Shown here one piece after another: positions 1-64,000 of a stretch of 64,000 bases of DNA; positions within the stretch are counted from its first letter, which is position 1, and each line of letters begins with the position of its first letter. The stretch comes from Luteimonas rhizosphaerae (lineage in GTDB: Bacteria > Pseudomonadota > Gammaproteobacteria > Xanthomonadales > Xanthomonadaceae), in the NCBI RefSeq assembly GCF_002849595.1, contig NZ_NRQR01000008.1, positions 62,001 to 126,000 on the forward strand, read 5' to 3'. The notes beneath the pieces were generated by a model. That model had not been told where the DNA came from. It was given only the letters and a program-made list of their open reading frames with translations, and did no database searches. A program made the translations under genes and the position numbers.

Positions 1-1117
1 ACGGCAAGACGTAATCGAGCCGCAGATTGCCGACACGCGGGCCGAAGCTGCCGGTGTCGTGCGCCGCGGCACCGCGATGTCCGGCATTCGCGCCGCCGCC
101 GGTCGCCGCGGCTTCGATCGCGCCTTCGCTGCGCGGCGTCGCCATGCGCAGCACGCGCGGATGCTCGAGCAGTTCGCGGATCGCGTCGTGGTCACCGGAT
201 CCGTCGGTCGGATCGTTGTTCAGATCGCCGAGGATCACGAAGCGCGCCTCCGGCGCCAGACCGCCGCAGGTGCCGGCGTCGTCGCAGAGCCAGGGCCGCG
301 GGCCGGGGGTGATGTAGTCGCGCCACAGGCGGATCTCGTCGCGATTGCGCGCGACGTTGCGCTGCTCCGGGCCATCGAACGCGGGCGGCGTGGGATGCGC
401 GGCCAGCACGTGCAGGACGCCGTGCGGCGTGCGTACCGGCACGTCCCAGTGGGACTTCGACGACAGCCGCAGCTGCGACCACACCGCATCCGCATGGAAC
501 GGGCGACCCGTGTCGGGCACCACGGGTCGCGCGGCGTCGGGCATCGTCTGCCAGCGCAGTTGCTGGAACGTGCGCACGGCATCGGCATCGATCGGATACC
601 GCGACAGCAGCAGCATGCCGTACTGGCCCGGATGCAGGCCGTAACCCCAGGCATCGTTGCCGCGGTCGCGGCCGTCGCCGCCGACCGTGCCGTTGCCGTC
701 GAGGTCCAGGCCGCTCGGCACGCCGGTGTTGACCGGTGCGAGGTAGCGGTAGGGATAGCGCAGCGGCGCCCCGCCACCGGTCTGCGGACGTTCGAGAAAG
801 GCGCGCTGGAACAGGTCGGCGGCGCTGCCGTCGGCGACATAGTCGAATTCGTTGAGCAGCACGATGTCGGGGCGGACCTGCTGCAGCACTGCGGCGATCC
901 GCTGGGCATCGGCGTCGTCGGCCTGCAGCCGCGCGAGCAGGCCACCGGCCTCGTCGCTGTAGAGCGAGGCGTTGTAGGTGGCGATGCGCAGCGTATCCGC
1001 GCGCGGCGCTGCCAGCGCGCCGGTGGACGGCGGGCGTCGATCGCCTGCAGCGCTGCAGGCCACGACGACGAGCAGCACCGGTGCGAGCAGCGACAGCAGC
1101 AGGGCGGTGCGGGTCAT
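1..1117 (-). CDS. Endonuclease/exonuclease/phosphatase-family lipoprotein (3' end outside window)
   Basis: This is a DNase I-like (EEP) phosphoesterase, probably exported; the substrate (nucleic acid or phospholipid) cannot be told from sequence. The frame stays open from the ATG at 1117 to the window edge (372 residues seen). The N-terminus is hydrophobic with a lipobox, V18-V19-A20-C21, predicting a lipoprotein. The fold's hallmarks are in order: TYN near residue 49, the metal-binding Glu in LNEFDY near 90, and GDLNNDP near 300; LRLDYVLP at the visible end matches the usual last beta-strand motif, so only a short tail should be missing. The start codon overlaps the bpt stop (ATGA), so the two genes are likely co-transcribed and translationally coupled. 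Confidence 0.85.
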
Positions 1118-1866
1118 GCCGTCATCTCCGGTGGCAGCACGCGCCACTGGCGGCCATCGAAGCCTTCGAGCGGGCGGAACTTGCGTTTGTAATCCATCTT
1201 GCGGTGTCCATCGATCCAGTAGCCGAGATACAGATGCTGCCTGCCGTCGCGTCGCGCCCAGGCGATCTGCCGCAGGATCGCCAGTGTGCCGAGGCCGCGT
1301 GACGCTTCGTCGGGGTCGAAGAAGGTGTAGACGGCCGACAGCGCGTCGTCCGACAGATCGGTAACCGCGACCGCGACCAGTCGCCCGTGCAGGCGCAGTT
1401 CCAGCAGCCGCCCCTCGTTCCAGCTGCCGATCAGGAACTGGTCGAACTCGTGCGCGCCATGGTCGTCCATGCCGCCGCCCGGATGGCGCGACGCGAGATA
1501 CCGGCGATACAGCGCCAGGCGCTCGTCGTCGCGCTCCGACGGCACCACGCGAGATTCAATGTCGAGATTGCGCGCCAGCGTGCGGCGCTGGCTCCGGCTG
1601 GGTTCGAACGTCGCGACCGGAATGCGCACCGCGACGCAGGCGCGGCAGCCGGTGCAATGCGGGCGATAGACGATGTCGCCCGAGCGGCGGAATCCCCAGC
1701 GCAGCGCCTGCGGATAGAACGCCGGCAGGCGCGGGTCGCGCGGATCGAGCACGAGATCGCGCGCAGTGCGGTCGGGCAGGTAGCCGCAGTCGTGGGCGCC
1801 GGTGTGGAACAGCCGCATGTCGGCCGTGGCGATCGCGTCCGGTTCGGTGCGGGCGTTGGTCTGCAT
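1114..1866 (-). CDS. bpt: Aspartate/glutamate leucyltransferase (arginyl-transferase family)
   Basis: The enzyme moves leucine from Leu-tRNA onto proteins with N-terminal Asp or Glu, marking them for ClpS/ClpAP in the bacterial N-degron pathway; it is cytosolic. The 250-residue length fits bacterial Bpt. Family signatures are present: [16 protein letters not shown] near residues 27-42, the cysteine-rich [15 protein letters not shown] near 67-81, YTFFDPDE near 176, and [16 protein letters not shown] near 214 before the conserved RPLEG. Bpt is distinguished from eukaryotic-like Ate mainly by family membership, so the exact aminoacyl donor is inferred. Its stop overlaps the start of the downstream EEP lipoprotein gene. 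Confidence 0.9.
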
Positions 1867-2018
1867 GCGGTCAGCATAGCGCCGGGCGTCGCAGGCATTG
1901 CGATCCGCGCACGCCGTCCGCCAGCTGAACCGGCCTGGCGACGGGTCAACCGATCGACGGGAGGGCGCGTTGATCCCTGCACAAGGCGGCGCCGTGCCGC
2001 GACCATGGGACTATCACG

Positions 2019-2684
2019 ATGCAGACCAAAGCTCTGAACGCCGCACTGTTCGCGGCGCTGACCTTCTCGATCTCCGGCGCGGCATTCGCGGCGGATCCCG
2101 TTCCCGCCGCGGCCGGCAGCCAGGCCAAGCAGGCCGGTGCGCACGACGGTGCACGCCATCGTGGCCACGGCATGCACGGACCGCGCGGCATGGGAGGCGT
2201 CGACGGTATCGCGCGCCTGGACACCGACAACGACGGCCGCATCAGCCGCGCCGAAGCCGAGGCCGGGCAGCAGGCGTGGCAGGCGCGACGCGACGCGCAC
2301 CAGGCCGCCCGCGCCGAACGTGGCGAGACCGCACGTGGCAACGCGGCCCGCGGCGAGGGCAAGCGCGGTCCGCGTGGGCAGAAGCCGGGCGGATTCGATC
2401 TGGTCGAGGACTTCGCCACGATCGACGGCAACCGCGACGGCTTCATCACCCGCGCGGAAATGCGCACCTGGCATGCGGCCAAGCGCGTGGAGCGCGAGGC
2501 GTCCGGCACGCGTCGATTCGACGAGCAGTTCCGCGCGGCGGATCTCAACGGCGACGGCAAGCTGAGCCGGGTCGAGGCCACCGAGAAGATGCCGCGCCTG
2601 TCCGAGCGCTTCGCCTGGATGGACGAGAACGGCGACGGCTTCCTGAGCCGTGAAGAGCTGCAGGCGGGTCGCCCGCAGCGCTGA
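2019..2684 (+). CDS. Exported EF-hand calcium-binding protein
   Basis: A 221-residue protein with an N-terminal signal peptide (hydrophobic to about residue 24, likely cut after AFA) and four EF-hand-like loops: DTDNDGRISRAE near 67, DGNRDGFITRAE near 136, DLNGDGKLSRVE near 177 and DENGDGFLSREE near 203. Asp/Asn at loop positions 1, 3 and 5 and Glu at 12 support calcium binding. A low-complexity Ala/Arg/Gly stretch with His-rich segments joins the first and second loops. It is probably periplasmic; the physiological role is unknown. The gene is alone, divergent from bpt, and ends in a strong terminator. Confidence 0.85.
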   Translation: MQTKALNAALFAALTFSISGAAFAADPVPAAAGSQAKQAGAHDGARHRGHGMHGPRGMGGVDGIARLDTDNDGRISRAEAEAGQQAWQARRDAHQAARAERGETARGNAARGEGKRGPRGQKPGGFDLVEDFATIDGNRDGFITRAEMRTWHAAKRVEREASGTRRFDEQFRAADLNGDGKLSRVEATEKMPRLSERFAWMDENGDGFLSREELQAGRPQR

Positions 2685-2705
2685 GCCGGCGACGTCGGGT
2701 CACGG

Positions 2706-2735
2706 AGAAGCCGCGCATTGCGCGGCTTCTTTTTT
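2706..2735 (+). terminator. Rho-independent terminator of the EF-hand gene
   Basis: An 11-bp perfect stem (AGAAGCCGCGC / GCGCGGCTTCT) with a 3-base loop is followed directly by a T-run, 21 bases after the EF-hand stop codon. Confidence 0.9.
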
Positions 2736-3078
2736 GGGGGATTCCGGCACGTTGGACATTCCGGCGTCGGCCAATTGAGACGGTGTTGCGCCCGGAGTGC
2801 CCGGGTGCTTTGTGAGGAGCGCCCGTGCAGGTTGCGCGTGCGTTGCGGCATCGCCGTAACGGTGTTCGCACGCGAGCGCGCTCCTACACGAACCGGGGCT
2901 TCACCGCGTCCGGCATTCGTCGGCTGGCGCGTCAGGAACGCCGTCCGCGCAGGCAAGTGCATGCCGGAGCGCGCTCGCGCGCGTCGGGCTCTTCGCGGGT
3001 TTCGGCCGGCGGCATCTCGTTGCACGCACTTGCGTGCAGGCGCACCTGCAGGGTCGCCGCGATGCCGACCCGGTGCCG
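2736..3078. other. Intergenic region with REP-like sequence, no gene
   Basis: No convincing coding sequence is seen between the EF-hand terminator and the convergent sigma-factor gene. It holds one REP-like palindromic element (2811-2892) and a second partial motif, GGAGCGCGCTCGCGCGCG, near 2964. Short ORFs here have no recognisable product or ribosome binding site. Confidence 0.6.
2811..2892. repeat. REP-like interspersed palindromic repeat
   Basis: An imperfect inverted repeat begins TGTGAGGAGCGC and ends GCGCGCTCCTACACGAA. The right arm is shared with elements near 33453-33518 and 57079-57139. All three lie between genes. Confidence 0.5.
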
Positions 3079-4260
3079 CTACGCCTGCTGCAGGAACAGG
3101 ATCAATAGCGCCCCGACCACGCCGAGATTGGTGATGATCAGCCCGCTGGTGCCGAACATCAGGCGATAGGCGAGCGCGCGCCGTGCGGCGCCCTTAGGAT
3201 CACGTGCGGCATCGCGTGCGAGCAGGGGATTCATCAGCCGGGGCAGGCTGGTCATGATCGGATAGTTGTAGATTGCGATCATCGCGACCACGCACAGCAC
3301 CAGCCATGTCGAGGACAGCACACCGGTCTCGGCGAGAAAGCCGACCGGAAACATGACGAGCAACGCGAGCACGCCGCCGGCCACGAACCAGCGGTCGTAG
3401 AGCCGCAGGATCGCGCGGCGTTCGGCGTCGGTGTCCGCGTAGCGGGCCACCATTTTGCGGCACAGCCACACCGTCAGTCCGCCGAATGCCAGGCCGGCAC
3501 TGGCCGCGCCCAGGGCGCCGGCGCTGCCGAGCGCGCTCTTGCCGGCGATGCCGCCGCCCATCGCGCTGCCGGCGGCGACACCGGCGAGGGTGCCGGCGGC
3601 GGCAGGCTTCGACAGCGTGGCGAGGCCGGCGGTGACGATCAGGGTGAACGCCGTCCCCGGCGCCGAGCCTTCGGCGAAGTCGCGGAAACGTGCGACCAGG
3701 TCCTCGCGCAGGCTGCGGCGCGCACGCGACAGCCGCTTGCGCACCGCCGCGTCCGACAGGCCGAGCAAGGCGGCGACCTGTTTCGAGTTGCCGCCTTCGC
3801 GGTAGTACAGCAACAGCACTTCGCGGCTGTCGTCGGGCAATTCGGAGATCAGGTCGGCGGCGACGCGCCCGGTTTCGTCGTCGATGATCTGCTGCATCGG
3901 GCAGGCATCGGGATCGGCGGCCTGGGCGATGGCGATGTCGGCGGCCTCACCGGCGATCAGGCGCTCGCGGCGCGCGCGCAGGTGGTCGCGGGCGAGATTG
4001 CGGGTGATCTGGCGCAGCCACGGCAGGAAGCTGGTGACGTTCTGCAGGCGCGCGAGCTGCTGCCAGGCCCTGAGATAGGCCTCCTGCGCGATGTCCTGGC
4101 TGGCCTGCACGTCGCGGGTGATCGCCAGTGCGATCGCGGTCGTCGCATTCTGGCTCAGGGTGACGATGCGCCCGTAGGCGGCCTGGTCGCCGCCGCGCGC
4201 GGCGGGCAGTTCTCGGTGGATGCGTTCTTCGAGCGTGAGTTCCGCGACGGCAGTGTGCAT
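3079..4260 (-). CDS. ECF-type RNA polymerase sigma factor with C-terminal membrane domain
   Basis: Residues about 20-195 form a normal ECF sigma factor: region 2 (ARGGDQAAYGRIV, DIAQEAYLRAW, FLPWLRQITRNLARD) and region 4 (LPDDSREVLLLYYREG, then the helix-turn-helix KQVAALLGLSDAAVRKRL). Residues about 205-393 are not part of a standard sigma factor. They hold a Gly/Ala-rich hydrophobic stretch (about 205-265) and several likely membrane helices (about 305-325, 332-350, 370-390). The protein is 393 residues against roughly 180-200 for a simple ECF factor. No anti-sigma gene is adjacent. The fused membrane part may tether or gate the sigma domain; that is inference. Confidence 0.85.
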   Translation of the reverse strand: MHTAVAELTLEERIHRELPAARGGDQAAYGRIVTLSQNATTAIALAITRDVQASQDIAQEAYLRAWQQLARLQNVTSFLPWLRQITRNLARDHLRARRERLIAGEAADIAIAQAADPDACPMQQIIDDETGRVAADLISELPDDSREVLLLYYREGGNSKQVAALLGLSDAAVRKRLSRARRSLREDLVARFRDFAEGSAPGTAFTLIVTAGLATLSKPAAAGTLAGVAAGSAMGGGIAGKSALGSAGALGAASAGLAFGGLTVWLCRKMVARYADTDAERRAILRLYDRWFVAGGVLALLVMFPVGFLAETGVLSSTWLVLCVVAMIAIYNYPIMTSLPRLMNPLLARDAARDPKGAARRALAYRLMFGTSGLIITNLGVVGALLILFLQQA

Positions 4261-4339
4261 GTGGCGTTCCCTGCGATGGTCGTCTCCCCAGACGACGCCG
4301 GCGCGGCGGATGTGACCGCGACGCCGTCAGGATGCCAGC

Positions 4340-5152
4340 TCACCCGGCCGGCGAGAACCTCCAGTCGCGGCCGACGCGCTCGACGTCGAAGGTCCGCGCG
4401 TCCGCCTCGCCGGTCGTCAGCTCGACGGTGCCCATGCCCGAGCCGTCGGTGCGGTAGTTGCCGACGTCGAGGCTCGGCGGTGCGTCGTCCGCTGCGCTGG
4501 CGCAGGACGAACGCGCCCGGACGTCGGGGCGTCCGGCCTGCAGGCGCGCGAGCAGGGCCGCGTCGGGATCGCCGCCATCGACGGCGACGCAGGCGGGACC
4601 GTCGATCGAGGCGACGGCGTCGCCCAGCACGGCCGCGGCCAGCGCCGCCGGCACGGCGATGCGATGCACGCTGGCCTCGACCGTGGGTGGCACCATGTCC
4701 AGCCGCGGCTCGGCCGGTGCGGACGCGACCGGTGCCGGGTCCGGCGCGGCGTCGGGCCAGTGCCGCTGCAGGGTGACGAAGCCGATGCCCAGCACCGCGC
4801 CGCCCAGCAGCACGTACCGGATCTTGGCGGTGCGGCTGAGCCGCCGCTTGGCCGGCGCGCTGTCCGAGGCGAAGACCACGTCCGCCTGCGGCAGATAACC
4901 GCGCGCGGTCGACACGGTCTGCAGCAGTCCAGCGCCGCGCAGCAGCTCGCGCGCGCGCGGCTGCTCGTCCGATCGCACGACCCACACCGACGGGCGTTCG
5001 CCGGTCGGCGTGTCGCGATAGCTGAAATTGCCGCGGCGATTGCCCTTGTAGGAGCGGCCGTTGGTGATCTGGACCTCGATCCCGGCTTCGCGCAACAGCT
5101 TGGCGACGCCTTCGACGTTTTCGATCCGTGCACTGCTGAACACCTGACGCAT
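4340..5152 (-). CDS. DUF2007-like putative signal-transducing protein with one membrane helix
   Basis: A 270-residue protein of unknown function. Residues 1-80 (starting MRQVFSSARIENVEG, with LLREAGIEVQI and VWVVRSDEQPRARELL) look like the small DUF2007 domain, a GlnB/ACT-like fold sometimes called a putative signal-transducing domain. A membrane helix follows at about 112-130 (YVLLGGAVLGIGFVTL), then a roughly 130-residue region likely in the periplasm. The ORF is open further upstream, but that part overlaps tesB in another frame. The ATG at 5152, 5 bases after the tesB stop, gives the conserved N-terminus. It is probably co-transcribed with tesB. Confidence 0.7.
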   Translation of the reverse strand: MRQVFSSARIENVEGVAKLLREAGIEVQITNGRSYKGNRRGNFSYRDTPTGERPSVWVVRSDEQPRARELLRGAGLLQTVSTARGYLPQADVVFASDSAPAKRRLSRTAKIRYVLLGGAVLGIGFVTLQRHWPDAAPDPAPVASAPAEPRLDMVPPTVEASVHRIAVPAALAAAVLGDAVASIDGPACVAVDGGDPDAALLARLQAGRPDVRARSSCASAADDAPPSLDVGNYRTDGSGMGTVELTTGEADARTFDVERVGRDWRFSPAG

Positions 5153-5157
5153 GCGGC

Positions 5158-6045
5158 TCAGGTCCCCTTCGGTGCGGTGGCGTCGCCGGGCAGCACGCGG
5201 ATCATGCCTTCCTGCGCGGTGCTGGCGACCAGATGCCCGGCGCGATCGAAGATCTGCCCGCGCGCCAGGCCGCGCGCGCCCTGCGCGCTGGGACTGTCGA
5301 GCGCGTACAGCAGCCAGTCGTCGACACGGAACGGCCGGTGGAACCACAACGCATGGTCGAGCGACGCCATCTGCACGTTCGGCTGGTAATAGCTGATGCC
5401 GTGCGGGAACGTCGCCGTGCCGAGCAGCTGGAAGTCGGAGGCGTAGGCGAGCAACGACCGGTGCAGTGCCGGCGCATCGCCGACCGGTCCGGTCAGGCGG
5501 AACCACATCTGCTGGAACGGCGGACGCTTGGGCGGGCGCAGTTCGTCGCGGGGGTAGACATGGCGGAATTCGAAGGGACCGCTGCGGTCGAGCCAGCGCT
5601 GCACCTTGACCGGCAGCTTCGCCAGCACTGCCGCGGGCAGCGGGTCCTGCGGTTCGATGTCTTCCGGTGCCGGCACCTCGGGCATCGACAGCTGGTGTTC
5701 GGCGCCGGCCTCCGCTTCCTGGAACGAGGCCGCGCAGAAGAAGATCACCTTGCCGTGCTGGATCGCGGTGATCCGGCGCACCGAAAACGAGCCGCCGTCA
5801 CGGGTGCGGTCGACGTCGTAGACGATCGGCGCGTCGACGTTGCCGGCGCGCAGGAAATACGCGTGCAGCGAGTGCGCCGGGCGCGGCGACGTCATCGTCG
5901 CCTGCGCGGCCGACAGCGCCTGGCCCAGCACCTGGCCACCGAACACGTACTTGGTGCCGATGTCGCGGCTCTGGCCGCGGAACAGGTTGTCTTCCAGCCG
6001 TTCGAGCGACAGCAGGTCGATCAGTTCGGATACGGGGGGCGTCAT
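5158..6045 (-). CDS. tesB: Acyl-CoA thioesterase II
   Basis: A double-hotdog thioesterase that hydrolyses medium- and long-chain acyl-CoA to free acid and CoA in the cytosol. The length is 295 residues, close to E. coli TesB (286). TesB signatures include FRGQSRDIGTKYVFGGQVLGQAL near residues 22-45, the catalytic Asp in ASLDHALWFHRPF near 225 and the Gln in VASTAQEGMIRVLP near 280. The ATG at 6045 was chosen because the longer open frame adds low-complexity sequence with no family match. The DUF2007-like gene follows 5 bases after the stop. Confidence 0.93.
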   Translation of the reverse strand: MTPPVSELIDLLSLERLEDNLFRGQSRDIGTKYVFGGQVLGQALSAAQATMTSPRPAHSLHAYFLRAGNVDAPIVYDVDRTRDGGSFSVRRITAIQHGKVIFFCAASFQEAEAGAEHQLSMPEVPAPEDIEPQDPLPAAVLAKLPVKVQRWLDRSGPFEFRHVYPRDELRPPKRPPFQQMWFRLTGPVGDAPALHRSLLAYASDFQLLGTATFPHGISYYQPNVQMASLDHALWFHRPFRVDDWLLYALDSPSAQGARGLARGQIFDRAGHLVASTAQEGMIRVLPGDATAPKGT

Positions 6046-6158
6046 CGGCGTCTTCGGTCGGCGGCAGGGACTCGCCCGGCGCGCGGACGGGCGACGGCAA
6101 TTATAGGAGGCCGGCGCTGAAGCCCCGCGTGTCCGCGTGGCGTGCGCGTGGGCGGGCG

Positions 6159-6731
6159 TCAGCTGCGGCGTTGCAGGTCCACCGCCGCGAGCACCTGTGC
6201 CCACGGGAAACGCGGGCCCGGATCGCGCTTGCGCGGCAGCAGGATCGTCGGATCGTCGCTGGCCGGCACCCGCTCCGTGTCCAGGTCCTCGTGACCGGCG
6301 ATCGTGCGCAGGGCCGGCAGCGTCGCGCGCAGCTGCCGCAGCAGGGCGACCAGCGCGTCGATCTGCGTCGCCGGATAGGTCTCCTCCATGGCCTGGTGGC
6401 GGCTGTCGAGCCAGTGCGGGAACCGGCCGGTGTTCACCAGCTCGATGCCGACCGCCTGCGCGTTGTGGCCGCGGACGGGGGGGCGGGCATGGCCCGGCGG
6501 CACGTACTCGACGATGTGGCCGTCGCGGTCGATGTACCAGTGGCCGCTGTTGCCGGTGCCGGACTCGGGATAGAGCAGGCGCTCGCCGTAAACGCGGGCC
6601 GTCGCCAGATCCGGCAGCTCGGTGCAGTGGATGACGACGAGCGCGATGTCGGCGATGTCGCGCGTCGCCAGACGGTCCACGTAGGGCAGCGGTTGCCGCG
6701 AGATCGCGGCCGCGGACGGGGGGGCGGGCAT
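6159..6731 (-). CDS. N-acetylmuramoyl-L-alanine amidase, AmpD type
   Basis: A 190-residue zinc amidase of the Amidase_2 family that cleaves the amide bond between muramic acid and L-alanine. Motifs are VVIHCTELPD near residue 33 (first zinc His), SGHWYIDRDGHIVEYV near 62, NAQAVGIELVNTG near 90, AGHEDLDTERV near 145 (zinc His) and RKRDPGPRFPW near 168. No signal peptide is seen, so a cytosolic role in muropeptide recycling is likely. The sequence is nearer to AmpD-like paralogues than to canonical AmpD, so a role in beta-lactamase control is uncertain. The gene is divergent from the MOSC gene, with only 23 bases between starts. Confidence 0.85.
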   Translation of the reverse strand: MPAPPSAAAISRQPLPYVDRLATRDIADIALVVIHCTELPDLATARVYGERLLYPESGTGNSGHWYIDRDGHIVEYVPPGHARPPVRGHNAQAVGIELVNTGRFPHWLDSRHQAMEETYPATQIDALVALLRQLRATLPALRTIAGHEDLDTERVPASDDPTILLPRKRDPGPRFPWAQVLAAVDLQRRS

Positions 6732-6754
6732 GGCCCGGATGCTAGCATTCGCGC

Positions 6755-7255
6755 ATGAGAAATCCCCCGCCGGGCTCCGATCTGCACGCCCTGATGACGC
6801 AGTTTCCGCGCCCCGGGCGCGTCGACTGGATCGGCCTGCGTCCGGCCCGTGACGTGCCGATGACGGTCGTCGCGCAGGCGCGCGCAGCCACCGGCGGCGG
6901 GCTCGACGGCGACCGCTATGCGGGCGGCAGCGGCAAGCGCGGCCTGACCCTGCTGCAGGCCGAACATCTGCCGGCGATCGCGGCGCTGACCGGCCATGCG
7001 GCGCTCGCGCCGGCCACGCTGCGTCGCAATCTGGTGGTGTCCGGCATTCCGTTGATCGCGCTGAAAGGCCGCCGGTTCCGGGTCGGCGACGTCGTGCTGG
7101 AAGGCACCGATCCCTGCGATCCCTGCTCGCGGATGGAGTCGGCGCTCGGCGCCGGCGGATACAACGCGATGCGCGGCATGGGCGGCCTGTGCGCACGGAT
7201 CGTCGAAGGCGGCATCGTCCGGCTCGGCGATGCGGTCGAGTGGGTGGACGCATGA
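6755..7255 (+). CDS. MOSC domain protein
   Basis: A 166-residue stand-alone MOSC domain, a sulfur-carrier fold related to the molybdenum cofactor sulfurase C-terminus. It shows the family core GGGLDGDRYAG near residue 48, LTLLQAEHL near 63, LRRNLVVSGI near 89, and the conserved cysteine in DPCDPCSRM near 122. Function is inferred only at family level: transfer of sulfur or metal-sulfur chemistry. The stop overlaps the start of the next hydrolase gene (ATGA), indicating co-translation. Confidence 0.85.
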   Translation: MRNPPPGSDLHALMTQFPRPGRVDWIGLRPARDVPMTVVAQARAATGGGLDGDRYAGGSGKRGLTLLQAEHLPAIAALTGHAALAPATLRRNLVVSGIPLIALKGRRFRVGDVVLEGTDPCDPCSRMESALGAGGYNAMRGMGGLCARIVEGGIVRLGDAVEWVDA

Positions 7256-7797
7256 GAGCGTCGGTCCACGGCGCGCGCGGCCACGTGATCCTGTCGCACG
7301 GCTTCGAGAGCGGTCCGGACGCGACCAAGGTCACCGCGCTCGCGGATGCCGCCGGGCGCCTCGGCTGGACCCACGAGCGCCCCGACTACACCGATCTCGA
7401 CGCGAAGCGCGAGATCAGCGCGCTGGGGGATGTCGCCGCGCGCATCGAGCGCCTGCTCGCGCTGGCCACCGCCGCGCGTGGGCGCGGGCCGCTGGTGCTC
7501 GCGGGTTCCAGTCTCGGCGCATGGATCTCGGGTCACGTCTCGCAGCGCGTGCCGGTCGCCGGTCTGTTCCTGATGGCGCCGCCGGTGCGCCTGGATGCCG
7601 CGCATCCGCTGCAGGCGGCCGACGTGCCGCTGTCGGTGATCCACGGCTGGCACGACGAACTGATCCCGGCGGCGGATGTCGTCGGCTGGACCGCCGCGCG
7701 TCGCGGTCGCCTGTTGCTGGTCGACGACGCGCATCGCCTGTCGGCGCATGTCGACGCGTCCGCCGAGGCCTTCGGCGCGCTGCTGGCGTCGCTGTAG
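7252..7797 (+). CDS. Alpha/beta-fold hydrolase
   Basis: A compact 181-residue alpha/beta-hydrolase. It has [11 protein letters not shown] near residue 14 (oxyanion region), the nucleophile elbow AGSSLGAW near 81-88 (Ser), [10 protein letters not shown] near 131 (acidic residue) and DDAHRL near 159 (catalytic His). The substrate is unknown; small members of this type include YqiA-like esterases. The ATG at 7252 overlaps the MOSC stop. An earlier in-frame start at 7189 would lie inside the MOSC gene and adds only Arg-rich sequence. Confidence 0.82.
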
Positions 7798-7921
7798 TCC
7801 CCGTGTCCCATGTGCGTTGCGGTCGTGCGCCGGTTCCTGCCGCATCGCGTGTGCACCGCGTCCCCGCTGCCGCAGTCCGCGGCACGCGGGACCGTTTCAT
7901 TCTTCGAGGTGGTGTGTGTCC

Positions 7922-10144
7922 ATGAAATTCTTCGCAAGCTGCGCCAAGGGGCTCGAGTACCTGCTCGCCGACGAACTTCTTGCGCTGGGGTGCGCGAAGG
8001 CGACGGCGACGATGGCCGGCGTCAACGTCGAAGGCACGCTGCACGACGCGCAGCACGCGGTGCTGTGGTCGCGCCTCGCCAGCCGGGTGCTGTGGCCGCT
8101 GGCGGACTACGCCTGCGAGAACGAGGACGCGCTGTACGCCGGCGCGCGCGCGGTGCCGTGGCACGACCATCTCGATGCCACGCAGACCCTGGCGGTCGAT
8201 GCCCACGTATCGGGCGATGCGATCACCCACGCGCGCTACGCCGCGCAGCGGGTCAAGGACGCGGTCGTCGACAGTCTGCGCGAGCACAGCGGCGAGCGGC
8301 CGGACGTCGATGTCGAGGCGCCGGACCTGCGCCTGAACCTGGTGGTGCGCAAGGGACGCGCGATCCTGTCGGTGGATCTGGGCGGCGGCCCCTTGCATCG
8401 CCGCGGCTGGCGCCGCGCGCAGGGCGAAGCGCCGCTGAAGGAGAACCTGGCCGCGGCCGTGCTGCTGCGCGGCGGCTGGCCGGCGCTGTACGCCGAGGGC
8501 GGCAGCCTGCTGGATCCGATGTGCGGCAGCGGCACGCTGCTGATCGAGGGCGCGCTGATCGCGGCGGACGTCGCGCCGGGCCTGTCGCGCGATGCGAATG
8601 CGATCAGGCCCGGGCGTCCGCCGTCGCGCTGGCACGGTTTCGATGCCGCGCACTGGCAGACGATCCGCGAGGATGCGCTGCGCCGCGAGCGCGCCGGTCG
8701 CGACACGCTGCGCACCGCGTTCTTCGGTAGCGATCTCGACCCGCACGCGATCCGTGCGGCGCGCGAGAACGCCACCGCCGCCGGCCTGCGCGATGCCATC
8801 GTCTGGGACATCGCCGACATGGCGATGCTGAAGACGCCACGGCCGCCGGCGCACGCGATGGCGGCCGCGGCCGACGGCGATGCCGACGCGGGCGGCGAAC
8901 CGGCCAAGGGGCTGGTCGCCTGCAATCCGCCGTACGACGCGCGTCTGGCGGCGGATCCGGCGCTGTACCGGTCGCTCGGCAACGCGCTGCGCCGCGCAGT
9001 GCCGACCTGGCGCGCAGCGCTGCTGTGCGGCGATGCCGAGCTGGCGCATGCCACCGGTCTGCGCGCGCACAAGAAGTACCAGGTGTTCAACGGCGCGATC
9101 GAATGCAGCCTGATCGTCTGCGATCCGGTGCAGCCGCCGCAGCGGTCGACCGAGGCGACGGACATCGTCCTGTCGGACGGTGCGACGATGGTCGCCAATC
9201 GCCTGCGCAAGAACCTGCGCAAGCTCAAGTCTTGGCGGGAACGCGAAGGCGTCAGCTGCTACCGCGCCTACGACGCGGACCTGCCGGAATACGCGGCCGC
9301 GATCGACGTCTACATCGCCGCCGACGACGGCACGCCGGACGGCAACGCGCTGTGGCTGCACGTGCAGGAATACGCGGCCCCGGCCGAGATTCCCGAGACC
9401 GTGACCCGGAGCCGCTTCAACGACGTGCTCGCGGCGGCGCGCGACGTGTTCCGTATCCCGCGCGAGCGCATCGCGGTCAAGACGCGCGCGAAGGGCAAGG
9501 GCGGCAGCAAGTACGGCCGCTTCGATGCACGCCACGAATATCTCGTCGTCGAAGAGGGCCGCGTGCGCCTGCGGGTGAACCTGTTCGACTACCTCGATAC
9601 CGGCGTGTTCCTCGACCACCGGCCGATGCGCCTGCGCCTCGCCGACGAAGCCGGCGACACGCGTTTCCTCAACCTGTTCGGCTACACCGGCGCGGCGACC
9701 GTGCACGCGGCGGTCGGCGGCGCGCGGACGACGACGACCGTCGACCTGTCGGCGACCTATTTGCAATGGTGCGCCGACAACCTCGGCGTCAACGGCATCG
9801 GTGGCGCGAAGCACCGGCTGGTGCAGGCCGACGTGCTGCAGTGGCTGGAAGCGGAGAGCGCCCAGTACGATCTGATCTTCTGCGACCCGCCGACGTTCTC
9901 GAACTCCGCGCGTGCCAGGGACTTCGACATCCAGCGCGAGCACGTGCGCCTGCTGTCGCTGGCGGTCGCGCGGCTGGCGGCGGGCGGGGCGCTGTACTTC
10001 TCGAACAACTTCCGCCGCTTCAAGCTGGACGAGGCCGCGGTGTCGACGTTCGCGCGCATCGAGGACATCACCGCCTCGACGATTCCGCCGGATTTCGCGC
10101 GCAATGCGCGGATCCACCGTGCGTGGAAGCTGACGGCGCTGTGA
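7922..10144 (+). CDS. rlmKL: Bifunctional 23S rRNA (guanine) methyltransferase RlmKL
   Basis: The protein methylates 23S rRNA at G2445 (N2, RlmL half) and G2069 (N7, RlmK half), an SAM-dependent double modification. Its 740 residues read [15 protein letters not shown] at the start, a THUMP domain (about 45-155), the first methyltransferase with [14 protein letters not shown] near 196 and CNPPYDAR near 334, and the second with [14 protein letters not shown] near 584 and CDPPTFSNS near 654. The ATG at 7922 follows a 124-base gap after the hydrolase; the longer open frame overlaps that gene in another frame. Confidence 0.95.
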
Positions 10145-10607
10145 TCCGCGCGGTCTGTGCATCTCCGCACCTGGAGTCGTGCGCAGGCCACGTATCGCGC
10201 GCCGGTGCGCTTCTACAGGGAAGTGCGAACGGGTCGGCCTTGCGTGCGCGAAGGCATCGGGCATCGATTCGACGCGTCGATAGGCGCGGGAATCGCGCCG
10301 ACCGTGCGTGGGGCTGACGGCGCCCGGAAACTTTCTAAGCCCCGGATTCCGGGTGCGCCCTGATGCAGCAGCTCGCCACCGGCGGGAGGGCGCAACGGCT
10401 CGGCGCCGCGGGATTCGTGTCGTGCGCCCGACGACGCCTCGGTATCACCACGTCACGCTCGACGCGTCATCGCTTCGGCGCGGCGGTACTTGTGCGACCA
10501 CGCCGGACGTCATGCGCGCGATCGGTATGAAGCGGGCAGACACCGGACGGCACGGGGGAGGAACCGGTCCGTCCGGTGCGAGCCCGAAGACGCGGGCAGC
10601 GCTGCGC
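10145..10607. other. Intergenic region without recognisable gene
   Basis: About 460 bases separate the convergent rlmKL and phoU genes. I find no supported coding sequence or RNA gene and no clear terminator with a T-run. A long inverted repeat (CACCGGACGG near 10543 and CCGTCCGGTG near 10570) could form a stem downstream of phoU. Open frames here have no family match. Confidence 0.5.
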
Positions 10608-11312
10608 TCAGGTGACGGTATTGGTCTCGTCGCGCTTGTCGCGTGGCGGCAAGGCTTCGTCGCCGTGGACCAGGAACCAGACGTTCTCGGCGATGTTGGT
10701 CGCGTGGTCGCCGATGCGTTCGATGTTCTTGGCCATGAACAGCAGATGGGTGCACGGAGTGATCGCGCGCGGATCTTCCATCATGTAGGTCAGCAGCTCG
10801 CGGAACAGGCCGGTGTAGAGCGTGTCGATCTCGGCGTCCTGCGCGCGGACGCGCTCGGCGGCGGCGGCGTCGTTGTTGTGGAAGGCGACGAGCACTTCGC
10901 GTACCTGCTTGGCCGCCAGCTGGCCGATCACGGTGAGGCCGCGGGTGTAGGGCAGCGGCGGCGCGAGGTTCAGAGCGGTCGAACGCTTGGCGACGTTGGC
11001 CGCGTAGTCGCCGATGCGCTCGATGTCGGCCGCGATGCGCAGGGCGGCCAGGATCTCGCGCAGGTCGCGCGCCATCGGGCCCCGCAGCGCCAGCTTCATG
11101 ACGTCCTGGCTCACTTCGTGTTCCAGCGCGTCGATGGCGTCGTCGTTGGCGATGATGCGCTCGGCGGCCTTGTCGTCGCGACGCTCGACCACGTCCAGTG
11201 CGGACTCCAGCTGCGCGGCCGCCATTTCGCCCATGCGCAGGATCTCGTTGGTCAGACGGCTGCGCTCGTCGTCGTAGCTCTTGACGATGTGGTCGTTCAG
11301 TTGGTTGGGCAT
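10608..11312 (-). CDS. phoU: Phosphate-specific transport system accessory protein PhoU
   Basis: PhoU links the PstSCAB transporter to the PhoR sensor kinase and keeps the Pho regulon off when phosphate is plentiful. The 234-residue protein consists of two related three-helix repeats. Each carries the metal-binding motif: DIERIGDYAANVAKR near residue 91 and NIERIGDHATNIAEN near 196. The ATG at 11312 starts the usual MPNQLNDHIVKSYD; upstream in-frame sequence is not PhoU-like. It is the last gene of the pst operon, 142 bases after pstB. Confidence 0.95.
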   Translation of the reverse strand: MPNQLNDHIVKSYDDERSRLTNEILRMGEMAAAQLESALDVVERRDDKAAERIIANDDAIDALEHEVSQDVMKLALRGPMARDLREILAALRIAADIERIGDYAANVAKRSTALNLAPPLPYTRGLTVIGQLAAKQVREVLVAFHNNDAAAAERVRAQDAEIDTLYTGLFRELLTYMMEDPRAITPCTHLLFMAKNIERIGDHATNIAENVWFLVHGDEALPPRDKRDETNTVT

Positions 11313-11393
11313 GGCGGGGAACCTGGAAGAGTGGCGACGATGTGCGATGCGGAGCTTGGGTCGACTGGGAACCGGCAGACTACGCGCGTCCGG

Positions 11394-11412
11394 CCACGCG
11401 CAGCGCGCGTGG
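11394..11412 (-). other. Stem-loop between pstB and phoU
   Basis: An 8-bp perfect inverted repeat (CCACGCGC / GCGCGTGG, 3-base loop) lies in the pstB-phoU spacer without a T-run. It may stabilise or process the operon mRNA; this is only inferred from structure. Confidence 0.35.
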
Positions 11413-11454
11413 CGTTCGGCAGGCCGCGCGGCAATGCCGCGCAAGCTGGCTGCC

Positions 11455-12285
11455 TCACCCGAACCGGCCGGTGATGTAGTCCTCGGTCTGCTGTTTCGAG
11501 GGATTGGAGAAGATGGTTTCGGTGGTGTCGTGTTCGATCAGGTCGCCGAGATACATGAAGGCCGTGTAATCCGAGACGCGTGCCGCCTGCTGCATGTTGT
11601 GGGTCACGATGACGATCGTGTAATCGACCTTCAACTCCTCGACCAGCTGTTCGATGCGGCTGGTGGAGATCGGATCGAGCGCCGACGTCGGCTCGTCGAG
11701 CAGCAGCACGTCCGGGCGCAGCGCGACGGCGCGGGCGATGCAGAGGCGCTGCTGCTGGCCGCCCGACAGGCCGAGCGCGCTCTGGCCCAGCTTGTCCTTG
11801 ACCTCGTTCCACAGTGCGGCCTGGGTCAGCGCCTGCTCGACGCGGACGTTGAGCTCGGCCTTCGACAGCTTCTCGTGGTGGCGGATCGCGTAGGCGACGT
11901 TCTCGAAGATCGTCATCGGGAACGGCACCGGCTTCTGGAACACCATGCCGACCTTGCTGCGCAGCCGGTTCATCGGATACTTCGGCGACAGGATGTTCTC
12001 GCCGTCGAGCAGCAGCTCGCCGCTCGCGGTCATCTTCGGATACAGCGCGTAGATGCGGTTGAAGATGCGCAGCAGCGTCGACTTGCCGCAGCCCGACGGG
12101 CCGATCAGCGCGGTCACGCGCTTCTCGGGCACTTCCATGTTGATGCCCTTGAGCGCGTGGAAGTCGCCGTAATGGAAGTCGAGGCCGCGCGCGGCGATCT
12201 TGACCGGCGTGGGCGACTGCACCTCGCGCGGCTGCGTCGCCACGGAGAAGCGGTGCGACGGCGGGGCGGTGTGGAGGTCGTTCAT
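11455..12285 (-). CDS. pstB: Phosphate ABC transporter ATP-binding protein PstB
   Basis: The ATPase of the high-affinity phosphate importer, acting at the inner membrane face with PstA and PstC. Its 276 residues include Walker [10 protein letters not shown] at 62-70, the Q-loop near 117, signature LSGGQQQR at 173-180, Walker B LLLDEP at 194-199, and the switch His in [10 protein letters not shown] near 225. The N-terminal 28 residues are a variable, probably disordered extension. It lies 31 bases downstream of pstA. Confidence 0.97.
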
Positions 12286-12316
12286 GGCCGGATCCAGTCG
12301 AGATGGGTCATTGGGG

Positions 12317-13207
12317 TCAGTCGTTCGCGATCTTGTTGCGCAACAGCAGCGCGCGGGCGGCGAGGCTGACGATCAGCACGAAGCAGGTCAGCACCAGCGC
12401 GCCGGCCCAGGCCAGCTGCTGCCAGGACTCGTACGGGCTGCCGGCGTACTGGTACATCACCACCGGCACGCTCGCCATCGGCTGCATGATGTTGTTGTTC
12501 CAGTACTGGTTGCCGAACGCGGTGAACAGCAGCGGCGCGGTTTCGCCGGAGATGCGGGCGAGCGCCAGCAGGATGCCGGTGACGATGCCCGCCGACGCGC
12601 TGCGGTACATCACCTGCACGATGACCTTCCAATGCGGCACGCCGAGCGACAGCGCGGCCTCGCGCATCTGCGTGGGCACCAGCTGCAGCATCTCGTCGGT
12701 CGTGCGCACGACGACCGGCAGCACGATGAAGGCGAGGGCGATCGCGCCGGCCAGCGCCGAGAAGCGGCCGCCGGTCTGCATGACGAAGGCGGTGTAGACG
12801 AACAGGCCCAGCACGATCGACGGCGCCGACAGCAGGATGTCGTTGATGAAGCGCACGACGGTGCCGAACTTCCGCGCCCGGCCGTATTCCGACAGCCAGG
12901 TGCCGGCGGCGACGCCGAGCGGCGTGCCGATCGCGATCGCCAGACCGCACATCACCGCACTGCCGAAGAACGCGTTGAGCAGGCCGCCGTCCTGCATCGG
13001 CGGCGGGGTCATCTGGGTGAACAGTGCCGGGTTGATGCCGCCGGCCGCCTTGGAGATCAACGTCCACAGGATCCAGCCGAGGAAGAACAGGCCGAATGCC
13101 GCGGCCAGACAGCCCAGCACGACGGCGATCGCATTGGTGAAGCGACGGCGCCCATGCAGGCGGTCGGCGACCTGGCGCTCGCGTTCGGTGACGACACTGG
13201 CCATCAC
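12317..13207 (-). CDS. pstA: Phosphate ABC transporter permease PstA
   Basis: One of two membrane channel subunits of the phosphate importer. It has 296 residues with six likely membrane helices; the first is at about 28-55. The ABC permease coupling loop is seen as [20 protein letters not shown] near residue 163, which contacts PstB. The start overlaps the pstC stop by 4 bases, so the pair is translationally coupled. Confidence 0.96.
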
Positions 13208-14190
13208 TTGCCCTCCTTGCGGGACAGCTGCATCAGCATCAGGCGCGCGATCGCCAGCACGACGAAGGTCACGATGAACAGCACGAAGCCGAGCAGCAGC
13301 AGCGCCGAACGGTAGGTTTCGGTGGCTTCACCGAAATCGTTGGCGATCAGCGCGGCGATCGTCGTGCCCGGCTCGAGCAGCGACGGCGTCAGTCGCACGG
13401 AGTTGCCGATGACGAAGGCGACGGCCATGGTCTCGCCGAGCGCCCGGCCGAGGCCGAGGAAGATGCCGCCGATCACGGCAGAGCGCGTGTAGGGCAGCAC
13501 GATGTCCCAGCTGACTTCCCACTTGGTCGACCCGAGTGCGTAGGCGGATTCCTTCAGGCGCGTGGGCACCGTCAGGAACACCTCGCGCATCACCGAGGAG
13601 ATGAAGGGAATCACCATGATCGCCAGCACGAAGCCGGCGGTCAGCGTGCCGATGCCCAGCGGCGGTCCCTGGAACAGGATGCCGATGCCGGGGATCGTGC
13701 CCAGGTGATCGTTGAGCCACGGCGTGACATGGGTCGTCATCACCGGCACGAGCACGAACAGGCCCCACATGCCGTAGATGATCGAGGGAATGCCCGCGAG
13801 CAGCTCGATCGCGGTGCCGACCGGGCCGCGCAACCAGCGCGGGGCGACCTCGGTCAGGAAGAAGGCGATGCCGAAACTGACCGGCACGGCGATGATCATC
13901 GCGATCAACGCGGTGACGATGGTGCCCGCGATCGGCGCCAGCGCACCGTAGCGGTTCTCGACCGGATTCCAGTCGGCGGTGGTGAAGAACGACAGGCCCT
14001 GCGACGACAGGGCGTCGCGGCCGCCCCACAGCATCGACAGCGCGGCGCCGGCGAGCGCCAGCATCACGAAGACGACGGTGGCGGTCAGCAGCATGCGGAA
14101 GAAGCGGTCGGCGCGTGCGTCGCGGATGTCGCGGCGCGTCGGCGCGGACGTGATGGCCGCGGTCGACGTGGGGACAGCAGTGGCGTTCAT
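13204..14190 (-). CDS. pstC: Phosphate ABC transporter permease PstC
   Basis: The second channel subunit of the phosphate importer, 328 residues with about six membrane helices. A periplasmic part (about 60-85) includes FFTTADWNPVENRYG, typical of PstC. The coupling loop is REVFLTVPTRLKESAYALG near residue 206. The first 25 residues, rich in Thr/Ala, are a cytosolic tail. The gene lies 109 bases after pstS across a stem-loop and overlaps pstA by 4 bases. Confidence 0.96.
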   Translation of the reverse strand: MNATAVPTSTAAITSAPTRRDIRDARADRFFRMLLTATVVFVMLALAGAALSMLWGGRDALSSQGLSFFTTADWNPVENRYGALAPIAGTIVTALIAMIIAVPVSFGIAFFLTEVAPRWLRGPVGTAIELLAGIPSIIYGMWGLFVLVPVMTTHVTPWLNDHLGTIPGIGILFQGPPLGIGTLTAGFVLAIMVIPFISSVMREVFLTVPTRLKESAYALGSTKWEVSWDIVLPYTRSAVIGGIFLGLGRALGETMAVAFVIGNSVRLTPSLLEPGTTIAALIANDFGEATETYRSALLLLGFVLFIVTFVVLAIARLMLMQLSRKEGK

Positions 14191-14269
14191 CGGAAAGGGC
14201 AGCCCGGTGCGCGTGATGGGGAGACTCGCTGGCGGGCGACGGCGTCACGACGCCGCCCCCGGAACGACC

Positions 14270-14288
14270 GTGCGCCCCTCGGGCGCAC
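14270..14288 (-). other. Stem-loop between pstS and pstC
   Basis: A perfect 8-bp stem (GTGCGCCC / GGGCGCAC, 3-base loop) lies just after the pstS stop without a T-run. In many bacteria a structure here protects pstS mRNA so that the binding protein outnumbers the permease; the same role is inferred here. Confidence 0.45.
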
Positions 14289-14299
14289 CGTCACTTGCA

Positions 14300-15391
14300 T
14301 CACTGGAACTCGGCCGCCCAGTAGGCCTCGATCTGCTGTACCAGCTCCGGCGGCAGCGGCACGTAGTGCAGTTCGCTGGCCTGGGCCTGGCCGGATTCGA
14401 AGGCCCACTTGAAGAAATCGAGCGCGGCCTGGCTGCGCGCGGCGTCCTTCGGCTGCTTGTGCATCAGCATGAAGTTGGTCGCGGTGATCGGCCACGCGTT
14501 CTCGCCCGGGGCGTCGGTGATAACCAGGTTGAAGTCCTGCGCATTCGCCCAGTCGGCGCCCGCGGCCGCGGCGGCGAAGCTTTCCTCGCTCGGCTGCACC
14601 CAGTTGCCGGCCGCGTTCTGCAGCGAGGCGTACGGCATGTTGTTCTGCAGCGCGTAGGCCAGCTCGACGTAGCCGATCGAGCCCTTAATCTGCTGCACGT
14701 ACGAGGCCACGCCTTCGTTGCCCTTGCCGCCGACGCCGCCCGGCCACTGCACCGAGGTGCCTTCGCCGACGGTCGACTTCCAGTCCGGGCTGACCTTCGA
14801 CAGGTAGTTCGAGAAGTTGAACGTCGTACCCGAACCGTCCGAGCGGTGGACGACGCTGATCTTGCCGGCCGGCAGGGACACGCCCGGGTTCAGCGCGGCG
14901 ATCGCCGGGTCGTTCCAGGTCGCGATCTTGCCGAGGAAGATGTCGGCCAGCAGCGCACCGGTCAGCTTCAGCTGGCCCGGCTCGAGGCCGTCGACGTTGA
15001 GCACCGGCACCACGCCGCCGATCGCCGACGGGAACTGGCCCAGGCCCGCGGCCTGCAGTTCGGCGCTGTCGAGCGGCTTGTCGGACGAACCGAAGTCGAC
15101 CGTGCCGGCCTTGATCTGGGCGATGCCGCCGCCCGAGCCGATCGACTGGTAGTTGATGCGGTTGCCGGTCGCGGCGTTGTAGTCGGCCGACCACTTCGAG
15201 ACCAGCGGATAGATGAACGAGGCGCCCGCGCCGGAGACGTTGGCGGTGACGCGATCGCCGGCGGGCTGGCCCGCGGCAGGCGCGCCGTCGGCGGTCTGGC
15301 CGGCGGGTGCATCCGCGTTGCCGCCGCAGGCGGCCAGGAAGAATGCCGTGGAGAGGGCGAGCGCGCCCATGCGGACCATTTGACGGGACAT
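14300..15391 (-). CDS. pstS: Phosphate-binding protein PstS (lipoprotein)
   Basis: The periplasmic phosphate receptor of the Pst importer. The 363-residue precursor has a lipobox (FLAAC, Cys22), so it is probably membrane-anchored. Phosphate-binding segments are recognisable: VSGAGASFIYPL near residue 51, GSGGGIAQIKAGTVDFGSSDKPL near 85-107 and HRSDGSGTTFNFSNYL near 180. The ATG at 15391 follows a good RBS (AGTTAGA); the longer frame begins inside the promoter. A Pho-box-like repeat lies 55 bases upstream. The gene heads pstSCAB-phoU. Confidence 0.96.
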   Translation of the reverse strand: MSRQMVRMGALALSTAFFLAACGGNADAPAGQTADGAPAAGQPAGDRVTANVSGAGASFIYPLVSKWSADYNAATGNRINYQSIGSGGGIAQIKAGTVDFGSSDKPLDSAELQAAGLGQFPSAIGGVVPVLNVDGLEPGQLKLTGALLADIFLGKIATWNDPAIAALNPGVSLPAGKISVVHRSDGSGTTFNFSNYLSKVSPDWKSTVGEGTSVQWPGGVGGKGNEGVASYVQQIKGSIGYVELAYALQNNMPYASLQNAAGNWVQPSEESFAAAAAGADWANAQDFNLVITDAPGENAWPITATNFMLMHKQPKDAARSQAALDFFKWAFESGQAQASELHYVPLPPELVQQIEAYWAAEFQ

Positions 15392-15445
15392 GTCTAACTC
15401 CAAGAGGGGGCGACAACGCGCTGCGTCACCCGGTACGCGCATTTA

Positions 15446-15474
15446 ATGATGTTTTTGTTGCACTGATATGACAG
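15446..15474 (-). promoter_or_regulatory. Pho box upstream of pstS
   Basis: On the minus strand the order is CTGTCAT, 4 bases, GTGCAAC, 4 AT bases (AAAA), ACATCAT. The 11-bp period and the perfect first heptamer match the PhoB consensus (CTGTCAT repeats). The later heptamers are weaker (about 4 of 7). The site lies 55 bases before the pstS ATG, followed by an AT-rich stretch (ATTAAAT) that could be a -10 region. Confidence 0.7.
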
Positions 15475-15537
15475 GCCGCCAGTGCCACGGGGCCGGCGGT
15501 CCGTGGCCTCCATGGAACCATGTTCTCTCCATCCGGC

Positions 15538-15563
15538 AAAAAAAAAGCGGGCCCGCAGGCCCG
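15538..15563 (-). terminator. Orphan rho-independent terminator on the minus strand
   Basis: On the minus strand a 6-bp GC stem (CGGGCC / GGCCCG, 4-base loop) is followed by C and nine T. There is no minus-strand protein gene upstream of it between here and the porin start, so it ends an unknown short transcript or shields the pstS promoter. Confidence 0.7.
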
Positions 15564-15800
15564 AAGAGGAGAGCTGGATGCGGCACGCGTTCGCAGCGGC
15601 AGGGGTCCGCAGATGTTCCGGTCACGGCGCGCTGTCCGCCCCGGACGCCCATCGGCGTTGCATGCGGCCAGCCGGTTCGGGCCGGCGATCATCGCGTCCA
15701 CGCCATTGCATCGCTGGACCATGACGCCACGATGGCGGCCGGGTTGCAGCGTCGTGGCATCGCATCCCACGTCGTCCGAAACGCGAAAGACGACGGGGCC
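15564..15800 (-). ncRNA. Candidate small RNA upstream of pstS
   Basis: Inferred only from the terminator at 15538-15563: a transcript on the minus strand would end there, and no convincing protein is encoded. The last bases before the stem are pyrimidine-rich (AGCTCTCCTCTTC), the kind of anti-Shine-Dalgarno segment common in Hfq-dependent small RNAs. The 5' end is unknown, so the given extent is a guess. Confidence 0.3.
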
Positions 15801-15803
15801 AGA

Positions 15804-15821
15804 CTGACGCGCAAGTGTAAT
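15804..15821 (+). promoter_or_regulatory. Weak Pho-box-like repeat upstream of the phosphate porin
   Basis: CTGACGC, 4 bases, GTGTAAT: two heptamers at the 11-bp PhoB period but matching only 4 and 5 of 7 positions. It lies 52 bases before the porin start. The spacing and the gene downstream make it plausible; the sequence alone is weak. Confidence 0.3.
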
Positions 15822-15872
15822 AATCCGCGCCATCGCGGCGGCTCCCGCGCTTCCCCCACCAGAGAATCCGAC

Positions 15873-17207
15873 ATGCACAAGACGCCCCTGGCCCTCGTCC
15901 TGGCGCTCGGCGCCGGCCTCGCGCCCGGCGCTGCCGCCTCCTCCGAGCGCAGCGAACTCGCAGAACTGAAAGCGCAGCTGGCGGCGCTGCAGGCCAAGGT
16001 CGATGCGCTGGAACAACGTGCAGCGCAGGACGAGGCGACGGCAGCGACGGTTGCGCCACCTTCTCCGGTGATCGCGCCTGCGCCTGCGCCTCCGGTGACG
16101 CCCGCGCCGGCCGCGGCCGATGCCCCGAAGGTCGCGACGCGCGGCGGACTGCGCGTGGAATCGGCCGATGGCGAGTTCGAAGCCTCGCTGAGCGGACGCA
16201 TCCACTTCGATGCGTATGCCTTCGATCGCGACCAGGCCGATACCACCGGCACGACCGACTTCCGCCGCGCGCGTCTGACGCTGGCAGGCCTGGCCTACGG
16301 CTGGGAGTACAAGCTCGAGCAGGATTTCGCGGCGGGCAGCAACCTCGACGGCCTGCGCGATGCCTTCATCGCGACCGACCTGTGGGGCGGCACGCTCACC
16401 ATCGGCCACTTCAAGCCGTACCGGTCGATGGAAGAGCTGACCAGCTCCAACGACATCCTCATGATGGAGCGGCCGTTCGCTTCCGCGACCGGCCTCTTCA
16501 ACGGCAGGCAGTTCCAGCAGGGCGTCGGTTACCGGCGCGCGGGCGATCACTACACCGCGGGCTTCACCGTCTTCAACCTGCGCGGCGCCTCGGGCACCCG
16601 CAACGAGGGCGTCGGTGCCTCCGGTCGCGTGACCTGGGCGCCGATCGCCACCGACACCGAGACCCTGCATTTCGGCGGCTGGGCCAGTGTCGAGAATGCC
16701 AACCAGGGCTCGGCGGATCTCGCCGCGTCCGCGAGCTACGCCGGTCGTCGCGGTCCGTCGCAGTCGATCGCGACGGTCGCCGGCGACAGCGGCGGCAAGG
16801 TCACCGCGGCGGGCGTCGAAGCCGCCGGCACGTTCGGTCCGCTGTTCTTCCAGGCGGAGTACGTCGACGCGACGTTCGAGCAGCCGATCGGCGGCGACCA
16901 GGACGTCATGACGTGGTACCTGCAGGGCAGCTGGCTGCTCAACGGCGGGCACCACGCCTACAAGCCGGCGACGGGCGTGTTCGGCGCCCCGCGCGCGACC
17001 GATCGCGGGCTGTGGGAGTTGACCGGTCGTTACGACGTCATCGAGAACCGCGACCTCGGCGACCGCGAGGTCTCGAGCGTCATCGTCGGACTCAACTACT
17101 ACCTCAATCCCAGCCTGCGCTTCATGTTCAACTACGTGCGCGGCGACAACCACGTCAACGGCGACAAGACCGCGCAGTACGCGCTGCGCACGCAGTTCAG
17201 CTGGTAG
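15873..17207 (+). CDS. Phosphate-selective porin OprO/OprP family
   Basis: An outer-membrane anion porin expected to take up phosphate or polyphosphate. The 444-residue precursor has a signal peptide (about 1-21), a short coiled coil (about 24-50), a Pro/Ala linker (about 58-85) and then a beta-barrel domain. Family features include LSGRIHFDAYAFD near residue 108, FRRARLTLAGLAYGWEYKLEQDF near 130-152, the FKPYRSMEELTSSND motif near 181, and a terminal aromatic strand ending TQFSW. It is divergent from pstS with 481 bases between starts, consistent with a shared phosphate response. The ATG at 15873 gives the signal peptide. Confidence 0.9.
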   Translation: MHKTPLALVLALGAGLAPGAAASSERSELAELKAQLAALQAKVDALEQRAAQDEATAATVAPPSPVIAPAPAPPVTPAPAAADAPKVATRGGLRVESADGEFEASLSGRIHFDAYAFDRDQADTTGTTDFRRARLTLAGLAYGWEYKLEQDFAAGSNLDGLRDAFIATDLWGGTLTIGHFKPYRSMEELTSSNDILMMERPFASATGLFNGRQFQQGVGYRRAGDHYTAGFTVFNLRGASGTRNEGVGASGRVTWAPIATDTETLHFGGWASVENANQGSADLAASASYAGRRGPSQSIATVAGDSGGKVTAAGVEAAGTFGPLFFQAEYVDATFEQPIGGDQDVMTWYLQGSWLLNGGHHAYKPATGVFGAPRATDRGLWELTGRYDVIENRDLGDREVSSVIVGLNYYLNPSLRFMFNYVRGDNHVNGDKTAQYALRTQFSW

Positions 17208-17214
17208 ACCCGGG

Positions 17215-17715
17215 TCAGGGGGCGGGCACGAACGCGGCCTGCACCCGCAGCTGGCCATCGGTCGCGGCGGCGCTCAGCGTCGTCGGGGCCAGCCCGTAGC
17301 GCTGGCGCAGCGCATCGAGGAACCCGAGCAACTGGCCGGCGGTGGCGGTCTCGACTTCGATGACGAGACTGCCGTCGTCGCCGGTGCTCTCGCGCGTGAT
17401 GCCCAGGCCCGCGCGCGCCGCGCCGTCGAGCACCGCGGTGCGCAGCGTCGCGGCATCGGCCGGCGGGACCGGCATCGTCGAATCGAGCGTCGCGAGCGAC
17501 GCGGCGTTCGCCCGCGCGTCCGCCAGCGCGGTGGCGGCATCCTGCTGGCGCAGCTGCGCCGTATCGCGCGCCTGCCGCAACGGCAGCAGCAGGCCGTACA
17601 CGTAGACGAACGCCGCGACCAGGACCGCCATCACGCCGAGCATCGCGCGCTCGCGTGGTTGCCGCTCGCGCCACCAGGCAGCGATCCGTGCGACGCGGGC
17701 GTCGACGGCGCTCAT
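17215..17715 (-). CDS. gspM: Type II secretion system protein M
   Basis: A bitopic inner-membrane component that dimerises with GspL on the assembly platform. It has 166 residues: a short cytosolic N-terminus, one membrane helix (about 26-46), a coiled-coil-like segment (about 48-75) and a ferredoxin-like periplasmic domain. The start overlaps the gspL stop (ATGA). It is the last gene of this operon; no gspN follows, since the next gene is the convergent porin only 7 bases away. Confidence 0.82.
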   Translation of the reverse strand: MSAVDARVARIAAWWRERQPRERAMLGVMAVLVAAFVYVYGLLLPLRQARDTAQLRQQDAATALADARANAASLATLDSTMPVPPADAATLRTAVLDGAARAGLGITRESTGDDGSLVIEVETATAGQLLGFLDALRQRYGLAPTTLSAAATDGQLRVQAAFVPAP

Positions 17716-18836
17716 CGGCGGCGCTCCAGCGAGACGGTACTGCGCAGCCCACCGTCGACCGGTTGCACATCGAGTGCGACCGGCTCGATGCCGTGCGGCG
17801 CGAGCAGCTCGCGCAAGCTGTCGAACTCCGCGTCGTCGGTGTGCACCAGCCCGACGCGCAGACCGGTCGCAGGCGCGAACTCGTAGCTGTCGAGGCGCGC
17901 GCCCGGCAGCTGTGCAAGCGCGTCGAACAGGCCGGCGGACTGCAGCGCGAGCAGGACCGGCGCCGCGCGGCTCGCGTGCCGCGCTTGCAGCGACACGGCG
18001 GGCTGGTCGCTGCCGATCAGCGTCGGGTCGTGCTGCAGGGCGACGACGTCCGCGCGCAGCTGCAGCCAGTGCGCCCACGCGGAATCGCGCAGGGCCTGGA
18101 CGCCGAGCACGACGAGGGGGGAGAGCACGGCCAGGGTCGCGAGCACGACGAGTCGCCGGCGACGGCGTCGCCCGGCTCGATCCTGTCGCGCGTAGTCGAA
18201 CTGCAACAGGTCGAGCGACGGCGACGAGGCCACGCGCAGCGCGCCGGCCGCCAGCGCGGTAGGCGCATCGGCAGCGGCCAGCGGACGCGTCGGGCTGTCC
18301 GCGATGATCGCGCCCGCCAGCGCCGGCTCGACGGTGAAGGCCAGATCCGTCGTGCGGACGGCCAGCATGTCCTCGATGGGCGCGGTGACCAGCGCGCCGT
18401 CGTCCGCCGGTGCCAGCAGCAGGCAGTCGGGCAGGAGCACGTCGGGGACGATGCCGAGCGCGGCGCACTGACCCAGCCAGGTGTCCATGGCGGCCGTGTC
18501 GGCGAGGGCGACCAGCCGCGGCGCGGCGATGTCGTCACCGGGTGGCGCGATCGCGATGTGCAGGCCGGTCGCGACCGCGGTCTTGTCCTCGACCAGCAAC
18601 CGCGCGGCGGCGAGCGCCTGGGCGGGGAGCCGGGTCGGGATTTCCAGCGACAGCAGACGCACCGCTTCGCCCGGCACCGCGACGATTTCGCGCACGCGCG
18701 CCGCGGTGGGTGTCGCACGCGGCGGCGCGGCGCCGTCGGCGACGATCGTGCCGGCAGCATCGAGCCACCACATCCTGGCCGCGCGCGCGTCGCCGCGCGG
18801 CAGCAGGGTCAGGCGGGTGAGGGTGGGGGGCGTCAT
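17712..18836 (-). CDS. gspL: Type II secretion system protein L
   Basis: GspL recruits the GspE ATPase to the membrane. The 374-residue protein has an actin-like cytosolic domain (about 1-225), one membrane helix (about 237-258) and a periplasmic ferredoxin-like domain. Sequence identity in this family is low; assignment rests on size, topology and its place between gspK and gspM. It overlaps both neighbours by 4 bases. Confidence 0.82.
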   Translation of the reverse strand: MTPPTLTRLTLLPRGDARAARMWWLDAAGTIVADGAAPPRATPTAARVREIVAVPGEAVRLLSLEIPTRLPAQALAAARLLVEDKTAVATGLHIAIAPPGDDIAAPRLVALADTAAMDTWLGQCAALGIVPDVLLPDCLLLAPADDGALVTAPIEDMLAVRTTDLAFTVEPALAGAIIADSPTRPLAAADAPTALAAGALRVASSPSLDLLQFDYARQDRAGRRRRRRLVVLATLAVLSPLVVLGVQALRDSAWAHWLQLRADVVALQHDPTLIGSDQPAVSLQARHASRAAPVLLALQSAGLFDALAQLPGARLDSYEFAPATGLRVGLVHTDDAEFDSLRELLAPHGIEPVALDVQPVDGGLRSTVSLERRR

Positions 18837-19804
18837 TCGTCGGGAGTCCAGCGGCGGGCGGCGAGGCGCGCGGGACGCGCGCCTTCCTGTTGCAGCAGCG
18901 CATTGAGGGTCACCTGGGCGCCGGCGTATTCGACGTCGGCCTCCAGCACGAACCAGTCGCTGCGCAGCGCGACCTGGTCGTAGATGTCATTGGGCAAGTT
19001 CGCCGCGACCAGTTGTGGTTGCGCGAAGAACGCGGCCGGGTCGTGCCAGCCTCGCGCCGGGCGTGCGGCCAGCATGCCGCGCGCCTCGTCGGGCGGCACG
19101 GCGCCCAGGGTCAGCATCGTCAGCAGTGCTGCCCGCTCCGGCGCGAGTGCGTTGACGTTGACCGGCGACAGCGCTGCCTGCGGCAGCGCGCAGACATAGG
19201 GACGGATCCGCGCATAGATCGCGGCCTCGTAACCGTGGATCGCCCGCAATTCGCTGGGTTCGGCCAGCAGCGTGCCGGCCGTGCGGTACGCCGGTCGCCG
19301 CGACAGGTAGGTGCTGTCTTCCGCACCGAGCGGCGCGCGCTGCGCATCGGTGTCGATCCAGTCCGCGAGCGTGTCGGCCAGCGCCTGGGCCTGCGCGGCG
19401 CTGAAACCGATCGCGCCGAGCAGGGCGACGTACTGGCGCACGCCGATCTCCCGCCGCATCCACTGGTCCGGCACGCCGTCGACGACGCTGTTGAGATTGA
19501 AGCAGTCGGTGCCGTCGCGCAGCGACGCGCGGACCAGGCCGTTCTCGATCGGGAACAGCATCGGCTTGCCGGACCACTCGGCGGTGCCGACGCCATCGCG
19601 CGCCAGTTCCGCGACCCGGCGCCGCGCCAGCGCTTCGGCGCCGAGCGCGAACCGCTGTGCCTGCGCGACAGCTTCGGCGTTGCCGCTGCGGCGCAGCCCG
19701 AAACGCACGTCGTCGAGGATCGCCACCACCAGCACGCCCATGACGACCGTCATCAGCAGGACCGACAGCAGCGCGGTCCCGCGCTGGCGGACGCAGCGGC
19801 TCAC
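18833..19804 (-). CDS. gspK: Type II secretion system minor pseudopilin K
   Basis: The large minor pseudopilin at the tip of the pseudopilus. The 323-residue protein starts with GTG at 19804, overlapping the gspJ stop (GTGA); the longer open frame upstream is a shadow of gspJ. The short leader ends at Gly9 before the hydrophobic helix TALLSVLLMTVVMGVLV, and, as in other GspK proteins, position +5 is not Glu. The large globular domain has FNLNSVVDG near residue 102 and helix-hairpin-helix-like repeats (VNVNALAPERAALL near 220). Confidence 0.88.
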   Translation of the reverse strand: MSRCVRQRGTALLSVLLMTVVMGVLVVAILDDVRFGLRRSGNAEAVAQAQRFALGAEALARRRVAELARDGVGTAEWSGKPMLFPIENGLVRASLRDGTDCFNLNSVVDGVPDQWMRREIGVRQYVALLGAIGFSAAQAQALADTLADWIDTDAQRAPLGAEDSTYLSRRPAYRTAGTLLAEPSELRAIHGYEAAIYARIRPYVCALPQAALSPVNVNALAPERAALLTMLTLGAVPPDEARGMLAARPARGWHDPAAFFAQPQLVAANLPNDIYDQVALRSDWFVLEADVEYAGAQVTLNALLQQEGARPARLAARRWTPDE

Positions 19805-20415
19805 AGCGCGGCCTCCGGCAGTACGAACACCTGGCGCACGGCGCCGAAGTCGCGCAGCGTCATGTCGAAGCGCACGGCGTCGGGCAACGTCTCCGCGCCA
19901 CCGGTCCAGCCGTCGCTCCACTGCCGGTACGAATGGAAGCCCAGGTCCATGGACTCGACGCCGGTCAATACGATCTGCGACGTGTCGGCGGGTGCGCCGT
20001 CGAGTGCGGTGCGCGCGCTGCGTTCGAGGCGGCCATCGACGAGCCGGTACTCGACGTACTGCAGCGACGCGCGTGGTTCGCCGTCCGGGTTTTCCCAGCC
20101 GCGCCGTACGAAGGCGACGAGCGTGCCGGCGCGTGCACCGGGCGGCGCCGCGTCGAAGGCGTTGCGCGCCAGGCGTCCGTCCGGGAGGCGGATCCGGCGC
20201 AAGGCGGCCTGCGACAGATCGGATTTCAGCAGGGCATGCGCGCGTTGCAGTTCGGCCAGCCGGTCCATGCGCTCGCGGATCCGCCCCTGGTGGTCGGCCG
20301 TCCACGCGAGGATGGCGACGGCCGCCGCGGACACGAGCGCGAACACCGCCAGGGAGACCATCACCTCGACCAGGGTGAAGCCGCGCGCGCGGTTGCGTAG
20401 CGGAAGACGTCTCAC
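19801..20415 (-). CDS. gspJ: Type II secretion system minor pseudopilin J
   Basis: A 204-residue minor pseudopilin that joins GspI and GspK at the pseudopilus tip. The prepilin peptidase site is ARG12|FTLVEVMVSLAVFALV, with Glu at +5. The C-terminal globular part includes YVEYRLVDGRLERSA near residue 123, typical of GspJ. It overlaps gspI and gspK by 4 bases each. Confidence 0.9.
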   Translation of the reverse strand: MRRLPLRNRARGFTLVEVMVSLAVFALVSAAAVAILAWTADHQGRIRERMDRLAELQRAHALLKSDLSQAALRRIRLPDGRLARNAFDAAPPGARAGTLVAFVRRGWENPDGEPRASLQYVEYRLVDGRLERSARTALDGAPADTSQIVLTGVESMDLGFHSYRQWSDGWTGGAETLPDAVRFDMTLRDFGAVRQVFVLPEAAL

Positions 20416-20771
20416 CGGAACACCCAGGCCTGACCGGCCAGCTGACCGTCCTGGTCGGTCACCTCGATGTCGATCCGCAGCATGCCGGCCTCGCCGGCCG
20501 GCGTGGCCCGGCGCTGCCAGCGCCAGTCGCGACTGGCGACGCGCGTGGTGCCGTCCGACGGTCGCGCCAGCGCGCCCGCGTCGGCCAGCAGGGCATCGGC
20601 GGCGAGATTGTCGGCGACGATGGCGGCGATCACGCGGGTTTCCAGGTGGGCGGCGGTGCGGGTGCTTTCGCCTGCGAGGTTGAGCAGCCCGGCCGCGATC
20701 AGCGCCACGATCGCCAGCGCGACCAGCAGCTCGATCAGCGAAAAGCCTTGCAGGTCAGCGGCCGGGCGCAT
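20412..20771 (-). CDS. gspI: Type II secretion system minor pseudopilin I
   Basis: A 119-residue minor pseudopilin that nucleates tip assembly. The leader ends at Gly9 before FSLIELLVALAIVALI, with Glu at +5. The small globular domain includes RDWRWQRRATPAG near residue 81. The ATG at 20771 lies inside the 3' end of gspH (17-base overlap) and gives the correct short leader; an earlier start would add Arg/Ser-rich sequence. Confidence 0.87.
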   Translation of the reverse strand: MRPAADLQGFSLIELLVALAIVALIAAGLLNLAGESTRTAAHLETRVIAAIVADNLAADALLADAGALARPSDGTTRVASRDWRWQRRATPAGEAGMLRIDIEVTDQDGQLAGQAWVFR

Positions 20772-21255
20772 GGATCCGCACACTGCCGGCCGGCTCGACG
20801 CTGATGTCGACGCGCGCATCGCCGCGGACCAGGCGCAGGGTCTGCGCGTCGCCGTCGCCGGTCGGTCCGAAGCGGAACCCGAGTCGCGGCTGGCGCGGCG
20901 GCAGCGCGGCCTCGACACCCGCGTCCCAGGCGGTCGCGCCGAACGGGCCTTCGTCGAACGGCAGCCACTGGCCGAAGTCCCGGCGGCTGAAGCGGTAGCC
21001 CGCGGCGTCGACCGACACCTGGATCGTGCGGCCGCCGAGAATCGCCTCGTCGCGCGCGTGCTGCAGCCTGCGACCGAAGTCGTCGGCCTGCCGGTACAGC
21101 GTCGCGTCGTCGTCGGGCAGGGTCAGCATCACCGCGGTCGCGGCCATGCCCATGATCGCCACCACCACCAGCACCTCGAGCAGGGTGAAGCCGCGCCCGC
21201 GTAACGGGCGCGACGCCTGGCCGGAGTGACGCCGATGGGGATGGCGCCGGATCAC
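20755..21255 (-). CDS. gspH: Type II secretion system minor pseudopilin H
   Basis: A 166-residue minor pseudopilin. The leader is long and basic, ending at Gly22 before FTLLEVLVVVAIMGMAATAV (Glu at +5). The rest forms a beta-rich globular domain, with FGRRLQHARDEAILGGRTI near residue 60, typical of GspH. It overlaps gspG by 4 bases and gspI by 17. Confidence 0.88.
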   Translation of the reverse strand: MIRRHPHRRHSGQASRPLRGRGFTLLEVLVVVAIMGMAATAVMLTLPDDDATLYRQADDFGRRLQHARDEAILGGRTIQVSVDAAGYRFSRRDFGQWLPFDEGPFGATAWDAGVEAALPPRQPRLGFRFGPTGDGDAQTLRLVRGDARVDISVEPAGSVRIHAPGR

Positions 21256-21704
21256 TGCCAGTTGCCGATGTCCGCGTTGTCGGCGTCGCCGCCCGGTGTG
21301 CCGTCGGCGCCGAAGGAATAGACGTCGAAGGCGCCGCTCTGGCCGGGGATCCGGTACTGGTAGGGGTTGCCCCAGGGATCGGCCGGCAGGCGGCGGATGT
21401 AGCCGCCCTTGCGATAGCGCTCGGGGCGCGCGAGGCCGGGCGGCGCCTGCAGCAGCGCCTGCAGGCCCTGTTCGGTGCGCGGGTAGGTGAGGTTGTCGAG
21501 CCGATAGGTTTCGATCGCCTGTTCCAGCAGCGACACGTCGGCGCGCGCCTTCTCGGCCATGGCGCGATCCTGGCTGGGCAGGACGTTGATCATCACGACC
21601 GTGGCGAGCAGGCCGATGATGACGATGACGACCATCAGCTCGATCAGGGTGAAACCGGCGCTGGCCGGTCGCGGGCGTTGGCGGTGGCGGAGATGCATGG
21701 GCAT
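21252..21704 (-). CDS. gspG: Type II secretion system major pseudopilin G
   Basis: The main subunit of the pseudopilus that pushes substrate through the secretin. The 150-residue precursor is cut after Gly17 before FTLIELMVVIVIIGLLATVV. Strong family motifs follow: AISQ-type helix with ETYRLDNLTYPRTEQGL near residue 70, DPWGNPYQYRIPG near 108, and the calcium-site loop YSFGADGTPGGDADNADIGNW at the C-terminus. It lies 40 bases downstream of gspF. Confidence 0.96.
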   Translation of the reverse strand: MPMHLRHRQRPRPASAGFTLIELMVVIVIIGLLATVVMINVLPSQDRAMAEKARADVSLLEQAIETYRLDNLTYPRTEQGLQALLQAPPGLARPERYRKGGYIRRLPADPWGNPYQYRIPGQSGAFDVYSFGADGTPGGDADNADIGNWQ

Positions 21705-21744
21705 GCCTGTGCGTGGGGAGAGGATGGCGTCGGCGGCGGTCGGG

Positions 21745-22933
21745 TCAGACCAGCGCCAGCGAGTTGAACTGCAGGATCGGCAACAGAATCGACAGCACGA
21801 TCAGCGCCACCACGCCGCCGAGCACGACGATGATCGCGGGCTCCAGCAGGCTCAGCGTGGCGCTGGTGAAGGTGTCGATCTCGCGCTCCATGTAATCGGC
21901 GGCGCGCTCGAGCATCGGGCCGAGCCTGCCGTTGCCTTCGCCGCTGCCGGCCATGTACAGCAGGGTCGGCGGGAACACGCCGGCGCGGCGCATCGAGGCC
22001 GTGAGGCTGCTGCCCTCGTCGATCGCCGTCACCATGTCGAGGGTGGCGCCGCGCAGCACCCGGTTGCCGACCGTGCGCGCGGTGATCGCGAGGCCTTCGA
22101 TCAGCGGCAGGCCGCTGTCGAGCATGATGGCGAGCGTGCGCGCCATGCGCGCCGCGTGCAGGTCGCGCAGCAGGCGGCCCAGCAGCGGCAGCCGCAGCAG
22201 CAGCGCATCGATGCGCAGACGGAACGCGGGCCGTCGCAGCAGGCGCGCGAACACCACCGCGCCCACGATGGCCAGGCCGAGGCCGAGCCAGCCCCAGCTT
22301 GTCACCGCGTCGGAAATCGCGATGACGATGCGGGTCAGCAGCGGCAGTTCGCGGCCCATCGAATCGAACTGCTCGACGACGCGCGGCACGACGAAGGCCA
22401 TCAGCGCGAGCACCACCGCGCCCGCGGTCAGCGACAGCGCGGCGGGATAGACCAGCGCGCCGATCAGGCGGCCGCGCAACTGCTGCTGGCGCTCCAGCAG
22501 ATCGGCGAGGCGCTCGAGGATCTCCGGCAGCGCGCCCGAGCTTTCGCCCGCCGCGACCATCGCCCGGTACAGCGGCGGAAATGCCTTGCCCTGCTGGGCC
22601 ATCGCATCCGCCAGCCGCCGGCCCTCCAGCACCTGCGCATGCGTCGCCATCACCACCCGGCGCACGCCGCGGCGCTCGCTCTGGCTGCCGATGGTGCGCA
22701 GCGCTTCCTCGAGCGGCGCCGACGCGACGAGGGTCGCCAGCTGCCGGGTCAGCAGCGCCAGATCGCGCGTGCCGAAACGGCCGCCCGCGAGGACGCCGCC
22801 TTCGCGCGCGCGCGCCGCGTCGAGGCGAACGGGCACGAGCCGGCGCGATTCGAGCTGCGCTCGCGCCTCGCGCGGGCCGGCCGCGGCAATGGTGCCGGTG
22901 CGCATGCGGCCCTGCGCGTCGAGCGCGGCGTAT

Positions 22934-22953
<20 letters not shown>
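21745..22953 (-). CDS. gspF: Type II secretion system inner membrane protein F
   Basis: The polytopic platform protein of the secretion motor. Its 402 residues hold two repeated cytosolic helical domains with membrane helices at about 168-190, 218-240 and 370-395. Family motifs include FEYAALDAQGRMRTG at the start, LARQLATLV-like TRQLATLVASAPLEEALR near 69, and PALLYMAGSGEGNG-like TLLYMAGSGEGNGRL near 330. The ATG overlaps the end of gspE by 20 bases; a second ATG two codons later is equally possible. Confidence 0.94.
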
Positions 22954-24420
<1,467 letters not shown>

Positions 24421-24424
<4 letters not shown>

Positions 24425-26508
24425 GGCTGCGGTGCCGGCTCCGGTGCGGGCACTACCGGCGTCGCCGGCAGCGGCGCGGGCGCGACCGGTGGCGCAACGG
24501 GCGGGTTGGCGTCGAGATAGTCGCGCACCACGGCGTCGAGTTCGGCCAGGGCGGCCGGGTCGGCGCGCATGCTCTGGTCGCGCAGGTAGTCGTAGCGCTG
24601 CGCCGTGTGGCGCTGGGCATCGGCCGCGTTGCGGACGATCGTCGGGCGCAGGAACACCATCAGGTTGGTCTTGGAACTGCCGCGCGACCGGCTGCGGAAC
24701 AACGCGCCGAGACCGGGAATGTCGCCGAGCACCGGGATCTTTTCGAGGCGTGCTTCCTGGCTCTGGTCCAGCAGGCCGCCGAGCACCACCATCGCGCCGT
24801 CGTCGACGACCACGTTGGTCTCGACCTCGCGCTTGTTGAGCACCAGTTCGTCGTTGTTGCTGCTGACGGTGCCGTTGACCGACGACACCTCCTGCTTGAT
24901 CGCCAGGGTGATGCCGCCACCGGCGTTGATCTGCGGCCGCACCGTCAGATTGATGCCGACGTCCTGGCGGTCGATGGTGCGGAAGGGGTTGTCGTTGTTG
25001 CCGCTCAGCACTTCGCCGGTGGTGATCGGCACTTCCTGGCCGACCATGATCCGCGCGTCCTCGTTGTCGAGGGTCAGGATCGATGGCGTGGACAGCAGGC
25101 TCGATCCGGTATCGCTCTTGACCGCATTGATGATCAGGCCGAACAGCAGGTTGTCGCGCTCGGCCCCGAACCCCAGCAGGCCGCCGCTGAGCCCGAGCAG
25201 CGCCTGGGCGGCAGCCTGGCGGGCGGTGTCGCCCAGGTCATCGTCATCGTCGTCGTCGTCCCGGCCCGCCAGGGCGGCGCCGGCCAGCGAGGTGATCCCG
25301 GGACCGCTGTTGGAGAACTGGGTCAGGCCGACCGGAATCGAACCGTCCTTGCCGGCCAGCAGCAACTGGGTGCCGAGCCGGCTGGCGGCTTCGTCGGAGA
25401 TCTCGACCACCAGCGCTTCGACCAGCACCTGTTCGCGGCGCACGTCGAGCTGGCGGATCACATCCAGCAGGATCCGCTGGGTATCGGGATCGGCGTGGAC
25501 GATCAGCGAGTTGGCACCGGGGTAGCGCACGATCACCGGTCGCTTGCCGCTGGCCGGCGAGATGATCTGGGTATTGGCGAGGTCCGCCGCCCCGCCCGCG
25601 GCCGCGGCGGCCGGCATCGACGCCGCCGCGTTCATGCCCATGCCGCCGTTGCCGGGCAACGCATCCGGCGTCTGCCCGATCAGCTGCTGCAGGACCGGCA
25701 GCAACTGCTCGGCGCTGGCGTGCTGCAGCTTGACCACGGCCACATCGCCGTTGCGCTCGGCGCGCGCGTCGAGGTCCATCGCCAGGCGCGCGGCACGTGC
25801 GACGAGTTCCGGATTGCCGCGCAGCAGCAGCGAATTGCTGCTTTCGACCGGCAGCACCGACAGCGGCGCACTGGCCTTGTCGGCGCCGGTACCGTAGAGC
25901 TCGGCGAGCGTCGCGGCGAGTTCGCGGGCCGAGGTGTTGCGCAGGTTCACCGTATCGATGCTGGCGCTGTCGCGATCGATGCGTGCGACCAGATCGAAGA
26001 TGCGGCGCAGGTTGTCGGCGTAGTCGGCGACCAGCAACTGGTTGCCCTGCGGCAGGGCGACGACGACACCGCCGCGCCCGACCAGCGGCTTGAGGGTTTC
26101 CGCGGCCGCGCGGGCATCGATCCGCTGCAGCGGGAACACCCGCGTGGCGAAGCCGAGCGGCGAGCCGGGCTGCTGCGCGGCGACATCGTCGGGGACCACG
26201 CGATAGGTCGACGGCCCGGCGGGCACCGCGATCAGGCCGTTGCTGCGCAGCATCGCGAGCAGCACGCCCATCAGGTCTTCGTTGGACATCGAATCGCTGC
26301 GGCTGAAGGACACCGACCCTTGCACGCGGGGATCGACGATGAAGGTCGTGCCGGTCGCCCGGGAGACATCCTGGATGAAGGCCTTGAGTTCGACGTCCTG
26401 CATGCGCACGTTGCCGCTGGCTGGCGCGGGCTGCGCGGCCGTGGGCCATGCGGGGAGGGCGAGCGCGCCGGCGATCGCAAGTGACAGCGTGAGCAGACGG
26501 AAATTCAT
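24421..26508 (-). CDS. gspD: Type II secretion system secretin D
   Basis: The outer-membrane secretin channel. The 695-residue precursor has a signal peptide (about 1-25), N0 (VELKAFIQDVSRATG near 40), N1-N3 repeats (about 120-370) and the C-terminal secretin domain with VPITTGEVLSGN near 490 and LVVFLRPTI-like NLMVFLRPTIVRN near 616. Two oddities: a run of eight Asp near residue 414-421, in the region that links N3 to the barrel, and a Pro/Ala-rich C-terminal tail (about 665-695). It overlaps gspC and gspE by 4 bases. Confidence 0.94.
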
Positions 26509-27302
26509 TCGGTACCGCTTCCAAGGGTGACGGTGCGGATCTGTCCGTCACGGCGATAGGTGACGACGGCGCGGGGATCGGTCTGCAGGCGGGCCAGGAC
26601 TTCAGGCAGACGCTCGGGATCGAGCGCATCGCCGTTGACGCTCAACAACACGTCGCCAGGCTGGAGTCCGGCAGCGCGGACCAGACGGCTATCGCCCCGT
26701 GGCAACAGGGTGTAGCCGGCAACACGCCCCGCTTCACGCGTCAGGCGCAGTCCGACCTTCGACAGGAGCTGGCTGGGATTGACGTCGCGTGCGGCAGTGG
26801 TGTCGACGACAGGGGCGGGCGTCTGCACGGGAGCGGGTGCCGCCGGAGCAGTCACATCCGAGGCTGCACCATGCGCGGTGTCTTCGCGATCGTCGGGGAT
26901 CTCCAGCCGGCGCTCGCTGCCGCCAACGCGCAGCAGGACGTGGTCGACCGCCACCGCGGCCAGCACGACGCCCGGCTCCAGCGCTTCGCCGAGACCGAAG
27001 GTCCGCTGGGGGTCGCCTTCATGGGCGAGGATCGCCGAGCCGCCATCGGGGCCGGTACGCAGGCCGAACAGGCGCCATCCTGCCGCGTCGCCGGCGACGG
27101 TCGCCGCGCTCGCTCCGCTGAAGAATGGATCGTGGCCGGCCAGAAGGGGGGGAGGCTGCGCGGATGTCGTCGCAGACACGACGTCGGCTTCCGGCGAACG
27201 CAGCGGCTCGATCAGAAGCCAGCCGATGCGTCCCAGCTGCACCATGACGATGATCGCCAGCAGGATCTGCAGCCAGAACGTCCATCGGTGGATCAGGGAC
27301 AT
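26505..27302 (-). CDS. gspC: Type II secretion system protein C
   Basis: An inner-membrane protein linking platform and secretin, and helping choose substrates. It has 265 residues: a short cytosolic start (MSLIHRWTFWLQ), one membrane helix (about 10-32), the HR domain (WRLFGLRTGPDGGSAILA near 75, binding GspD N0) and a C-terminal PDZ-like domain (GYTLLPRGDSRLVRAAGLQ near 200, GDVLLSVNGDAL near 222). The ATG at 27302 is chosen for topology. It is the first gene of the eleven-gene gspC-to-gspM operon, an order like the Xcs rather than the Xps system of Xanthomonas. A TTGACT box (27357-27362) upstream may be part of its promoter, but the -10 is poor. Confidence 0.88.
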   Translation of the reverse strand: MSLIHRWTFWLQILLAIIVMVQLGRIGWLLIEPLRSPEADVVSATTSAQPPPLLAGHDPFFSGASAATVAGDAAGWRLFGLRTGPDGGSAILAHEGDPQRTFGLGEALEPGVVLAAVAVDHVLLRVGGSERRLEIPDDREDTAHGAASDVTAPAAPAPVQTPAPVVDTTAARDVNPSQLLSKVGLRLTREAGRVAGYTLLPRGDSRLVRAAGLQPGDVLLSVNGDALDPERLPEVLARLQTDPRAVVTYRRDGQIRTVTLGSGTE

Positions 27303-27424
27303 GAAGAGCCGTGGCACGTGCAGGCAGCCGGATGTAACGGAAGTGCGCACAGCCTGAGTCAAAAATATGACGCTTCGGTTGCGGTCTGCGCGAATTCGCA
27401 GCAAATCTGCAATATCCCGAAACG

Positions 27425-27457
27425 CGAGAGGCCCGGCGCATTGCGTCGGGCCTCTCG
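27425..27457 (-). terminator. Stem-loop terminator after the TonB-dependent receptor gene
   Basis: An 11-bp perfect inverted repeat (CGAGAGGCCCG / CGGGCCTCTCG) with an 11-base partly pairing loop follows the receptor stop by about 45 bases. The T-run is poor (GTTTC), so termination strength is uncertain, but it separates the receptor gene from gspC. Confidence 0.6.
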
Positions 27458-27501
27458 ACTGGCCCGCACGACCGGAGTCGTGGGGGCATCCCACCGTTGA
27501 A

Positions 27502-30132
27502 TCAGAACTCCACGGTCAGGCTCAGGTCGTACGCGATACCGGGTTCGTAGCGATAAACGTCCACACGGTCGCCGCCCACTTCCTGGAACTCCTGGAACTC
27601 GGTATCCAGCAGGTTGCGCGCGGTGAAGCCGATCTTGCCGGTGCTGCTCCACAGCGGGAACGACCGGCTCAGGACCAGGTCGAGAGTGGTGCCCGGCTTC
27701 TGGAGATAGTCGGGCTGCCCCGGCAGGCCGCGTGCCGAGATGCGCTCGCTGACGTAGTTCGCGACCAGCGTGGCCTGCGACGAGCCATCGTCGCTCTCGA
27801 GACCGAACTGCAGGTTGGCGATGTGGTCGGCCTGTCCCTGCATCTGATCGCCGTCCTGCACGAAGAGCGTGGCGTCCACCGGTGCCGGATAGCCGTTGGG
27901 CTGCACCGTGTCGCCGGCGTCGGCCTGGATCTCCGAATCCGACCAGGTGTAATTGCCACCGATGTAGAAACGGTGGCGGGCCAGCCAGTCGCCCATGTTG
28001 GGCAGTTCGAGATACTTCTTCGCATCGAGCTCGACGCCGTACAGCGTCGCTGCCGGTGCGTTGAGGTAGCTCTGGAAAATCGCGCCGCCCGAACGCGTGT
28101 TGATGTTGGCCTCGACCGGCTTGTCGATGTCCTTGTAGAACACGCCTGCGGTGAAGTATTCGCCCGGGCTGAAGAACCACTCGTAGCGGGCATCGAAGTT
28201 GATCAGCTCGCTATCGACCAGGTTGGGGTTGCCGGCGAACAGCCGGCTGCTGTTGTCCGGGTCGGTGTACTGCTGCGGCGCCATCTCGCGGAACTGCGGG
28301 CGGGCGAGCGTCTTCGACGCACCGAAGCGGATCTGCTGGTTCTCGGCGAAGTTCCAGGTCAGCGTCAGCGCAGGCAGCAGGTAGTCGTTGCGAAGCGGGG
28401 CGATGCTGTTGTCGCGTTCACCGCTGAAGATGTCGAAGGTGTGCACGGCCTGCACCGAATCCTCGTAGCGCAAGCCGAAGCTGCCGCGCAGGAAGGAGGC
28501 GATCTCGCCCTCGAACTGCACGTAGGCACCACTGGTCTTGAGTGTCGCGTCGTAGGCCGCGGCGCCCACGCTGCTACCGGTGATCTCGATGAGCTCCAGT
28601 AGGTCGTTGCTGAGGTTGTAGTCCGAGAACAGGTAGTCGATCCGCTGGTACTGGTTGTAGAACGGCAACGCGCCGTTGGCCCGGTAGCGGAAGCGCCGCT
28701 CCGAGAAGTTGCGGTCGTTGTCGGAGTAGGCCAGGCCGCCGGAGATCGTCAGGTCCCGCTCCGTCGGCAGGCGCCACGTCACGTCGATGCCGCCGCTGGC
28801 GGTCTCGTCGTCGACCTTGCTGAAATTGAAGTCGTTGGTCGAATTGCCGCCGGCCAGGTGGGCCCAGTAACCATCGTTGAGCTGGTAGCGGATGTTGGTC
28901 TCGTAAGGTGATTCACGGGTGGCCGTGGCCACTGCGCCGCGCCACTCGATCTTCAGGTCGCCGTACTCGCCGAAGCTGTGCGTACCGCGGATCTGGTTGT
29001 TGATCAGCTCGCGCTCGATCCACGACGTGGTGTCGTCGCGGACCTGGCCGCCCGCGGAGAAGTCGAAGCCGTCACGGCTGCGCGCTTCCTTCTGGCTGTC
29101 GTGCACGTACAGCGTGGTCCAGCCGATCGTGTGGTTCTCGCTCTCCAGCCCCAGCCCGAACATGCCGTTCCAGCGGGCGTTGTTGCGGGTGGAGAAGAAC
29201 TGGTAATCGCTCTTGTAGTCGACGCCCTCGGCCAGGAAGTCGGCCTCCTGCTGGACGCCGTCGCGGCTGCTCCATTCGTTCTTGAAGTCGGCGACCAGGA
29301 TCGTGCCCAGACGCACGCCATCGTCGAGTTCCCAGGAATAGCCGGCGCTGGCGCCGAAGTCGAAGCCCGGGTCGATGCTGTTCTTCTGCTGCAGCAGGTA
29401 CAGATTGGGATCGTTGAAGCTGCGGCCGATGGTGCGGATCTCTTCCCGGCTGAAATTGCTGCTGTTGATCGGGCGTCCGGTCGCCAGCGCGGCGCTCAAC
29501 TCGGGCGACATCTTGCGCGCGCCGTCGTCGAAGCCCCACTCGTCGTCGTCCGAGCCGTAGTAGGTCAGGCCGTTCTCGCCGGTGGTCACGCTGTTGCCGG
29601 AAATGCCCACCGACAGGGTGAGGAAGTCCTCATCCGGGACGGCCAATGACTGCAGGTCGATGACGCCACCGCCGAACTCGCCGGGGTAGCGGGCCGAGTA
29701 GGTCTTCTGGACGGTGATGCTCTCGAGCACTTTGCTCGGAAACAGGTCCAGCGGCACGACGCGCTGCATCGGTTCGGGGCTCGGCAGCGGTGAGCCGTTG
29801 AACAGCGCCGAGGAGTAACGCTCGCCGAGACCGCGGACGTAGACGAACTTGCGGCCGACCACGCTCAGCCCGCTGACGCGCCCCAGTGCAACGGCGGCAT
29901 CGCTGTCGCCGGTGCGCTCGAAGTCCTCACGCGTGACGAAGCTTGCCACTTCGGGCGTGTCGAGCATCGGTTCGGGGATGTATTCACCGCGGACCGTGAT
30001 GGCGTCGAGTTGCTGCGCCTGTCCGGCGGGTGTGTCCGCGGACGACGTGCTGGTCTGCGCCAGCACGCCGGAGGGGACGAGGAGGGCGGCGATGGCGAGA
30101 GAGAGGCCGGATCTGATCGGCATGGATTTCAT
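27502..30132 (-). CDS. TonB-dependent outer membrane receptor
   Basis: An 876-residue TonB-dependent receptor with a signal peptide (about 1-25, ending VLAQ), a plug domain (about 45-180, with LDAITVRGEYIPEP near 41, VYVRGLGERYSSALFNG near 97 and YSARYPGEFGGGVIDLQS near 147) and a 22-strand-type barrel. The C-terminus ends in aromatic strand YDLSLTVEF. There is no extra N-terminal signalling domain. The substrate is not predictable. It lies between gspC and the secreted lipoprotein gene in the same direction, an arrangement that suggests the three act together. A good RBS is not obvious at the ATG, which begins the signal peptide. Confidence 0.92.
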   Translation of the reverse strand: MKSMPIRSGLSLAIAALLVPSGVLAQTSTSSADTPAGQAQQLDAITVRGEYIPEPMLDTPEVASFVTREDFERTGDSDAAVALGRVSGLSVVGRKFVYVRGLGERYSSALFNGSPLPSPEPMQRVVPLDLFPSKVLESITVQKTYSARYPGEFGGGVIDLQSLAVPDEDFLTLSVGISGNSVTTGENGLTYYGSDDDEWGFDDGARKMSPELSAALATGRPINSSNFSREEIRTIGRSFNDPNLYLLQQKNSIDPGFDFGASAGYSWELDDGVRLGTILVADFKNEWSSRDGVQQEADFLAEGVDYKSDYQFFSTRNNARWNGMFGLGLESENHTIGWTTLYVHDSQKEARSRDGFDFSAGGQVRDDTTSWIERELINNQIRGTHSFGEYGDLKIEWRGAVATATRESPYETNIRYQLNDGYWAHLAGGNSTNDFNFSKVDDETASGGIDVTWRLPTERDLTISGGLAYSDNDRNFSERRFRYRANGALPFYNQYQRIDYLFSDYNLSNDLLELIEITGSSVGAAAYDATLKTSGAYVQFEGEIASFLRGSFGLRYEDSVQAVHTFDIFSGERDNSIAPLRNDYLLPALTLTWNFAENQQIRFGASKTLARPQFREMAPQQYTDPDNSSRLFAGNPNLVDSELINFDARYEWFFSPGEYFTAGVFYKDIDKPVEANINTRSGGAIFQSYLNAPAATLYGVELDAKKYLELPNMGDWLARHRFYIGGNYTWSDSEIQADAGDTVQPNGYPAPVDATLFVQDGDQMQGQADHIANLQFGLESDDGSSQATLVANYVSERISARGLPGQPDYLQKPGTTLDLVLSRSFPLWSSTGKIGFTARNLLDTEFQEFQEVGGDRVDVYRYEPGIAYDLSLTVEF

Positions 30133-30184
30133 TATTTGCGTGCCTTGACTGCGGTGCGGAGAAATGCCGTACGGGCCGTGCGCA

Positions 30185-30213
30185 GAAGAGCGGCCCGATC
30201 AGGGCCGCTCTTC
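30185..30213 (-). terminator. Stem-loop terminator after the lipoprotein gene
   Basis: A perfect 12-bp stem (GAAGAGCGGCCC / GGGCCGCTCTTC) with a 5-base loop lies about 20 bases past the lipoprotein stop codon. It lacks a long T-run, so read-through into the receptor gene is possible. Confidence 0.65.
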
Positions 30214-30230
30214 TTCATGACGCTGGGGGC

Positions 30231-31715
30231 TCAGAGCGCCTCGCAGGCCGGCTGGTTGGGCAGGCTGCAGGTCCAGCCGGTCCACCAGGTGTCGTTGGCA
30301 TCCTCGACGCCGCCGATGTAATCGACGTTCTCGAAGAAGGCGTGGACGCTGCTCAGGGTCGCGAACGCAGGAACCGCGTTCTCGTTGGCACCGTTGATGA
30401 TGGTGCTCGACAGGGTCGACGGCTGGTTGGACACGTTGTTGGTGCCGGCCTCGAACGCCGTCTGCGCCTTGGCGTTGTTGAACGCGGTCGGGCAGGAGAA
30501 GAACACCGAATGGAAGGTGCCTGCCGCCGCGTTGTCGTCAGCGATGTTCAGGCAGCTCAGACCGGCGCCGGTACCGCCCGCGGGACGCGTGACCACGGTG
30601 TTGTAGAACGAGGCGTTGGTACCCGAGTTGAGCTCGATCGCTGCGCCGGCGAGCGCATTGCCCACGAACGTGAAGTTCGCGATCTTCGGGCTCGAAGCGG
30701 GCGTGCGGTTGATGCTGCTGAACTCGTTCATGCGGTCGCCGCCGCCGGCGCGCTGGACCACGACACCGAACTGGATACCGCCGTTCCAGCCGGTGTCGGT
30801 GTCGAGGCTGTCGTCGTCGGCGCCCGTGACCACGATGCGACGCAGGTTGGTCGAGCCGCCGAAGATCTCGATACCGTCGTCGGAGCTGTTGTGGACCTGC
30901 AGGAATTCCAGCGTCGTGCCGCTGCCGGTGCCGCCGAGGGTGATGCCCTGCAGTTCGTTGCCGGGTGCGATCTCGAAGCCCGAGTACGCCACGCGGACGT
31001 AGCGCATGACGCCACTGTCGTCTGCGGCGTAATTTCCGCCGTACTGCGAGCCGTTCGTGCCTTCGATCGCGGTCTGGCACTCGGGTGTGCCGGACACCGT
31101 GGTGCCCGGGCAGGCGTTGATGGGCGCGCGGCCGAGCAGAATGATGCCGCCCCACAGACCGATCGAGCCCGCGTCGACGTCGCCTTCGATGGCCTGGCGC
31201 GCGGTGAAGGTGATGGGTTCTTCCGCCGTGCCTTCCGCAGCGATCTTGGACCCGCGGTTGACCACGAGGTAGTCGTTGCCCGACGAGGCGAACAGGGTCA
31301 CACCCGGCTCGATGGTCAGCGTCGCCGCGGAAGTCCCGCTGATCGGGTTGCTGAAGTCCGCGCCGCGGTCGGTGCCGACGTTGGTCTTGCCGCTGATCTG
31401 GTAGACGGTGCCCTCGAGATTGGGAACCAGCAGCGAACCGGTGATGACCGGCGGCAGCTCGCAGGCACGCAGCGTGGCGCCGGCGACGGTGCCGCGATCG
31501 GTGAAGCCGGTCGGGCAGTCGGCGGCCGGGCCACCCGTCGGCGGGGGCGTGGTCGGCGGCGGCGTGGTGGGCGGCGGCGTGGTCGGCGGCGGTGCCGGCG
31601 GGAAGGCGCCCTCTCCCGGAGACACCACGCTATCGGAACCGCCTCCACATGCGGAAAGCGCCAGCGCGGCGCCCAACGTCATCAGCAGGGTCTTGGTGTT
31701 GGTACTGACAGCCAT
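30231..31715 (-). CDS. Secreted lipoprotein with Pro/Thr linker and beta-helix-like domain
   Basis: A 494-residue protein of unknown function. It has a lipobox (LALSAC, Cys23), a Gly/Ser start, and a Pro/Thr linker (about 38-62) built of three TTPPP units, then a long Gly/Asn/Ser-rich domain (about 70-494). That domain has short repeated strands such as LTIEPGVTLFASSGNDYLVVN near 133, GSIGLWGGIILLGRAPIN near 183 and LEFLQVHNSSDDGIEIFGGS near 273, the pattern of a right-handed beta-helix or passenger-like fold. Six or more Cys could form disulfides. Its position beside a TonB receptor and a type II secretion operon, and the Pho-box-like site upstream, suggest a surface or secreted protein made on phosphate starvation (inferred). 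Confidence 0.75.
   Translation of the reverse strand: MAVSTNTKTLLMTLGAALALSACGGGSDSVVSPGEGAFPPAPPPTTPPPTTPPPTTPPPTGGPAADCPTGFTDRGTVAGATLRACELPPVITGSLLVPNLEGTVYQISGKTNVGTDRGADFSNPISGTSAATLTIEPGVTLFASSGNDYLVVNRGSKIAAEGTAEEPITFTARQAIEGDVDAGSIGLWGGIILLGRAPINACPGTTVSGTPECQTAIEGTNGSQYGGNYAADDSGVMRYVRVAYSGFEIAPGNELQGITLGGTGSGTTLEFLQVHNSSDDGIEIFGGSTNLRRIVVTGADDDSLDTDTGWNGGIQFGVVVQRAGGGDRMNEFSSINRTPASSPKIANFTFVGNALAGAAIELNSGTNASFYNTVVTRPAGGTGAGLSCLNIADDNAAAGTFHSVFFSCPTAFNNAKAQTAFEAGTNNVSNQPSTLSSTIINGANENAVPAFATLSSVHAFFENVDYIGGVEDANDTWWTGWTCSLPNQPACEAL
31541..31600 (-). repeat. 15-bp tandem repeat encoding TTPPP units
   Basis: Three near-identical copies of a 15-bp unit encode the Pro/Thr linker of the lipoprotein. 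Such repeats can change copy number by slippage, altering linker length without breaking the frame. Confidence 0.7.
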
Positions 31716-31798
31716 CTTGGTGAATCTCCGGTCGGTGCGCGCACAGAGGCATGCGCGGCAGATAAGGAAAACTGTTAAGCGAATGTTTGGCGTTGTTC

Positions 31799-31816
31799 AT
31801 GACAACCCGATGACGG
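31799..31816 (-). promoter_or_regulatory. Pho-box-like repeat upstream of the secreted lipoprotein gene
   Basis: On the minus strand: CCGTCAT, 4 bases (CGGG), TTGTCAT. Each heptamer matches 6 of 7 positions of CTGTCAT and the period is exactly 11 bp. The spacer is GC-rich, unlike the ideal. The site is 84 bases before the lipoprotein ATG, in the right orientation to activate it. Confidence 0.6.
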
Positions 31817-31951
31817 ATCCGGGCTGTGGACACAGGTGTGGGTGCGCGCCGTTCCCCTCGGGCCGCGCAGGCATGGTCGACGACTTGTGTTGCAGTCGTA
31901 TGTTGAAACCGGCGCTTGTGACGCGTCGCGTTTCGCGGAGAGAATCGCGGC

Positions 31952-32803
31952 ATGAGCACACGCCGATTGCCCGACCATCTCGAACAGTGGGTGATAGACC
32001 AGGCCCTGAAAGGCGCCGATCCCGACAGCGTGCTCGCGCCGTTGCGCGACGACGGCTGGGACGAGCAGGAGGCGATCGACGCCGTGCAGGCGGCGGTATC
32101 GGCATTCGTCGAACGCAGATCGCGCGCGTCGGGTCTCCCGCTCCCGGTGCCGGTGCCGGTCCCGATCGAACCGAATGCCGATTCGCTGTTCGATCTGGGC
32201 GACCGCCAGACGCAGATGATCGCCAGCCTGATGCTGCCGCGCGTGGTGATCTTCTCGGGCTTCCTGTCTGACGAGGAATGCGATGCGCTGGTCGAGTCGT
32301 CGCACTCCCGTCTTCGACGTTCGACGACGGTCGATATCGCGACGGGCGGCGACCAGGTCCATGCGGACCGCACCAGCCGCGGCACGTTCTTCGAGCGGGG
32401 CCAGAACCCCTTGTGCGCGCGCATCGAGACGCGGATCGCGCGGCTGCTCGACTGGCCGCTCGAGAACGGTGAAGGCCTGCAGGTGCTCAACTATGGCGTC
32501 GGCGCGCAATACCGGCCGCACTACGACTATTTCGATCCGGCCGAACCCAGCGGCGACGTGCTGCTGCAACGCGGCGGCCAGCGCGTCGCCACCCTGATCA
32601 TGTATCTCAATACACCGCTGCGCGGTGGCGCGACGGTCTTTCCGGACGCGCATTTCGAAGTCGCGGCGGTCAAGGGCAATGCGGTCTTCTTCAGTTACGA
32701 CCGGGCGCACCCGATGACGAAGACGCTGCACGGCGGTGCGCCGGTGATGGCCGGCGAGAAATGGATCGCGACCAAATGGTTGCGCGAGCGCGCGCACGCC
32801 TGA
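31952..32803 (+). CDS. 2-oxoglutarate/Fe(II) oxygenase, prolyl 4-hydroxylase type
   Basis: A 283-residue dioxygenase that likely hydroxylates prolyl residues or a related substrate using 2-oxoglutarate, O2 and Fe(II). Iron ligands are the HYD of YRPHYDYFDP near residue 190 and the distal His in LHGGAPVMAGEKW near 260, where the Lys near 270 should bind 2-oxoglutarate. The N-terminal 75 residues carry a small helical region (LEQWVIDQALKGADPDSVLAPL) not found in the shortest members. It has no signal peptide. It is monocistronic and divergent from the lipoprotein gene. Confidence 0.88.
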   Translation: MSTRRLPDHLEQWVIDQALKGADPDSVLAPLRDDGWDEQEAIDAVQAAVSAFVERRSRASGLPLPVPVPVPIEPNADSLFDLGDRQTQMIASLMLPRVVIFSGFLSDEECDALVESSHSRLRRSTTVDIATGGDQVHADRTSRGTFFERGQNPLCARIETRIARLLDWPLENGEGLQVLNYGVGAQYRPHYDYFDPAEPSGDVLLQRGGQRVATLIMYLNTPLRGGATVFPDAHFEVAAVKGNAVFFSYDRAHPMTKTLHGGAPVMAGEKWIATKWLRERAHA

Positions 32804-32881
32804 CGGTTCACTGGCCGGCTGCCGATGCCGCACGCCGCATGCGCGTCGTGTGTATCGACGGGGCCGGGAATGCGGTGCCGC

Positions 32882-32887
32882 TACAAT
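32882..32887 (+). promoter_or_regulatory. -10 element (TACAAT) before the NUDIX gene
   Basis: TACAAT matches the sigma-70 -10 consensus in 5 of 6 positions and sits 29 bases before the chosen ATG at 32916. No good -35 is seen. It argues against the longer in-frame start at 32850, which would lie upstream of the promoter. Confidence 0.4.
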
Positions 32888-32915
32888 GCCGGCCCGTCCG
32901 CTGCCGTCCGTGTCC

Positions 32916-33404
32916 ATGCCCTACACCCCGATCGTCGCCACGCTGGGCTACGTGCTGTCGCCAGACCGGCGCCAGGTGCTGCTGATCCATCGCAATGCGC
33001 GGCCGGGTGACCAGCATCTGGGCAAGTACAACGGGCTGGGCGGCAAGGTCGAGGCCGACGAGGATGTCGTCGCGGGCATGCGCCGCGAGATCCGCGAGGA
33101 GGCGGCGATCGAGTGCGATGCGATGGCGTTGCGCGGCACGATCAGCTGGCCGGGGTTCGGCAAGCATGGCGAGGACTGGTTCGGCTTCGTGTTCGTCGTC
33201 GACGCGTGGTCCGGCACGCCGTTGACTTCGAACCCCGAAGGCACGCTGGAGTGGATCGACGTCGACCGGATTCTGGAGCTGCCGCTGTGGGACGGCGACC
33301 GGCATTTCCTGCCGCTGGTGTTCGACGACGATCCGCGCGCGTTCCATGGCGTGATGCCCTACCGCGACGGCGCGATGCAGGGGTGGTCGTTCTCGCGACT
33401 GTGA
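32916..33404 (+). CDS. NUDIX hydrolase, 8-oxo-dGTP diphosphatase-like
   Basis: A 162-residue NUDIX pyrophosphohydrolase, probably cleaning oxidised nucleotides or a related nucleoside diphosphate. The NUDIX box is GKVEADEDVVAGMRREIREE near residues 49-68, followed by AAI where the consensus has a Gly; the catalytic Glu residues remain. GKYNGLGGKVE just before it is typical of the MutT/MTH1-like group, as is WPGFGKHGEDWFGFVF near 87. The start at 32916 gives MPYTPIVATLGYVL, the usual first strand. Confidence 0.85.
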   Translation: MPYTPIVATLGYVLSPDRRQVLLIHRNARPGDQHLGKYNGLGGKVEADEDVVAGMRREIREEAAIECDAMALRGTISWPGFGKHGEDWFGFVFVVDAWSGTPLTSNPEGTLEWIDVDRILELPLWDGDRHFLPLVFDDDPRAFHGVMPYRDGAMQGWSFSRL

Positions 33405-33452
33405 GCGAAAGCCACCGCGCCGCGCCAAGATCCCGGACGGCATTCCCCTGTC

Positions 33453-33518
33453 TGTAGGAGCGCGCGAACGGGGGCTGTAACGGGAAACATCCGGTCGCGC
33501 GCAAGCGCGCGCCTACAC
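33453..33518. repeat. REP-like interspersed palindromic repeat
   Basis: Starts TGTAGGAGCGCGCG and ends CGCGCGCCTACACGA, forming an inverted repeat around a roughly 35-base centre. The right half, CCGGTCGCGCGCAAGCGCGC, is the reverse complement of the element near 57082-57105 with few mismatches. Confidence 0.6.
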
Positions 33519-33602
33519 GAGGCCGCCCGGATCGATGCTCGCGCTCGACCGAGCGAACGCCGCTATGGGATCGCGCGTGACCATGGCTCGCATTGCGCCG
33601 GC

Positions 33603-36600
33603 TCAGGCTCTCCCCGACGGCGCCAGCGCGATCAGCAGGCCGCGCGCGGTCTTGATGCGCGTCTCGGCATCCGGCAGGTCCAGGGTGATGCGCAGCTTGT
33701 CCGGGCCGTCCATCCGGTAGTGCTTCGGCTGGCCCTGGATCAGGCGGATGACCGCCATGGGATCGACGTTGGGCTTCTCGGTGAACTGCACGCGGCCGCC
33801 GCTCTCGCCGAGATCGATCTTGCGCACCCCCAGCGCGGTCGCCTGCAGCTTCAGATCGGCGATCACGAACAGGTGCTTCGCCGCATCCGGCAGCAGGCCG
33901 AAACGATCGATCATCTCGACCTGCAGCTCGCGCAGCTTGTCGATGTCACGGGCGCTGCTGATGCGCTTGTAGAGCATCAGGCGCGTGTGCACGTCGGGCA
34001 GGTAGTCCTCGGGAATCAATGCCGGCACGTGCAGTTCGATGTCGGCGCCGCGCGCCTCGACATTGTCGACGTCCGGCAGCTTGCCCTGCTTGATGCTGCG
34101 CACCGCGCGTTCCAGCAGCTCGGTGTAGAGGCTGAAGCCGACCTCGGCCATCTGGCCGCTCTGGCCCTCGCCGAGCAGCTCGCCCGCGCCGCGGATTTCC
34201 AGGTCGTGGGTCGACAGGGTGAAGCCGGCGCCGAGTTCGTCCATCGAGGCGATCGCTTCCAGCCGCTTCTTCGCATCGCTGCTGATCGAGCGCTGGTCGG
34301 GGATCACGAGGTAGGCGTAGGCGCGATGGTGCGAGCGACCGACGCGGCCACGCAGCTGGTGCAGCTGGGCGAGGCCGAACTTGTCGGCGCGGTTGATGAT
34401 GATGGTGTTGGCATTGGGGATGTCGATGCCCGACTCGATGATCGTCGAGCACAGCAGCACGTTGAAGCGCTGCTTGTTGAAATCCAGCATCACCTTTTCG
34501 AGTTCGCGCTCGGGCATCTGGCCGTGGGCGATGCCGATGCGTGCGTCGGGCACCAGGTCCTCGAGCTCGCGCTGCATGCGGCCGATGCTCTCGACGTCGT
34601 TGTGCAGGAAATAGACCTGGCCGCCGCGGCTGAGCTCGCGCTGGAAGGCCTCGCGCAGCTGCGCGTCGTCCCAGGGTACGACGAAGGTCTGCACCGCGAG
34701 GCGATGCGCGGGCGGGGTGGCGATGATCGACAGGTCGCGCAGTCCGGCCATCGCCATGTTGAGCGTGCGCGGGATCGGTGTGGCGGTGAGCGTGAGCAGA
34801 TGCACGTTGGCGCGCAGCGCCTTGAGCGCTTCCTTCTGGCGCACGCCGAAGCGCTGTTCCTCGTCGACGATGACCAGGCCCAGGTCCTTGAACTTCACGT
34901 CCGACTGCAGCAGCCGGTGCGTGCCCACGATGACGTCGAGCGTGCCGTCGGCGATCTTGCCGATCTCGGTCTTGATCTCCTTCGTGCTCTTGAAGCGCGA
35001 CAGCACCTCGACGCGGATCGGCCAGTCGGCGAAGCGGTCGGCCATCGTGCGGTAGTGCTGCTCGGCGAGCAGCGTGGTCGGCACCAGCACCGCGACCTGC
35101 TTGCCGGCTGCAGCGGCGACGAAGGCCGCGCGCACCGCGACTTCGGTCTTGCCGAAGCCGACATCGCCGCAGACCACGCGGTCCATCGGCTGGCTGCTGC
35201 CGAGGTCGCGGATCATCGCCTCGATCGCGGTGTGCTGGTCGGGCGTCTCCTCGAACGGGAACGCGGCCGCGAACGGCTCGTACATCACCCGGTCGACTTC
35301 CAGCGCGAGCCCGGCGCGCGCCTGGCGCTTGGCCTGGATTTCCAGCAGCTCGGCGGCGACGTCGCGGACCTTGTCGGCGGCTTTCTTGCGCGCCTTGGTC
35401 CAGGCTTCGCCGCCGAGCGAATGCAGCGGCGCGGTTTCGGGCGACGCGCCCGAATAGCGGTTGACCAGATGCAGTTGCGACACCGGCACGTAGAGGCGGT
35501 CGCCCTTGGCGTATTCGATGTCGAGGTATTCGCCCGGCTGGCCGCCGGCTTCGAGCACCACCAGGCCGCGATAGCGGCCGACACCGTGGTCCTCGTGGAC
35601 GATCGGGGACCCTTCGCTGAGTTCGCCGAGGTCGCGGATGATGCTTTCCGGATCGCGCGCCACGCGCGTGCGACGACGCGGCTGCGGCGCGCGCTCGGGG
35701 AACAGCTGGCGCTCGGTCAGCACCGTCAGCTGCGGCGCATCGAGCGCGAAGCCGTTGTCGAGCGGCGCGATCGCGATCGCGAAGCGCGTGGCCGTGTCGG
35801 CGACGAAGCCCGGCACGTCCGGCAGTACGGCCGGGCGCAGCTCGCCGGCATGCAGGATCTCCAGCAGCGCTTCGCGGCGGCCGGCCGAATCGGCGGCGAT
35901 CAGCACGCGGCCGGGATAGCTGCCGAGGAAGCGCACCAGCGCATCGGCCGGGGTGTGCTCGCGCGCGGCGAGCGGCAGCTCGGGCGCAGGCTGGTCACCG
36001 AGCGCGGCGGCCTGCGCATGGCGCGGATGCTCGGCGTCGCAGACTTCGACGCGCACGCCCTGGTTGAGCCGTTCGCGCAGCGCGTCCGGCGCCAGCCACA
36101 GCTCGCCCGGCGGCAGCAGCGGGCGTTCGATGTCGTGGCGCAGCTGGTCGTAACGGTGCGCGATCTGCTGCCAGAACTGGTCGGCGCAGGCCGAGGTGCC
36201 GGCGTCGATGACCGGCAGCGTGGTGTCGGGCAGGTAGTCGAACAGCGTCGCGGTCGCGCGCGGCGGCTCGCCCTTGTCGATCAGGGCGCGGCGCGGCGCC
36301 TCGAAGAACAGCGGCAGGTAGTACTCGATGCCCGCCGGCGCGGCGCCGGCCTTGAGGTCCTGGTAGAGGCCGCTGCGGCGGGTGTCGATGTCGAAACGCT
36401 CGCGCAGCGTGTCCATCGCGCGCGCGATCGCGGCCTCGTCGAGCGGCACTTCGCGGCCGGGCAGCAGGCGCAGCGCCTCGATCTTCTCCAGCGAGCGCTG
36501 GGATTCCGGATCGAAGGCGCGGATCGATTCGATGGCGTCGTCGAACAGCTCGATGCGGTAGGGCTGGTCGGCGCCCATGGGGTAGACGTCGAGCAGACCG

Positions 36601-37118
36601 CCGCGCACGGCGAAATCGCCGGGATCGTGCACCTGCGGCACGTTGCCGTAGCCGGCGCTTTCGAGGCGGCGCTTCTCCGCGTCGAGATCCAGCGTCTGCC
36701 CGACCTGCAGGTCGAAGCTGTTGCCGGCGACGTGCTTCACCGGGGCCAGCCGCTGCATCAGTGTCTGCACCGGCACCACGACGATGCCGCGCTTCAGCGA
36801 CGGCAGGCGGTGCAGGGCCGCGAGGCGCTGCGAGACGATGTCCGGATGCGGGCTGAAGCGGTCGTAGGGCAGGGTTTCCCAGTCCGGGAACGGCAGCACG
36901 GGCAGGGTGGTGTCGTGGCCCCCGAGCGTGCGCAGGTCGTGTTCCAGCTGCTGCGCCTGCTGGTTGTCGCGGGCGACGAGCAGCAGCGGGCCGTCATGCG
37001 CGGCGGCGGCCTGGCGCACCGACCAGGCGAGTGCACTGCGGCTCGCGGGCGCGCGCCACCAGGCGCGGGACTGGCCGGCGCTGGGCAGCGGCGGCGCGGA
37101 ATGGGGACGGTCGGGCAT
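33603..37118 (-). CDS. mfd: Transcription-repair coupling factor Mfd
   Basis: A 1171-residue DNA translocase that removes RNA polymerase stalled at lesions and recruits UvrA. It shows the UvrB-like module (about 10-330), the polymerase-interaction domain (about 490-570, with HEDHGVGRYRGLVVLEAGG), the RecG-like motor with Walker A GDVGFGKTEVAVRAAF near 651, DEEQRFG near 752, and motif VI LHQLRGRVGRSHHRAYAYL near 925, then a TRCF C-terminal domain (about 1010-1110). Length is normal. Start MPDRPHSAPPLPSAGQ. It is the second of two minus-strand genes, after the GNAT gene. Confidence 0.97.
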   Translation of the reverse strand: MPDRPHSAPPLPSAGQSRAWWRAPASRSALAWSVRQAAAAHDGPLLLVARDNQQAQQLEHDLRTLGGHDTTLPVLPFPDWETLPYDRFSPHPDIVSQRLAALHRLPSLKRGIVVVPVQTLMQRLAPVKHVAGNSFDLQVGQTLDLDAEKRRLESAGYGNVPQVHDPGDFAVRGGLLDVYPMGADQPYRIELFDDAIESIRAFDPESQRSLEKIEALRLLPGREVPLDEAAIARAMDTLRERFDIDTRRSGLYQDLKAGAAPAGIEYYLPLFFEAPRRALIDKGEPPRATATLFDYLPDTTLPVIDAGTSACADQFWQQIAHRYDQLRHDIERPLLPPGELWLAPDALRERLNQGVRVEVCDAEHPRHAQAAALGDQPAPELPLAAREHTPADALVRFLGSYPGRVLIAADSAGRREALLEILHAGELRPAVLPDVPGFVADTATRFAIAIAPLDNGFALDAPQLTVLTERQLFPERAPQPRRRTRVARDPESIIRDLGELSEGSPIVHEDHGVGRYRGLVVLEAGGQPGEYLDIEYAKGDRLYVPVSQLHLVNRYSGASPETAPLHSLGGEAWTKARKKAADKVRDVAAELLEIQAKRQARAGLALEVDRVMYEPFAAAFPFEETPDQHTAIEAMIRDLGSSQPMDRVVCGDVGFGKTEVAVRAAFVAAAAGKQVAVLVPTTLLAEQHYRTMADRFADWPIRVEVLSRFKSTKEIKTEIGKIADGTLDVIVGTHRLLQSDVKFKDLGLVIVDEEQRFGVRQKEALKALRANVHLLTLTATPIPRTLNMAMAGLRDLSIIATPPAHRLAVQTFVVPWDDAQLREAFQRELSRGGQVYFLHNDVESIGRMQRELEDLVPDARIGIAHGQMPERELEKVMLDFNKQRFNVLLCSTIIESGIDIPNANTIIINRADKFGLAQLHQLRGRVGRSHHRAYAYLVIPDQRSISSDAKKRLEAIASMDELGAGFTLSTHDLEIRGAGELLGEGQSGQMAEVGFSLYTELLERAVRSIKQGKLPDVDNVEARGADIELHVPALIPEDYLPDVHTRLMLYKRISSARDIDKLRELQVEMIDRFGLLPDAAKHLFVIADLKLQATALGVRKIDLGESGGRVQFTEKPNVDPMAVIRLIQGQPKHYRMDGPDKLRITLDLPDAETRIKTARGLLIALAPSGRA

Positions 37119-37249
37119 GCGGATCGGTCTTCAATGGCGAAACGACGACAGCGCCGAAGGCCTGCGGGCCGGCGCTGTGGTCGCGCATGTTACGCGAGGC
37201 GGTCTCGGGACCTGAGACGCGATGCCGTCCCGGCGGGACGGCCGGGGGG

Positions 37250-37837
37250 TCAGCCGGGTGGCAGGGCCGGCGGGGGGACGGGATCGGGCGTGGCGGCCTG
37301 GCGGCGCAAATCGACCGAGACCCGGATCATGCCCGGGGTGTCGACCGCTTCGCGGCTGAAGCCCAGCGACTTGGCCAGCGCCAGCATCGGCTCGTTCTCT
37401 TCCAGCACGTCGCCGAACAGGCGTTCCAGCCGCTTGCCCTTGGCCCAGCGCACCAGGCGCCGCATCAGGTGGCGACCCAGGCCCATGCCGGCGACGTAAT
37501 GGCTGACCAGGATGTGGAACTCGGCCTGGCGCGTGCCGGGCAGGACCACGGCGCGCGCGACCGCGCCGACCAGCGCGTCGCCCGGGGTCAGCGGTTCGGC
37601 CGCGACCAGCACGAACTCGGACTTCGGGTTGGGCTGGGTCAGGCGCAGCGCCGTTTCGGGCGAGAGCTCGGTCTTGGCGTAGAGAAAACGCTGCCGGACC
37701 TCGTTGGGTTCGAGCAGCGCGAACGCAGCGCGCAGGGGTTCGGCGTCGGCGGGGCGGATCGGACGGATCAGGACCTGGCGGCCATTGGCGAGCCGGATCT
37801 CCTCGTGCCACGGAGGAAGGCGATTACGTGCGGTCAT
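37250..37837 (-). CDS. GNAT family N-acetyltransferase
   Basis: A 195-residue GNAT enzyme. Core motifs are RPIRPADAEPLRAAFALL near residue 25, EFHILVSHYVAGMGLGRHLMRRLV near 104 (with the acetyl-CoA loop GMGLGRHL) and LFGDVLEENEPMLALAKSLGF near 138. The RPIRPxD start and EENxxML motif are those of the acetyltransferase domain of protein lysine acetyltransferases (Pat/YfiQ type), but here the large CoA-ligase-like part is absent. Substrate unknown. It ends in a Pro-rich tail and lies 131 bases before mfd. Confidence 0.82.
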   Translation of the reverse strand: MTARNRLPPWHEEIRLANGRQVLIRPIRPADAEPLRAAFALLEPNEVRQRFLYAKTELSPETALRLTQPNPKSEFVLVAAEPLTPGDALVGAVARAVVLPGTRQAEFHILVSHYVAGMGLGRHLMRRLVRWAKGKRLERLFGDVLEENEPMLALAKSLGFSREAVDTPGMIRVSVDLRRQAATPDPVPPPALPPG

Positions 37838-37968
37838 CGAAGGTCGCGCTGGGGGAATGGCCCCGACCTTAAACGAGGGTGCGATTCACGCTTCGTGAAG
37901 GCTGCACCCCCAGCGCGTGCGCACGGCCACATTCACTGTCGGGTGCGAATGAGACGCGCGGGCCGCGC

Positions 37969-38826
37969 TCAGGCCGGCTCGCGCAGCCAGTGCAGGCGGG
38001 TCGCTGCGTTCTTGTCGCCGAGCACGCCGCGCAGGACCTGCAGGGCCGGCGCGAGCGCGGACGCCAGCTGCCACGGCGGGTCGAGCAGCAGCAGGCCGCT
38101 GCCGTTCATGCGCAGCGGCGAGTCGTCGGCGCGGACCAGCAGCTCGACGACGAGGGTCGATTTCGTCTGCAGCAGGCCGGCGCTGCGCAGGAAGCCGTGC
38201 AGGGTGCGGCGCTGCTTGATCGGATACCACAGCGCGAAGATGCCCTGCGGCCAGCGCACCAGGCCTTCGCGCAGCGCGGCGAGCGCGGTATCGAACTCGG
38301 CCTGCTGGGCTTCGTAGGGCGGATCGACGAGCACCAGGCCGCGGGCGAACTTCTGCGGGCCGATGCGCGGCGGCAGCAGGCCCTTGAAGGCGGCATAGCC
38401 GTCGCGCTCGTGCACCGCGACGCGCGGATCGCGACCGACCGACTGGCGCAGGCCGGACAGCGCGCCGGCCTCGACCTCGCAGCAGGCGATCCGGTCCTGT
38501 TCGCGCAGCGCATGCGCCAGCAACCACGGCGAGCCGGGATAACTGTCGGGTCCGTGCACGGCGCGACAGGCGGCGATGGCGTCGAGATAGCGCGCCACCA
38601 GCGGCTGCGCCGGCGGCGCCTGCAGCAGGCGGGCGACGCCCTCGTCGGATTCGGCGGTGCGGCGCGCTTCCTCGGCATCCAGCTTGTAGACGCCGGCGCC
38701 GGCGTGGGTGTCGAGGGCGAAGCACGGCGCCGGCTTCATGGTCAGCGCATCGCAGATCGCGAGCAGCACGATGTGCTTGAGGACGTCGGCATGGTTGCCG
38801 GCATGGAAGGCGTGGCGGTAATTCAT
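37969..38826 (-). CDS. rlmJ: 23S rRNA (adenine(2030)-N6)-methyltransferase RlmJ
   Basis: RlmJ adds the N6-methyl group to A2030 of 23S rRNA. The 285-residue protein starts with the highly conserved MNYRHAFHAGNHADVLKHIV (SAM and RNA contacts), continues with FALDTHAGAGVYKLD near 36 and has the catalytic DPPYE motif near residue 167, followed by FALWYPIKQRRTLHGF near 204. The ATG at 38826 is certain from the conserved start; the longer frame is not. Confidence 0.95.
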   Translation of the reverse strand: MNYRHAFHAGNHADVLKHIVLLAICDALTMKPAPCFALDTHAGAGVYKLDAEEARRTAESDEGVARLLQAPPAQPLVARYLDAIAACRAVHGPDSYPGSPWLLAHALREQDRIACCEVEAGALSGLRQSVGRDPRVAVHERDGYAAFKGLLPPRIGPQKFARGLVLVDPPYEAQQAEFDTALAALREGLVRWPQGIFALWYPIKQRRTLHGFLRSAGLLQTKSTLVVELLVRADDSPLRMNGSGLLLLDPPWQLASALAPALQVLRGVLGDKNAATRLHWLREPA

Positions 38827-38981
38827 CGCGTCAAGCTTACGTGTTTGCAACGGTTGCGTTGACACGCGATCAGTTCTCATGTGGGTCAAACCGCTGCGCA
38901 ACGTGAACCACTTGAGCTGGCGGGCTGGAAGGCGGAAGATCGAGATCGGGCTGGATCATCGACTGTCACGGAGGATGGACA

Positions 38982-39389
38982 ATGGCATTGCGCAGAACTT
39001 CGGGAATTCTCGTTGGCTTCGTTGCGTTGGGGTTGGCGAGTGCGACGGGTTTTGCTAGCGAGGGAAAAGGCTTGGGGGTGTGCGAAGGATCGAGCACGAA
39101 AATGCTTTTTGGCCCGCGAGTGAGGACCATCAACGACAACATGGCCTCTTGGGTGGGTTCGCGTCTCGACGAGATCGTTGCGGATTGGGGTGCGCCATAC
39201 TCCACCTTCGAGAACCGGGACGGTTCGAGGATCGTGACGTGGAAGAACTGGGACTGCACGCAGAATTTCAAGGTGGATGCGCAGGATGTGCTGACGCAAT
39301 GGAATGTCAGTCCGGGTTGCGATTGTTTCGGTCGCTCCAGCCGTCGCGATGTACCTCGTAACACTCCGATCCCCGAGATGACCCTGTAA
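38982..39389 (+). CDS. Small exported protein of unknown function
   Basis: I do not recognise the family with confidence. The 135-residue protein has a signal peptide (about 1-25, ending GFASEG) and four Cys (near 34, 91, 112 and 114). A central motif, WVGSRLDEIVADWGAP, resembles the short helix seen in small lipoproteins of the BamE/SmpA type, but the match is too weak to assign. A good RBS (GGAGG) lies 8 bases before the ATG. Its base composition is visibly less GC-rich than the neighbours, a possible sign of recent acquisition. It stands just upstream of creB, on the same strand. Confidence 0.7.
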   Translation: MALRRTSGILVGFVALGLASATGFASEGKGLGVCEGSSTKMLFGPRVRTINDNMASWVGSRLDEIVADWGAPYSTFENRDGSRIVTWKNWDCTQNFKVDAQDVLTQWNVSPGCDCFGRSSRRDVPRNTPIPEMTL

Positions 39390-39443
39390 ATCGCCGCGTC
39401 CTGAGGCGTCGGGAGACCCGTTTCCTCGCGAAGATCCTCGACT

Positions 39444-40124
39444 ATGTCGCAAATTCTGCTGGTCGAGGACGAAGTCGCGATTGCCGAGGCCGTGGTCTAT
39501 GCGCTGCAGGCCGATGGGCACGCGGTGTCTCATTGCCTCGACGGACAGATGGCGCGGGCGGCAGTTGTCGATACCGTTTTCGATCTGGCGATCCTCGATG
39601 TCGGTCTCCCCGACATAAGCGGTTTCGCGCTGTGCGGCGAGCTGCGCCGGGGCGCGAAACTGCCGGTGATCTTTCTGACCGCCCAGGTTGCGGAGTCGGA
39701 ACGCGTGCTCGGCTTCGATCTCGGCGCCGACGACTACATAGCCAAACCTTTCTCGCTGCGTGAACTGGTGGCACGCGTGCGTGTGGTCTTGCGTCGCGGC
39801 GTCTCCGTTACGGCTGCATCCGAAGCGAAGCGCGCCGGCGCGTTCGAACACGACGCCGAAGGTCGGCGTATCCGCTATCACGGCCACGCGCTCGATCTCA
39901 CACGCTACGAGTACGGTCTGCTCGCCGCGCTGCTGGCGCGGCCGGGTGCGGTGCTGTCGCGCATGCAGCTGATGGATCGGGTCTGGGAAGCTGCTCCGGA
40001 CAGCGGGGATCGAACCGTGGATACCCACGTGAAAACGCTGCGCGGCAAGCTTCGTGCGGTTGCGCCCGGCGAGGATCCGCTGCGCACCCATCGCGGCATC
40101 GGCTACTCGCTGGATCTCGACTGA
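39444..40124 (+). CDS. creB: Response regulator CreB (OmpR family)
   Basis: A 226-residue two-component response regulator. The receiver domain (1-115) has acidic pocket E8-D9, phospho-acceptor Asp52 (FDLAILDVGLPD), Thr in IFLTAQ near 78 and Lys in YIAKPFS near 101. The C-terminal winged helix (about 130-226) ends in TVDTHVKTLRGKLRAV and RTHRGIGYSL, which bind TTCAC-N6-TTCAC cre tags in CreB proteins. It is followed after 1 base by creC and then creD, and a perfect cre tag precedes creD, so the symbol is well supported. Confidence 0.9.
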   Translation: MSQILLVEDEVAIAEAVVYALQADGHAVSHCLDGQMARAAVVDTVFDLAILDVGLPDISGFALCGELRRGAKLPVIFLTAQVAESERVLGFDLGADDYIAKPFSLRELVARVRVVLRRGVSVTAASEAKRAGAFEHDAEGRRIRYHGHALDLTRYEYGLLAALLARPGAVLSRMQLMDRVWEAAPDSGDRTVDTHVKTLRGKLRAVAPGEDPLRTHRGIGYSLDLD

Positions 40125-40125
40125 C

Positions 40126-41556
40126 GTGCGAATCGGCCTTCGGATCCTGCTGGGCTACTTCGTCATCGTCGCGCTGGCGGCGTTCCTGCTGATGCGCGTG
40201 TTCTCGCAGGAAGTGAAACCCGGCGTGCGCCAGGCGATGGAGGACACGCTGGCCGATACCGCCAACGTGCTCGCCGAACTCGCGACCGACGATTTCCTCG
40301 CCGGGCGCATCGACGACGGCCAGTTCGCGCGCCGGGTGCGCGCGCTGGGGGAGCGCGACATCGACGGCGACATCTGGGGCTTCCGCAAGCGCGGCGCGGA
40401 TTACCGCATCTACGTCACCGATGCGGCGGGGCGCGTCGTGTTCGACTCGGCGGGAGGCGCGCTCGGCGACGACTACTCGCGCTGGAACGATGTCTACCTG
40501 ACGCTGCGCGGCCGCTACGGCGCCCGCTCGACCCGCCGCGATCCCGACGACGAGACCACGTCGGTGATGCACGTCGCCGCGCCGATCCGCGACGGCAACC
40601 GCGTCGTCGGCGTGCTGACCGTCGCCAAGCCGAACCAGGCGATCGCGCCGTTCATCGCGCGCAGCCAGGCGACGATCCTGCGCTGGGGCTTCCTGCTGCT
40701 GGGCGTGGCGCTGGCGATCGGCCTGGGCGCGGCGTGGTGGCTGGCGCGCCAGCTCGGCGGGCTGCGACGCTACGCCGACAAGGTCACCGCAGGCGAGCGC
40801 GCGACGCTGCCGGATGCCGCCGGCGAATTCGCGGACCTGGGCCGCGCGCTGGAGACGATGCGCGAGCGGCTGGAGGGCAAGCAGTACGTCGAGCGTTACG
40901 TGCACGCGTTGACCCACGAGCTCAAGGGGCCGCTGGCGGCGATCCAGGGCGCATCGGAACTGCTGGAATCGCCGCTGCCGGACGCCGATCGCGCGCGCTT
41001 CGCCGCGAGCGTGCACAGCCAGAGTGCGCGCATGGCGCAGATGATCGACAAGCTGCTGGCGCTGGCCGCGGTGGAGCACCGGCAACGCATCGAACAGCCC
41101 GAAGCGGTGGCGGTCGATGCGCTGGTCGACGACGCGGTCGCGCAGCTGGCCCCCGACGCCGCGCGTGCACGGGTGCAGGTCGAGGTCGCCGAGGATCTCG
41201 CGGGCGCGCACGTCACCGGTGATCCGTTCCTCCTGCGCCAGTTGCTCGCCAACCTGATCGACAACGCGCGCGACTTCGCGCCGGCCGATGGCGTCATCGA
41301 ACTCGCCGCACGTCGCGATGGCGGCTGCTGCGTGCTGACCGTCGCTGATCGCGGGCCCGGCGTGCCCGACTACGCATTGCCGCGCGTTTTCGAACGCTTC
41401 TATTCGCTGCCCCGCCCGCAGGGCGGCAGCCGCAGCAGCGGCCTCGGCCTGGCCTTCGCGGCCGAGGTCGCAGCGCTGCACGGCGGCAGCGTGCGCCTGG
41501 TCAATCGCGACGGCGGCGGTGCGATCGCCGACGTGCGCTTGCCGCTGGCGGACTGA
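40126..41556 (+). CDS. creC: Sensor histidine kinase CreC
   Basis: A 476-residue membrane histidine kinase, the partner of CreB. It starts with GTG one base after the creB stop; an ATG in frame further upstream lies inside creB. A first membrane helix (about 5-25), a periplasmic sensor domain (about 30-180, with ITGxY-like DYRIYVTDAAGRVVFDS near 98), a second helix (about 187-205) and HAMP precede the H box VHALTHELKGPLAAI (His near 264). N box NLIDNARDFAPADG and G boxes ADRGPGVP and SSGLGLAFAAEV follow. CreC responds in enteric bacteria to growth conditions and cell-wall stress; here this is inferred. Confidence 0.9.
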   Translation: MRIGLRILLGYFVIVALAAFLLMRVFSQEVKPGVRQAMEDTLADTANVLAELATDDFLAGRIDDGQFARRVRALGERDIDGDIWGFRKRGADYRIYVTDAAGRVVFDSAGGALGDDYSRWNDVYLTLRGRYGARSTRRDPDDETTSVMHVAAPIRDGNRVVGVLTVAKPNQAIAPFIARSQATILRWGFLLLGVALAIGLGAAWWLARQLGGLRRYADKVTAGERATLPDAAGEFADLGRALETMRERLEGKQYVERYVHALTHELKGPLAAIQGASELLESPLPDADRARFAASVHSQSARMAQMIDKLLALAAVEHRQRIEQPEAVAVDALVDDAVAQLAPDAARARVQVEVAEDLAGAHVTGDPFLLRQLLANLIDNARDFAPADGVIELAARRDGGCCVLTVADRGPGVPDYALPRVFERFYSLPRPQGGSRSSGLGLAFAAEVAALHGGSVRLVNRDGGGAIADVRLPLAD

Positions 41557-41639
41557 CGTCCCGAACGCTGTCCGGTGCGGCCGCGCAAGTCGGCACGCAA
41601 GCGCCGCGGGCGTCTCGCGCGCCGATGCGTCCCGCCCGC

Positions 41640-41655
41640 TTCACCGTCACTTCAC
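41640..41655 (+). promoter_or_regulatory. cre/Blr tag (CreB binding site) before creD
   Basis: TTCAC-CGTCAC-TTCAC is an exact match to the TTCAC-N6-TTCAC CreB recognition element. It lies 65 bases before the creD ATG and downstream of the creC stop, so phosphorylated CreB should activate creD. Confidence 0.85.
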
Positions 41656-41720
41656 CGTCGCGCCGTCGTGTCGCCACCGGCGTCGCCGACGCTGCGCGCA
41701 CTGTCCGATGGAGTGCCACG

Positions 41721-43097
41721 ATGAAACTGGTGTTGAAGATGCTGATGGTGCTGGGCCTGAGCCTGGCGATCCTGATTCCGTTGTTGCTGATCCGCGCGAC
41801 GATCCACGACCGCCAGCAGCACCGTGCGGCGGCGGTCGCGCAGATCGCCCGCAGCGAGGCGGGTGCGCAGGCGCTCGCGGCGCCGGTGCTGGTGGTGCCG
41901 TGGACGCAGCTGGTCGAGGTGGAGGAACAGGATGCGCGCGGCGTCACCGTGACCCGCCAGCGTCGCCACGCCGGGCACTGGGAATTCTTTCCGCAGACCA
42001 GCACCTTCACCGGCGAGATGACGCCCTACAGCCGCCGGCTCGGCCTGCACGAGATCCGCATGTACGCGCTGGCCGGGCAGCTGACGGCCGAGTTCGATGT
42101 CGCGATTCCCGCCGCTGCCGAGACCGATCCCGCCGCGGCGCGGACCTTCGGGCGACCCTACCTGAGCTACGGCATCGCCGACGTACGCGGCCTGCGCGGC
42201 GCGCCGCGCTTGCGGCTCGACGGTGCGCCAGTCGCGCTGCAGCAGGGCGCGGGCGAGAGCCGCGGATCCGGCGTGCACGTCGAACTGCCGGACGTCCGGC
42301 CGGGCAGCACGGTGCGACTGCGCACCATGCTGGATGTCGAGCTGTCGGGCGCCGAGGCCCTGGCCTTCGTACCGCTGGCCGAGCACAACCGCGTGGTGCT
42401 GGATTCGCCGTGGCCGCACCCGCAGTTCAATGGCGCCTTCCTGCCGCGGACCCGCACCATCGACGCCAGCGGCTTCCACGCCGAGTGGGACATCTCCGCG
42501 CTGGCGACCAATGCGCAGTCGCAGTACCGCACGGGCGAACGCTTGACGTCCACGGGCGTCCAGTCCATCGGCGAGTTCAGTCCGGGCATCGACGCGCTCG
42601 GCATCTCCCTGGTCGACCCGGTGAATCCCTACGTGCAGGCCGACCGCGCCAGCAAGTACGGCATCCTGTTCGTCGTGCTGACCTTCGTCGGCTTCTTCAT
42701 GTTCGAGCTGATCAAGCAGCTGCGCATCCACGCGATCCAGTACGGCCTCGTCGGCCTGGCGCTCGCGATCTTCTTCCTGCTGCTGGTCGGGCTGTCAGAG
42801 CACATCGCATTCGGCCGGGCGTATCTGGTCGCGAGCGCCGCGTGCATCGGGCTGCTCGGCTTCTATCTGTCCCACGTGCTGCACAGCCGGGCGCGCGGCA
42901 TCGGCTTCGCGGCGATGCTGACCCTGCTCTACGGCGCGCTCTATGGCCTGCTGGTGTCCGAGGACAACGCGCTGGTGCTGGGCGCGGGCCTGCTGTTCGT
43001 CATCCTCGCGGCGCTGATGGTCGTCACGCGGCGGGTCGACTGGTACCAGGTCGGCGCCGGCGTGCCGCGGGCACCGACGCCGCCGCCCGTCGGCTGA
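41721..43097 (+). CDS. creD: Inner membrane protein CreD
   Basis: A 458-residue inner-membrane protein, the classical target of CreBC. It has one N-terminal helix (about 5-25), a large periplasmic domain (about 30-305) with FAxP-type HWEFFPQTSTFTGEMTPYSR near 82 and RRGLHEIRMYALAGQL-type motifs, and five C-terminal helices (about 310-440), the last group with FVVLTFVGFFMFELIK near 315. CreD is linked to envelope integrity and beta-lactam response in related species. The ATG at 41721 follows the cre tag; the earlier in-frame start at 41625 would lie upstream of it. Confidence 0.92.
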   Translation: MKLVLKMLMVLGLSLAILIPLLLIRATIHDRQQHRAAAVAQIARSEAGAQALAAPVLVVPWTQLVEVEEQDARGVTVTRQRRHAGHWEFFPQTSTFTGEMTPYSRRLGLHEIRMYALAGQLTAEFDVAIPAAAETDPAAARTFGRPYLSYGIADVRGLRGAPRLRLDGAPVALQQGAGESRGSGVHVELPDVRPGSTVRLRTMLDVELSGAEALAFVPLAEHNRVVLDSPWPHPQFNGAFLPRTRTIDASGFHAEWDISALATNAQSQYRTGERLTSTGVQSIGEFSPGIDALGISLVDPVNPYVQADRASKYGILFVVLTFVGFFMFELIKQLRIHAIQYGLVGLALAIFFLLLVGLSEHIAFGRAYLVASAACIGLLGFYLSHVLHSRARGIGFAAMLTLLYGALYGLLVSEDNALVLGAGLLFVILAALMVVTRRVDWYQVGAGVPRAPTPPPVG

Positions 43098-43162
43098 GGC
43101 GCCTGTCGCGGTGGACCGGACCGCCCGGTCCACCGCGACGAGGTGCGTGCCACACTGGCGCG

Positions 43163-43783
43163 ATGATGTCCCACGATGTTCCGAACGCCCCCGTGATCCG
43201 CAGCCTGTCGGGCGAGGCGATGCAGCCCTGGCTCGACGCCGTCGCGCGCCTGCGCATGACCGTGTTCCGCGACTGGCCGTATCTGTACGCTGGCGACCTG
43301 GCCTATGAACGCGACTATCTGGCCGCCTACGCGCGCTCGCCCCGCAGCGTGTTCGTGCTGGCCTTCGACGGCGACACCGTCGTCGGCGCGTCCACCGGGC
43401 TGCCGCTGGCCGACGACGATGCCGCGTTCCGGGCGCCGTTCGCCGCCCAGGACCTGGTCGTCGACCGGGTGTTCTATTTCGGCGAATCGATGGTGCTGCC
43501 GGACTGGCGCGGCCGCGGCCTGGGTCACGCGTTCTTCGATGCGCGCGAGGCGCACGCGCGATCGCTGGGCGAGTTCGACCTGACGGCGTTCGCCGCCGTC
43601 GACCGCGCCGACGACGATCCCCGGCGACCGGCCGGGTATCGCGACAACACCGCGTTCTGGCGCAAGCGCGGCTACGTGCGGCAGCCGGGCATGACGATGC
43701 TGCTGCGCTGGGACGAGCTCGAGATCGGCGATGCGCTGCATCCATTGACGTTCTGGACGCGGTCGCTGGCGGAGTCGGGGTAA
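43163..43783 (+). CDS. GNAT family N-acetyltransferase
   Basis: A 206-residue GNAT-like protein. Recognisable parts are FVLAFDGDTVVGASTGLPL near residue 54-75, the acetyl-CoA segment YFGESMVLPDWRGRGLGHAFFDAREAHA near 109-136 (RGRGLG loop) and NTAFWRKRGYVRQPG near 163. The substrate is unknown. Two ATG codons in tandem start the gene at 43163; the much longer open frame upstream is a shadow of creD. Confidence 0.8.
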   Translation: MMSHDVPNAPVIRSLSGEAMQPWLDAVARLRMTVFRDWPYLYAGDLAYERDYLAAYARSPRSVFVLAFDGDTVVGASTGLPLADDDAAFRAPFAAQDLVVDRVFYFGESMVLPDWRGRGLGHAFFDAREAHARSLGEFDLTAFAAVDRADDDPRRPAGYRDNTAFWRKRGYVRQPGMTMLLRWDELEIGDALHPLTFWTRSLAESG

Positions 43784-43870
43784 GGGCCTGTTCCCGCGCT
43801 GCATCTGCGCCCGGCTGTGGCCGACGCGCTGCTCCCTTCCGATCTCAGCGACGGCGTTCCCGCGTCAGCG

Positions 43871-44425
43871 TCAGACGGCGCCCACGCCGACCAGCGCGCC
43901 CAGCCACAGCGAGAGACTCGCCAGGACCACGCCGATGCCGGTTGCGGCCAGCACGTCGCTGGGGTAGTGCAGCCCGAGCACCACGCGCGACACCGCGACG
44001 CTGGTGGCGAAGGGCGCCAGCAGCCAGGCGAGCGGCGGATAGTGGGCGACCGCGACGATCGAGAACGCGACCGCGTGCAGGGTGTGGCCCGACGGAAAAC
44101 TGAACTCGTCGAGCGGGGCGACCCACGCGCGGATACGGCCGTCGGCAGCGAACGGGCGTGGCCGTCTGGTCCAGCGCTTCAGGCGTTTGTAGAGCAGCAG
44201 CGCGACCGCGCCGGTCGCGGCCATGTGCGTCGCCGCGGCCAGGCCGGCGATGCCGTCCAGCAGCACCAGCAGGCCCATCAGCGCATACCAGAACAGCCCG
44301 TCGCCGAGCCGGCTGACGGCGGTGAAATAGCGGCGGATCGAGGTCCGCGTGCAGGCGCGGTTCGCGCGCAGGCACCAGCCTGCGTCGTGCAGCCGGAGCC
44401 GGCTAGGCGACGGTGACGCGCGCAT
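43871..44425 (-). CDS. PAP2-family membrane phosphatase
   Basis: A 184-residue integral membrane phosphatase, probably acting on lipid or isoprenoid phosphates. The three phosphatase motifs are present: KRLKRWTRRPRP near 82, PSGHTLHAVAF near 112 (catalytic His), and SRVVLGLHYPSD near 145 (nucleophile His). About five membrane helices are seen. The start overlaps the end of the upstream glycosyltransferase gene by 23 bases, so they form a pair likely acting on the same glycolipid or lipid carrier (inferred). Confidence 0.85.
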   Translation of the reverse strand: MRASPSPSRLRLHDAGWCLRANRACTRTSIRRYFTAVSRLGDGLFWYALMGLLVLLDGIAGLAAATHMAATGAVALLLYKRLKRWTRRPRPFAADGRIRAWVAPLDEFSFPSGHTLHAVAFSIVAVAHYPPLAWLLAPFATSVAVSRVVLGLHYPSDVLAATGIGVVLASLSLWLGALVGVGAV

Positions 44426-45590
44426 CGGGCGTCCCCGGGTTGGCGACGGGGACCGGCATCGCGGCACCCGCGGCACGGGCGTTGGCCAGGCGCCCGTCCA
44501 GATCGTGCGCGACCTGGGCCTGGGTGAGGCCGAGGATCGCTTCGCGCGCCGCCAGGCCCATGGCCCGGCGCCGGACGTCGTCGCTGGCCACGCGCAGACT
44601 CTCGGCGATGAAGCCTTCGTCGTCGTCGCAGGCGACCTTGGCCCCGTGCCAGCGGTGGCAGAGCACGTCGGCCGCGGCGCCGTGGTCGAAGGCGACGACG
44701 GGTACGCCGCTGGCCATCGATTCGAGCACCACGTTGCCGAAGGTCTCGCTGCGGCTGGGGAACAGGAACAGGTCGCCGCTGGCGAAATGCCGGCCGAGCT
44801 CGGCGTCGCGGCGCGTGCCGCAGAACACGAAATCGGGGTGCGCGCGTTCCAGGCCCTCGCGCAGCGGGCCGTCGCCGATCCAGATCATCCGCGCGTCGGG
44901 GCGGCGTGCCTGCAGCTCGCGGAACGCGCGGATGGCGAGGCCGAGATTCTTTTCCGCCGCGAGGCGCCCGACGTGGACGACGGCGAGCCCCTCGGGCGCC
45001 ACGCCCCATTCGGCGCGCAGCGCCGCGTCGCGGCGGGCGGGGTCGAACTGCTGGTGGTCGACGGCGCGGGCCAGCACCACCGCGCGCGGGACGCCTTGCT
45101 CGTGCAGGAACGTCGCCAGCGCGCGGGTCGCGACGAGCGTGGTGTCGGCGGCGCCGTGGAAGCGCCGCATCCAGTGCAGCGCCAGCGGCCGCAGCCAGGG
45201 CAGGCCGTAATCGGCCATGTACAGGTCGAAGCGCGTGTGCAGCGCAGTGACGACGGGAATGCCCAGCGCGCGCGCGGCGCGGATCGCCGACCAGCCCAGC
45301 GGGCCTTCGGTGGCGACGTAGATCGCATCGGGTCGCGCGTGCCGCCAGCGACGCCGCAGCTGGCGACCGGCGGGCAGCGCCAGGCGCAACGTGGAATAGA
45401 AGGGGAGTCGCAGGCTGGGGATGCACAACGCGCCTTCGTCATCCGGCCCGCTGCGTTCGCCGGGCTGGGCCGGCCGGACGATGTCGACGTCGTGACCCCG
45501 TTCGCGCAGGCCGCGCGCGTAGGACTGCAGGGTCAGAGCCACACCGTTGATGTCGGGGGCGTACGTGTCGGTGACGATCGCGTAGCGCAT
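44403..45590 (-). CDS. Glycosyltransferase family 4 (GT-B)
   Basis: A 395-residue GT-B fold enzyme. N-terminal motif TDTYAPDINGVALTLQSYARGLRERGH near 7-33 is typical of the MgtA/SqdX-like alpha-mannosyl or sulfoquinovosyl group. The donor-binding half has VHVGRLAAEKNLGLAIRAF near 206 and FLFPSRSETFGNVVLESMASGVPVVA near 276-301 (E-x7-E motif). It probably adds a sugar to a lipid acceptor at the inner membrane; donor unknown. The gene pairs with the PAP2 phosphatase downstream. Its 5' end overlaps the run-on frame of the damaged ppx gene, but not the ppx coding region proper. Confidence 0.87.
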   Translation of the reverse strand: MRYAIVTDTYAPDINGVALTLQSYARGLRERGHDVDIVRPAQPGERSGPDDEGALCIPSLRLPFYSTLRLALPAGRQLRRRWRHARPDAIYVATEGPLGWSAIRAARALGIPVVTALHTRFDLYMADYGLPWLRPLALHWMRRFHGAADTTLVATRALATFLHEQGVPRAVVLARAVDHQQFDPARRDAALRAEWGVAPEGLAVVHVGRLAAEKNLGLAIRAFRELQARRPDARMIWIGDGPLREGLERAHPDFVFCGTRRDAELGRHFASGDLFLFPSRSETFGNVVLESMASGVPVVAFDHGAAADVLCHRWHGAKVACDDDEGFIAESLRVASDDVRRRAMGLAAREAILGLTQAQVAHDLDGRLANARAAGAAMPVPVANPGTPDARVTVA

Positions 45591-45717
45591 CGGTCGGTCC
45601 GCTGTCCTTGGCTGGGCACAGACTGGACCGGCCCGATGCCCGGGCGATGACAGCGGCTTGACGCTTCGGTGACAGCGGCGGCCCCGGGTGGGCGCGCACG
45701 CGGTGGCGCGCGCCGGC

Positions 45718-47221
45718 TCAGTCGGCGTCGAGCACCAGGGTCACGCCGAGTGCGGCGATGTCGTCGGGCTCGCCTTCCAGATCGGTGCGCAGCAGGGCGC
45801 GGCTGTCGAGCCAGCGGCGCGAGAACTGCACGCGCAGGACATCGCCCGCGACGCTGGCGGCGAGATGCGGGGCGCAAGAGTGCGGCGGTGCGCCGCGCCT
45901 GGCTCAGCAGGCGATCGGGCAGGGCGTCGAACGCGGACTTGGGCACCTTGCGGCGATGGCTGCGCACCAGCGCGGCGAGGAACTGCTGCTCCTGGCGCGA
46001 GAAGCCGGCGATGTCCGAATGTTCCAGTACGTAGGCGCCGTGCACGTGGTACTGGCTGTGGGCGATGACCAGGCCCACTTCGTGGACGCGCGCGGCCCAG
46101 GCCAGCATGCGCAGGTTGTCGCCATCGAGGCCCCAGTCGCGCGCGACCTGGTCGAACAGCCGCAGGGCCGTGGCCTCGACGCGCGCCGCCTGCACGCGAT
46201 CGATGCCGTAGCGCTGGCCCAGCGCGTCGATCGAGGTCTCGCGCGGATCGGCCTCGCTGCCGCGGCCCAGCATGTCGCGCAGCACGCCTTCGCGCATCGC
46301 CGCCTTGCTGACCTGCATGCGCTCGATGCCGAGCACGCGGAACGCGGCTTCGAGCACCAGCACGCCGCCGGCGATGATCGGGCGCCGGTCGTCGGACAGG
46401 CCGGGCAGTGCGATGAGATCGATGTGCCCGGCTTCCAGCAGGCGGTCGCGGACCAGCGGCAGCGCCTCGGCGGTCACCGCGCCCTTGGTCAGCTTCATCG
46501 CCGCGCAGATCTCGCCGATGGCCTTGTTGGTGCCCGAGGCGCCGACGACTTCCTGCCAGCCGAGGGCACGGTAGGTACTGGCGAACTGCTGGAATTCCGC
46601 GGCGACTTCGGCCGAGGCCTCGCGCCAGCGCTTCTTCGACAGCTTGCCGCCGGGGAAGAAGCGGCGGGTGCTGGCGACGCAGCCGATCTGCAGGCTCTCG
46701 CGTTCGAGCGCGTCGAAGCCGGCGCCGATGATGCATTCGGTCGAGCCGCCGCCGATGTCGATGACCAGCCGGCGCTGGCCCGGCCGCGGCGGCTGCGCGT
46801 GCGACACGCCCAGATAGATCAGGCGCGCTTCCTCGCGGCCCGAGATCACTTCGATCGCATGGCCGAGCGCGGTTTCCGCCGGCACCAGGAACGCCTGCGG
46901 CGCGGCCAGCCGGCGCACGGTGTTGGTCGCCAGCGCGCGCACGTGCTGCGGCGGGATGTCGCGGATGCGCTGGCCGAAGCGCGACAGGCACTGCAGGGCG
47001 CGGTGGCGGACCTCGGGCGACAGGCCGCCGCGCGCATCCAGGCCTTCGGCCATGCGCACGGTCTCGCGCAGCCGGTCGACGACGCGCAGCTGGCCCAGCG
47101 TGTAGCGGGCGACGACCATGTGGAAACTGTTGGAACCCAGATCGATCGCGGCGAGCATGTCGCCGTCTTCGAGTGGCGGAGTCAGCGCGTCGGCGAGAGC
47201 GAGCGTTTGCTGGCCGGTCAT
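45718..47221 (-). pseudogene. ppx: Exopolyphosphatase, 3' part frame-shifted (probable short deletion)
   Basis: Ppx removes phosphate from polyphosphate; the GppA/Ppx actin-like fold is clear: AAIDLGSNSFHMVVARY near 24, VIDIGGGSTECI near 163, and the HD-like C-terminal helical domain (VLEHSDIAGFSRQEQQFLAALVRSHRR near 405-431). After DRLLSQARRTAALL the reading frame changes. In the original frame translation becomes Arg-rich and runs to 45533, inside the next gene. In the next frame a credible Ppx end (HLAASVAGDVLRVQFSRRWL...LVLDAD) runs to a stop at 45718. The helix normally found at the junction (LAVLL-H/R type) is missing, so several residues appear deleted near 45872-45892, not just one base. 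Either a real lesion or an assembly error. Start ATG 47221. Confidence 0.75.
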
Positions 47222-47326
47222 CGGAGTCCTGCGCGACGCGCAGCGGCTGCGGCGCCACGTTGCGGTGGGGATCCGCATGGTAATGCATGGCGCGCGCGTG
47301 GCGCGCAGTGGATGCCGTCGCTCAGG

Positions 47327-49476
<2,150 letters not shown>

Positions 49477-49480
<4 letters not shown>

Positions 49481-50650
49481 GCGGTGGCTCCGGAATAGAG
49501 GGCTTCGCGCGGGCGCACGCGGCCGGCGGCGAAATGGCAGGAGAAGCGGCTGCCGCGACCGACTTCGCTGTCGATCTCCAGCCGCGCCTGGTGCAGGTGC
49601 AGGACGTGCTTGACGATGGCCAGCCCGAGACCGGTGCCACCGGACTCGCGCGAGCGGCTGGTCGACACCCGGTAGAAGCGTTCGGTGATGCGCGGCAGGT
49701 GCGCGGCGGGAATGCCGTAGCCGGTGTCTTCCACCGAGAGGATCGCGCCGCCCTCCGCGTTGCGGTCGAAGCGGATCGCGATGCGGCCGCCGGCAGGCGT
49801 GTAGCGCACGGCGTTGCTGACGAGGTTGGAGAAGGCGCTGTGCAGCTCGCGCGTCGAACCCAGCAGGTCGATGCCGGCGTTGTCCTCGATGCTGACCGTC
49901 TGCCGGCCCTGGCTCAGCATTTCGACTTCGCGGCGCAGCGACGCCAGCATCGACGGCATCGACACCGTCTCGTCGCCGATGCTGTCCTGGGCCTCGAGCC
50001 GCGACAGCGTCAGCAGGTCCTCGACCAGCTGGGTCATGCGCTGCGACTGGTGCTGCATCTCCTGCAGCATCGGCGCCCACTCGGGATGCTCGGTGGGGTC
50101 GAGCATGTCGAGGTAACCGTGGACCACGGTCAGCGGCGTGCGCAGTTCGTGCGAGACGTTGGCGACGAAATCGCGGCGCATCTGCTCCAGCTTGACCAGC
50201 TTGGTAACATCGCGCGCCAGCAGCAGCCACAGATCGTCGGAATAGGGGATCAGGCGCAGGTCGAGACGTGTGCCCGAATTGCACGCGCTGGCTGTTGCGA
50301 TCGACGACGACCACGGCATCGGGCAGCGCCGCGGCCACCGCGCGGTACGCGCGCAGCATCGCGATCAGGCGCCGCTTGCGCGCGCGCATGTCCTGCTGGC
50401 CGCGATGCAGCAGCCGGTCGGTCTCGCGCCACACGCCATCGCCCTGGGGGGGCGGCACGCGCCGGCGCGAGGTGAGGCGTCGCAGCAGGTCGTAGAGCTT
50501 CCAGTAATGCCAGGCGACGACGCCCAGCGCGGCGATGGCGACCGCCATCCAGAAGTGCCCCAGCAGCGCACCGGCCGCGGCCGCGCCCGCCAGCACGAGG
50601 GCGAGCTGCAGCAGCGTACGGGTCCAGGCGGCGTGGATGCGGGGGGGCAT
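49477..50650 (-). pseudogene. phoR: Phosphate sensor kinase PhoR with internal deletion and frame change
   Basis: PhoR senses phosphate status through PhoU/Pst and phosphorylates PhoB. The 5' part (from ATG 50650) encodes two membrane-helix segments (about 9-45) and the cytosolic linker up to LPDAVVVVDRNSQRVQ, the first strand of the PAS domain. The 3' part, in another frame, encodes RLDLRLIPYSDDLWLLLARDVTKL, the end of the PAS domain, then the H box FVANVSHELRTPLTVVHGYLD, N box NLVSNAVRYTPAGG and G boxes. Between them about 50-60 residues of PAS sequence, as expected for the family, are absent and the frame shifts near 50265-50285. Domain content downstream is intact. The 5' frame runs on, open, into ppk. 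Real deletion or assembly error. Confidence 0.78.
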
Positions 50651-50937
50651 GGCGGAGAGTCTAGGCAATGGCGTGCCGCGTGGTCGCGTTCGTCGGTGGG
50701 AGACGTCGCGTGGACGGCCTCGATGGCGGAGCGGCTGAGCGTGCGCGCGGCGCGTTTGTTGTCCGGAGCACGGGTCGCGGGACCTTCGCGATGCCGGTCC
50801 GGCGCCGGTGGATGGTCGTCAGGTCCGGCCGCAAGCGGCCACCGCCGGTGCCCGCCGTCACGCCGGCCACGGCGATCCCGGCCGGAAAGCAGGCGGGGGC
50901 GAAGATGGAGAGACTCGTGGAGATGGCGACCGCGGCC

Positions 50938-51627
50938 TCACACCGATGCCGAGAACCGGTAGCCCGATCCCCGCACCGTCTGCACCATGCCGTCGAGTTC
51001 GGTCGGCTCCAGCGTCTTGCGCAGCCGGCGGATGTGCACGTCGACGGTGCGTTCCTCGACGTAGACGCTGCCGCCCCAGACGTGGTCCAGCAGCTGCGAG
51101 CGCGAATACACGCGTTCGGGATGGGTCATGAAGAAATGCAGCAGGCGGTATTCGGTCGGCCCGATCGTGATCGGCTGGTCGTTGGCGAACACCCGGTGCG
51201 CGGCGCCGTCGATGCGCAGCGCGCCGACGCTGACGCTGCCGTCCTCGTCGTCGTCGCGGGCGCGGCGCATGACCGCGCGGATCCGCGCCAGCAGTTCGCG
51301 CGCCGAGAACGGCTTGACCACGTAGTCGTCGACGCCGGCCTCGAGGCCACCGACGCGGTCGTTCTCTTCGCCGCGGGCGGTCAGCATGATGATCGGGATG
51401 TCGCGAGTCAGCGCGTCCTTGCGCCAGCGGCGGGCCAGTTCGAGGCCGCTGGTGCCGGGCAGCATCCAGTCCAGCAGGATCAGGTCGGGCACCCGGTCGA
51501 CGATCGCCGACTGCGCCTCGCGCGCATCGCCGGCGTGCATCGGTTCGTATTCGCCCTTGCGCAGCGCGAAGGCGACCATCTCGCGGATGGCCGGCTCGTC
51601 GTCGACGATGAGGATGCGCTTCTGCAT
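50938..51627 (-). CDS. phoB: Phosphate regulon response regulator PhoB
   Basis: A 229-residue OmpR-type regulator that activates Pho promoters when phosphorylated. The receiver has D9-D10, phospho-acceptor Asp53 (LILLDWMLPG), Thr in IIMLTARGEE near 82 and Lys in YVVKPFSARELL near 105. The effector winged helix (about 130-229) carries GPTEYRLLHFFMTHPERVYSRSQLL near 153 and RTVDVHIRRLRKTLEP near 195, the PhoB recognition helix. The ATG at 51627 begins the family's MQKRILIVDDE. A three-repeat Pho box upstream predicts autoregulation. phoR follows after a 287-base gap with no evident gene. Confidence 0.96.
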   Translation of the reverse strand: MQKRILIVDDEPAIREMVAFALRKGEYEPMHAGDAREAQSAIVDRVPDLILLDWMLPGTSGLELARRWRKDALTRDIPIIMLTARGEENDRVGGLEAGVDDYVVKPFSARELLARIRAVMRRARDDDEDGSVSVGALRIDGAAHRVFANDQPITIGPTEYRLLHFFMTHPERVYSRSQLLDHVWGGSVYVEERTVDVHIRRLRKTLEPTELDGMVQTVRGSGYRFSASV

Positions 51628-51666
51628 GGGCGGGTCACCTGTGTTGCCGGATGGCCACGCCATTAC

Positions 51667-51695
51667 ACGACAGTTTTATGACCGGTTGGTGACAC
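51667..51695 (-). promoter_or_regulatory. Pho box upstream of phoB
   Basis: On the minus strand: GTGTCAC, 4 bases, CGGTCAT, AAAA, CTGTCGT. The three heptamers match CTGTCAT at 5, 6 and 6 of 7 positions with an exact 11-bp period and an AT spacer in the main pair. It ends 40 bases before the phoB ATG. Confidence 0.8.
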
Positions 51696-51730
51696 CGTCA
51701 TCGAGGGTCCGCCGGCATGTGCGCCGCGGC

Positions 51731-53416
51731 TCAGTACCGGCGCCGCAGGTCCTCGTCGCGGATGCCCTGGCGATGCAGCTCCAGCACCGTCGGGGTGATC
51801 GTGGCGATCCGCGCATCGATGCGCGCGCGGGCGTAGTAGTCCAGGTCGTCGCGCCGCTTCAGGGTGTTGAGCTGGACCAGCGCCTGCTCCGGCCGGCCGC
51901 CGAGAAAGGCCGCCTCGGCCCAGGCCTCGCCCGCGCGGACCGGATCGCCGGCCATCTCGCTGGCGCGGGCGAAGGTGCGCTGGAACACCGGGTCGCTGCC
52001 CGAGGCGTTGAGCAGCGGGCGCAGGATCTCCTGCGCGCGGCGCCCGGCTTCGGCCGTGTTGCGCTCGGTCAGCACGGTCGCGTAGCTGAGCACGACGGCC
52101 GGGTTGCGCGGCATGCGGTCGAGAAGCGCTTCGAAGCGGTGGTCCGCCGCGACCCGATGACCCGCGCGCGCATCAGCTTCGGCCAGGCTGACGGTCAGCC
52201 AGACGTCGCCCGGATAGGTACGGAGCAGGCCGGTCAGCGTGTCGATGGCAACGGCGGGCGCGTCGTTGTTGCGCAGGCGCGCGATCGCGAGCCCGTAACG
52301 CTGGGCGTCGTCGAGTGGCGTCAGCCGCCCCATCGCCTCGTACTCGCGGATCGCCGCGGCCGGCGTGTTGGCGCTGAACACCCGCAGACGCTCGCGCGCC
52401 CAGCCGAACTGGATGCTGTCGGGCGCGTGGCGATCCACGGCCGGCAGCTGGAACGACGCTGGCAGCAGCGGGTTGTCGGCGATCCGCAGCGACGGGTCCA
52501 GCACGCCGTCGATCGGCACGCGTTCCACGCGGCTGCCGCCCGGCGTGGCGGTCACGGTCTGCACGGAGTTGCGCGACATCTGTTCGGCCCGCGAACGCGC
52601 TTCGCTGATGCGGGTCGTGGTGACCGGGTGGGTCTGCAGATAGTCGGGCAGGCGCTCACGCTCGCCGCCCTGGTTGGTGCGCGACACGGCCTGCATGCGC
52701 TCGAACATCGTCGCCATCGCGTCGGGGTCGTAGCCGCTGCGCTCGAGCGTGCGGATGCCGAGGCGGTCGGCTTCGGACTCGTTGGAGCGCGTGTAGTCGA
52801 TCTGGCGCTGCAGCGCGAGGCCCTGGGCGCCGGCCAGCACCGCCATCGCCGCGTCGTCGGAGGAATTGCTGCCGCTCTGCGAGGCGAGGGCGATCGCGCC
52901 GAGCATCGCCAGCAGCATCGGCACCTGGTCGCGCTGCGCGCGCTCGACGCCGCGCAGCACGTGCGACTGGGTGACGTGCGAGACCTCGTGGGCCAGCACC
53001 GCGGCGACCTCGTCCTCGCTGTGCGCGGTCAGCACCAGGCCGGCGTTGACGCCGATGTAGCCGCCGAGCGTGGCGAACGCGTTGATGCTGCGGTCGCGCA
53101 TCATGAAGAAGGTGAAGGGCTGCTGCGGCTGGTCGCTGGCCGCCGCGAGCCGGTTGCCGGTCGCGCGCAGCCAGCTGTCGACCAGCGGGTCCTCGAGCAC
53201 GTAGTCGTAGTGGCGCAGCTGGGCCAGCAGCATCTGGCCGTATTCGGTCTGCTGGGCCGGGCTCAGCACCGCGCCCGCGGACGAGCCGATGTCGGGCAGC
53301 CGGGTGTCCTGCGCGGACGTCACCGGCGCAATGGCGGCGCATGCCAGCGACATGGCCAGCACCGTGAGGACGGGGCGGAGGCGGCGACGGATTGGAGCGG
53401 TTCGGGTTCGGCGCAT
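51731..53416 (-). CDS. M48 family metalloprotease with TPR-like repeats (BepA-like)
   Basis: A periplasmic zinc protease resembling BepA/YfgC, which helps outer-membrane protein assembly and degrades stalled substrates. The 561-residue precursor has an Arg-rich start and signal peptide (about 1-38, ending TSAQ). Zinc motif HEVSH is near residue 142 and the third ligand Glu is in SNESEADRLG near 213; HPVTTTRISEARSR near 247 is also conserved. The C-terminal half (about 325-545) is helical, with TPR-like repeats (LTGLLRTYPGDVWLTVSLAEADARAG). The ATG at 53416 gives the signal peptide; the longer frame overlaps the divergent glutaredoxin region. Confidence 0.88.
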   Translation of the reverse strand: MRRTRTAPIRRRLRPVLTVLAMSLACAAIAPVTSAQDTRLPDIGSSAGAVLSPAQQTEYGQMLLAQLRHYDYVLEDPLVDSWLRATGNRLAAASDQPQQPFTFFMMRDRSINAFATLGGYIGVNAGLVLTAHSEDEVAAVLAHEVSHVTQSHVLRGVERAQRDQVPMLLAMLGAIALASQSGSNSSDDAAMAVLAGAQGLALQRQIDYTRSNESEADRLGIRTLERSGYDPDAMATMFERMQAVSRTNQGGERERLPDYLQTHPVTTTRISEARSRAEQMSRNSVQTVTATPGGSRVERVPIDGVLDPSLRIADNPLLPASFQLPAVDRHAPDSIQFGWARERLRVFSANTPAAAIREYEAMGRLTPLDDAQRYGLAIARLRNNDAPAVAIDTLTGLLRTYPGDVWLTVSLAEADARAGHRVAADHRFEALLDRMPRNPAVVLSYATVLTERNTAEAGRRAQEILRPLLNASGSDPVFQRTFARASEMAGDPVRAGEAWAEAAFLGGRPEQALVQLNTLKRRDDLDYYARARIDARIATITPTVLELHRQGIRDEDLRRRY

Positions 53417-53588
53417 CGGACTCGTGGGGTCGGGTGAGCCGCCGTCGGCAGACGGGGCGCACCAGCATGCGGGCGGACTTCGCCAGCGGCGTGAATGGGG
53501 AGTTAAGACGGCGGCCCAGCTGGAAAACCGGCCATGCCGCCTCCAGACTCTGACCCACGTGGTCCCCACAAGTTTCCGGAGCAAGTCC

Positions 53589-53879
53589 TTGAACGAGTCC
53601 AGCGCGGTCGGCCAACCGCCCGACATCATCGTCTACACCAGCGCCATCTGCGGCTATTGCGTCGCTGCGAAGACCTTCCTGAAGAGCCAGGGCCTGAGCT
53701 GGCAGGAAGTGCGGATCGACCTCGATCCGGCGGAACGCGAGCGCATGGTCGCGCGGACCCGGCGTACCAGCGTGCCGCAGATCTTCGTCGGCGACGTCCA
53801 TGTCGGCGGCTACGACGACATGATGGCCCTGCACCGCGCCGGCAAGTTCGCGCCGCTGCTGTCCGGCGGTGCCGCATGA
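53589..53879 (+). CDS. Glutaredoxin with CGYC active site
   Basis: A 96-residue glutaredoxin reducing disulfides with glutathione. The active site is SAICGYCVAAK near residues 18-28, CGYC rather than the usual CPYC; TSVPQIFVGDVHVGGYDDM near 59-77 supplies the cis-Pro and glutathione-binding Gly-Gly-Asp motif. No ATG fits; TTG at 53589 with GGAG nine bases before it is the best start, since the only other in-frame start is 300 bases upstream within the protease gene. The stop overlaps the following AhpD-like gene (ATGA). Confidence 0.85.
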   Translation: MNESSAVGQPPDIIVYTSAICGYCVAAKTFLKSQGLSWQEVRIDLDPAERERMVARTRRTSVPQIFVGDVHVGGYDDMMALHRAGKFAPLLSGGAA

Positions 53880-54271
53880 GCGGGGACGCCGGAGAAGGCG
53901 ATCGCATCGCCGAATTCACCGCGTTCCGCAAGCGCATGAACGAGCGCATCCTGGCCGAGCCCAATCAGGTCGTGCGCCGTTTCTTCGCGCTCGATACGCA
54001 GACCTACCAGGCCGGTGCGCTCGACGTGAAGACCAAGGAGTTGCTCGGCCTGGTCGCGTCGCTGGTGCTGCGCTGCGACGACTGCATCAGCTACCACGTC
54101 GCCCAGTGCCGCGAGGCGGGCGTGAGCCGCGACGAGATGTTCGAGACGTTCTCCGTGGGGCTGGTGGTCGGCGGCAGCATCGTGATCCCGCACCTGCGGC
54201 GCGCGGTCGACTTCCTCGACCGGCTGGAGCAGGGCGACACCGGCGCGCCGGACGCGCACGCCCACGGCTGA
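53876..54271 (+). CDS. Carboxymuconolactone decarboxylase/AhpD-like protein
   Basis: A 131-residue CMD-domain protein. The CxxC motif with a following His (LVLRCDDCISYHVAQCREAGVS near 63-84) is the AhpD-type redox centre; the first part, VVRRFFALDTQTYQAGALDVKTKELL, is typical of the stand-alone family. It may act in peroxide or thiol redox reactions, or as a general disulfide reductase. Overlap with the glutaredoxin gene suggests the two work in the same redox step (inferred). The C-terminal tail is Ala/His-rich. Confidence 0.85.
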   Translation: MSGDAGEGDRIAEFTAFRKRMNERILAEPNQVVRRFFALDTQTYQAGALDVKTKELLGLVASLVLRCDDCISYHVAQCREAGVSRDEMFETFSVGLVVGGSIVIPHLRRAVDFLDRLEQGDTGAPDAHAHG

Positions 54272-54360
54272 CGAGTCGCAGCGCCCGGCCTGACGCGACG
54301 GCGCGGCGCCCGTGAAGACGCTCGCGCCGTGTCCTCGCGGTGTCGTCCGGCGTCCCGGAT

Positions 54361-54389
54361 TTGGGGCGTGCGGCGCGCTCGGGCATAAT
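54361..54389 (+). promoter_or_regulatory. Sigma-70-type promoter before isocitrate dehydrogenase
   Basis: TTGGGG, 17 bases, CATAAT. The -10 matches 5 of 6 positions. It is 68 bases before the ATG at 54457. Confidence 0.55.
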
Positions 54390-54456
54390 GTGGGGCTCTT
54401 CCCCACACGATGCCCCTGCGTTTCCGGGGCGTCCCTGCGTACGGATCAATTTCTTC

Positions 54457-55464
54457 ATGACCCACACGATCACGGTCATCCGCGGCGACGGTATCGGCCC
54501 GGAAATCATGGACGCCACGCTCCATGTCCTCGACGCGATGCAGCTCGGCCTGACCTACGAGGACGCCGACGCCGGCCTGATGGCGCTGGAAAAGCACGGC
54601 GAACTGCTGCCCGCCGCGACGATGGAGTCGATCCGCCGCAACAAGATCGCGCTCAAGAGCCCGCTCACCACGCCGGTCGGCGGTGGCTTCAGCTCGATCA
54701 ACGTGGAGCTGCGTCGCCAGTTCGATCTGTACGCCAACGTGCGCCCGGCGACGTCGTTCCCGAACACGCGCTCGCGGTTCGACAGCGGCGTCAACCTGAT
54801 CACGATCCGCGAGAACACCGAAGGCTCCTACATCAGCGAAGGCCAGGAAACCTCGGCCGATGGCGAGACCGCGGTGTCGGTGACGCGCATCACCCGCAAG
54901 GGCTCGGACCGCATCGTGCGCTACGCGTTCGAGCTGGCGCGCAAGACCGGTCGCAAGAAGGTCACGATCGTCCACAAGGCCAACATCCTCAAGAGCACGT
55001 CTGGCCTGTTCCTGAAGGTCGCGCGCGAAGTGGCGGCCGAGTATCCGGACATCGAAGCCAACGAGATGATCGTCGACAACACCTGCATGCAGCTGGTGAT
55101 GCGTCCCGAGCAGTTCGACATCATCGTGACCACCAACCTGTTCGGCGACATCATCTCCGACCTGTGCGCCGGCCTCGTCGGCGGTCTGGGTCTGGCCCCG
55201 GGCGCCAACATCGGCACCGACGCGGCGATCTTCGAAGCCGTCCATGGTTCGGCGCCGGACATCGCCGGCAAGGGCGTCGCGAACCCGTGTGCGCTGCTGC
55301 TCGCCGCCGCGCAGATGCTCGACCATCTGGCGCTGCCCGAGCAGGCCGAGCGCCTGCGCAAGGCGATCGTCGCCACGCTCGATGCCAAGGACGGCGTGAC
55401 GCCGGACCTCGGCGGCACCGGCAACACCATGGCCTTCGCCAAGGCGATCGCTTCGCGTCTCTGA
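54457..55464 (+). CDS. NAD-dependent isocitrate dehydrogenase
   Basis: A 335-residue enzyme of the isocitrate/isopropylmalate dehydrogenase family that oxidises isocitrate to 2-oxoglutarate. Motifs: VIRGDGIGPEIMDATLHVLDAM near 6-27, substrate loop VELRRQFDLYANVRP near 84, IRENTEGSYISEGQE near 120, the catalytic Lys/Asp region KANILKSTSGLF near 175, NTCMQLVMRPEQFD near 208 and DIISDLCAGLVGGLGLAPGANIG near 231. A Glu/Asp pair in the nucleotide site (VHGSAPDIAGKGVANPCALL near 264) points to NAD rather than NADP. Upstream in-frame start at 54340 precedes the promoter and is rejected. Confidence 0.92.
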   Translation: MTHTITVIRGDGIGPEIMDATLHVLDAMQLGLTYEDADAGLMALEKHGELLPAATMESIRRNKIALKSPLTTPVGGGFSSINVELRRQFDLYANVRPATSFPNTRSRFDSGVNLITIRENTEGSYISEGQETSADGETAVSVTRITRKGSDRIVRYAFELARKTGRKKVTIVHKANILKSTSGLFLKVAREVAAEYPDIEANEMIVDNTCMQLVMRPEQFDIIVTTNLFGDIISDLCAGLVGGLGLAPGANIGTDAAIFEAVHGSAPDIAGKGVANPCALLLAAAQMLDHLALPEQAERLRKAIVATLDAKDGVTPDLGGTGNTMAFAKAIASRL

Positions 55465-55513
55465 CGCGCGCCGCGGCCGGGATGCGCCGGTCGACATCGT
55501 GAACCGATCCAGG

Positions 55514-55539
55514 ACGGGACGCTTCGGCGTCCCGTTTTT
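55514..55539 (+). terminator. Rho-independent terminator after isocitrate dehydrogenase
   Basis: A 9-bp stem (ACGGGACGC / GCGTCCCGT) with a TTCG tetraloop, followed by five T. Confidence 0.93.
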
Positions 55540-55620
55540 CATGTGCGAGCATCCTGCCGGCCGGCATGACGCGCCCGCGCTTCGTGCGCACAATGCGGCT
55601 TCGTTTCCGGGGATGCCTGC

Positions 55621-56952
55621 ATGACCGTCCGCCCCAGCGCGCTCGCGCTGACGCCGCTGCTGCTGTTTCTCGCGCTGTTCTTCGGCGCCGGCCTGTACTT
55701 CACCGCCCAGGGCGAGGCGATGGGCTTCTACCAGCTGCGCGCGCCGGTCGCGATCCTGCCGGCGCTGGCGTTGGCCGCGTGGCTGGCCCGTCGCCGCGGA
55801 CTGGACGTGCAGCAGACCCTGCTGCGCGGCATGGGCGATCCGAACATCGTGCTGATGTGCCTGATTTTCCTGCTGGCCGGCGCGTTCGCCTACGTATCCA
55901 GCGCCATCGGCGCGGTCGACGCCGTGGTGTCGAACGGCCTCGGCCTCGTGCCCGCCGCGCTGGTGCTGCCCGGGTTGTTCGTGCTGTCGGCGCTGATCTC
56001 GCTGTCGATCGGCTCGTCGATGGGTACGATCGCCGCGGTGGTGCCGATCGCGATCGGCGTCGCGGACGGCTCGGGTCTCGATCTCGGGCTGGTCGTCGGT
56101 GCGGTCATCGGCGGCGCGATGTTCGGCGACAACCTGTCGGTGATTTCCGATACCACGATCGCCGCGACCCGCACCCAGGGCGCGCAGATGCGCGACAAGT
56201 TCCGCGAGAACTTCCGGATCGCGCTGCCGGCGGCGCTGGCGACGATCGTGATCCTCGGTGCGCTGGGCAGCGCCTCACCGATCGAATCGAACTCGACCGC
56301 GTCGCCGTGGCTGATGCTGCCCTACGTGATCGTGCTTGCACTCGCGCTGGCCGGCGTGGACGTGCTCGTCGTGCTCGGCCTGGGCATCGTGCTGGCCGGC
56401 GGCTTCGGGTTCGTGTTCGCGGCCGATTACGGCGTGGTGCCGCTGGTCGGCGACATCTGGAGCGGCTTCGAGGGCATGATCGAGATCCTGCTGCTGTCGC
56501 TGCTCATCGGCGGACTCAGCGCGCTGACCAAGGCCTGCGGCGGCCTGGACTGGCTGGCGCAGCAGATCGGCAGGCTGGCGCGCGGCCGGAAGGGCCGGCG
56601 GACCGGAGAATTCAGCATTGCCGCGCTGTCGACCGCGGCGGACGTGTTCACGGCCAACAACACCGTCGCGATCCTCGTCAGCGGCAGTGTCGCGCGCGAC
56701 ATCGCGATCGAGCACGCCATCAGCCCGCGGCGCGCAGCGAGCCTGCTGGACATCTTCGCGTGCGTGGCCCAGGGCGTGCTGCCCTACGGCGCGCAGATCC
56801 TGCTGGCCGCGTCGCTGGCGTCGGTCTCGCCGCTGGTGCTCGCCGGCAGCGTGCATTACTGCTGGATGCTCGCCCTGGTCGCGATCGCGTTCATCGCCTG
56901 GCCGACTCGCGGCGACCCGGCGGCGGTGCCACCGCCGGCAACGCGCGGCTGA
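55621..56952 (+). CDS. Na+/H+ antiporter, NhaC family
   Basis: A 443-residue inner-membrane antiporter of the NhaC superfamily with about 11-12 helices. Recognisable parts are FLLAGAFAYVSSAIGAVDAVV near 80, SLSIGSSMGTIAAVVPIAIGVA near 121-142, VVGAVIGGAMFGDNLSVISDTTIAATRTQG near 156-185 (the conserved GDNLSxISDTT motif of the family) and ALSTAADVFTANNTVAILVSG near 335. It exchanges sodium for protons, or transports a related organic substrate. The C-terminal tail is Pro-rich. It is monocistronic. Confidence 0.88.
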   Translation: MTVRPSALALTPLLLFLALFFGAGLYFTAQGEAMGFYQLRAPVAILPALALAAWLARRRGLDVQQTLLRGMGDPNIVLMCLIFLLAGAFAYVSSAIGAVDAVVSNGLGLVPAALVLPGLFVLSALISLSIGSSMGTIAAVVPIAIGVADGSGLDLGLVVGAVIGGAMFGDNLSVISDTTIAATRTQGAQMRDKFRENFRIALPAALATIVILGALGSASPIESNSTASPWLMLPYVIVLALALAGVDVLVVLGLGIVLAGGFGFVFAADYGVVPLVGDIWSGFEGMIEILLLSLLIGGLSALTKACGGLDWLAQQIGRLARGRKGRRTGEFSIAALSTAADVFTANNTVAILVSGSVARDIAIEHAISPRRAASLLDIFACVAQGVLPYGAQILLAASLASVSPLVLAGSVHYCWMLALVAIAFIAWPTRGDPAAVPPPATRG

Positions 56953-57078
56953 GACTGTGGCGGTCGCAGGACGGGCAGGGCAACCGGTTCTTCGAGTCGG
57001 CGCGCTTCAGGCAAGGAGAGGTTCGTACTTGTCGCGCGACGGGATATCGCGGCGCCTGGGCGCGAGAGGCACCGCGTC

Positions 57079-57139
57079 CCGTAGGAGCGCGCTCGCGCGC
57101 GACCGGCAGTCCCGGGACGTCGGGTCGCGCCCAGGCGCG
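57079..57139. repeat. REP-like interspersed palindromic repeat
   Basis: CCGTAGGAGCGCGCTCGCGC followed by GCGACCGG, then a partial reverse copy (CGGGTCGCGCCCAGGCGCG). The first half is nearly the reverse complement of the right half of the element at 33453-33518. Confidence 0.55.
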
Positions 57140-57192
57140 GACCTGCAACGACGCCACGCACTATCTCGCCCGGCGTCATCCGTCCCCAAAGA

Positions 57193-57216
57193 AAAAGGCG
57201 CCGTTCGGCGCCTTTT
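57193..57216. terminator. Bidirectional rho-independent terminator
   Basis: AAAAGGCGCC-GTTC-GGCGCCTTTT: a perfect 10-bp stem with A- and T-runs on each side. It can end both the upstream plus-strand antiporter transcript and the minus-strand Bax-inhibitor gene that stops at 57238. Confidence 0.9.
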
Positions 57217-57237
57217 CCAGTTACGGCGTGAGAAGCC

Positions 57238-57999
57238 TCAGCGTTGCTGCAGCTTCGACAGCAGGCGCAGGAACTCGATGTAGAGCCACACCAGCGTGAC
57301 CATCAGGCCGAACGCGCCGTACCACTCCATGTACTTCGGCGCGCCCTGTTCGACGCCGGTTTCGATGAAGTCGAAGTCCAGCACCAGGTTCAGCGCGGCG
57401 ATGACGATGACGAACAGGCTGAAGCCGATGCCGACCAGACCCGACTCGTGGATCAGCGGGATGTTGATGCCGAAGAAACCGAGCGCGATCGTCGCCAGAT
57501 AGACGAGGGCGATGCCGCCGGTCGCGGCGACCACGCCGAGCTTGAAGTTCTCGGTCGCCTTGATCAGGCCGCTGCGGTACGCGAACAGCAGCGCGAACAG
57601 GGTGCCGAAGGTCAGCATCACCGCCTGCAGCACGATGCCTTCGTACATGAAGTTGTACATCGCCGAGATCGCGCCGAGGAAGAAACCCTCGACCAGCGCG
57701 TACAGCGGCGCGGTGACCGGGGACCACTCCTTCTTGAACACGGTGACCATCGCGATCACGAAGCCGCCGATCGCGCCGCCCCACATGTACATGCCGAAAC
57801 CGGGCTGCGGCCGGCCGTCGGTGCCGAATTCCACCTGCGACCATGCAAACGCGGCCGTCAGGATGGTCAGCAGCAGCAGAAAACCGGTCTTGTTGACGGT
57901 GCCGTTGACCGTCATCGCTTCGCCGGAGCGGGAGACGACGCTGCCGCTGGCGAGATCGAGGAAGGTCGATTCCTTGAGGGTCGGATTGCCGCTGCGCAT
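57238..57999 (-). CDS. Bax inhibitor-1/YccA family membrane protein
   Basis: A 253-residue inner-membrane protein with seven likely helices after a roughly 40-residue cytosolic start. Family signatures are MTVNGTVNKTGFLLLLTILTAAF near 29-51, YALVEGFFLGAIS near 105, TFGTLFALLFAYRSGLIK near 132 and DFDFIETGVEQGAPKYMEWYGAFGLMVTLVWLYIEFLRLL near 206-245. The DFDxIExG and WYxAFGLxVTLVWLYxE motifs are typical of the YbaL/YccA-like subgroup. The function may involve calcium leak or protease control (FtsH in E. coli YccA). The ATG at 57999 gives MRSGNPTLKES. Confidence 0.93.
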   Translation of the reverse strand: MRSGNPTLKESTFLDLASGSVVSRSGEAMTVNGTVNKTGFLLLLTILTAAFAWSQVEFGTDGRPQPGFGMYMWGGAIGGFVIAMVTVFKKEWSPVTAPLYALVEGFFLGAISAMYNFMYEGIVLQAVMLTFGTLFALLFAYRSGLIKATENFKLGVVAATGGIALVYLATIALGFFGINIPLIHESGLVGIGFSLFVIVIAALNLVLDFDFIETGVEQGAPKYMEWYGAFGLMVTLVWLYIEFLRLLSKLQQR

Positions 58000-58073
58000 T
58001 GGATGGAACCCCTGTGGTGACGTGGAAATGGCCAGTCGCGAGGATACACGGCGCCATGGAATGCTGCGCTGCG

Positions 58074-58102
58074 TTGACAGCGTGCACGTCGGCCCGGACA
58101 AT
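58074..58102 (+). promoter_or_regulatory. tRNA promoter
   Basis: TTGACA, 17 bases, GACAAT, followed by a GC-rich discriminator (TGCGCCC) typical of stringently controlled stable-RNA promoters. The tRNA-Pro gene begins 52 bases later. Confidence 0.75.
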
Positions 58103-58154
58103 TGCGCCCTTCGTACGGCCTGGCCGTGTCGGGGTCGGGTTCGACCGCTTGTTC

Positions 58155-58231
58155 CGGGGTATAGCGCAGTCTGGTAGCGCGCCTGCTTTGGGAGCAGGAT
58201 GTCGGGGGTTCGAATCCCTCTACCCCGACCA
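58155..58231 (+). tRNA. tRNA-Pro (TGG)
   Basis: A 77-base cloverleaf with acceptor CGGGGTA/TACCCCG, D-loop AGCGCAGTCTGGTAGCGC, anticodon TGG at 58189-58191 in a 5-bp stem (CCTGC/GCAGG), T arm GGGGGTTCGAATCCCTC, and encoded CCA. Confidence 0.97.
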
Positions 58232-58263
58232 CCGGGTACCGGTACCGCTTATCATGCGGACTG

Positions 58264-58340
58264 GCGCCCGTAGCTCAACCGGATAGAGCACCGACCTTCT
58301 AAGTCGGGGGTTACAGGTTCGATTCCTGTCGGGCGCGCCA
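58264..58340 (+). tRNA. tRNA-Arg (TCT)
   Basis: A 77-base cloverleaf with acceptor GCGCCCG/CGGGCGC, anticodon TCT at 58298-58300 in stem CCGAC/GTCGG, T arm ACAGGTTCGATTCCTGT, and encoded CCA. Confidence 0.97.
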
Positions 58341-58389
58341 GTCGCGTTTGGATCGGTTTCGGTGGTACGGACGGGTTTCGTGTTTCTGT

Positions 58390-58467
58390 GGTGGCTGTAG
58401 CTCAGTTGGTTAGAGTTCTGGATTGTGATTCCAGTGGTCGGGGGTTCGAGTCCCCTCAGCCACCCCA
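58390..58467 (+). tRNA. tRNA-His (GTG)
   Basis: Cloverleaf with acceptor GTGGCTG/CAGCCAC, anticodon GTG at 58425-58427 in stem CTGGA/TCCAG, T arm GGGGGTTCGAGTCCCCT and encoded CCA. The extra G at 58390 pairs with C73, the identity feature of tRNA-His. Confidence 0.97.
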
Positions 58468-58494
58468 CAGTGTCATCGGGTCGCACCGCAGGTG

Positions 58495-58523
58495 TTGCCC
58501 GCGCGCGCAGAGTTGCGTACACT
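58495..58523 (+). promoter_or_regulatory. tRNA-Lys promoter
   Basis: TTGCCC, 17 bases, TACACT, then a GC-rich discriminator (GCGCGCC). The tRNA-Lys gene starts 17 bases after the -10. Confidence 0.6.
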
Positions 58524-58539
58524 GCGCGCCCGCTTCATC

Positions 58540-58615
58540 GGGCCGTTAGCTCAGTTGGTAGAGCAGTTGACTCTTAATCAATAGGTCCAAGGTTCGAATC
58601 CTTGACGGCCCACCA
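58540..58615 (+). tRNA. tRNA-Lys (CTT)
   Basis: A 76-base cloverleaf with acceptor GGGCCGT/ACGGCCC, anticodon CTT at 58573-58575 in stem GTTGA/TCAAT, T arm CAAGGTTCGAATCCTTG and encoded CCA. Confidence 0.97.
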
Positions 58616-58624
58616 GTTCGACGG

Positions 58625-58652
58625 AATGCCCGGCTTCGGCCGGGCATTTTCG
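58625..58652 (+). terminator. Terminator after tRNA-Lys
   Basis: A 10-bp stem (AATGCCCGGC / GCCGGGCATT) with a TTCG tetraloop, followed by TTTTCG. Confidence 0.88.
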
Positions 58653-58837
58653 TTTGGGTCATCGCGCGAACCGGCTCCGGGGTTCCCTGGTCCGGATCCT
58701 GCGTTCCGCGCCTGTCGTATGCGAGGGCGCGATTCGCTAGCCAGTACCGAAGGTGCGCCCCGGGAAGAGTCGGCTCGGACCTGGCCGTGCGCCGGGCGGC
58801 GCCAGTCGGACAGATGCGCGCGCGGCGCGGGATCGTC

Positions 58838-58843
58838 TACGAT
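58838..58843 (+). promoter_or_regulatory. Probable -10 element of tRNA-Leu
   Basis: TACGAT followed by a GC-rich discriminator (GCGCGCGG), 31 bases before tRNA-Leu. No good -35 is seen. Confidence 0.35.
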
Positions 58844-58874
58844 GCGCGCGGCTGCTGGCTGTGTGGCCGGAAAC

Positions 58875-58959
58875 GCGAAAGTGGCGGAATTGGTAGACGC
58901 CCTGGCTTTAGGTGCCAGTGCCGCAAGGCGTGCGGGTTCGAGTCCCGCCTTTCGCACCA
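58875..58959 (+). tRNA. tRNA-Leu (TAG)
   Basis: An 85-base class II tRNA with acceptor GCGAAAG/CTTTCGC, anticodon TAG at 58909-58911 in stem CTGGC/GCCAG, a long variable arm (TGCCGCAAGGCGT), T arm GCGGGTTCGAGTCCCGC and encoded CCA. Confidence 0.97.
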
Positions 58960-59361
58960 GCCCGAGTGGAGTCCGAGCGGACCGGGGTGACGAACGCGCG
59001 CTCGCGCCCATGCCCAAGCGCCCGAGACATTGGAGCCGCGCGAGGGCGTTGTGCTCGAATCCCCTGCGCCGCGCCGAGCTCCTGGCGACAGGGCGAGTGG
59101 CCCGATCGCCGATACTGGTGCATCGGGAAGCCCAGGACCTGGCGGCCGTGAGAACAGGGCCCCGCGGGCTCAGGCCGGGATCGCCTGATTCCCGCACGCG
59201 GCTCGCGGGCCATACCGCGGCGGTGGCGGCTCGGCGGCGAATCGGCCAAACTATCCCGTTCCGTCGCCCGCACCCCGTTTCCGGACGCGTCGCGGGCGAC
59301 CGGGTCACCTTCCCAACAAGTCAGACGTGGTGCGGCGGTTGCCGCAAGCGCAGGAGTGGAT
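58960..59361. other. Intergenic region before trigger factor, no gene
   Basis: About 400 bases between tRNA-Leu and tig. Open frames crossing it on either strand have no family match, and I see no clear terminator or integrated element despite the tRNA 3' end. The tig promoter should lie here but no confident -35/-10 pair was found. Confidence 0.5.
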
Positions 59362-60669
59362 ATGCAAGTTTCGGTCGAATCGCTGGGCAGCCTGGAACGC
59401 AAGATGACGTTCCGCGTGCCATCCGAACGTCTGGAGACCCAGGTCGGCGGGCGCCTGCGCGAAATCGCGCGGACCACGCGACTCAAGGGCTTCCGTCCCG
59501 GCAAGGTGCCGGCCAAGGTCGTCGAACAGCGTTTCGGCGAGCAGGTCCGCGCCGAAGTGCTCGACAACCTGCTGCGCGAGGGCTTCGACCAGGCCGTGCG
59601 CGACAACGCGCTGCGTCTGGCAGGCGCGCCGCAGATCACCCCGAGCGATGCCGAGGATGCGAGCGAGCTGGCCTTCGTCGCCACGTTCGAGATCGTGCCG
59701 GACTTCGGCGAGCTGGACCTGACCAAGCTCAGCGTCGTCCGCCACACGGCCGAAGTGGCAGAGGACGACATCGATCGCATGATCGAGAACCTGCGCATGC
59801 AGCGCCGCAGCTGGAGCGCGGTGACCCGCGGCGCCAAGCAGGGCGACGCGGTCGACGTCGAGACCTGGTCGCAGATCGGCGACGAGCGCCTGCCGGCCGA
59901 AGGCGCCGAGCGCGGCGTGACCGTGCTGGGCTCGGCCGCGATGTTCCCCGAGATCGAGGACGCGCTGGTCGGCATGCAGAAATGCGACGAGAAGACGCTC
60001 GACGTGACGTTCCCGGCCGACTGGCGGGTGCCGCAGCTGGCCGGCAAGCAGGCCCAGGTGCACGTCAAGATCGAGCAGGTATCCGAGGAGCAGCTGCCCG
60101 AGGTCGACGGCGCGTTCATCCGCAGTTTCGGCGTCAAGAGCGGCGAGATGGCGCAGTTCCGCACCGAGATCCGCAACAACCTCGAGCGCGAGCTCAAGGG
60201 CGCGTTGATGAACCGTCTGCGTCGCGAAGTCGGCGAACAGCTGGTGGCTGCGTTCTCGCACGTCGAGCTGCCGCCGAAGCTGGTCGAGGCCGAGGCGAAG
60301 TCGCTGCTGCGCCAGACCACCGACGAGGCCCGTCGCCGTGGCCAGAACCCGAATGTCGGTCCCGACGCGCACCAGGGCTTCGTCGAGCCGGCGCGCAAGC
60401 GCGTGCTGGTCGGCCTGCTGGTCGGCGAGGTCGCCCGCAAGCACGACCTGAAGCTGGATCCGAAGCGCGTCAACGAAACGATGCGCCTGATCGCCTCGAC
60501 CTACGAGGAGCCGCAGCAGGTCATTGAGATGTACCGCAACGACCCCAAACTGATGTCCGGACTGCAGAACCGCGTGATGGAAGAGCAGGTGATCGACTGG
60601 ATCGCCGAGCGCGCCGAACACACGGAGCAGTCGCTGACCTTCCAGGAAGCCATCAGCCCGCAGGCCTGA
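59362..60669 (+). CDS. tig: Trigger factor
   Basis: The ribosome-bound chaperone that meets nascent chains. The 435-residue protein has the ribosome-binding signature GFRPGKVP at 43-50, the FKBP-like peptidyl-prolyl isomerase domain (about 155-240; [24 protein letters not shown] near 213) and the helical C-terminal arms (about 260-430). AGGAG lies 5 bases before the ATG at 59362; the GTG two codons earlier overlaps this RBS and is unlikely. tig-clpP-clpX-lon is the standard gammaproteobacterial order. Confidence 0.97.
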
Positions 60670-60685
60670 GGCCCGGCTTCCGCAT

Positions 60686-60708
60686 CGTCCGGCCGTATCG
60701 GCCGGACG
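60686..60708 (+). other. Stem-loop between tig and clpP
   Basis: A perfect 10-bp stem (CGTCCGGCCG / CGGCCGGACG) with a 3-base loop and no T-run follows the tig stop. It may reduce read-through from tig into clpP or protect the mRNA end. Confidence 0.5.
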
Positions 60709-60731
60709 GTTCACCCGACTGGGATTGATTC

Positions 60732-61358
60732 ATGAGCATCGAGACGAAAGCCCTCAACCTGGTGCCGATGGTGGTCGAACAGACCAGCCGCGGCGAGCGC
60801 GCGTACGACATCTACTCGCGCCTGCTGAAGGAGCGCATCATCTTCCTGGTGGGCGGCATCGACGACCACATGGCGAACGTCATCGTCGCGCAGATGCTGT
60901 TCCTCGAGGCCGAGAATCCCGAGAAGGACATCAACCTCTACATCAACTCGCCCGGTGGCGTCGTCACCTCGGGCATGGCCATCTACGACGTCATGCAGTT
61001 CGTCAAGCCGGACGTCAGCACCACATGCATCGGCCAGGCCGCCAGCATGGGCGCGTTGTTGTTGTCAGCGGGCACCACCGGCAAGCGTTACGCGCTGCCG
61101 AACTCGCGGGTGATGATCCATCAGCCGCTGGGCGGCTTCCAGGGCCAGGCGACCGACATCGACATCCATGCCCGCGAGATCCTGTCGATGAAGCAGCGTC
61201 TCAACGAGATCATGGCGCACCACACCGGCCAGCCCTACGAGACGATCGCGCGCGACACCGAGCGCGACAATTTCAAGAGCGCCCAGGCCGCGCGCGAGTA
61301 CGGTCTGGTGGACCAGGTGCTCGAGCGGCGTCCGGAAGAGTCGATCCAGCCGTCGTAA
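60732..61358 (+). CDS. clpP: ATP-dependent Clp protease proteolytic subunit
   Basis: The 208-residue serine protease subunit that forms the 14-mer ClpP barrel and works with ClpX or ClpA. The catalytic Ser is in [15 protein letters not shown] near residue 104, His in [20 protein letters not shown] near 129 and Asp in [22 protein letters not shown] near 178. The short propeptide ([18 protein letters not shown]) precedes [13 protein letters not shown]. Length is normal. Confidence 0.98.
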
Positions 61359-61398
61359 GCGACTGATTCCAAAGGCACTGCGGGACGGCGCCGTCGGG

Positions 61399-61426
61399 TT
61401 GGCGGTGCCGGACGCTGTGCTATTCT
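61399..61426 (+). promoter_or_regulatory. Sigma-70-type promoter before clpX
   Basis: TTGGCG, 16 bases, TATTCT, 34 bases before the clpX ATG. clpX could therefore be transcribed separately from clpP. Confidence 0.55.
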
Positions 61427-61460
61427 CGAAACGAAACCGCAATACAGATTTGGCGAAGGC

Positions 61461-62747
61461 ATGAGCGAAGACCGTCAGGGTCGTTCCGGCGACAGCACCA
61501 AGATCCTCTACTGCTCCTTCTGCGGAAAGAGCCAGCATGAGGTGCGCAAGCTGATTGCGGGTCCAAGCGTGTTCATCTGCGATGAGTGCGTGGAGCTCTG
61601 CAACGACATCATCCGCGAGGAACTCGAGGAGAAGGCCCAGTCGGCGCGCAGCTCGCTGCCGAAGCCGCGCGAGATCCTCGAGGTGCTGGACCAGTACGTG
61701 ATCGGCCAGCGCCGGGCGAAGAAGACCCTCGCCGTCGCGGTCTACAACCACTACAAGCGCATCGAGAGCCGCAGCAAGAACGACGAGGTCGAGCTGGCCA
61801 AGTCGAACATCCTGCTGATCGGCCCGACCGGTTCGGGCAAGACGCTGCTGGCCGAAACGCTGGCGCGGCTGCTCAACGTGCCGTTCACGATGGCCGATGC
61901 GACGACGCTCACCGAAGCCGGTTACGTCGGTGAGGACGTCGAGAACATCATCCAGAAGCTGTTGCAGAAGTGCGACTACGACCCTGAGAAAGCCCAGCAG
62001 GGCATCGTCTACATCGACGAAATCGACAAGATCTCGCGCAAGAGCGAGAACCCGTCGATCACCCGCGACGTGTCGGGCGAGGGCGTGCAGCAGGCGCTGC
62101 TGAAGCTGATCGAGGGCACCGTGGCCAGCGTGCCGCCGCAGGGTGGCCGCAAGCATCCGCAGCAGGAGTTCCTGCAGGTCGACACCAAGAACATCCTGTT
62201 CATCGTCGGCGGCGCGTTCGCCGGCCTCGACAAGGTGATCCAGGCGCGCAGCACCGACGCCAGTGGCATCGGCTTCGGGGCGAAGCTGAAGAGTTCCGAG
62301 CGCAAGACCGATACCGGCAAGGTGCTGGCGGACGTCGAGCCCGAGGACCTGATCAAGTTCGGTCTGATCCCCGAGTTCGTCGGTCGCCTGCCGGTGGGCG
62401 CCACGCTCGAGGAACTCGACGAAGCGGCCCTGGTGCAGATCCTGACCGAGCCCAAGAACGCGATCAGCAAGCAGTTCCGCAAGCTCTTCGAGATGGAAGG
62501 CGTGGAGCTGGAGTTCCGCCCGGATGCGCTGACGGCCATCGCGAAGAAGGCGATCAAGCGCAAGACCGGCGCGCGCGGCCTGCGCACGATCGTCGAATCG
62601 GTGCTGCTCGACACGATGTACGAGCTGCCGTCGCTGGAGAACGTCAGCAAGGTCGTCGTCGACGAGTCGGTCATCGAGCACAAGTCCGAGCCGTACCTGA
62701 TCTACGAAACGCCGGCGACCGAGCAGAAGGTCGCCTCGGGCGACTGA
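61461..62747 (+). CDS. clpX: ATP-dependent Clp protease ATP-binding subunit ClpX
   Basis: The 428-residue AAA+ unfoldase partner of ClpP. The N-terminal zinc finger uses Cys18, Cys21, Cys40 and Cys43. The AAA+ domain has Walker A GPTGSGKT near 121-128, the pore loop GYVGEDVEN near 154, Walker [11 protein letters not shown] near 181 and the sensor/Arg finger region [12 protein letters not shown] near 211. The ClpP-binding IGF loop is GIGFGAKLK near 268. Normal length. Confidence 0.98.
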
Positions 62748-62828
62748 GGACACCTCCGGGACGGACCGTTCCGGTCGCCTTGCGTCCGGGTGTCCGGCGC
62801 CGCGAAGTCCCGCTGTCACGCCCCCTGA

Positions 62829-62862
62829 CGCGCCGCACCCTGACGGGTCGCGGCGCGTTTTC
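62829..62862 (+). terminator. Terminator after clpX
   Basis: A 12-bp stem (CGCGCCGCACCC / GGGT-C-GCGGCGCG, one bulged C) with a TGAC loop, followed by TTTTC, 81 bases past the clpX stop. Confidence 0.75.
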
Positions 62863-62882
62863 GTCTGGGGCCGGAAAATGCG

Positions 62883-62911
62883 CTTGCATCGACGCAGCGG
62901 GCGCCCCATAA
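62883..62911 (+). promoter_or_regulatory. Sigma-32 (heat-shock) promoter before lon
   Basis: CTTGCA, 15 bases, CCCCATAA. The -35 matches CTTGAA at 5 of 6 positions, the -10 is a near-perfect CCCCAT, and the spacing is right for RpoH. It is 68 bases before the lon ATG, after the clpX terminator, so lon has its own heat-shock start. Confidence 0.8.
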
Positions 62912-62978
62912 CGAAAGCGAGGCGGCCGAGAGGCCGCACTGCCGGCACTCCCGGCCCGACGGAATCACGAGGAACCAC

Positions 62979-64000
62979 ATGAGCCAGCGCACCGCCCCCA
63001 CGAGCTACGACCTGCCGGTGCTGCCGCTCCGCGACGTCGTGGTGTTCCCCCACATGGTGATTCCGCTGTTCGTCGGCCGCGACAAGTCGATCCGCGCGCT
63101 CGACATCGCGATGGAAGCCGACAAGCGCATCCTGCTGGTCGCGCAGAAATCCGCCGAAACCGACGACCCCGGCGCCGACGATCTCTACCAGGTCGGCACG
63201 CTGGCGACGGTGCTGCAGTTGCTCAAGCTGCCCGACGGCACGATCAAGGTCCTAGTCGAGGGCACCGAGCGCGTCGCGCTTCGCGACATCCGTGAAGACG
63301 ACGGCGCCCTGACCGGTACCGGCACGCCGGTCGATGCGGTCGAAGGCCGCGAGCCGCGCGAGGTCGAGGCGATCGCCCGCTCGCTGATGAGCCTGTTCGA
63401 GCAGTACGTCAAGACCAACCGCAAGCTGCCGCCGGAGCTGCTGCAGACGCTGGCCGGCATCGACGAGCCCGGTCGCCTCGCCGACACCATCGCCGCGCAT
63501 CTGGGCGTGCGCCTGTCGGACAAGCAGCGCCTGCTCGAATCGATCGACACCGCCGACCGGCTCGAGCTGCTGGTCGGCTTCGTCGACGGCGAGATCGACG
63601 TGCAGCAGATGGAGAAACGCATCCGCGGCCGCGTGAAGTCGCAGATGGAGAAGTCGCAGCGCGAGTACTACCTCAACGAGCAGATGAAGGCGATCCAGAA
63701 GGAGCTCGGCGAGATCGACGATGCGCCGAACGACATCGAGGAAATCGCCCGCAAGATCGCCGAATCGGGCATGCCCAAGGCTGTCGAGACCAAGGCCAAG
63801 GCCGAGTTCAACAAGCTCAAGCAGATGCCGCCGATGTCGGCCGAGGCGTCGGTCGTGCGCAACTATCTCGACTGGATCCTCGGCGTGCCGTGGAAGAAGC
63901 GCAGCAAGGTGCGCAAGGACCTCAAGGTCGCGCAGGACACGCTCGACGCCGACCATTACGGGCTGGAGAAGGTCAAGGACCGGATCCTCGAATATCTCGC
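62979..64000 (+). CDS. lon: ATP-dependent protease Lon (3' end outside window)
   Basis: The first 340 residues of Lon, the AAA+ protease for damaged and regulatory proteins. The substrate-binding LAN domain starts LPVLPLRDVVVFPHMVIPLFVGR near 13-35 and continues to about 210. The coiled helical region follows (QREYYLNEQMKAIQKELGEID near 226-246) and VVRNYLDWILGVPWKK near 290-305; the end visible, DHYGLEKVKDRILEYLA, is just before Walker A. The ATG at 62979 has GAGG 8 bases upstream. The AAA+ and protease domains lie beyond the window edge. Confidence 0.97.
   Translation, partial: MSQRTAPTSYDLPVLPLRDVVVFPHMVIPLFVGRDKSIRALDIAMEADKRILLVAQKSAETDDPGADDLYQVGTLATVLQLLKLPDGTIKVLVEGTERVALRDIREDDGALTGTGTPVDAVEGREPREVEAIARSLMSLFEQYVKTNRKLPPELLQTLAGIDEPGRLADTIAAHLGVRLSDKQRLLESIDTADRLELLVGFVDGEIDVQQMEKRIRGRVKSQMEKSQREYYLNEQMKAIQKELGEIDDAPNDIEEIARKIAESGMPKAVETKAKAEFNKLKQMPPMSAEASVVRNYLDWILGVPWKKRSKVRKDLKVAQDTLDADHYGLEKVKDRILEYL

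Follow-up and report, generated by a model that had tools for sequence, protein, structure and literature searches.

The classical Pho box, as in the E. coli pstS and phoA promoters, is CTGTCAT-N4-CTGTCAT, with the proximal heptamer about 10 bp before the -10 element. The question raised here is whether a repeat of this kind before a surface lipoprotein gene, in 64,000 nucleotides of Luteimonas DNA (the whole stretch analysed, hereafter the window), acts as a PhoB operator. The minus strand at 31799-31816 reads CCGTCAT CGGG TTGTCAT, that is, two heptamers (31810-31816 and 31799-31805) separated by N4, each matching CTGTCAT at 6 of 7 positions and repeated with a period of 11 bp. This candidate Pho box is located in the 236-bp gap between the lipoprotein gene (30231-31715, minus strand) and a divergent 2OG-Fe(II) oxygenase gene (31952-32803, plus strand), and it faces the former, whose ATG is 83 bp downstream. 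An earlier note on this DNA had described the two heptamers, their 11-bp period and their orientation, and its sequence and coordinates proved exact. The site resembles the classical E. coli box in its two direct heptamers with N4 spacing, the proximal one about 10 bp before a -10-like hexamer, but differs from it by two mismatches and a weaker -10. This hexamer, AAACAT (31783-31788, minus strand), begins exactly 10 bp past the proximal heptamer, matches TATAAT at 3 of 6 positions and may not be a real -10; the pstS promoters of relatives likewise carry imperfect -10 hexamers (for example, TGAAAT and TCCAAT).

The earlier note called the lipoprotein a surface protein of unknown function, a description that no longer holds. 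By sequence and gene order, this protein of 494 amino acids with its lipobox cysteine at residue 23 (Cys23) is an orthologue of ElpS (Cc0170) of Caulobacter crescentus. It matches the protein encoded at the place of ElpS in Caulobacter vibrioides T5M6 at 52% (247 of 477 aligned columns, E 2e-152, a single comparison), the T5M6 protein being equated with ElpS/Cc0170 by species, gene order and protein type rather than by the published Cc0170 sequence. The lipobox cysteine has the same position in both, and both genes are followed by a TonB receptor gene and gspD. In the available text of Le Blastier et al. (PMC2996285), ElpS of C. crescentus is produced under phosphate lack, located at the cell surface and released in a type II-dependent manner; overproduced ElpS raises extracellular phosphatase activity, apparently without itself being a phosphatase. 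Since the lipoprotein is an ElpS relative, a Pho box before its gene fits known biology and reveals no new one, and a nameless surface lipoprotein becomes a testable member of the phosphate-starvation response. The phosphate-induced lipoproteins of Flavobacterium johnsoniae show 31-36% identity over 50-54% coverage to the Caulobacter protein, according to the accessible part of PMC8115612. By that published description, FI, FII and FIII are similar in being lipoproteins whose production rises when phosphate is depleted, FI and FII lying beside TonB transporters, but they belong to another phylum and FII is found in a cluster with phoBR.

The window lipoprotein has no match in Pfam or NCBIfam at E 0.001. 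Cys23 is invariant across an alignment of 52 sequences, comprising the window protein and 51 of 77 relatives, with one interrupted frame left out. The structure predicted from these 52 sequences (mean pLDDT 88.7) aligns to right-handed beta-helix proteins (VIA; best Z 22.8 over 280 residues, rmsd 3.2, 12% identity), many of which act on polysaccharides; in this model-based comparison, the matches give a fold, not a function or an activity. An ElpS profile found no match among the sequences of solved structures up to E 1, and Foldseek with the predicted structure found none at E 0.001 or better. The interrupted frame belongs to Xanthomonas arboricola pv. guizotiae CFBP 7408 (L052), where elpS ends after 219 residues and the match continues beyond.

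Matches to the box with two or fewer mismatches are rare. The window contains three, which precede elpS, a GT4 glycosyltransferase gene and phoB, whereas 100 dinucleotide shuffles averaged 0.15 and never gave as many as three. Thirteen such sites are present in the genome (3,643,456 bases in 34 contigs) and none for the reversed pattern; with three or fewer mismatches, the counts are 71 and 34. A simple composition model expects 5.5 sites of the stricter class genome-wide, so the true background lies somewhere between these two estimates, and it puts the chance of such a site in the elpS gap in the right orientation at about 1.7e-4. Eight of the 13 sites were judged promoter-placed and correctly oriented, in an uncurated reading of ORF lists and Pfam matches by the author. 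They precede genes for a DUF47-Pit phosphate transporter, an alpha/beta hydrolase, a small lipoprotein, a TonB receptor beside a divergent beta-propeller lipoprotein and an Oar-like TonB receptor, as well as elpS, the GT4 glycosyltransferase gene and phoB. Two others overlap coding sequence (L003 and L005) and three are doubtful (L007, L134 and L135), so that the many equally good matches in coding regions that would have spoken against the site according to the earlier note are not seen. A point against the box is that many intragenic sites of PhoB in E. coli are transcriptionally inert, as stated in the available part of PMC10294691.

A PhoB matrix was derived from the pstS promoters of 24 relatives, the 31799-31816 site not being included, after six of 30 pstS loci (L142, L146, L148, L150, L161 and L167) had been dropped as near-duplicates or badly started. 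It gives the elpS site the highest score of the 127,966 window positions; the training sites had been picked from a fixed stretch by their consensus score, a procedure biased toward consensus-like sites, and some of them may not be true boxes. An equally good site occurred in one of 20 shuffled windows (a single site). Ranks 2 and 9 fall before phoB (50938-51627, minus strand; TIGR02154, above cut-off), which is preceded by three heptamers at 11 bp (51667-51695, minus strand), and ranks 4 and 7 before the GT4 glycosyltransferase gene (44403-45590), which is preceded by four tandem heptamers (45636-45675, minus strand). The window's own pstS (14300-15391, minus strand), the sole PF12849 match in the genome, has its box at rank 14: CTGTCAT ATCA GTGCAAC (15457-15474, minus strand), matching at 7/7 and 3/7. 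The earlier note had rightly called the elpS site better matched than this second half. The sequence evidence thus supports its Pho-box reading: the box before the ElpS orthologue is real and very probably functional, and a probability of about 0.79 is given to 31799-31816 being a PhoB operator-promoter that activates elpS. This reading is favoured by the other phosphate genes of the window, namely phoB, pstS, pstB, phoU and one for a phosphate-selective porin (PF07396). The alternative that the heptamers arose by chance and are unused by PhoB would accommodate the 5.5 sites of the composition model, the coding and doubtful sites among the 13, the weak -10 and the poor conservation of the exact box described below, but it is unlikely given the absence of reversed-pattern sites, the top rank in the window and the way in which place, strand and gene family all fit.

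The promoter was compared with its counterparts in relatives, the best 80 of 447 by contig scan; two with truncated genes (L072 and L105) were dropped, leaving 78 upstream regions, 74 after deduplication and 75 with the window, and counts over these related loci and species are non-independent samples. The exact two-heptamer box is not conserved among these best 80 of 447 relatives: 12 of the 74 orthologue upstream regions reach at least 11/14, versus 23 of 1480 shuffles, and many orthologues have a degenerate distal heptamer. What is kept instead in the same sample is the proximal heptamer, followed after exactly 10 bp by a -10 that starts with TA. A score of at least 11 for this arrangement (heptamer-N10-TA) was obtained in 12 of 28 alphaproteobacterial upstream regions, mostly Caulobacterales, and in 15 of 30 non-Xanthomonas gammaproteobacterial ones (the 30 include the window, the 15 do not), again from the best 80 of 447. 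At other spacings, none reached 11 at 9 or 11 bp and at most two elsewhere among those tested; the mean score is also slightly raised at spacing 21, one repeat further. With a score of at least 10, 42 of the 78 elpS upstream regions (41 of 74 deduplicated) from the best 80 of 447 qualify, versus none of 298 control genes, which were taken from the same loci by an ORF and GC rule rather than by annotation. The pstS promoters of 30 loci among the matches listed served as a control and gave a mean of 10.10 at spacing 10 (22 of 30 at least 10) and a nearly equal 10.03 at spacing 5 (19 of 30), so that this control alone is no proof of the N10 spacing. A spacing rule of heptamer, 10 bp and -10 is suggested for PhoB promoter finding in these GC-rich genomes.

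The window's own elpS promoter fails this test, with a best score of 6 at spacing 10, away from the 31799-31816 site, because AAACAT matches at only three of six positions and does not satisfy the TA rule applied to the orthologues. The pattern STGTCAY-N10-TATAAC has nine matches in the window's genome versus 10 for the reversed control, and the elpS site is not among them. Relatives thus tend toward one heptamer with a good -10, and the window toward a good double box with a poor -10. Among the 17 Xanthomonas upstream regions of the best 80 of 447 relatives, none reaches 11 at spacing 10 and three reach 10. With the pstS matrix, 10 of 28 alphaproteobacterial, 12 of 29 non-Xanthomonas gammaproteobacterial and none of 17 Xanthomonas upstream regions of the same best 80 of 447 lie above the control 95th percentile, and four of the 298 control genes exceed 19.3. 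The C. vibrioides elpS promoter scores 2.8, which is control level; by eye, it reads CTGTCTT, N10, TAGCCC, with GTGTCAC 22 bp upstream. Unlike the window promoter, it has no clear two-heptamer box. The Xanthomonas elpS promoters inspected (among L040-L057, L075 and L077) share another block, ATGCAAC or ATGAAAC, 10 bp and TATAAA, without a good CTGTCAT heptamer there.

PhoB might instead bind the gap chiefly on behalf of the divergent oxygenase gene at 31952, or of both genes. Six of the 78 loci from the best 80 of 447 relatives have an opposite-strand box of 12-14/14 facing the oxygenase gene, and all six keep the oxygenase; in the window, however, the heptamers are directed toward elpS and the oxygenase is faced by no box of at least 10/14, which makes this the least probable of the alternatives and a very remote one. 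The boxes in those relatives (L066, L067 and L076, 14/14; L084, 13/14; L074 and L080, 12/14) lie about 212-230 bp before elpS, and the oxygenase may be a Pho-regulon member in these Luteimonas and Pseudoxanthomonas strains.

The sensor kinase gene of the host presents a complication for the PhoB-operator reading. The phoR gene (49480-50650, minus strand) is split over two reading frames, and part of its sensor (PAS-like) region is missing. The PhoR-type sensor domain shares one long frame with polyphosphate kinase (47327-50668), and the HisKA and HATPase domains are in a different frame (49477-50319). When the intact PhoR proteins of seven relatives (441-449 amino acids) are matched to the window, each falls into two segments that lie in different frames. 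In six of them, a stretch starting at about residue 126-130 and ending at 170-172 is unmatched, and the two segments are 85-88% and 82-85% identical to the window; in the seventh (L179), the unmatched stretch runs from residue 146 to 170. Each of 31 genomes of the genus has one PhoR match. The open frame that contains it has 447-563 residues in 28 of them and 724 and 737 in two others, whereas the one in the window's genome has 1163. No second PhoR (PF11808) over the cut-off was found in that genome, where the split gene is the sole match. The split is either true or an assembly fault; a true split might leave PhoB to rely on other kinases or on the kinase half by itself. The split counts against a PhoB operator because the PhoR product should switch PhoB on.

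Sites of OmpR-family regulators can resemble each other, and another member of this family with a similar direct repeat could read the element. The degenerate distal heptamer of many orthologues and the split phoR in the host assembly would be consistent with such a regulator, but the pstS-derived matrix that places the elpS site first also finds the phoB and GT4 sites, and the ElpS family is phosphate-controlled in Caulobacter; a different regulator is therefore very improbable.

If 31799-31816 is a PhoB operator, we infer that, at low phosphate, phosphorylated PhoB would bind both heptamers in place of a -35 element, as is established for E. coli PhoB promoters, and would recruit RNA polymerase to the weak -10 just downstream. 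The amount of ElpS, a lipoprotein of the outer-membrane surface predicted to fold as a beta-helix, would then rise in the Luteimonas host, possibly along with the products of the TonB receptor and type II secretion genes downstream, and the presumed outcome would be the mobilisation of phosphate from outside the cell.

The genes in question follow elpS closely on the minus strand. The TonB-dependent receptor gene (27502-30132) starts 98 bp past elpS and gspC (26505-27302) 199 bp past the receptor gene; gspC, identified in the window, is followed by the secretin gene gspD (24421-26508) and by gspE, F, G, H, I, J and L (recognised within 17712-24424), gspK being outside the scan. The order of elpS, TonB receptor and type II secretion genes is common to the window and C. 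vibrioides T5M6, and the available text of PMC2996285 already names Xanthomonas campestris, Sphingomonas alaskensis and Hyphomonas neptunium as sharing it. Among the 78 loci from the best 80 of 447 relatives, the receptor follows elpS in 76; a position rule identified 74 of these and a partial match L045 and L076, and the remaining two loci have less than 1.6 kb of downstream sequence. The gspD gene was found in 67 of the 78. Seven of the 11 loci without gspD have less than 4.7 kb downstream; the other four (L068, L096, L097 and L101) have 6.3-7.5 kb. Beyond the gsp genes, the window encodes the phosphate-selective porin, pstS, two permeases, pstB and phoU, and elpS and pstS are found within 18 kb of each other in five (G000, G009, G020, G021 and G031) of 16 same-genus genomes with a full-length elpS match.

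No classical sigma-70-like promoter or terminator was found within 27250-32000, so the receptor and secretion genes could be co-carried from the elpS promoter. The Caulobacter type II secretion system belongs to the PhoB regulon (PMC11208175, available part). The Caulobacter receptor gene cc0171 is described as constitutive in the available text of PMC2996285, which counts against one shared unit. A wider reading would have one PhoB promoter at 31799 drive elpS, the TonB receptor and the whole type II cluster, as a module whose strict N10 PhoB promoter was kept or transferred across Caulobacterales and Xanthomonadales and was rewired in Xanthomonas, with the split phoR perhaps leaving a free kinase half that keeps the module on. 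Taken together, these proposals are possible but doubtful; if true, the type II system of this Luteimonas-like lineage would in effect be a phosphate-starvation organelle. The PhoB operator itself would extend the link between ElpS and type II secretion from Caulobacter to Luteimonas-like Xanthomonadales, with evidence at the promoter level. Among the literature matches listed, which mostly exclude subscription journals, there is no report of a PhoB site for elpS in Xanthomonadales, and neither 'TonB' nor 'Pho box' occurs in the available part of the Xanthomonas citri Pho regulon paper (PMC5439949).

Other Pho-like sites point to further candidate targets. The third-best matrix match (15804-15821, plus strand) is 51 bp upstream of the phosphate-selective porin gene (15873-17207, divergent from pstS). 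The GT4 glycosyltransferase shows sub-cut-off matches to glycolipid synthases, which suggests phosphate-free lipid synthesis at low phosphate. Elsewhere in the genome (L136, 2996-3196), a Pho box lies between the genes of a TonB receptor and a beta-propeller lipoprotein, the latter with a weak phytase match below cut-off.
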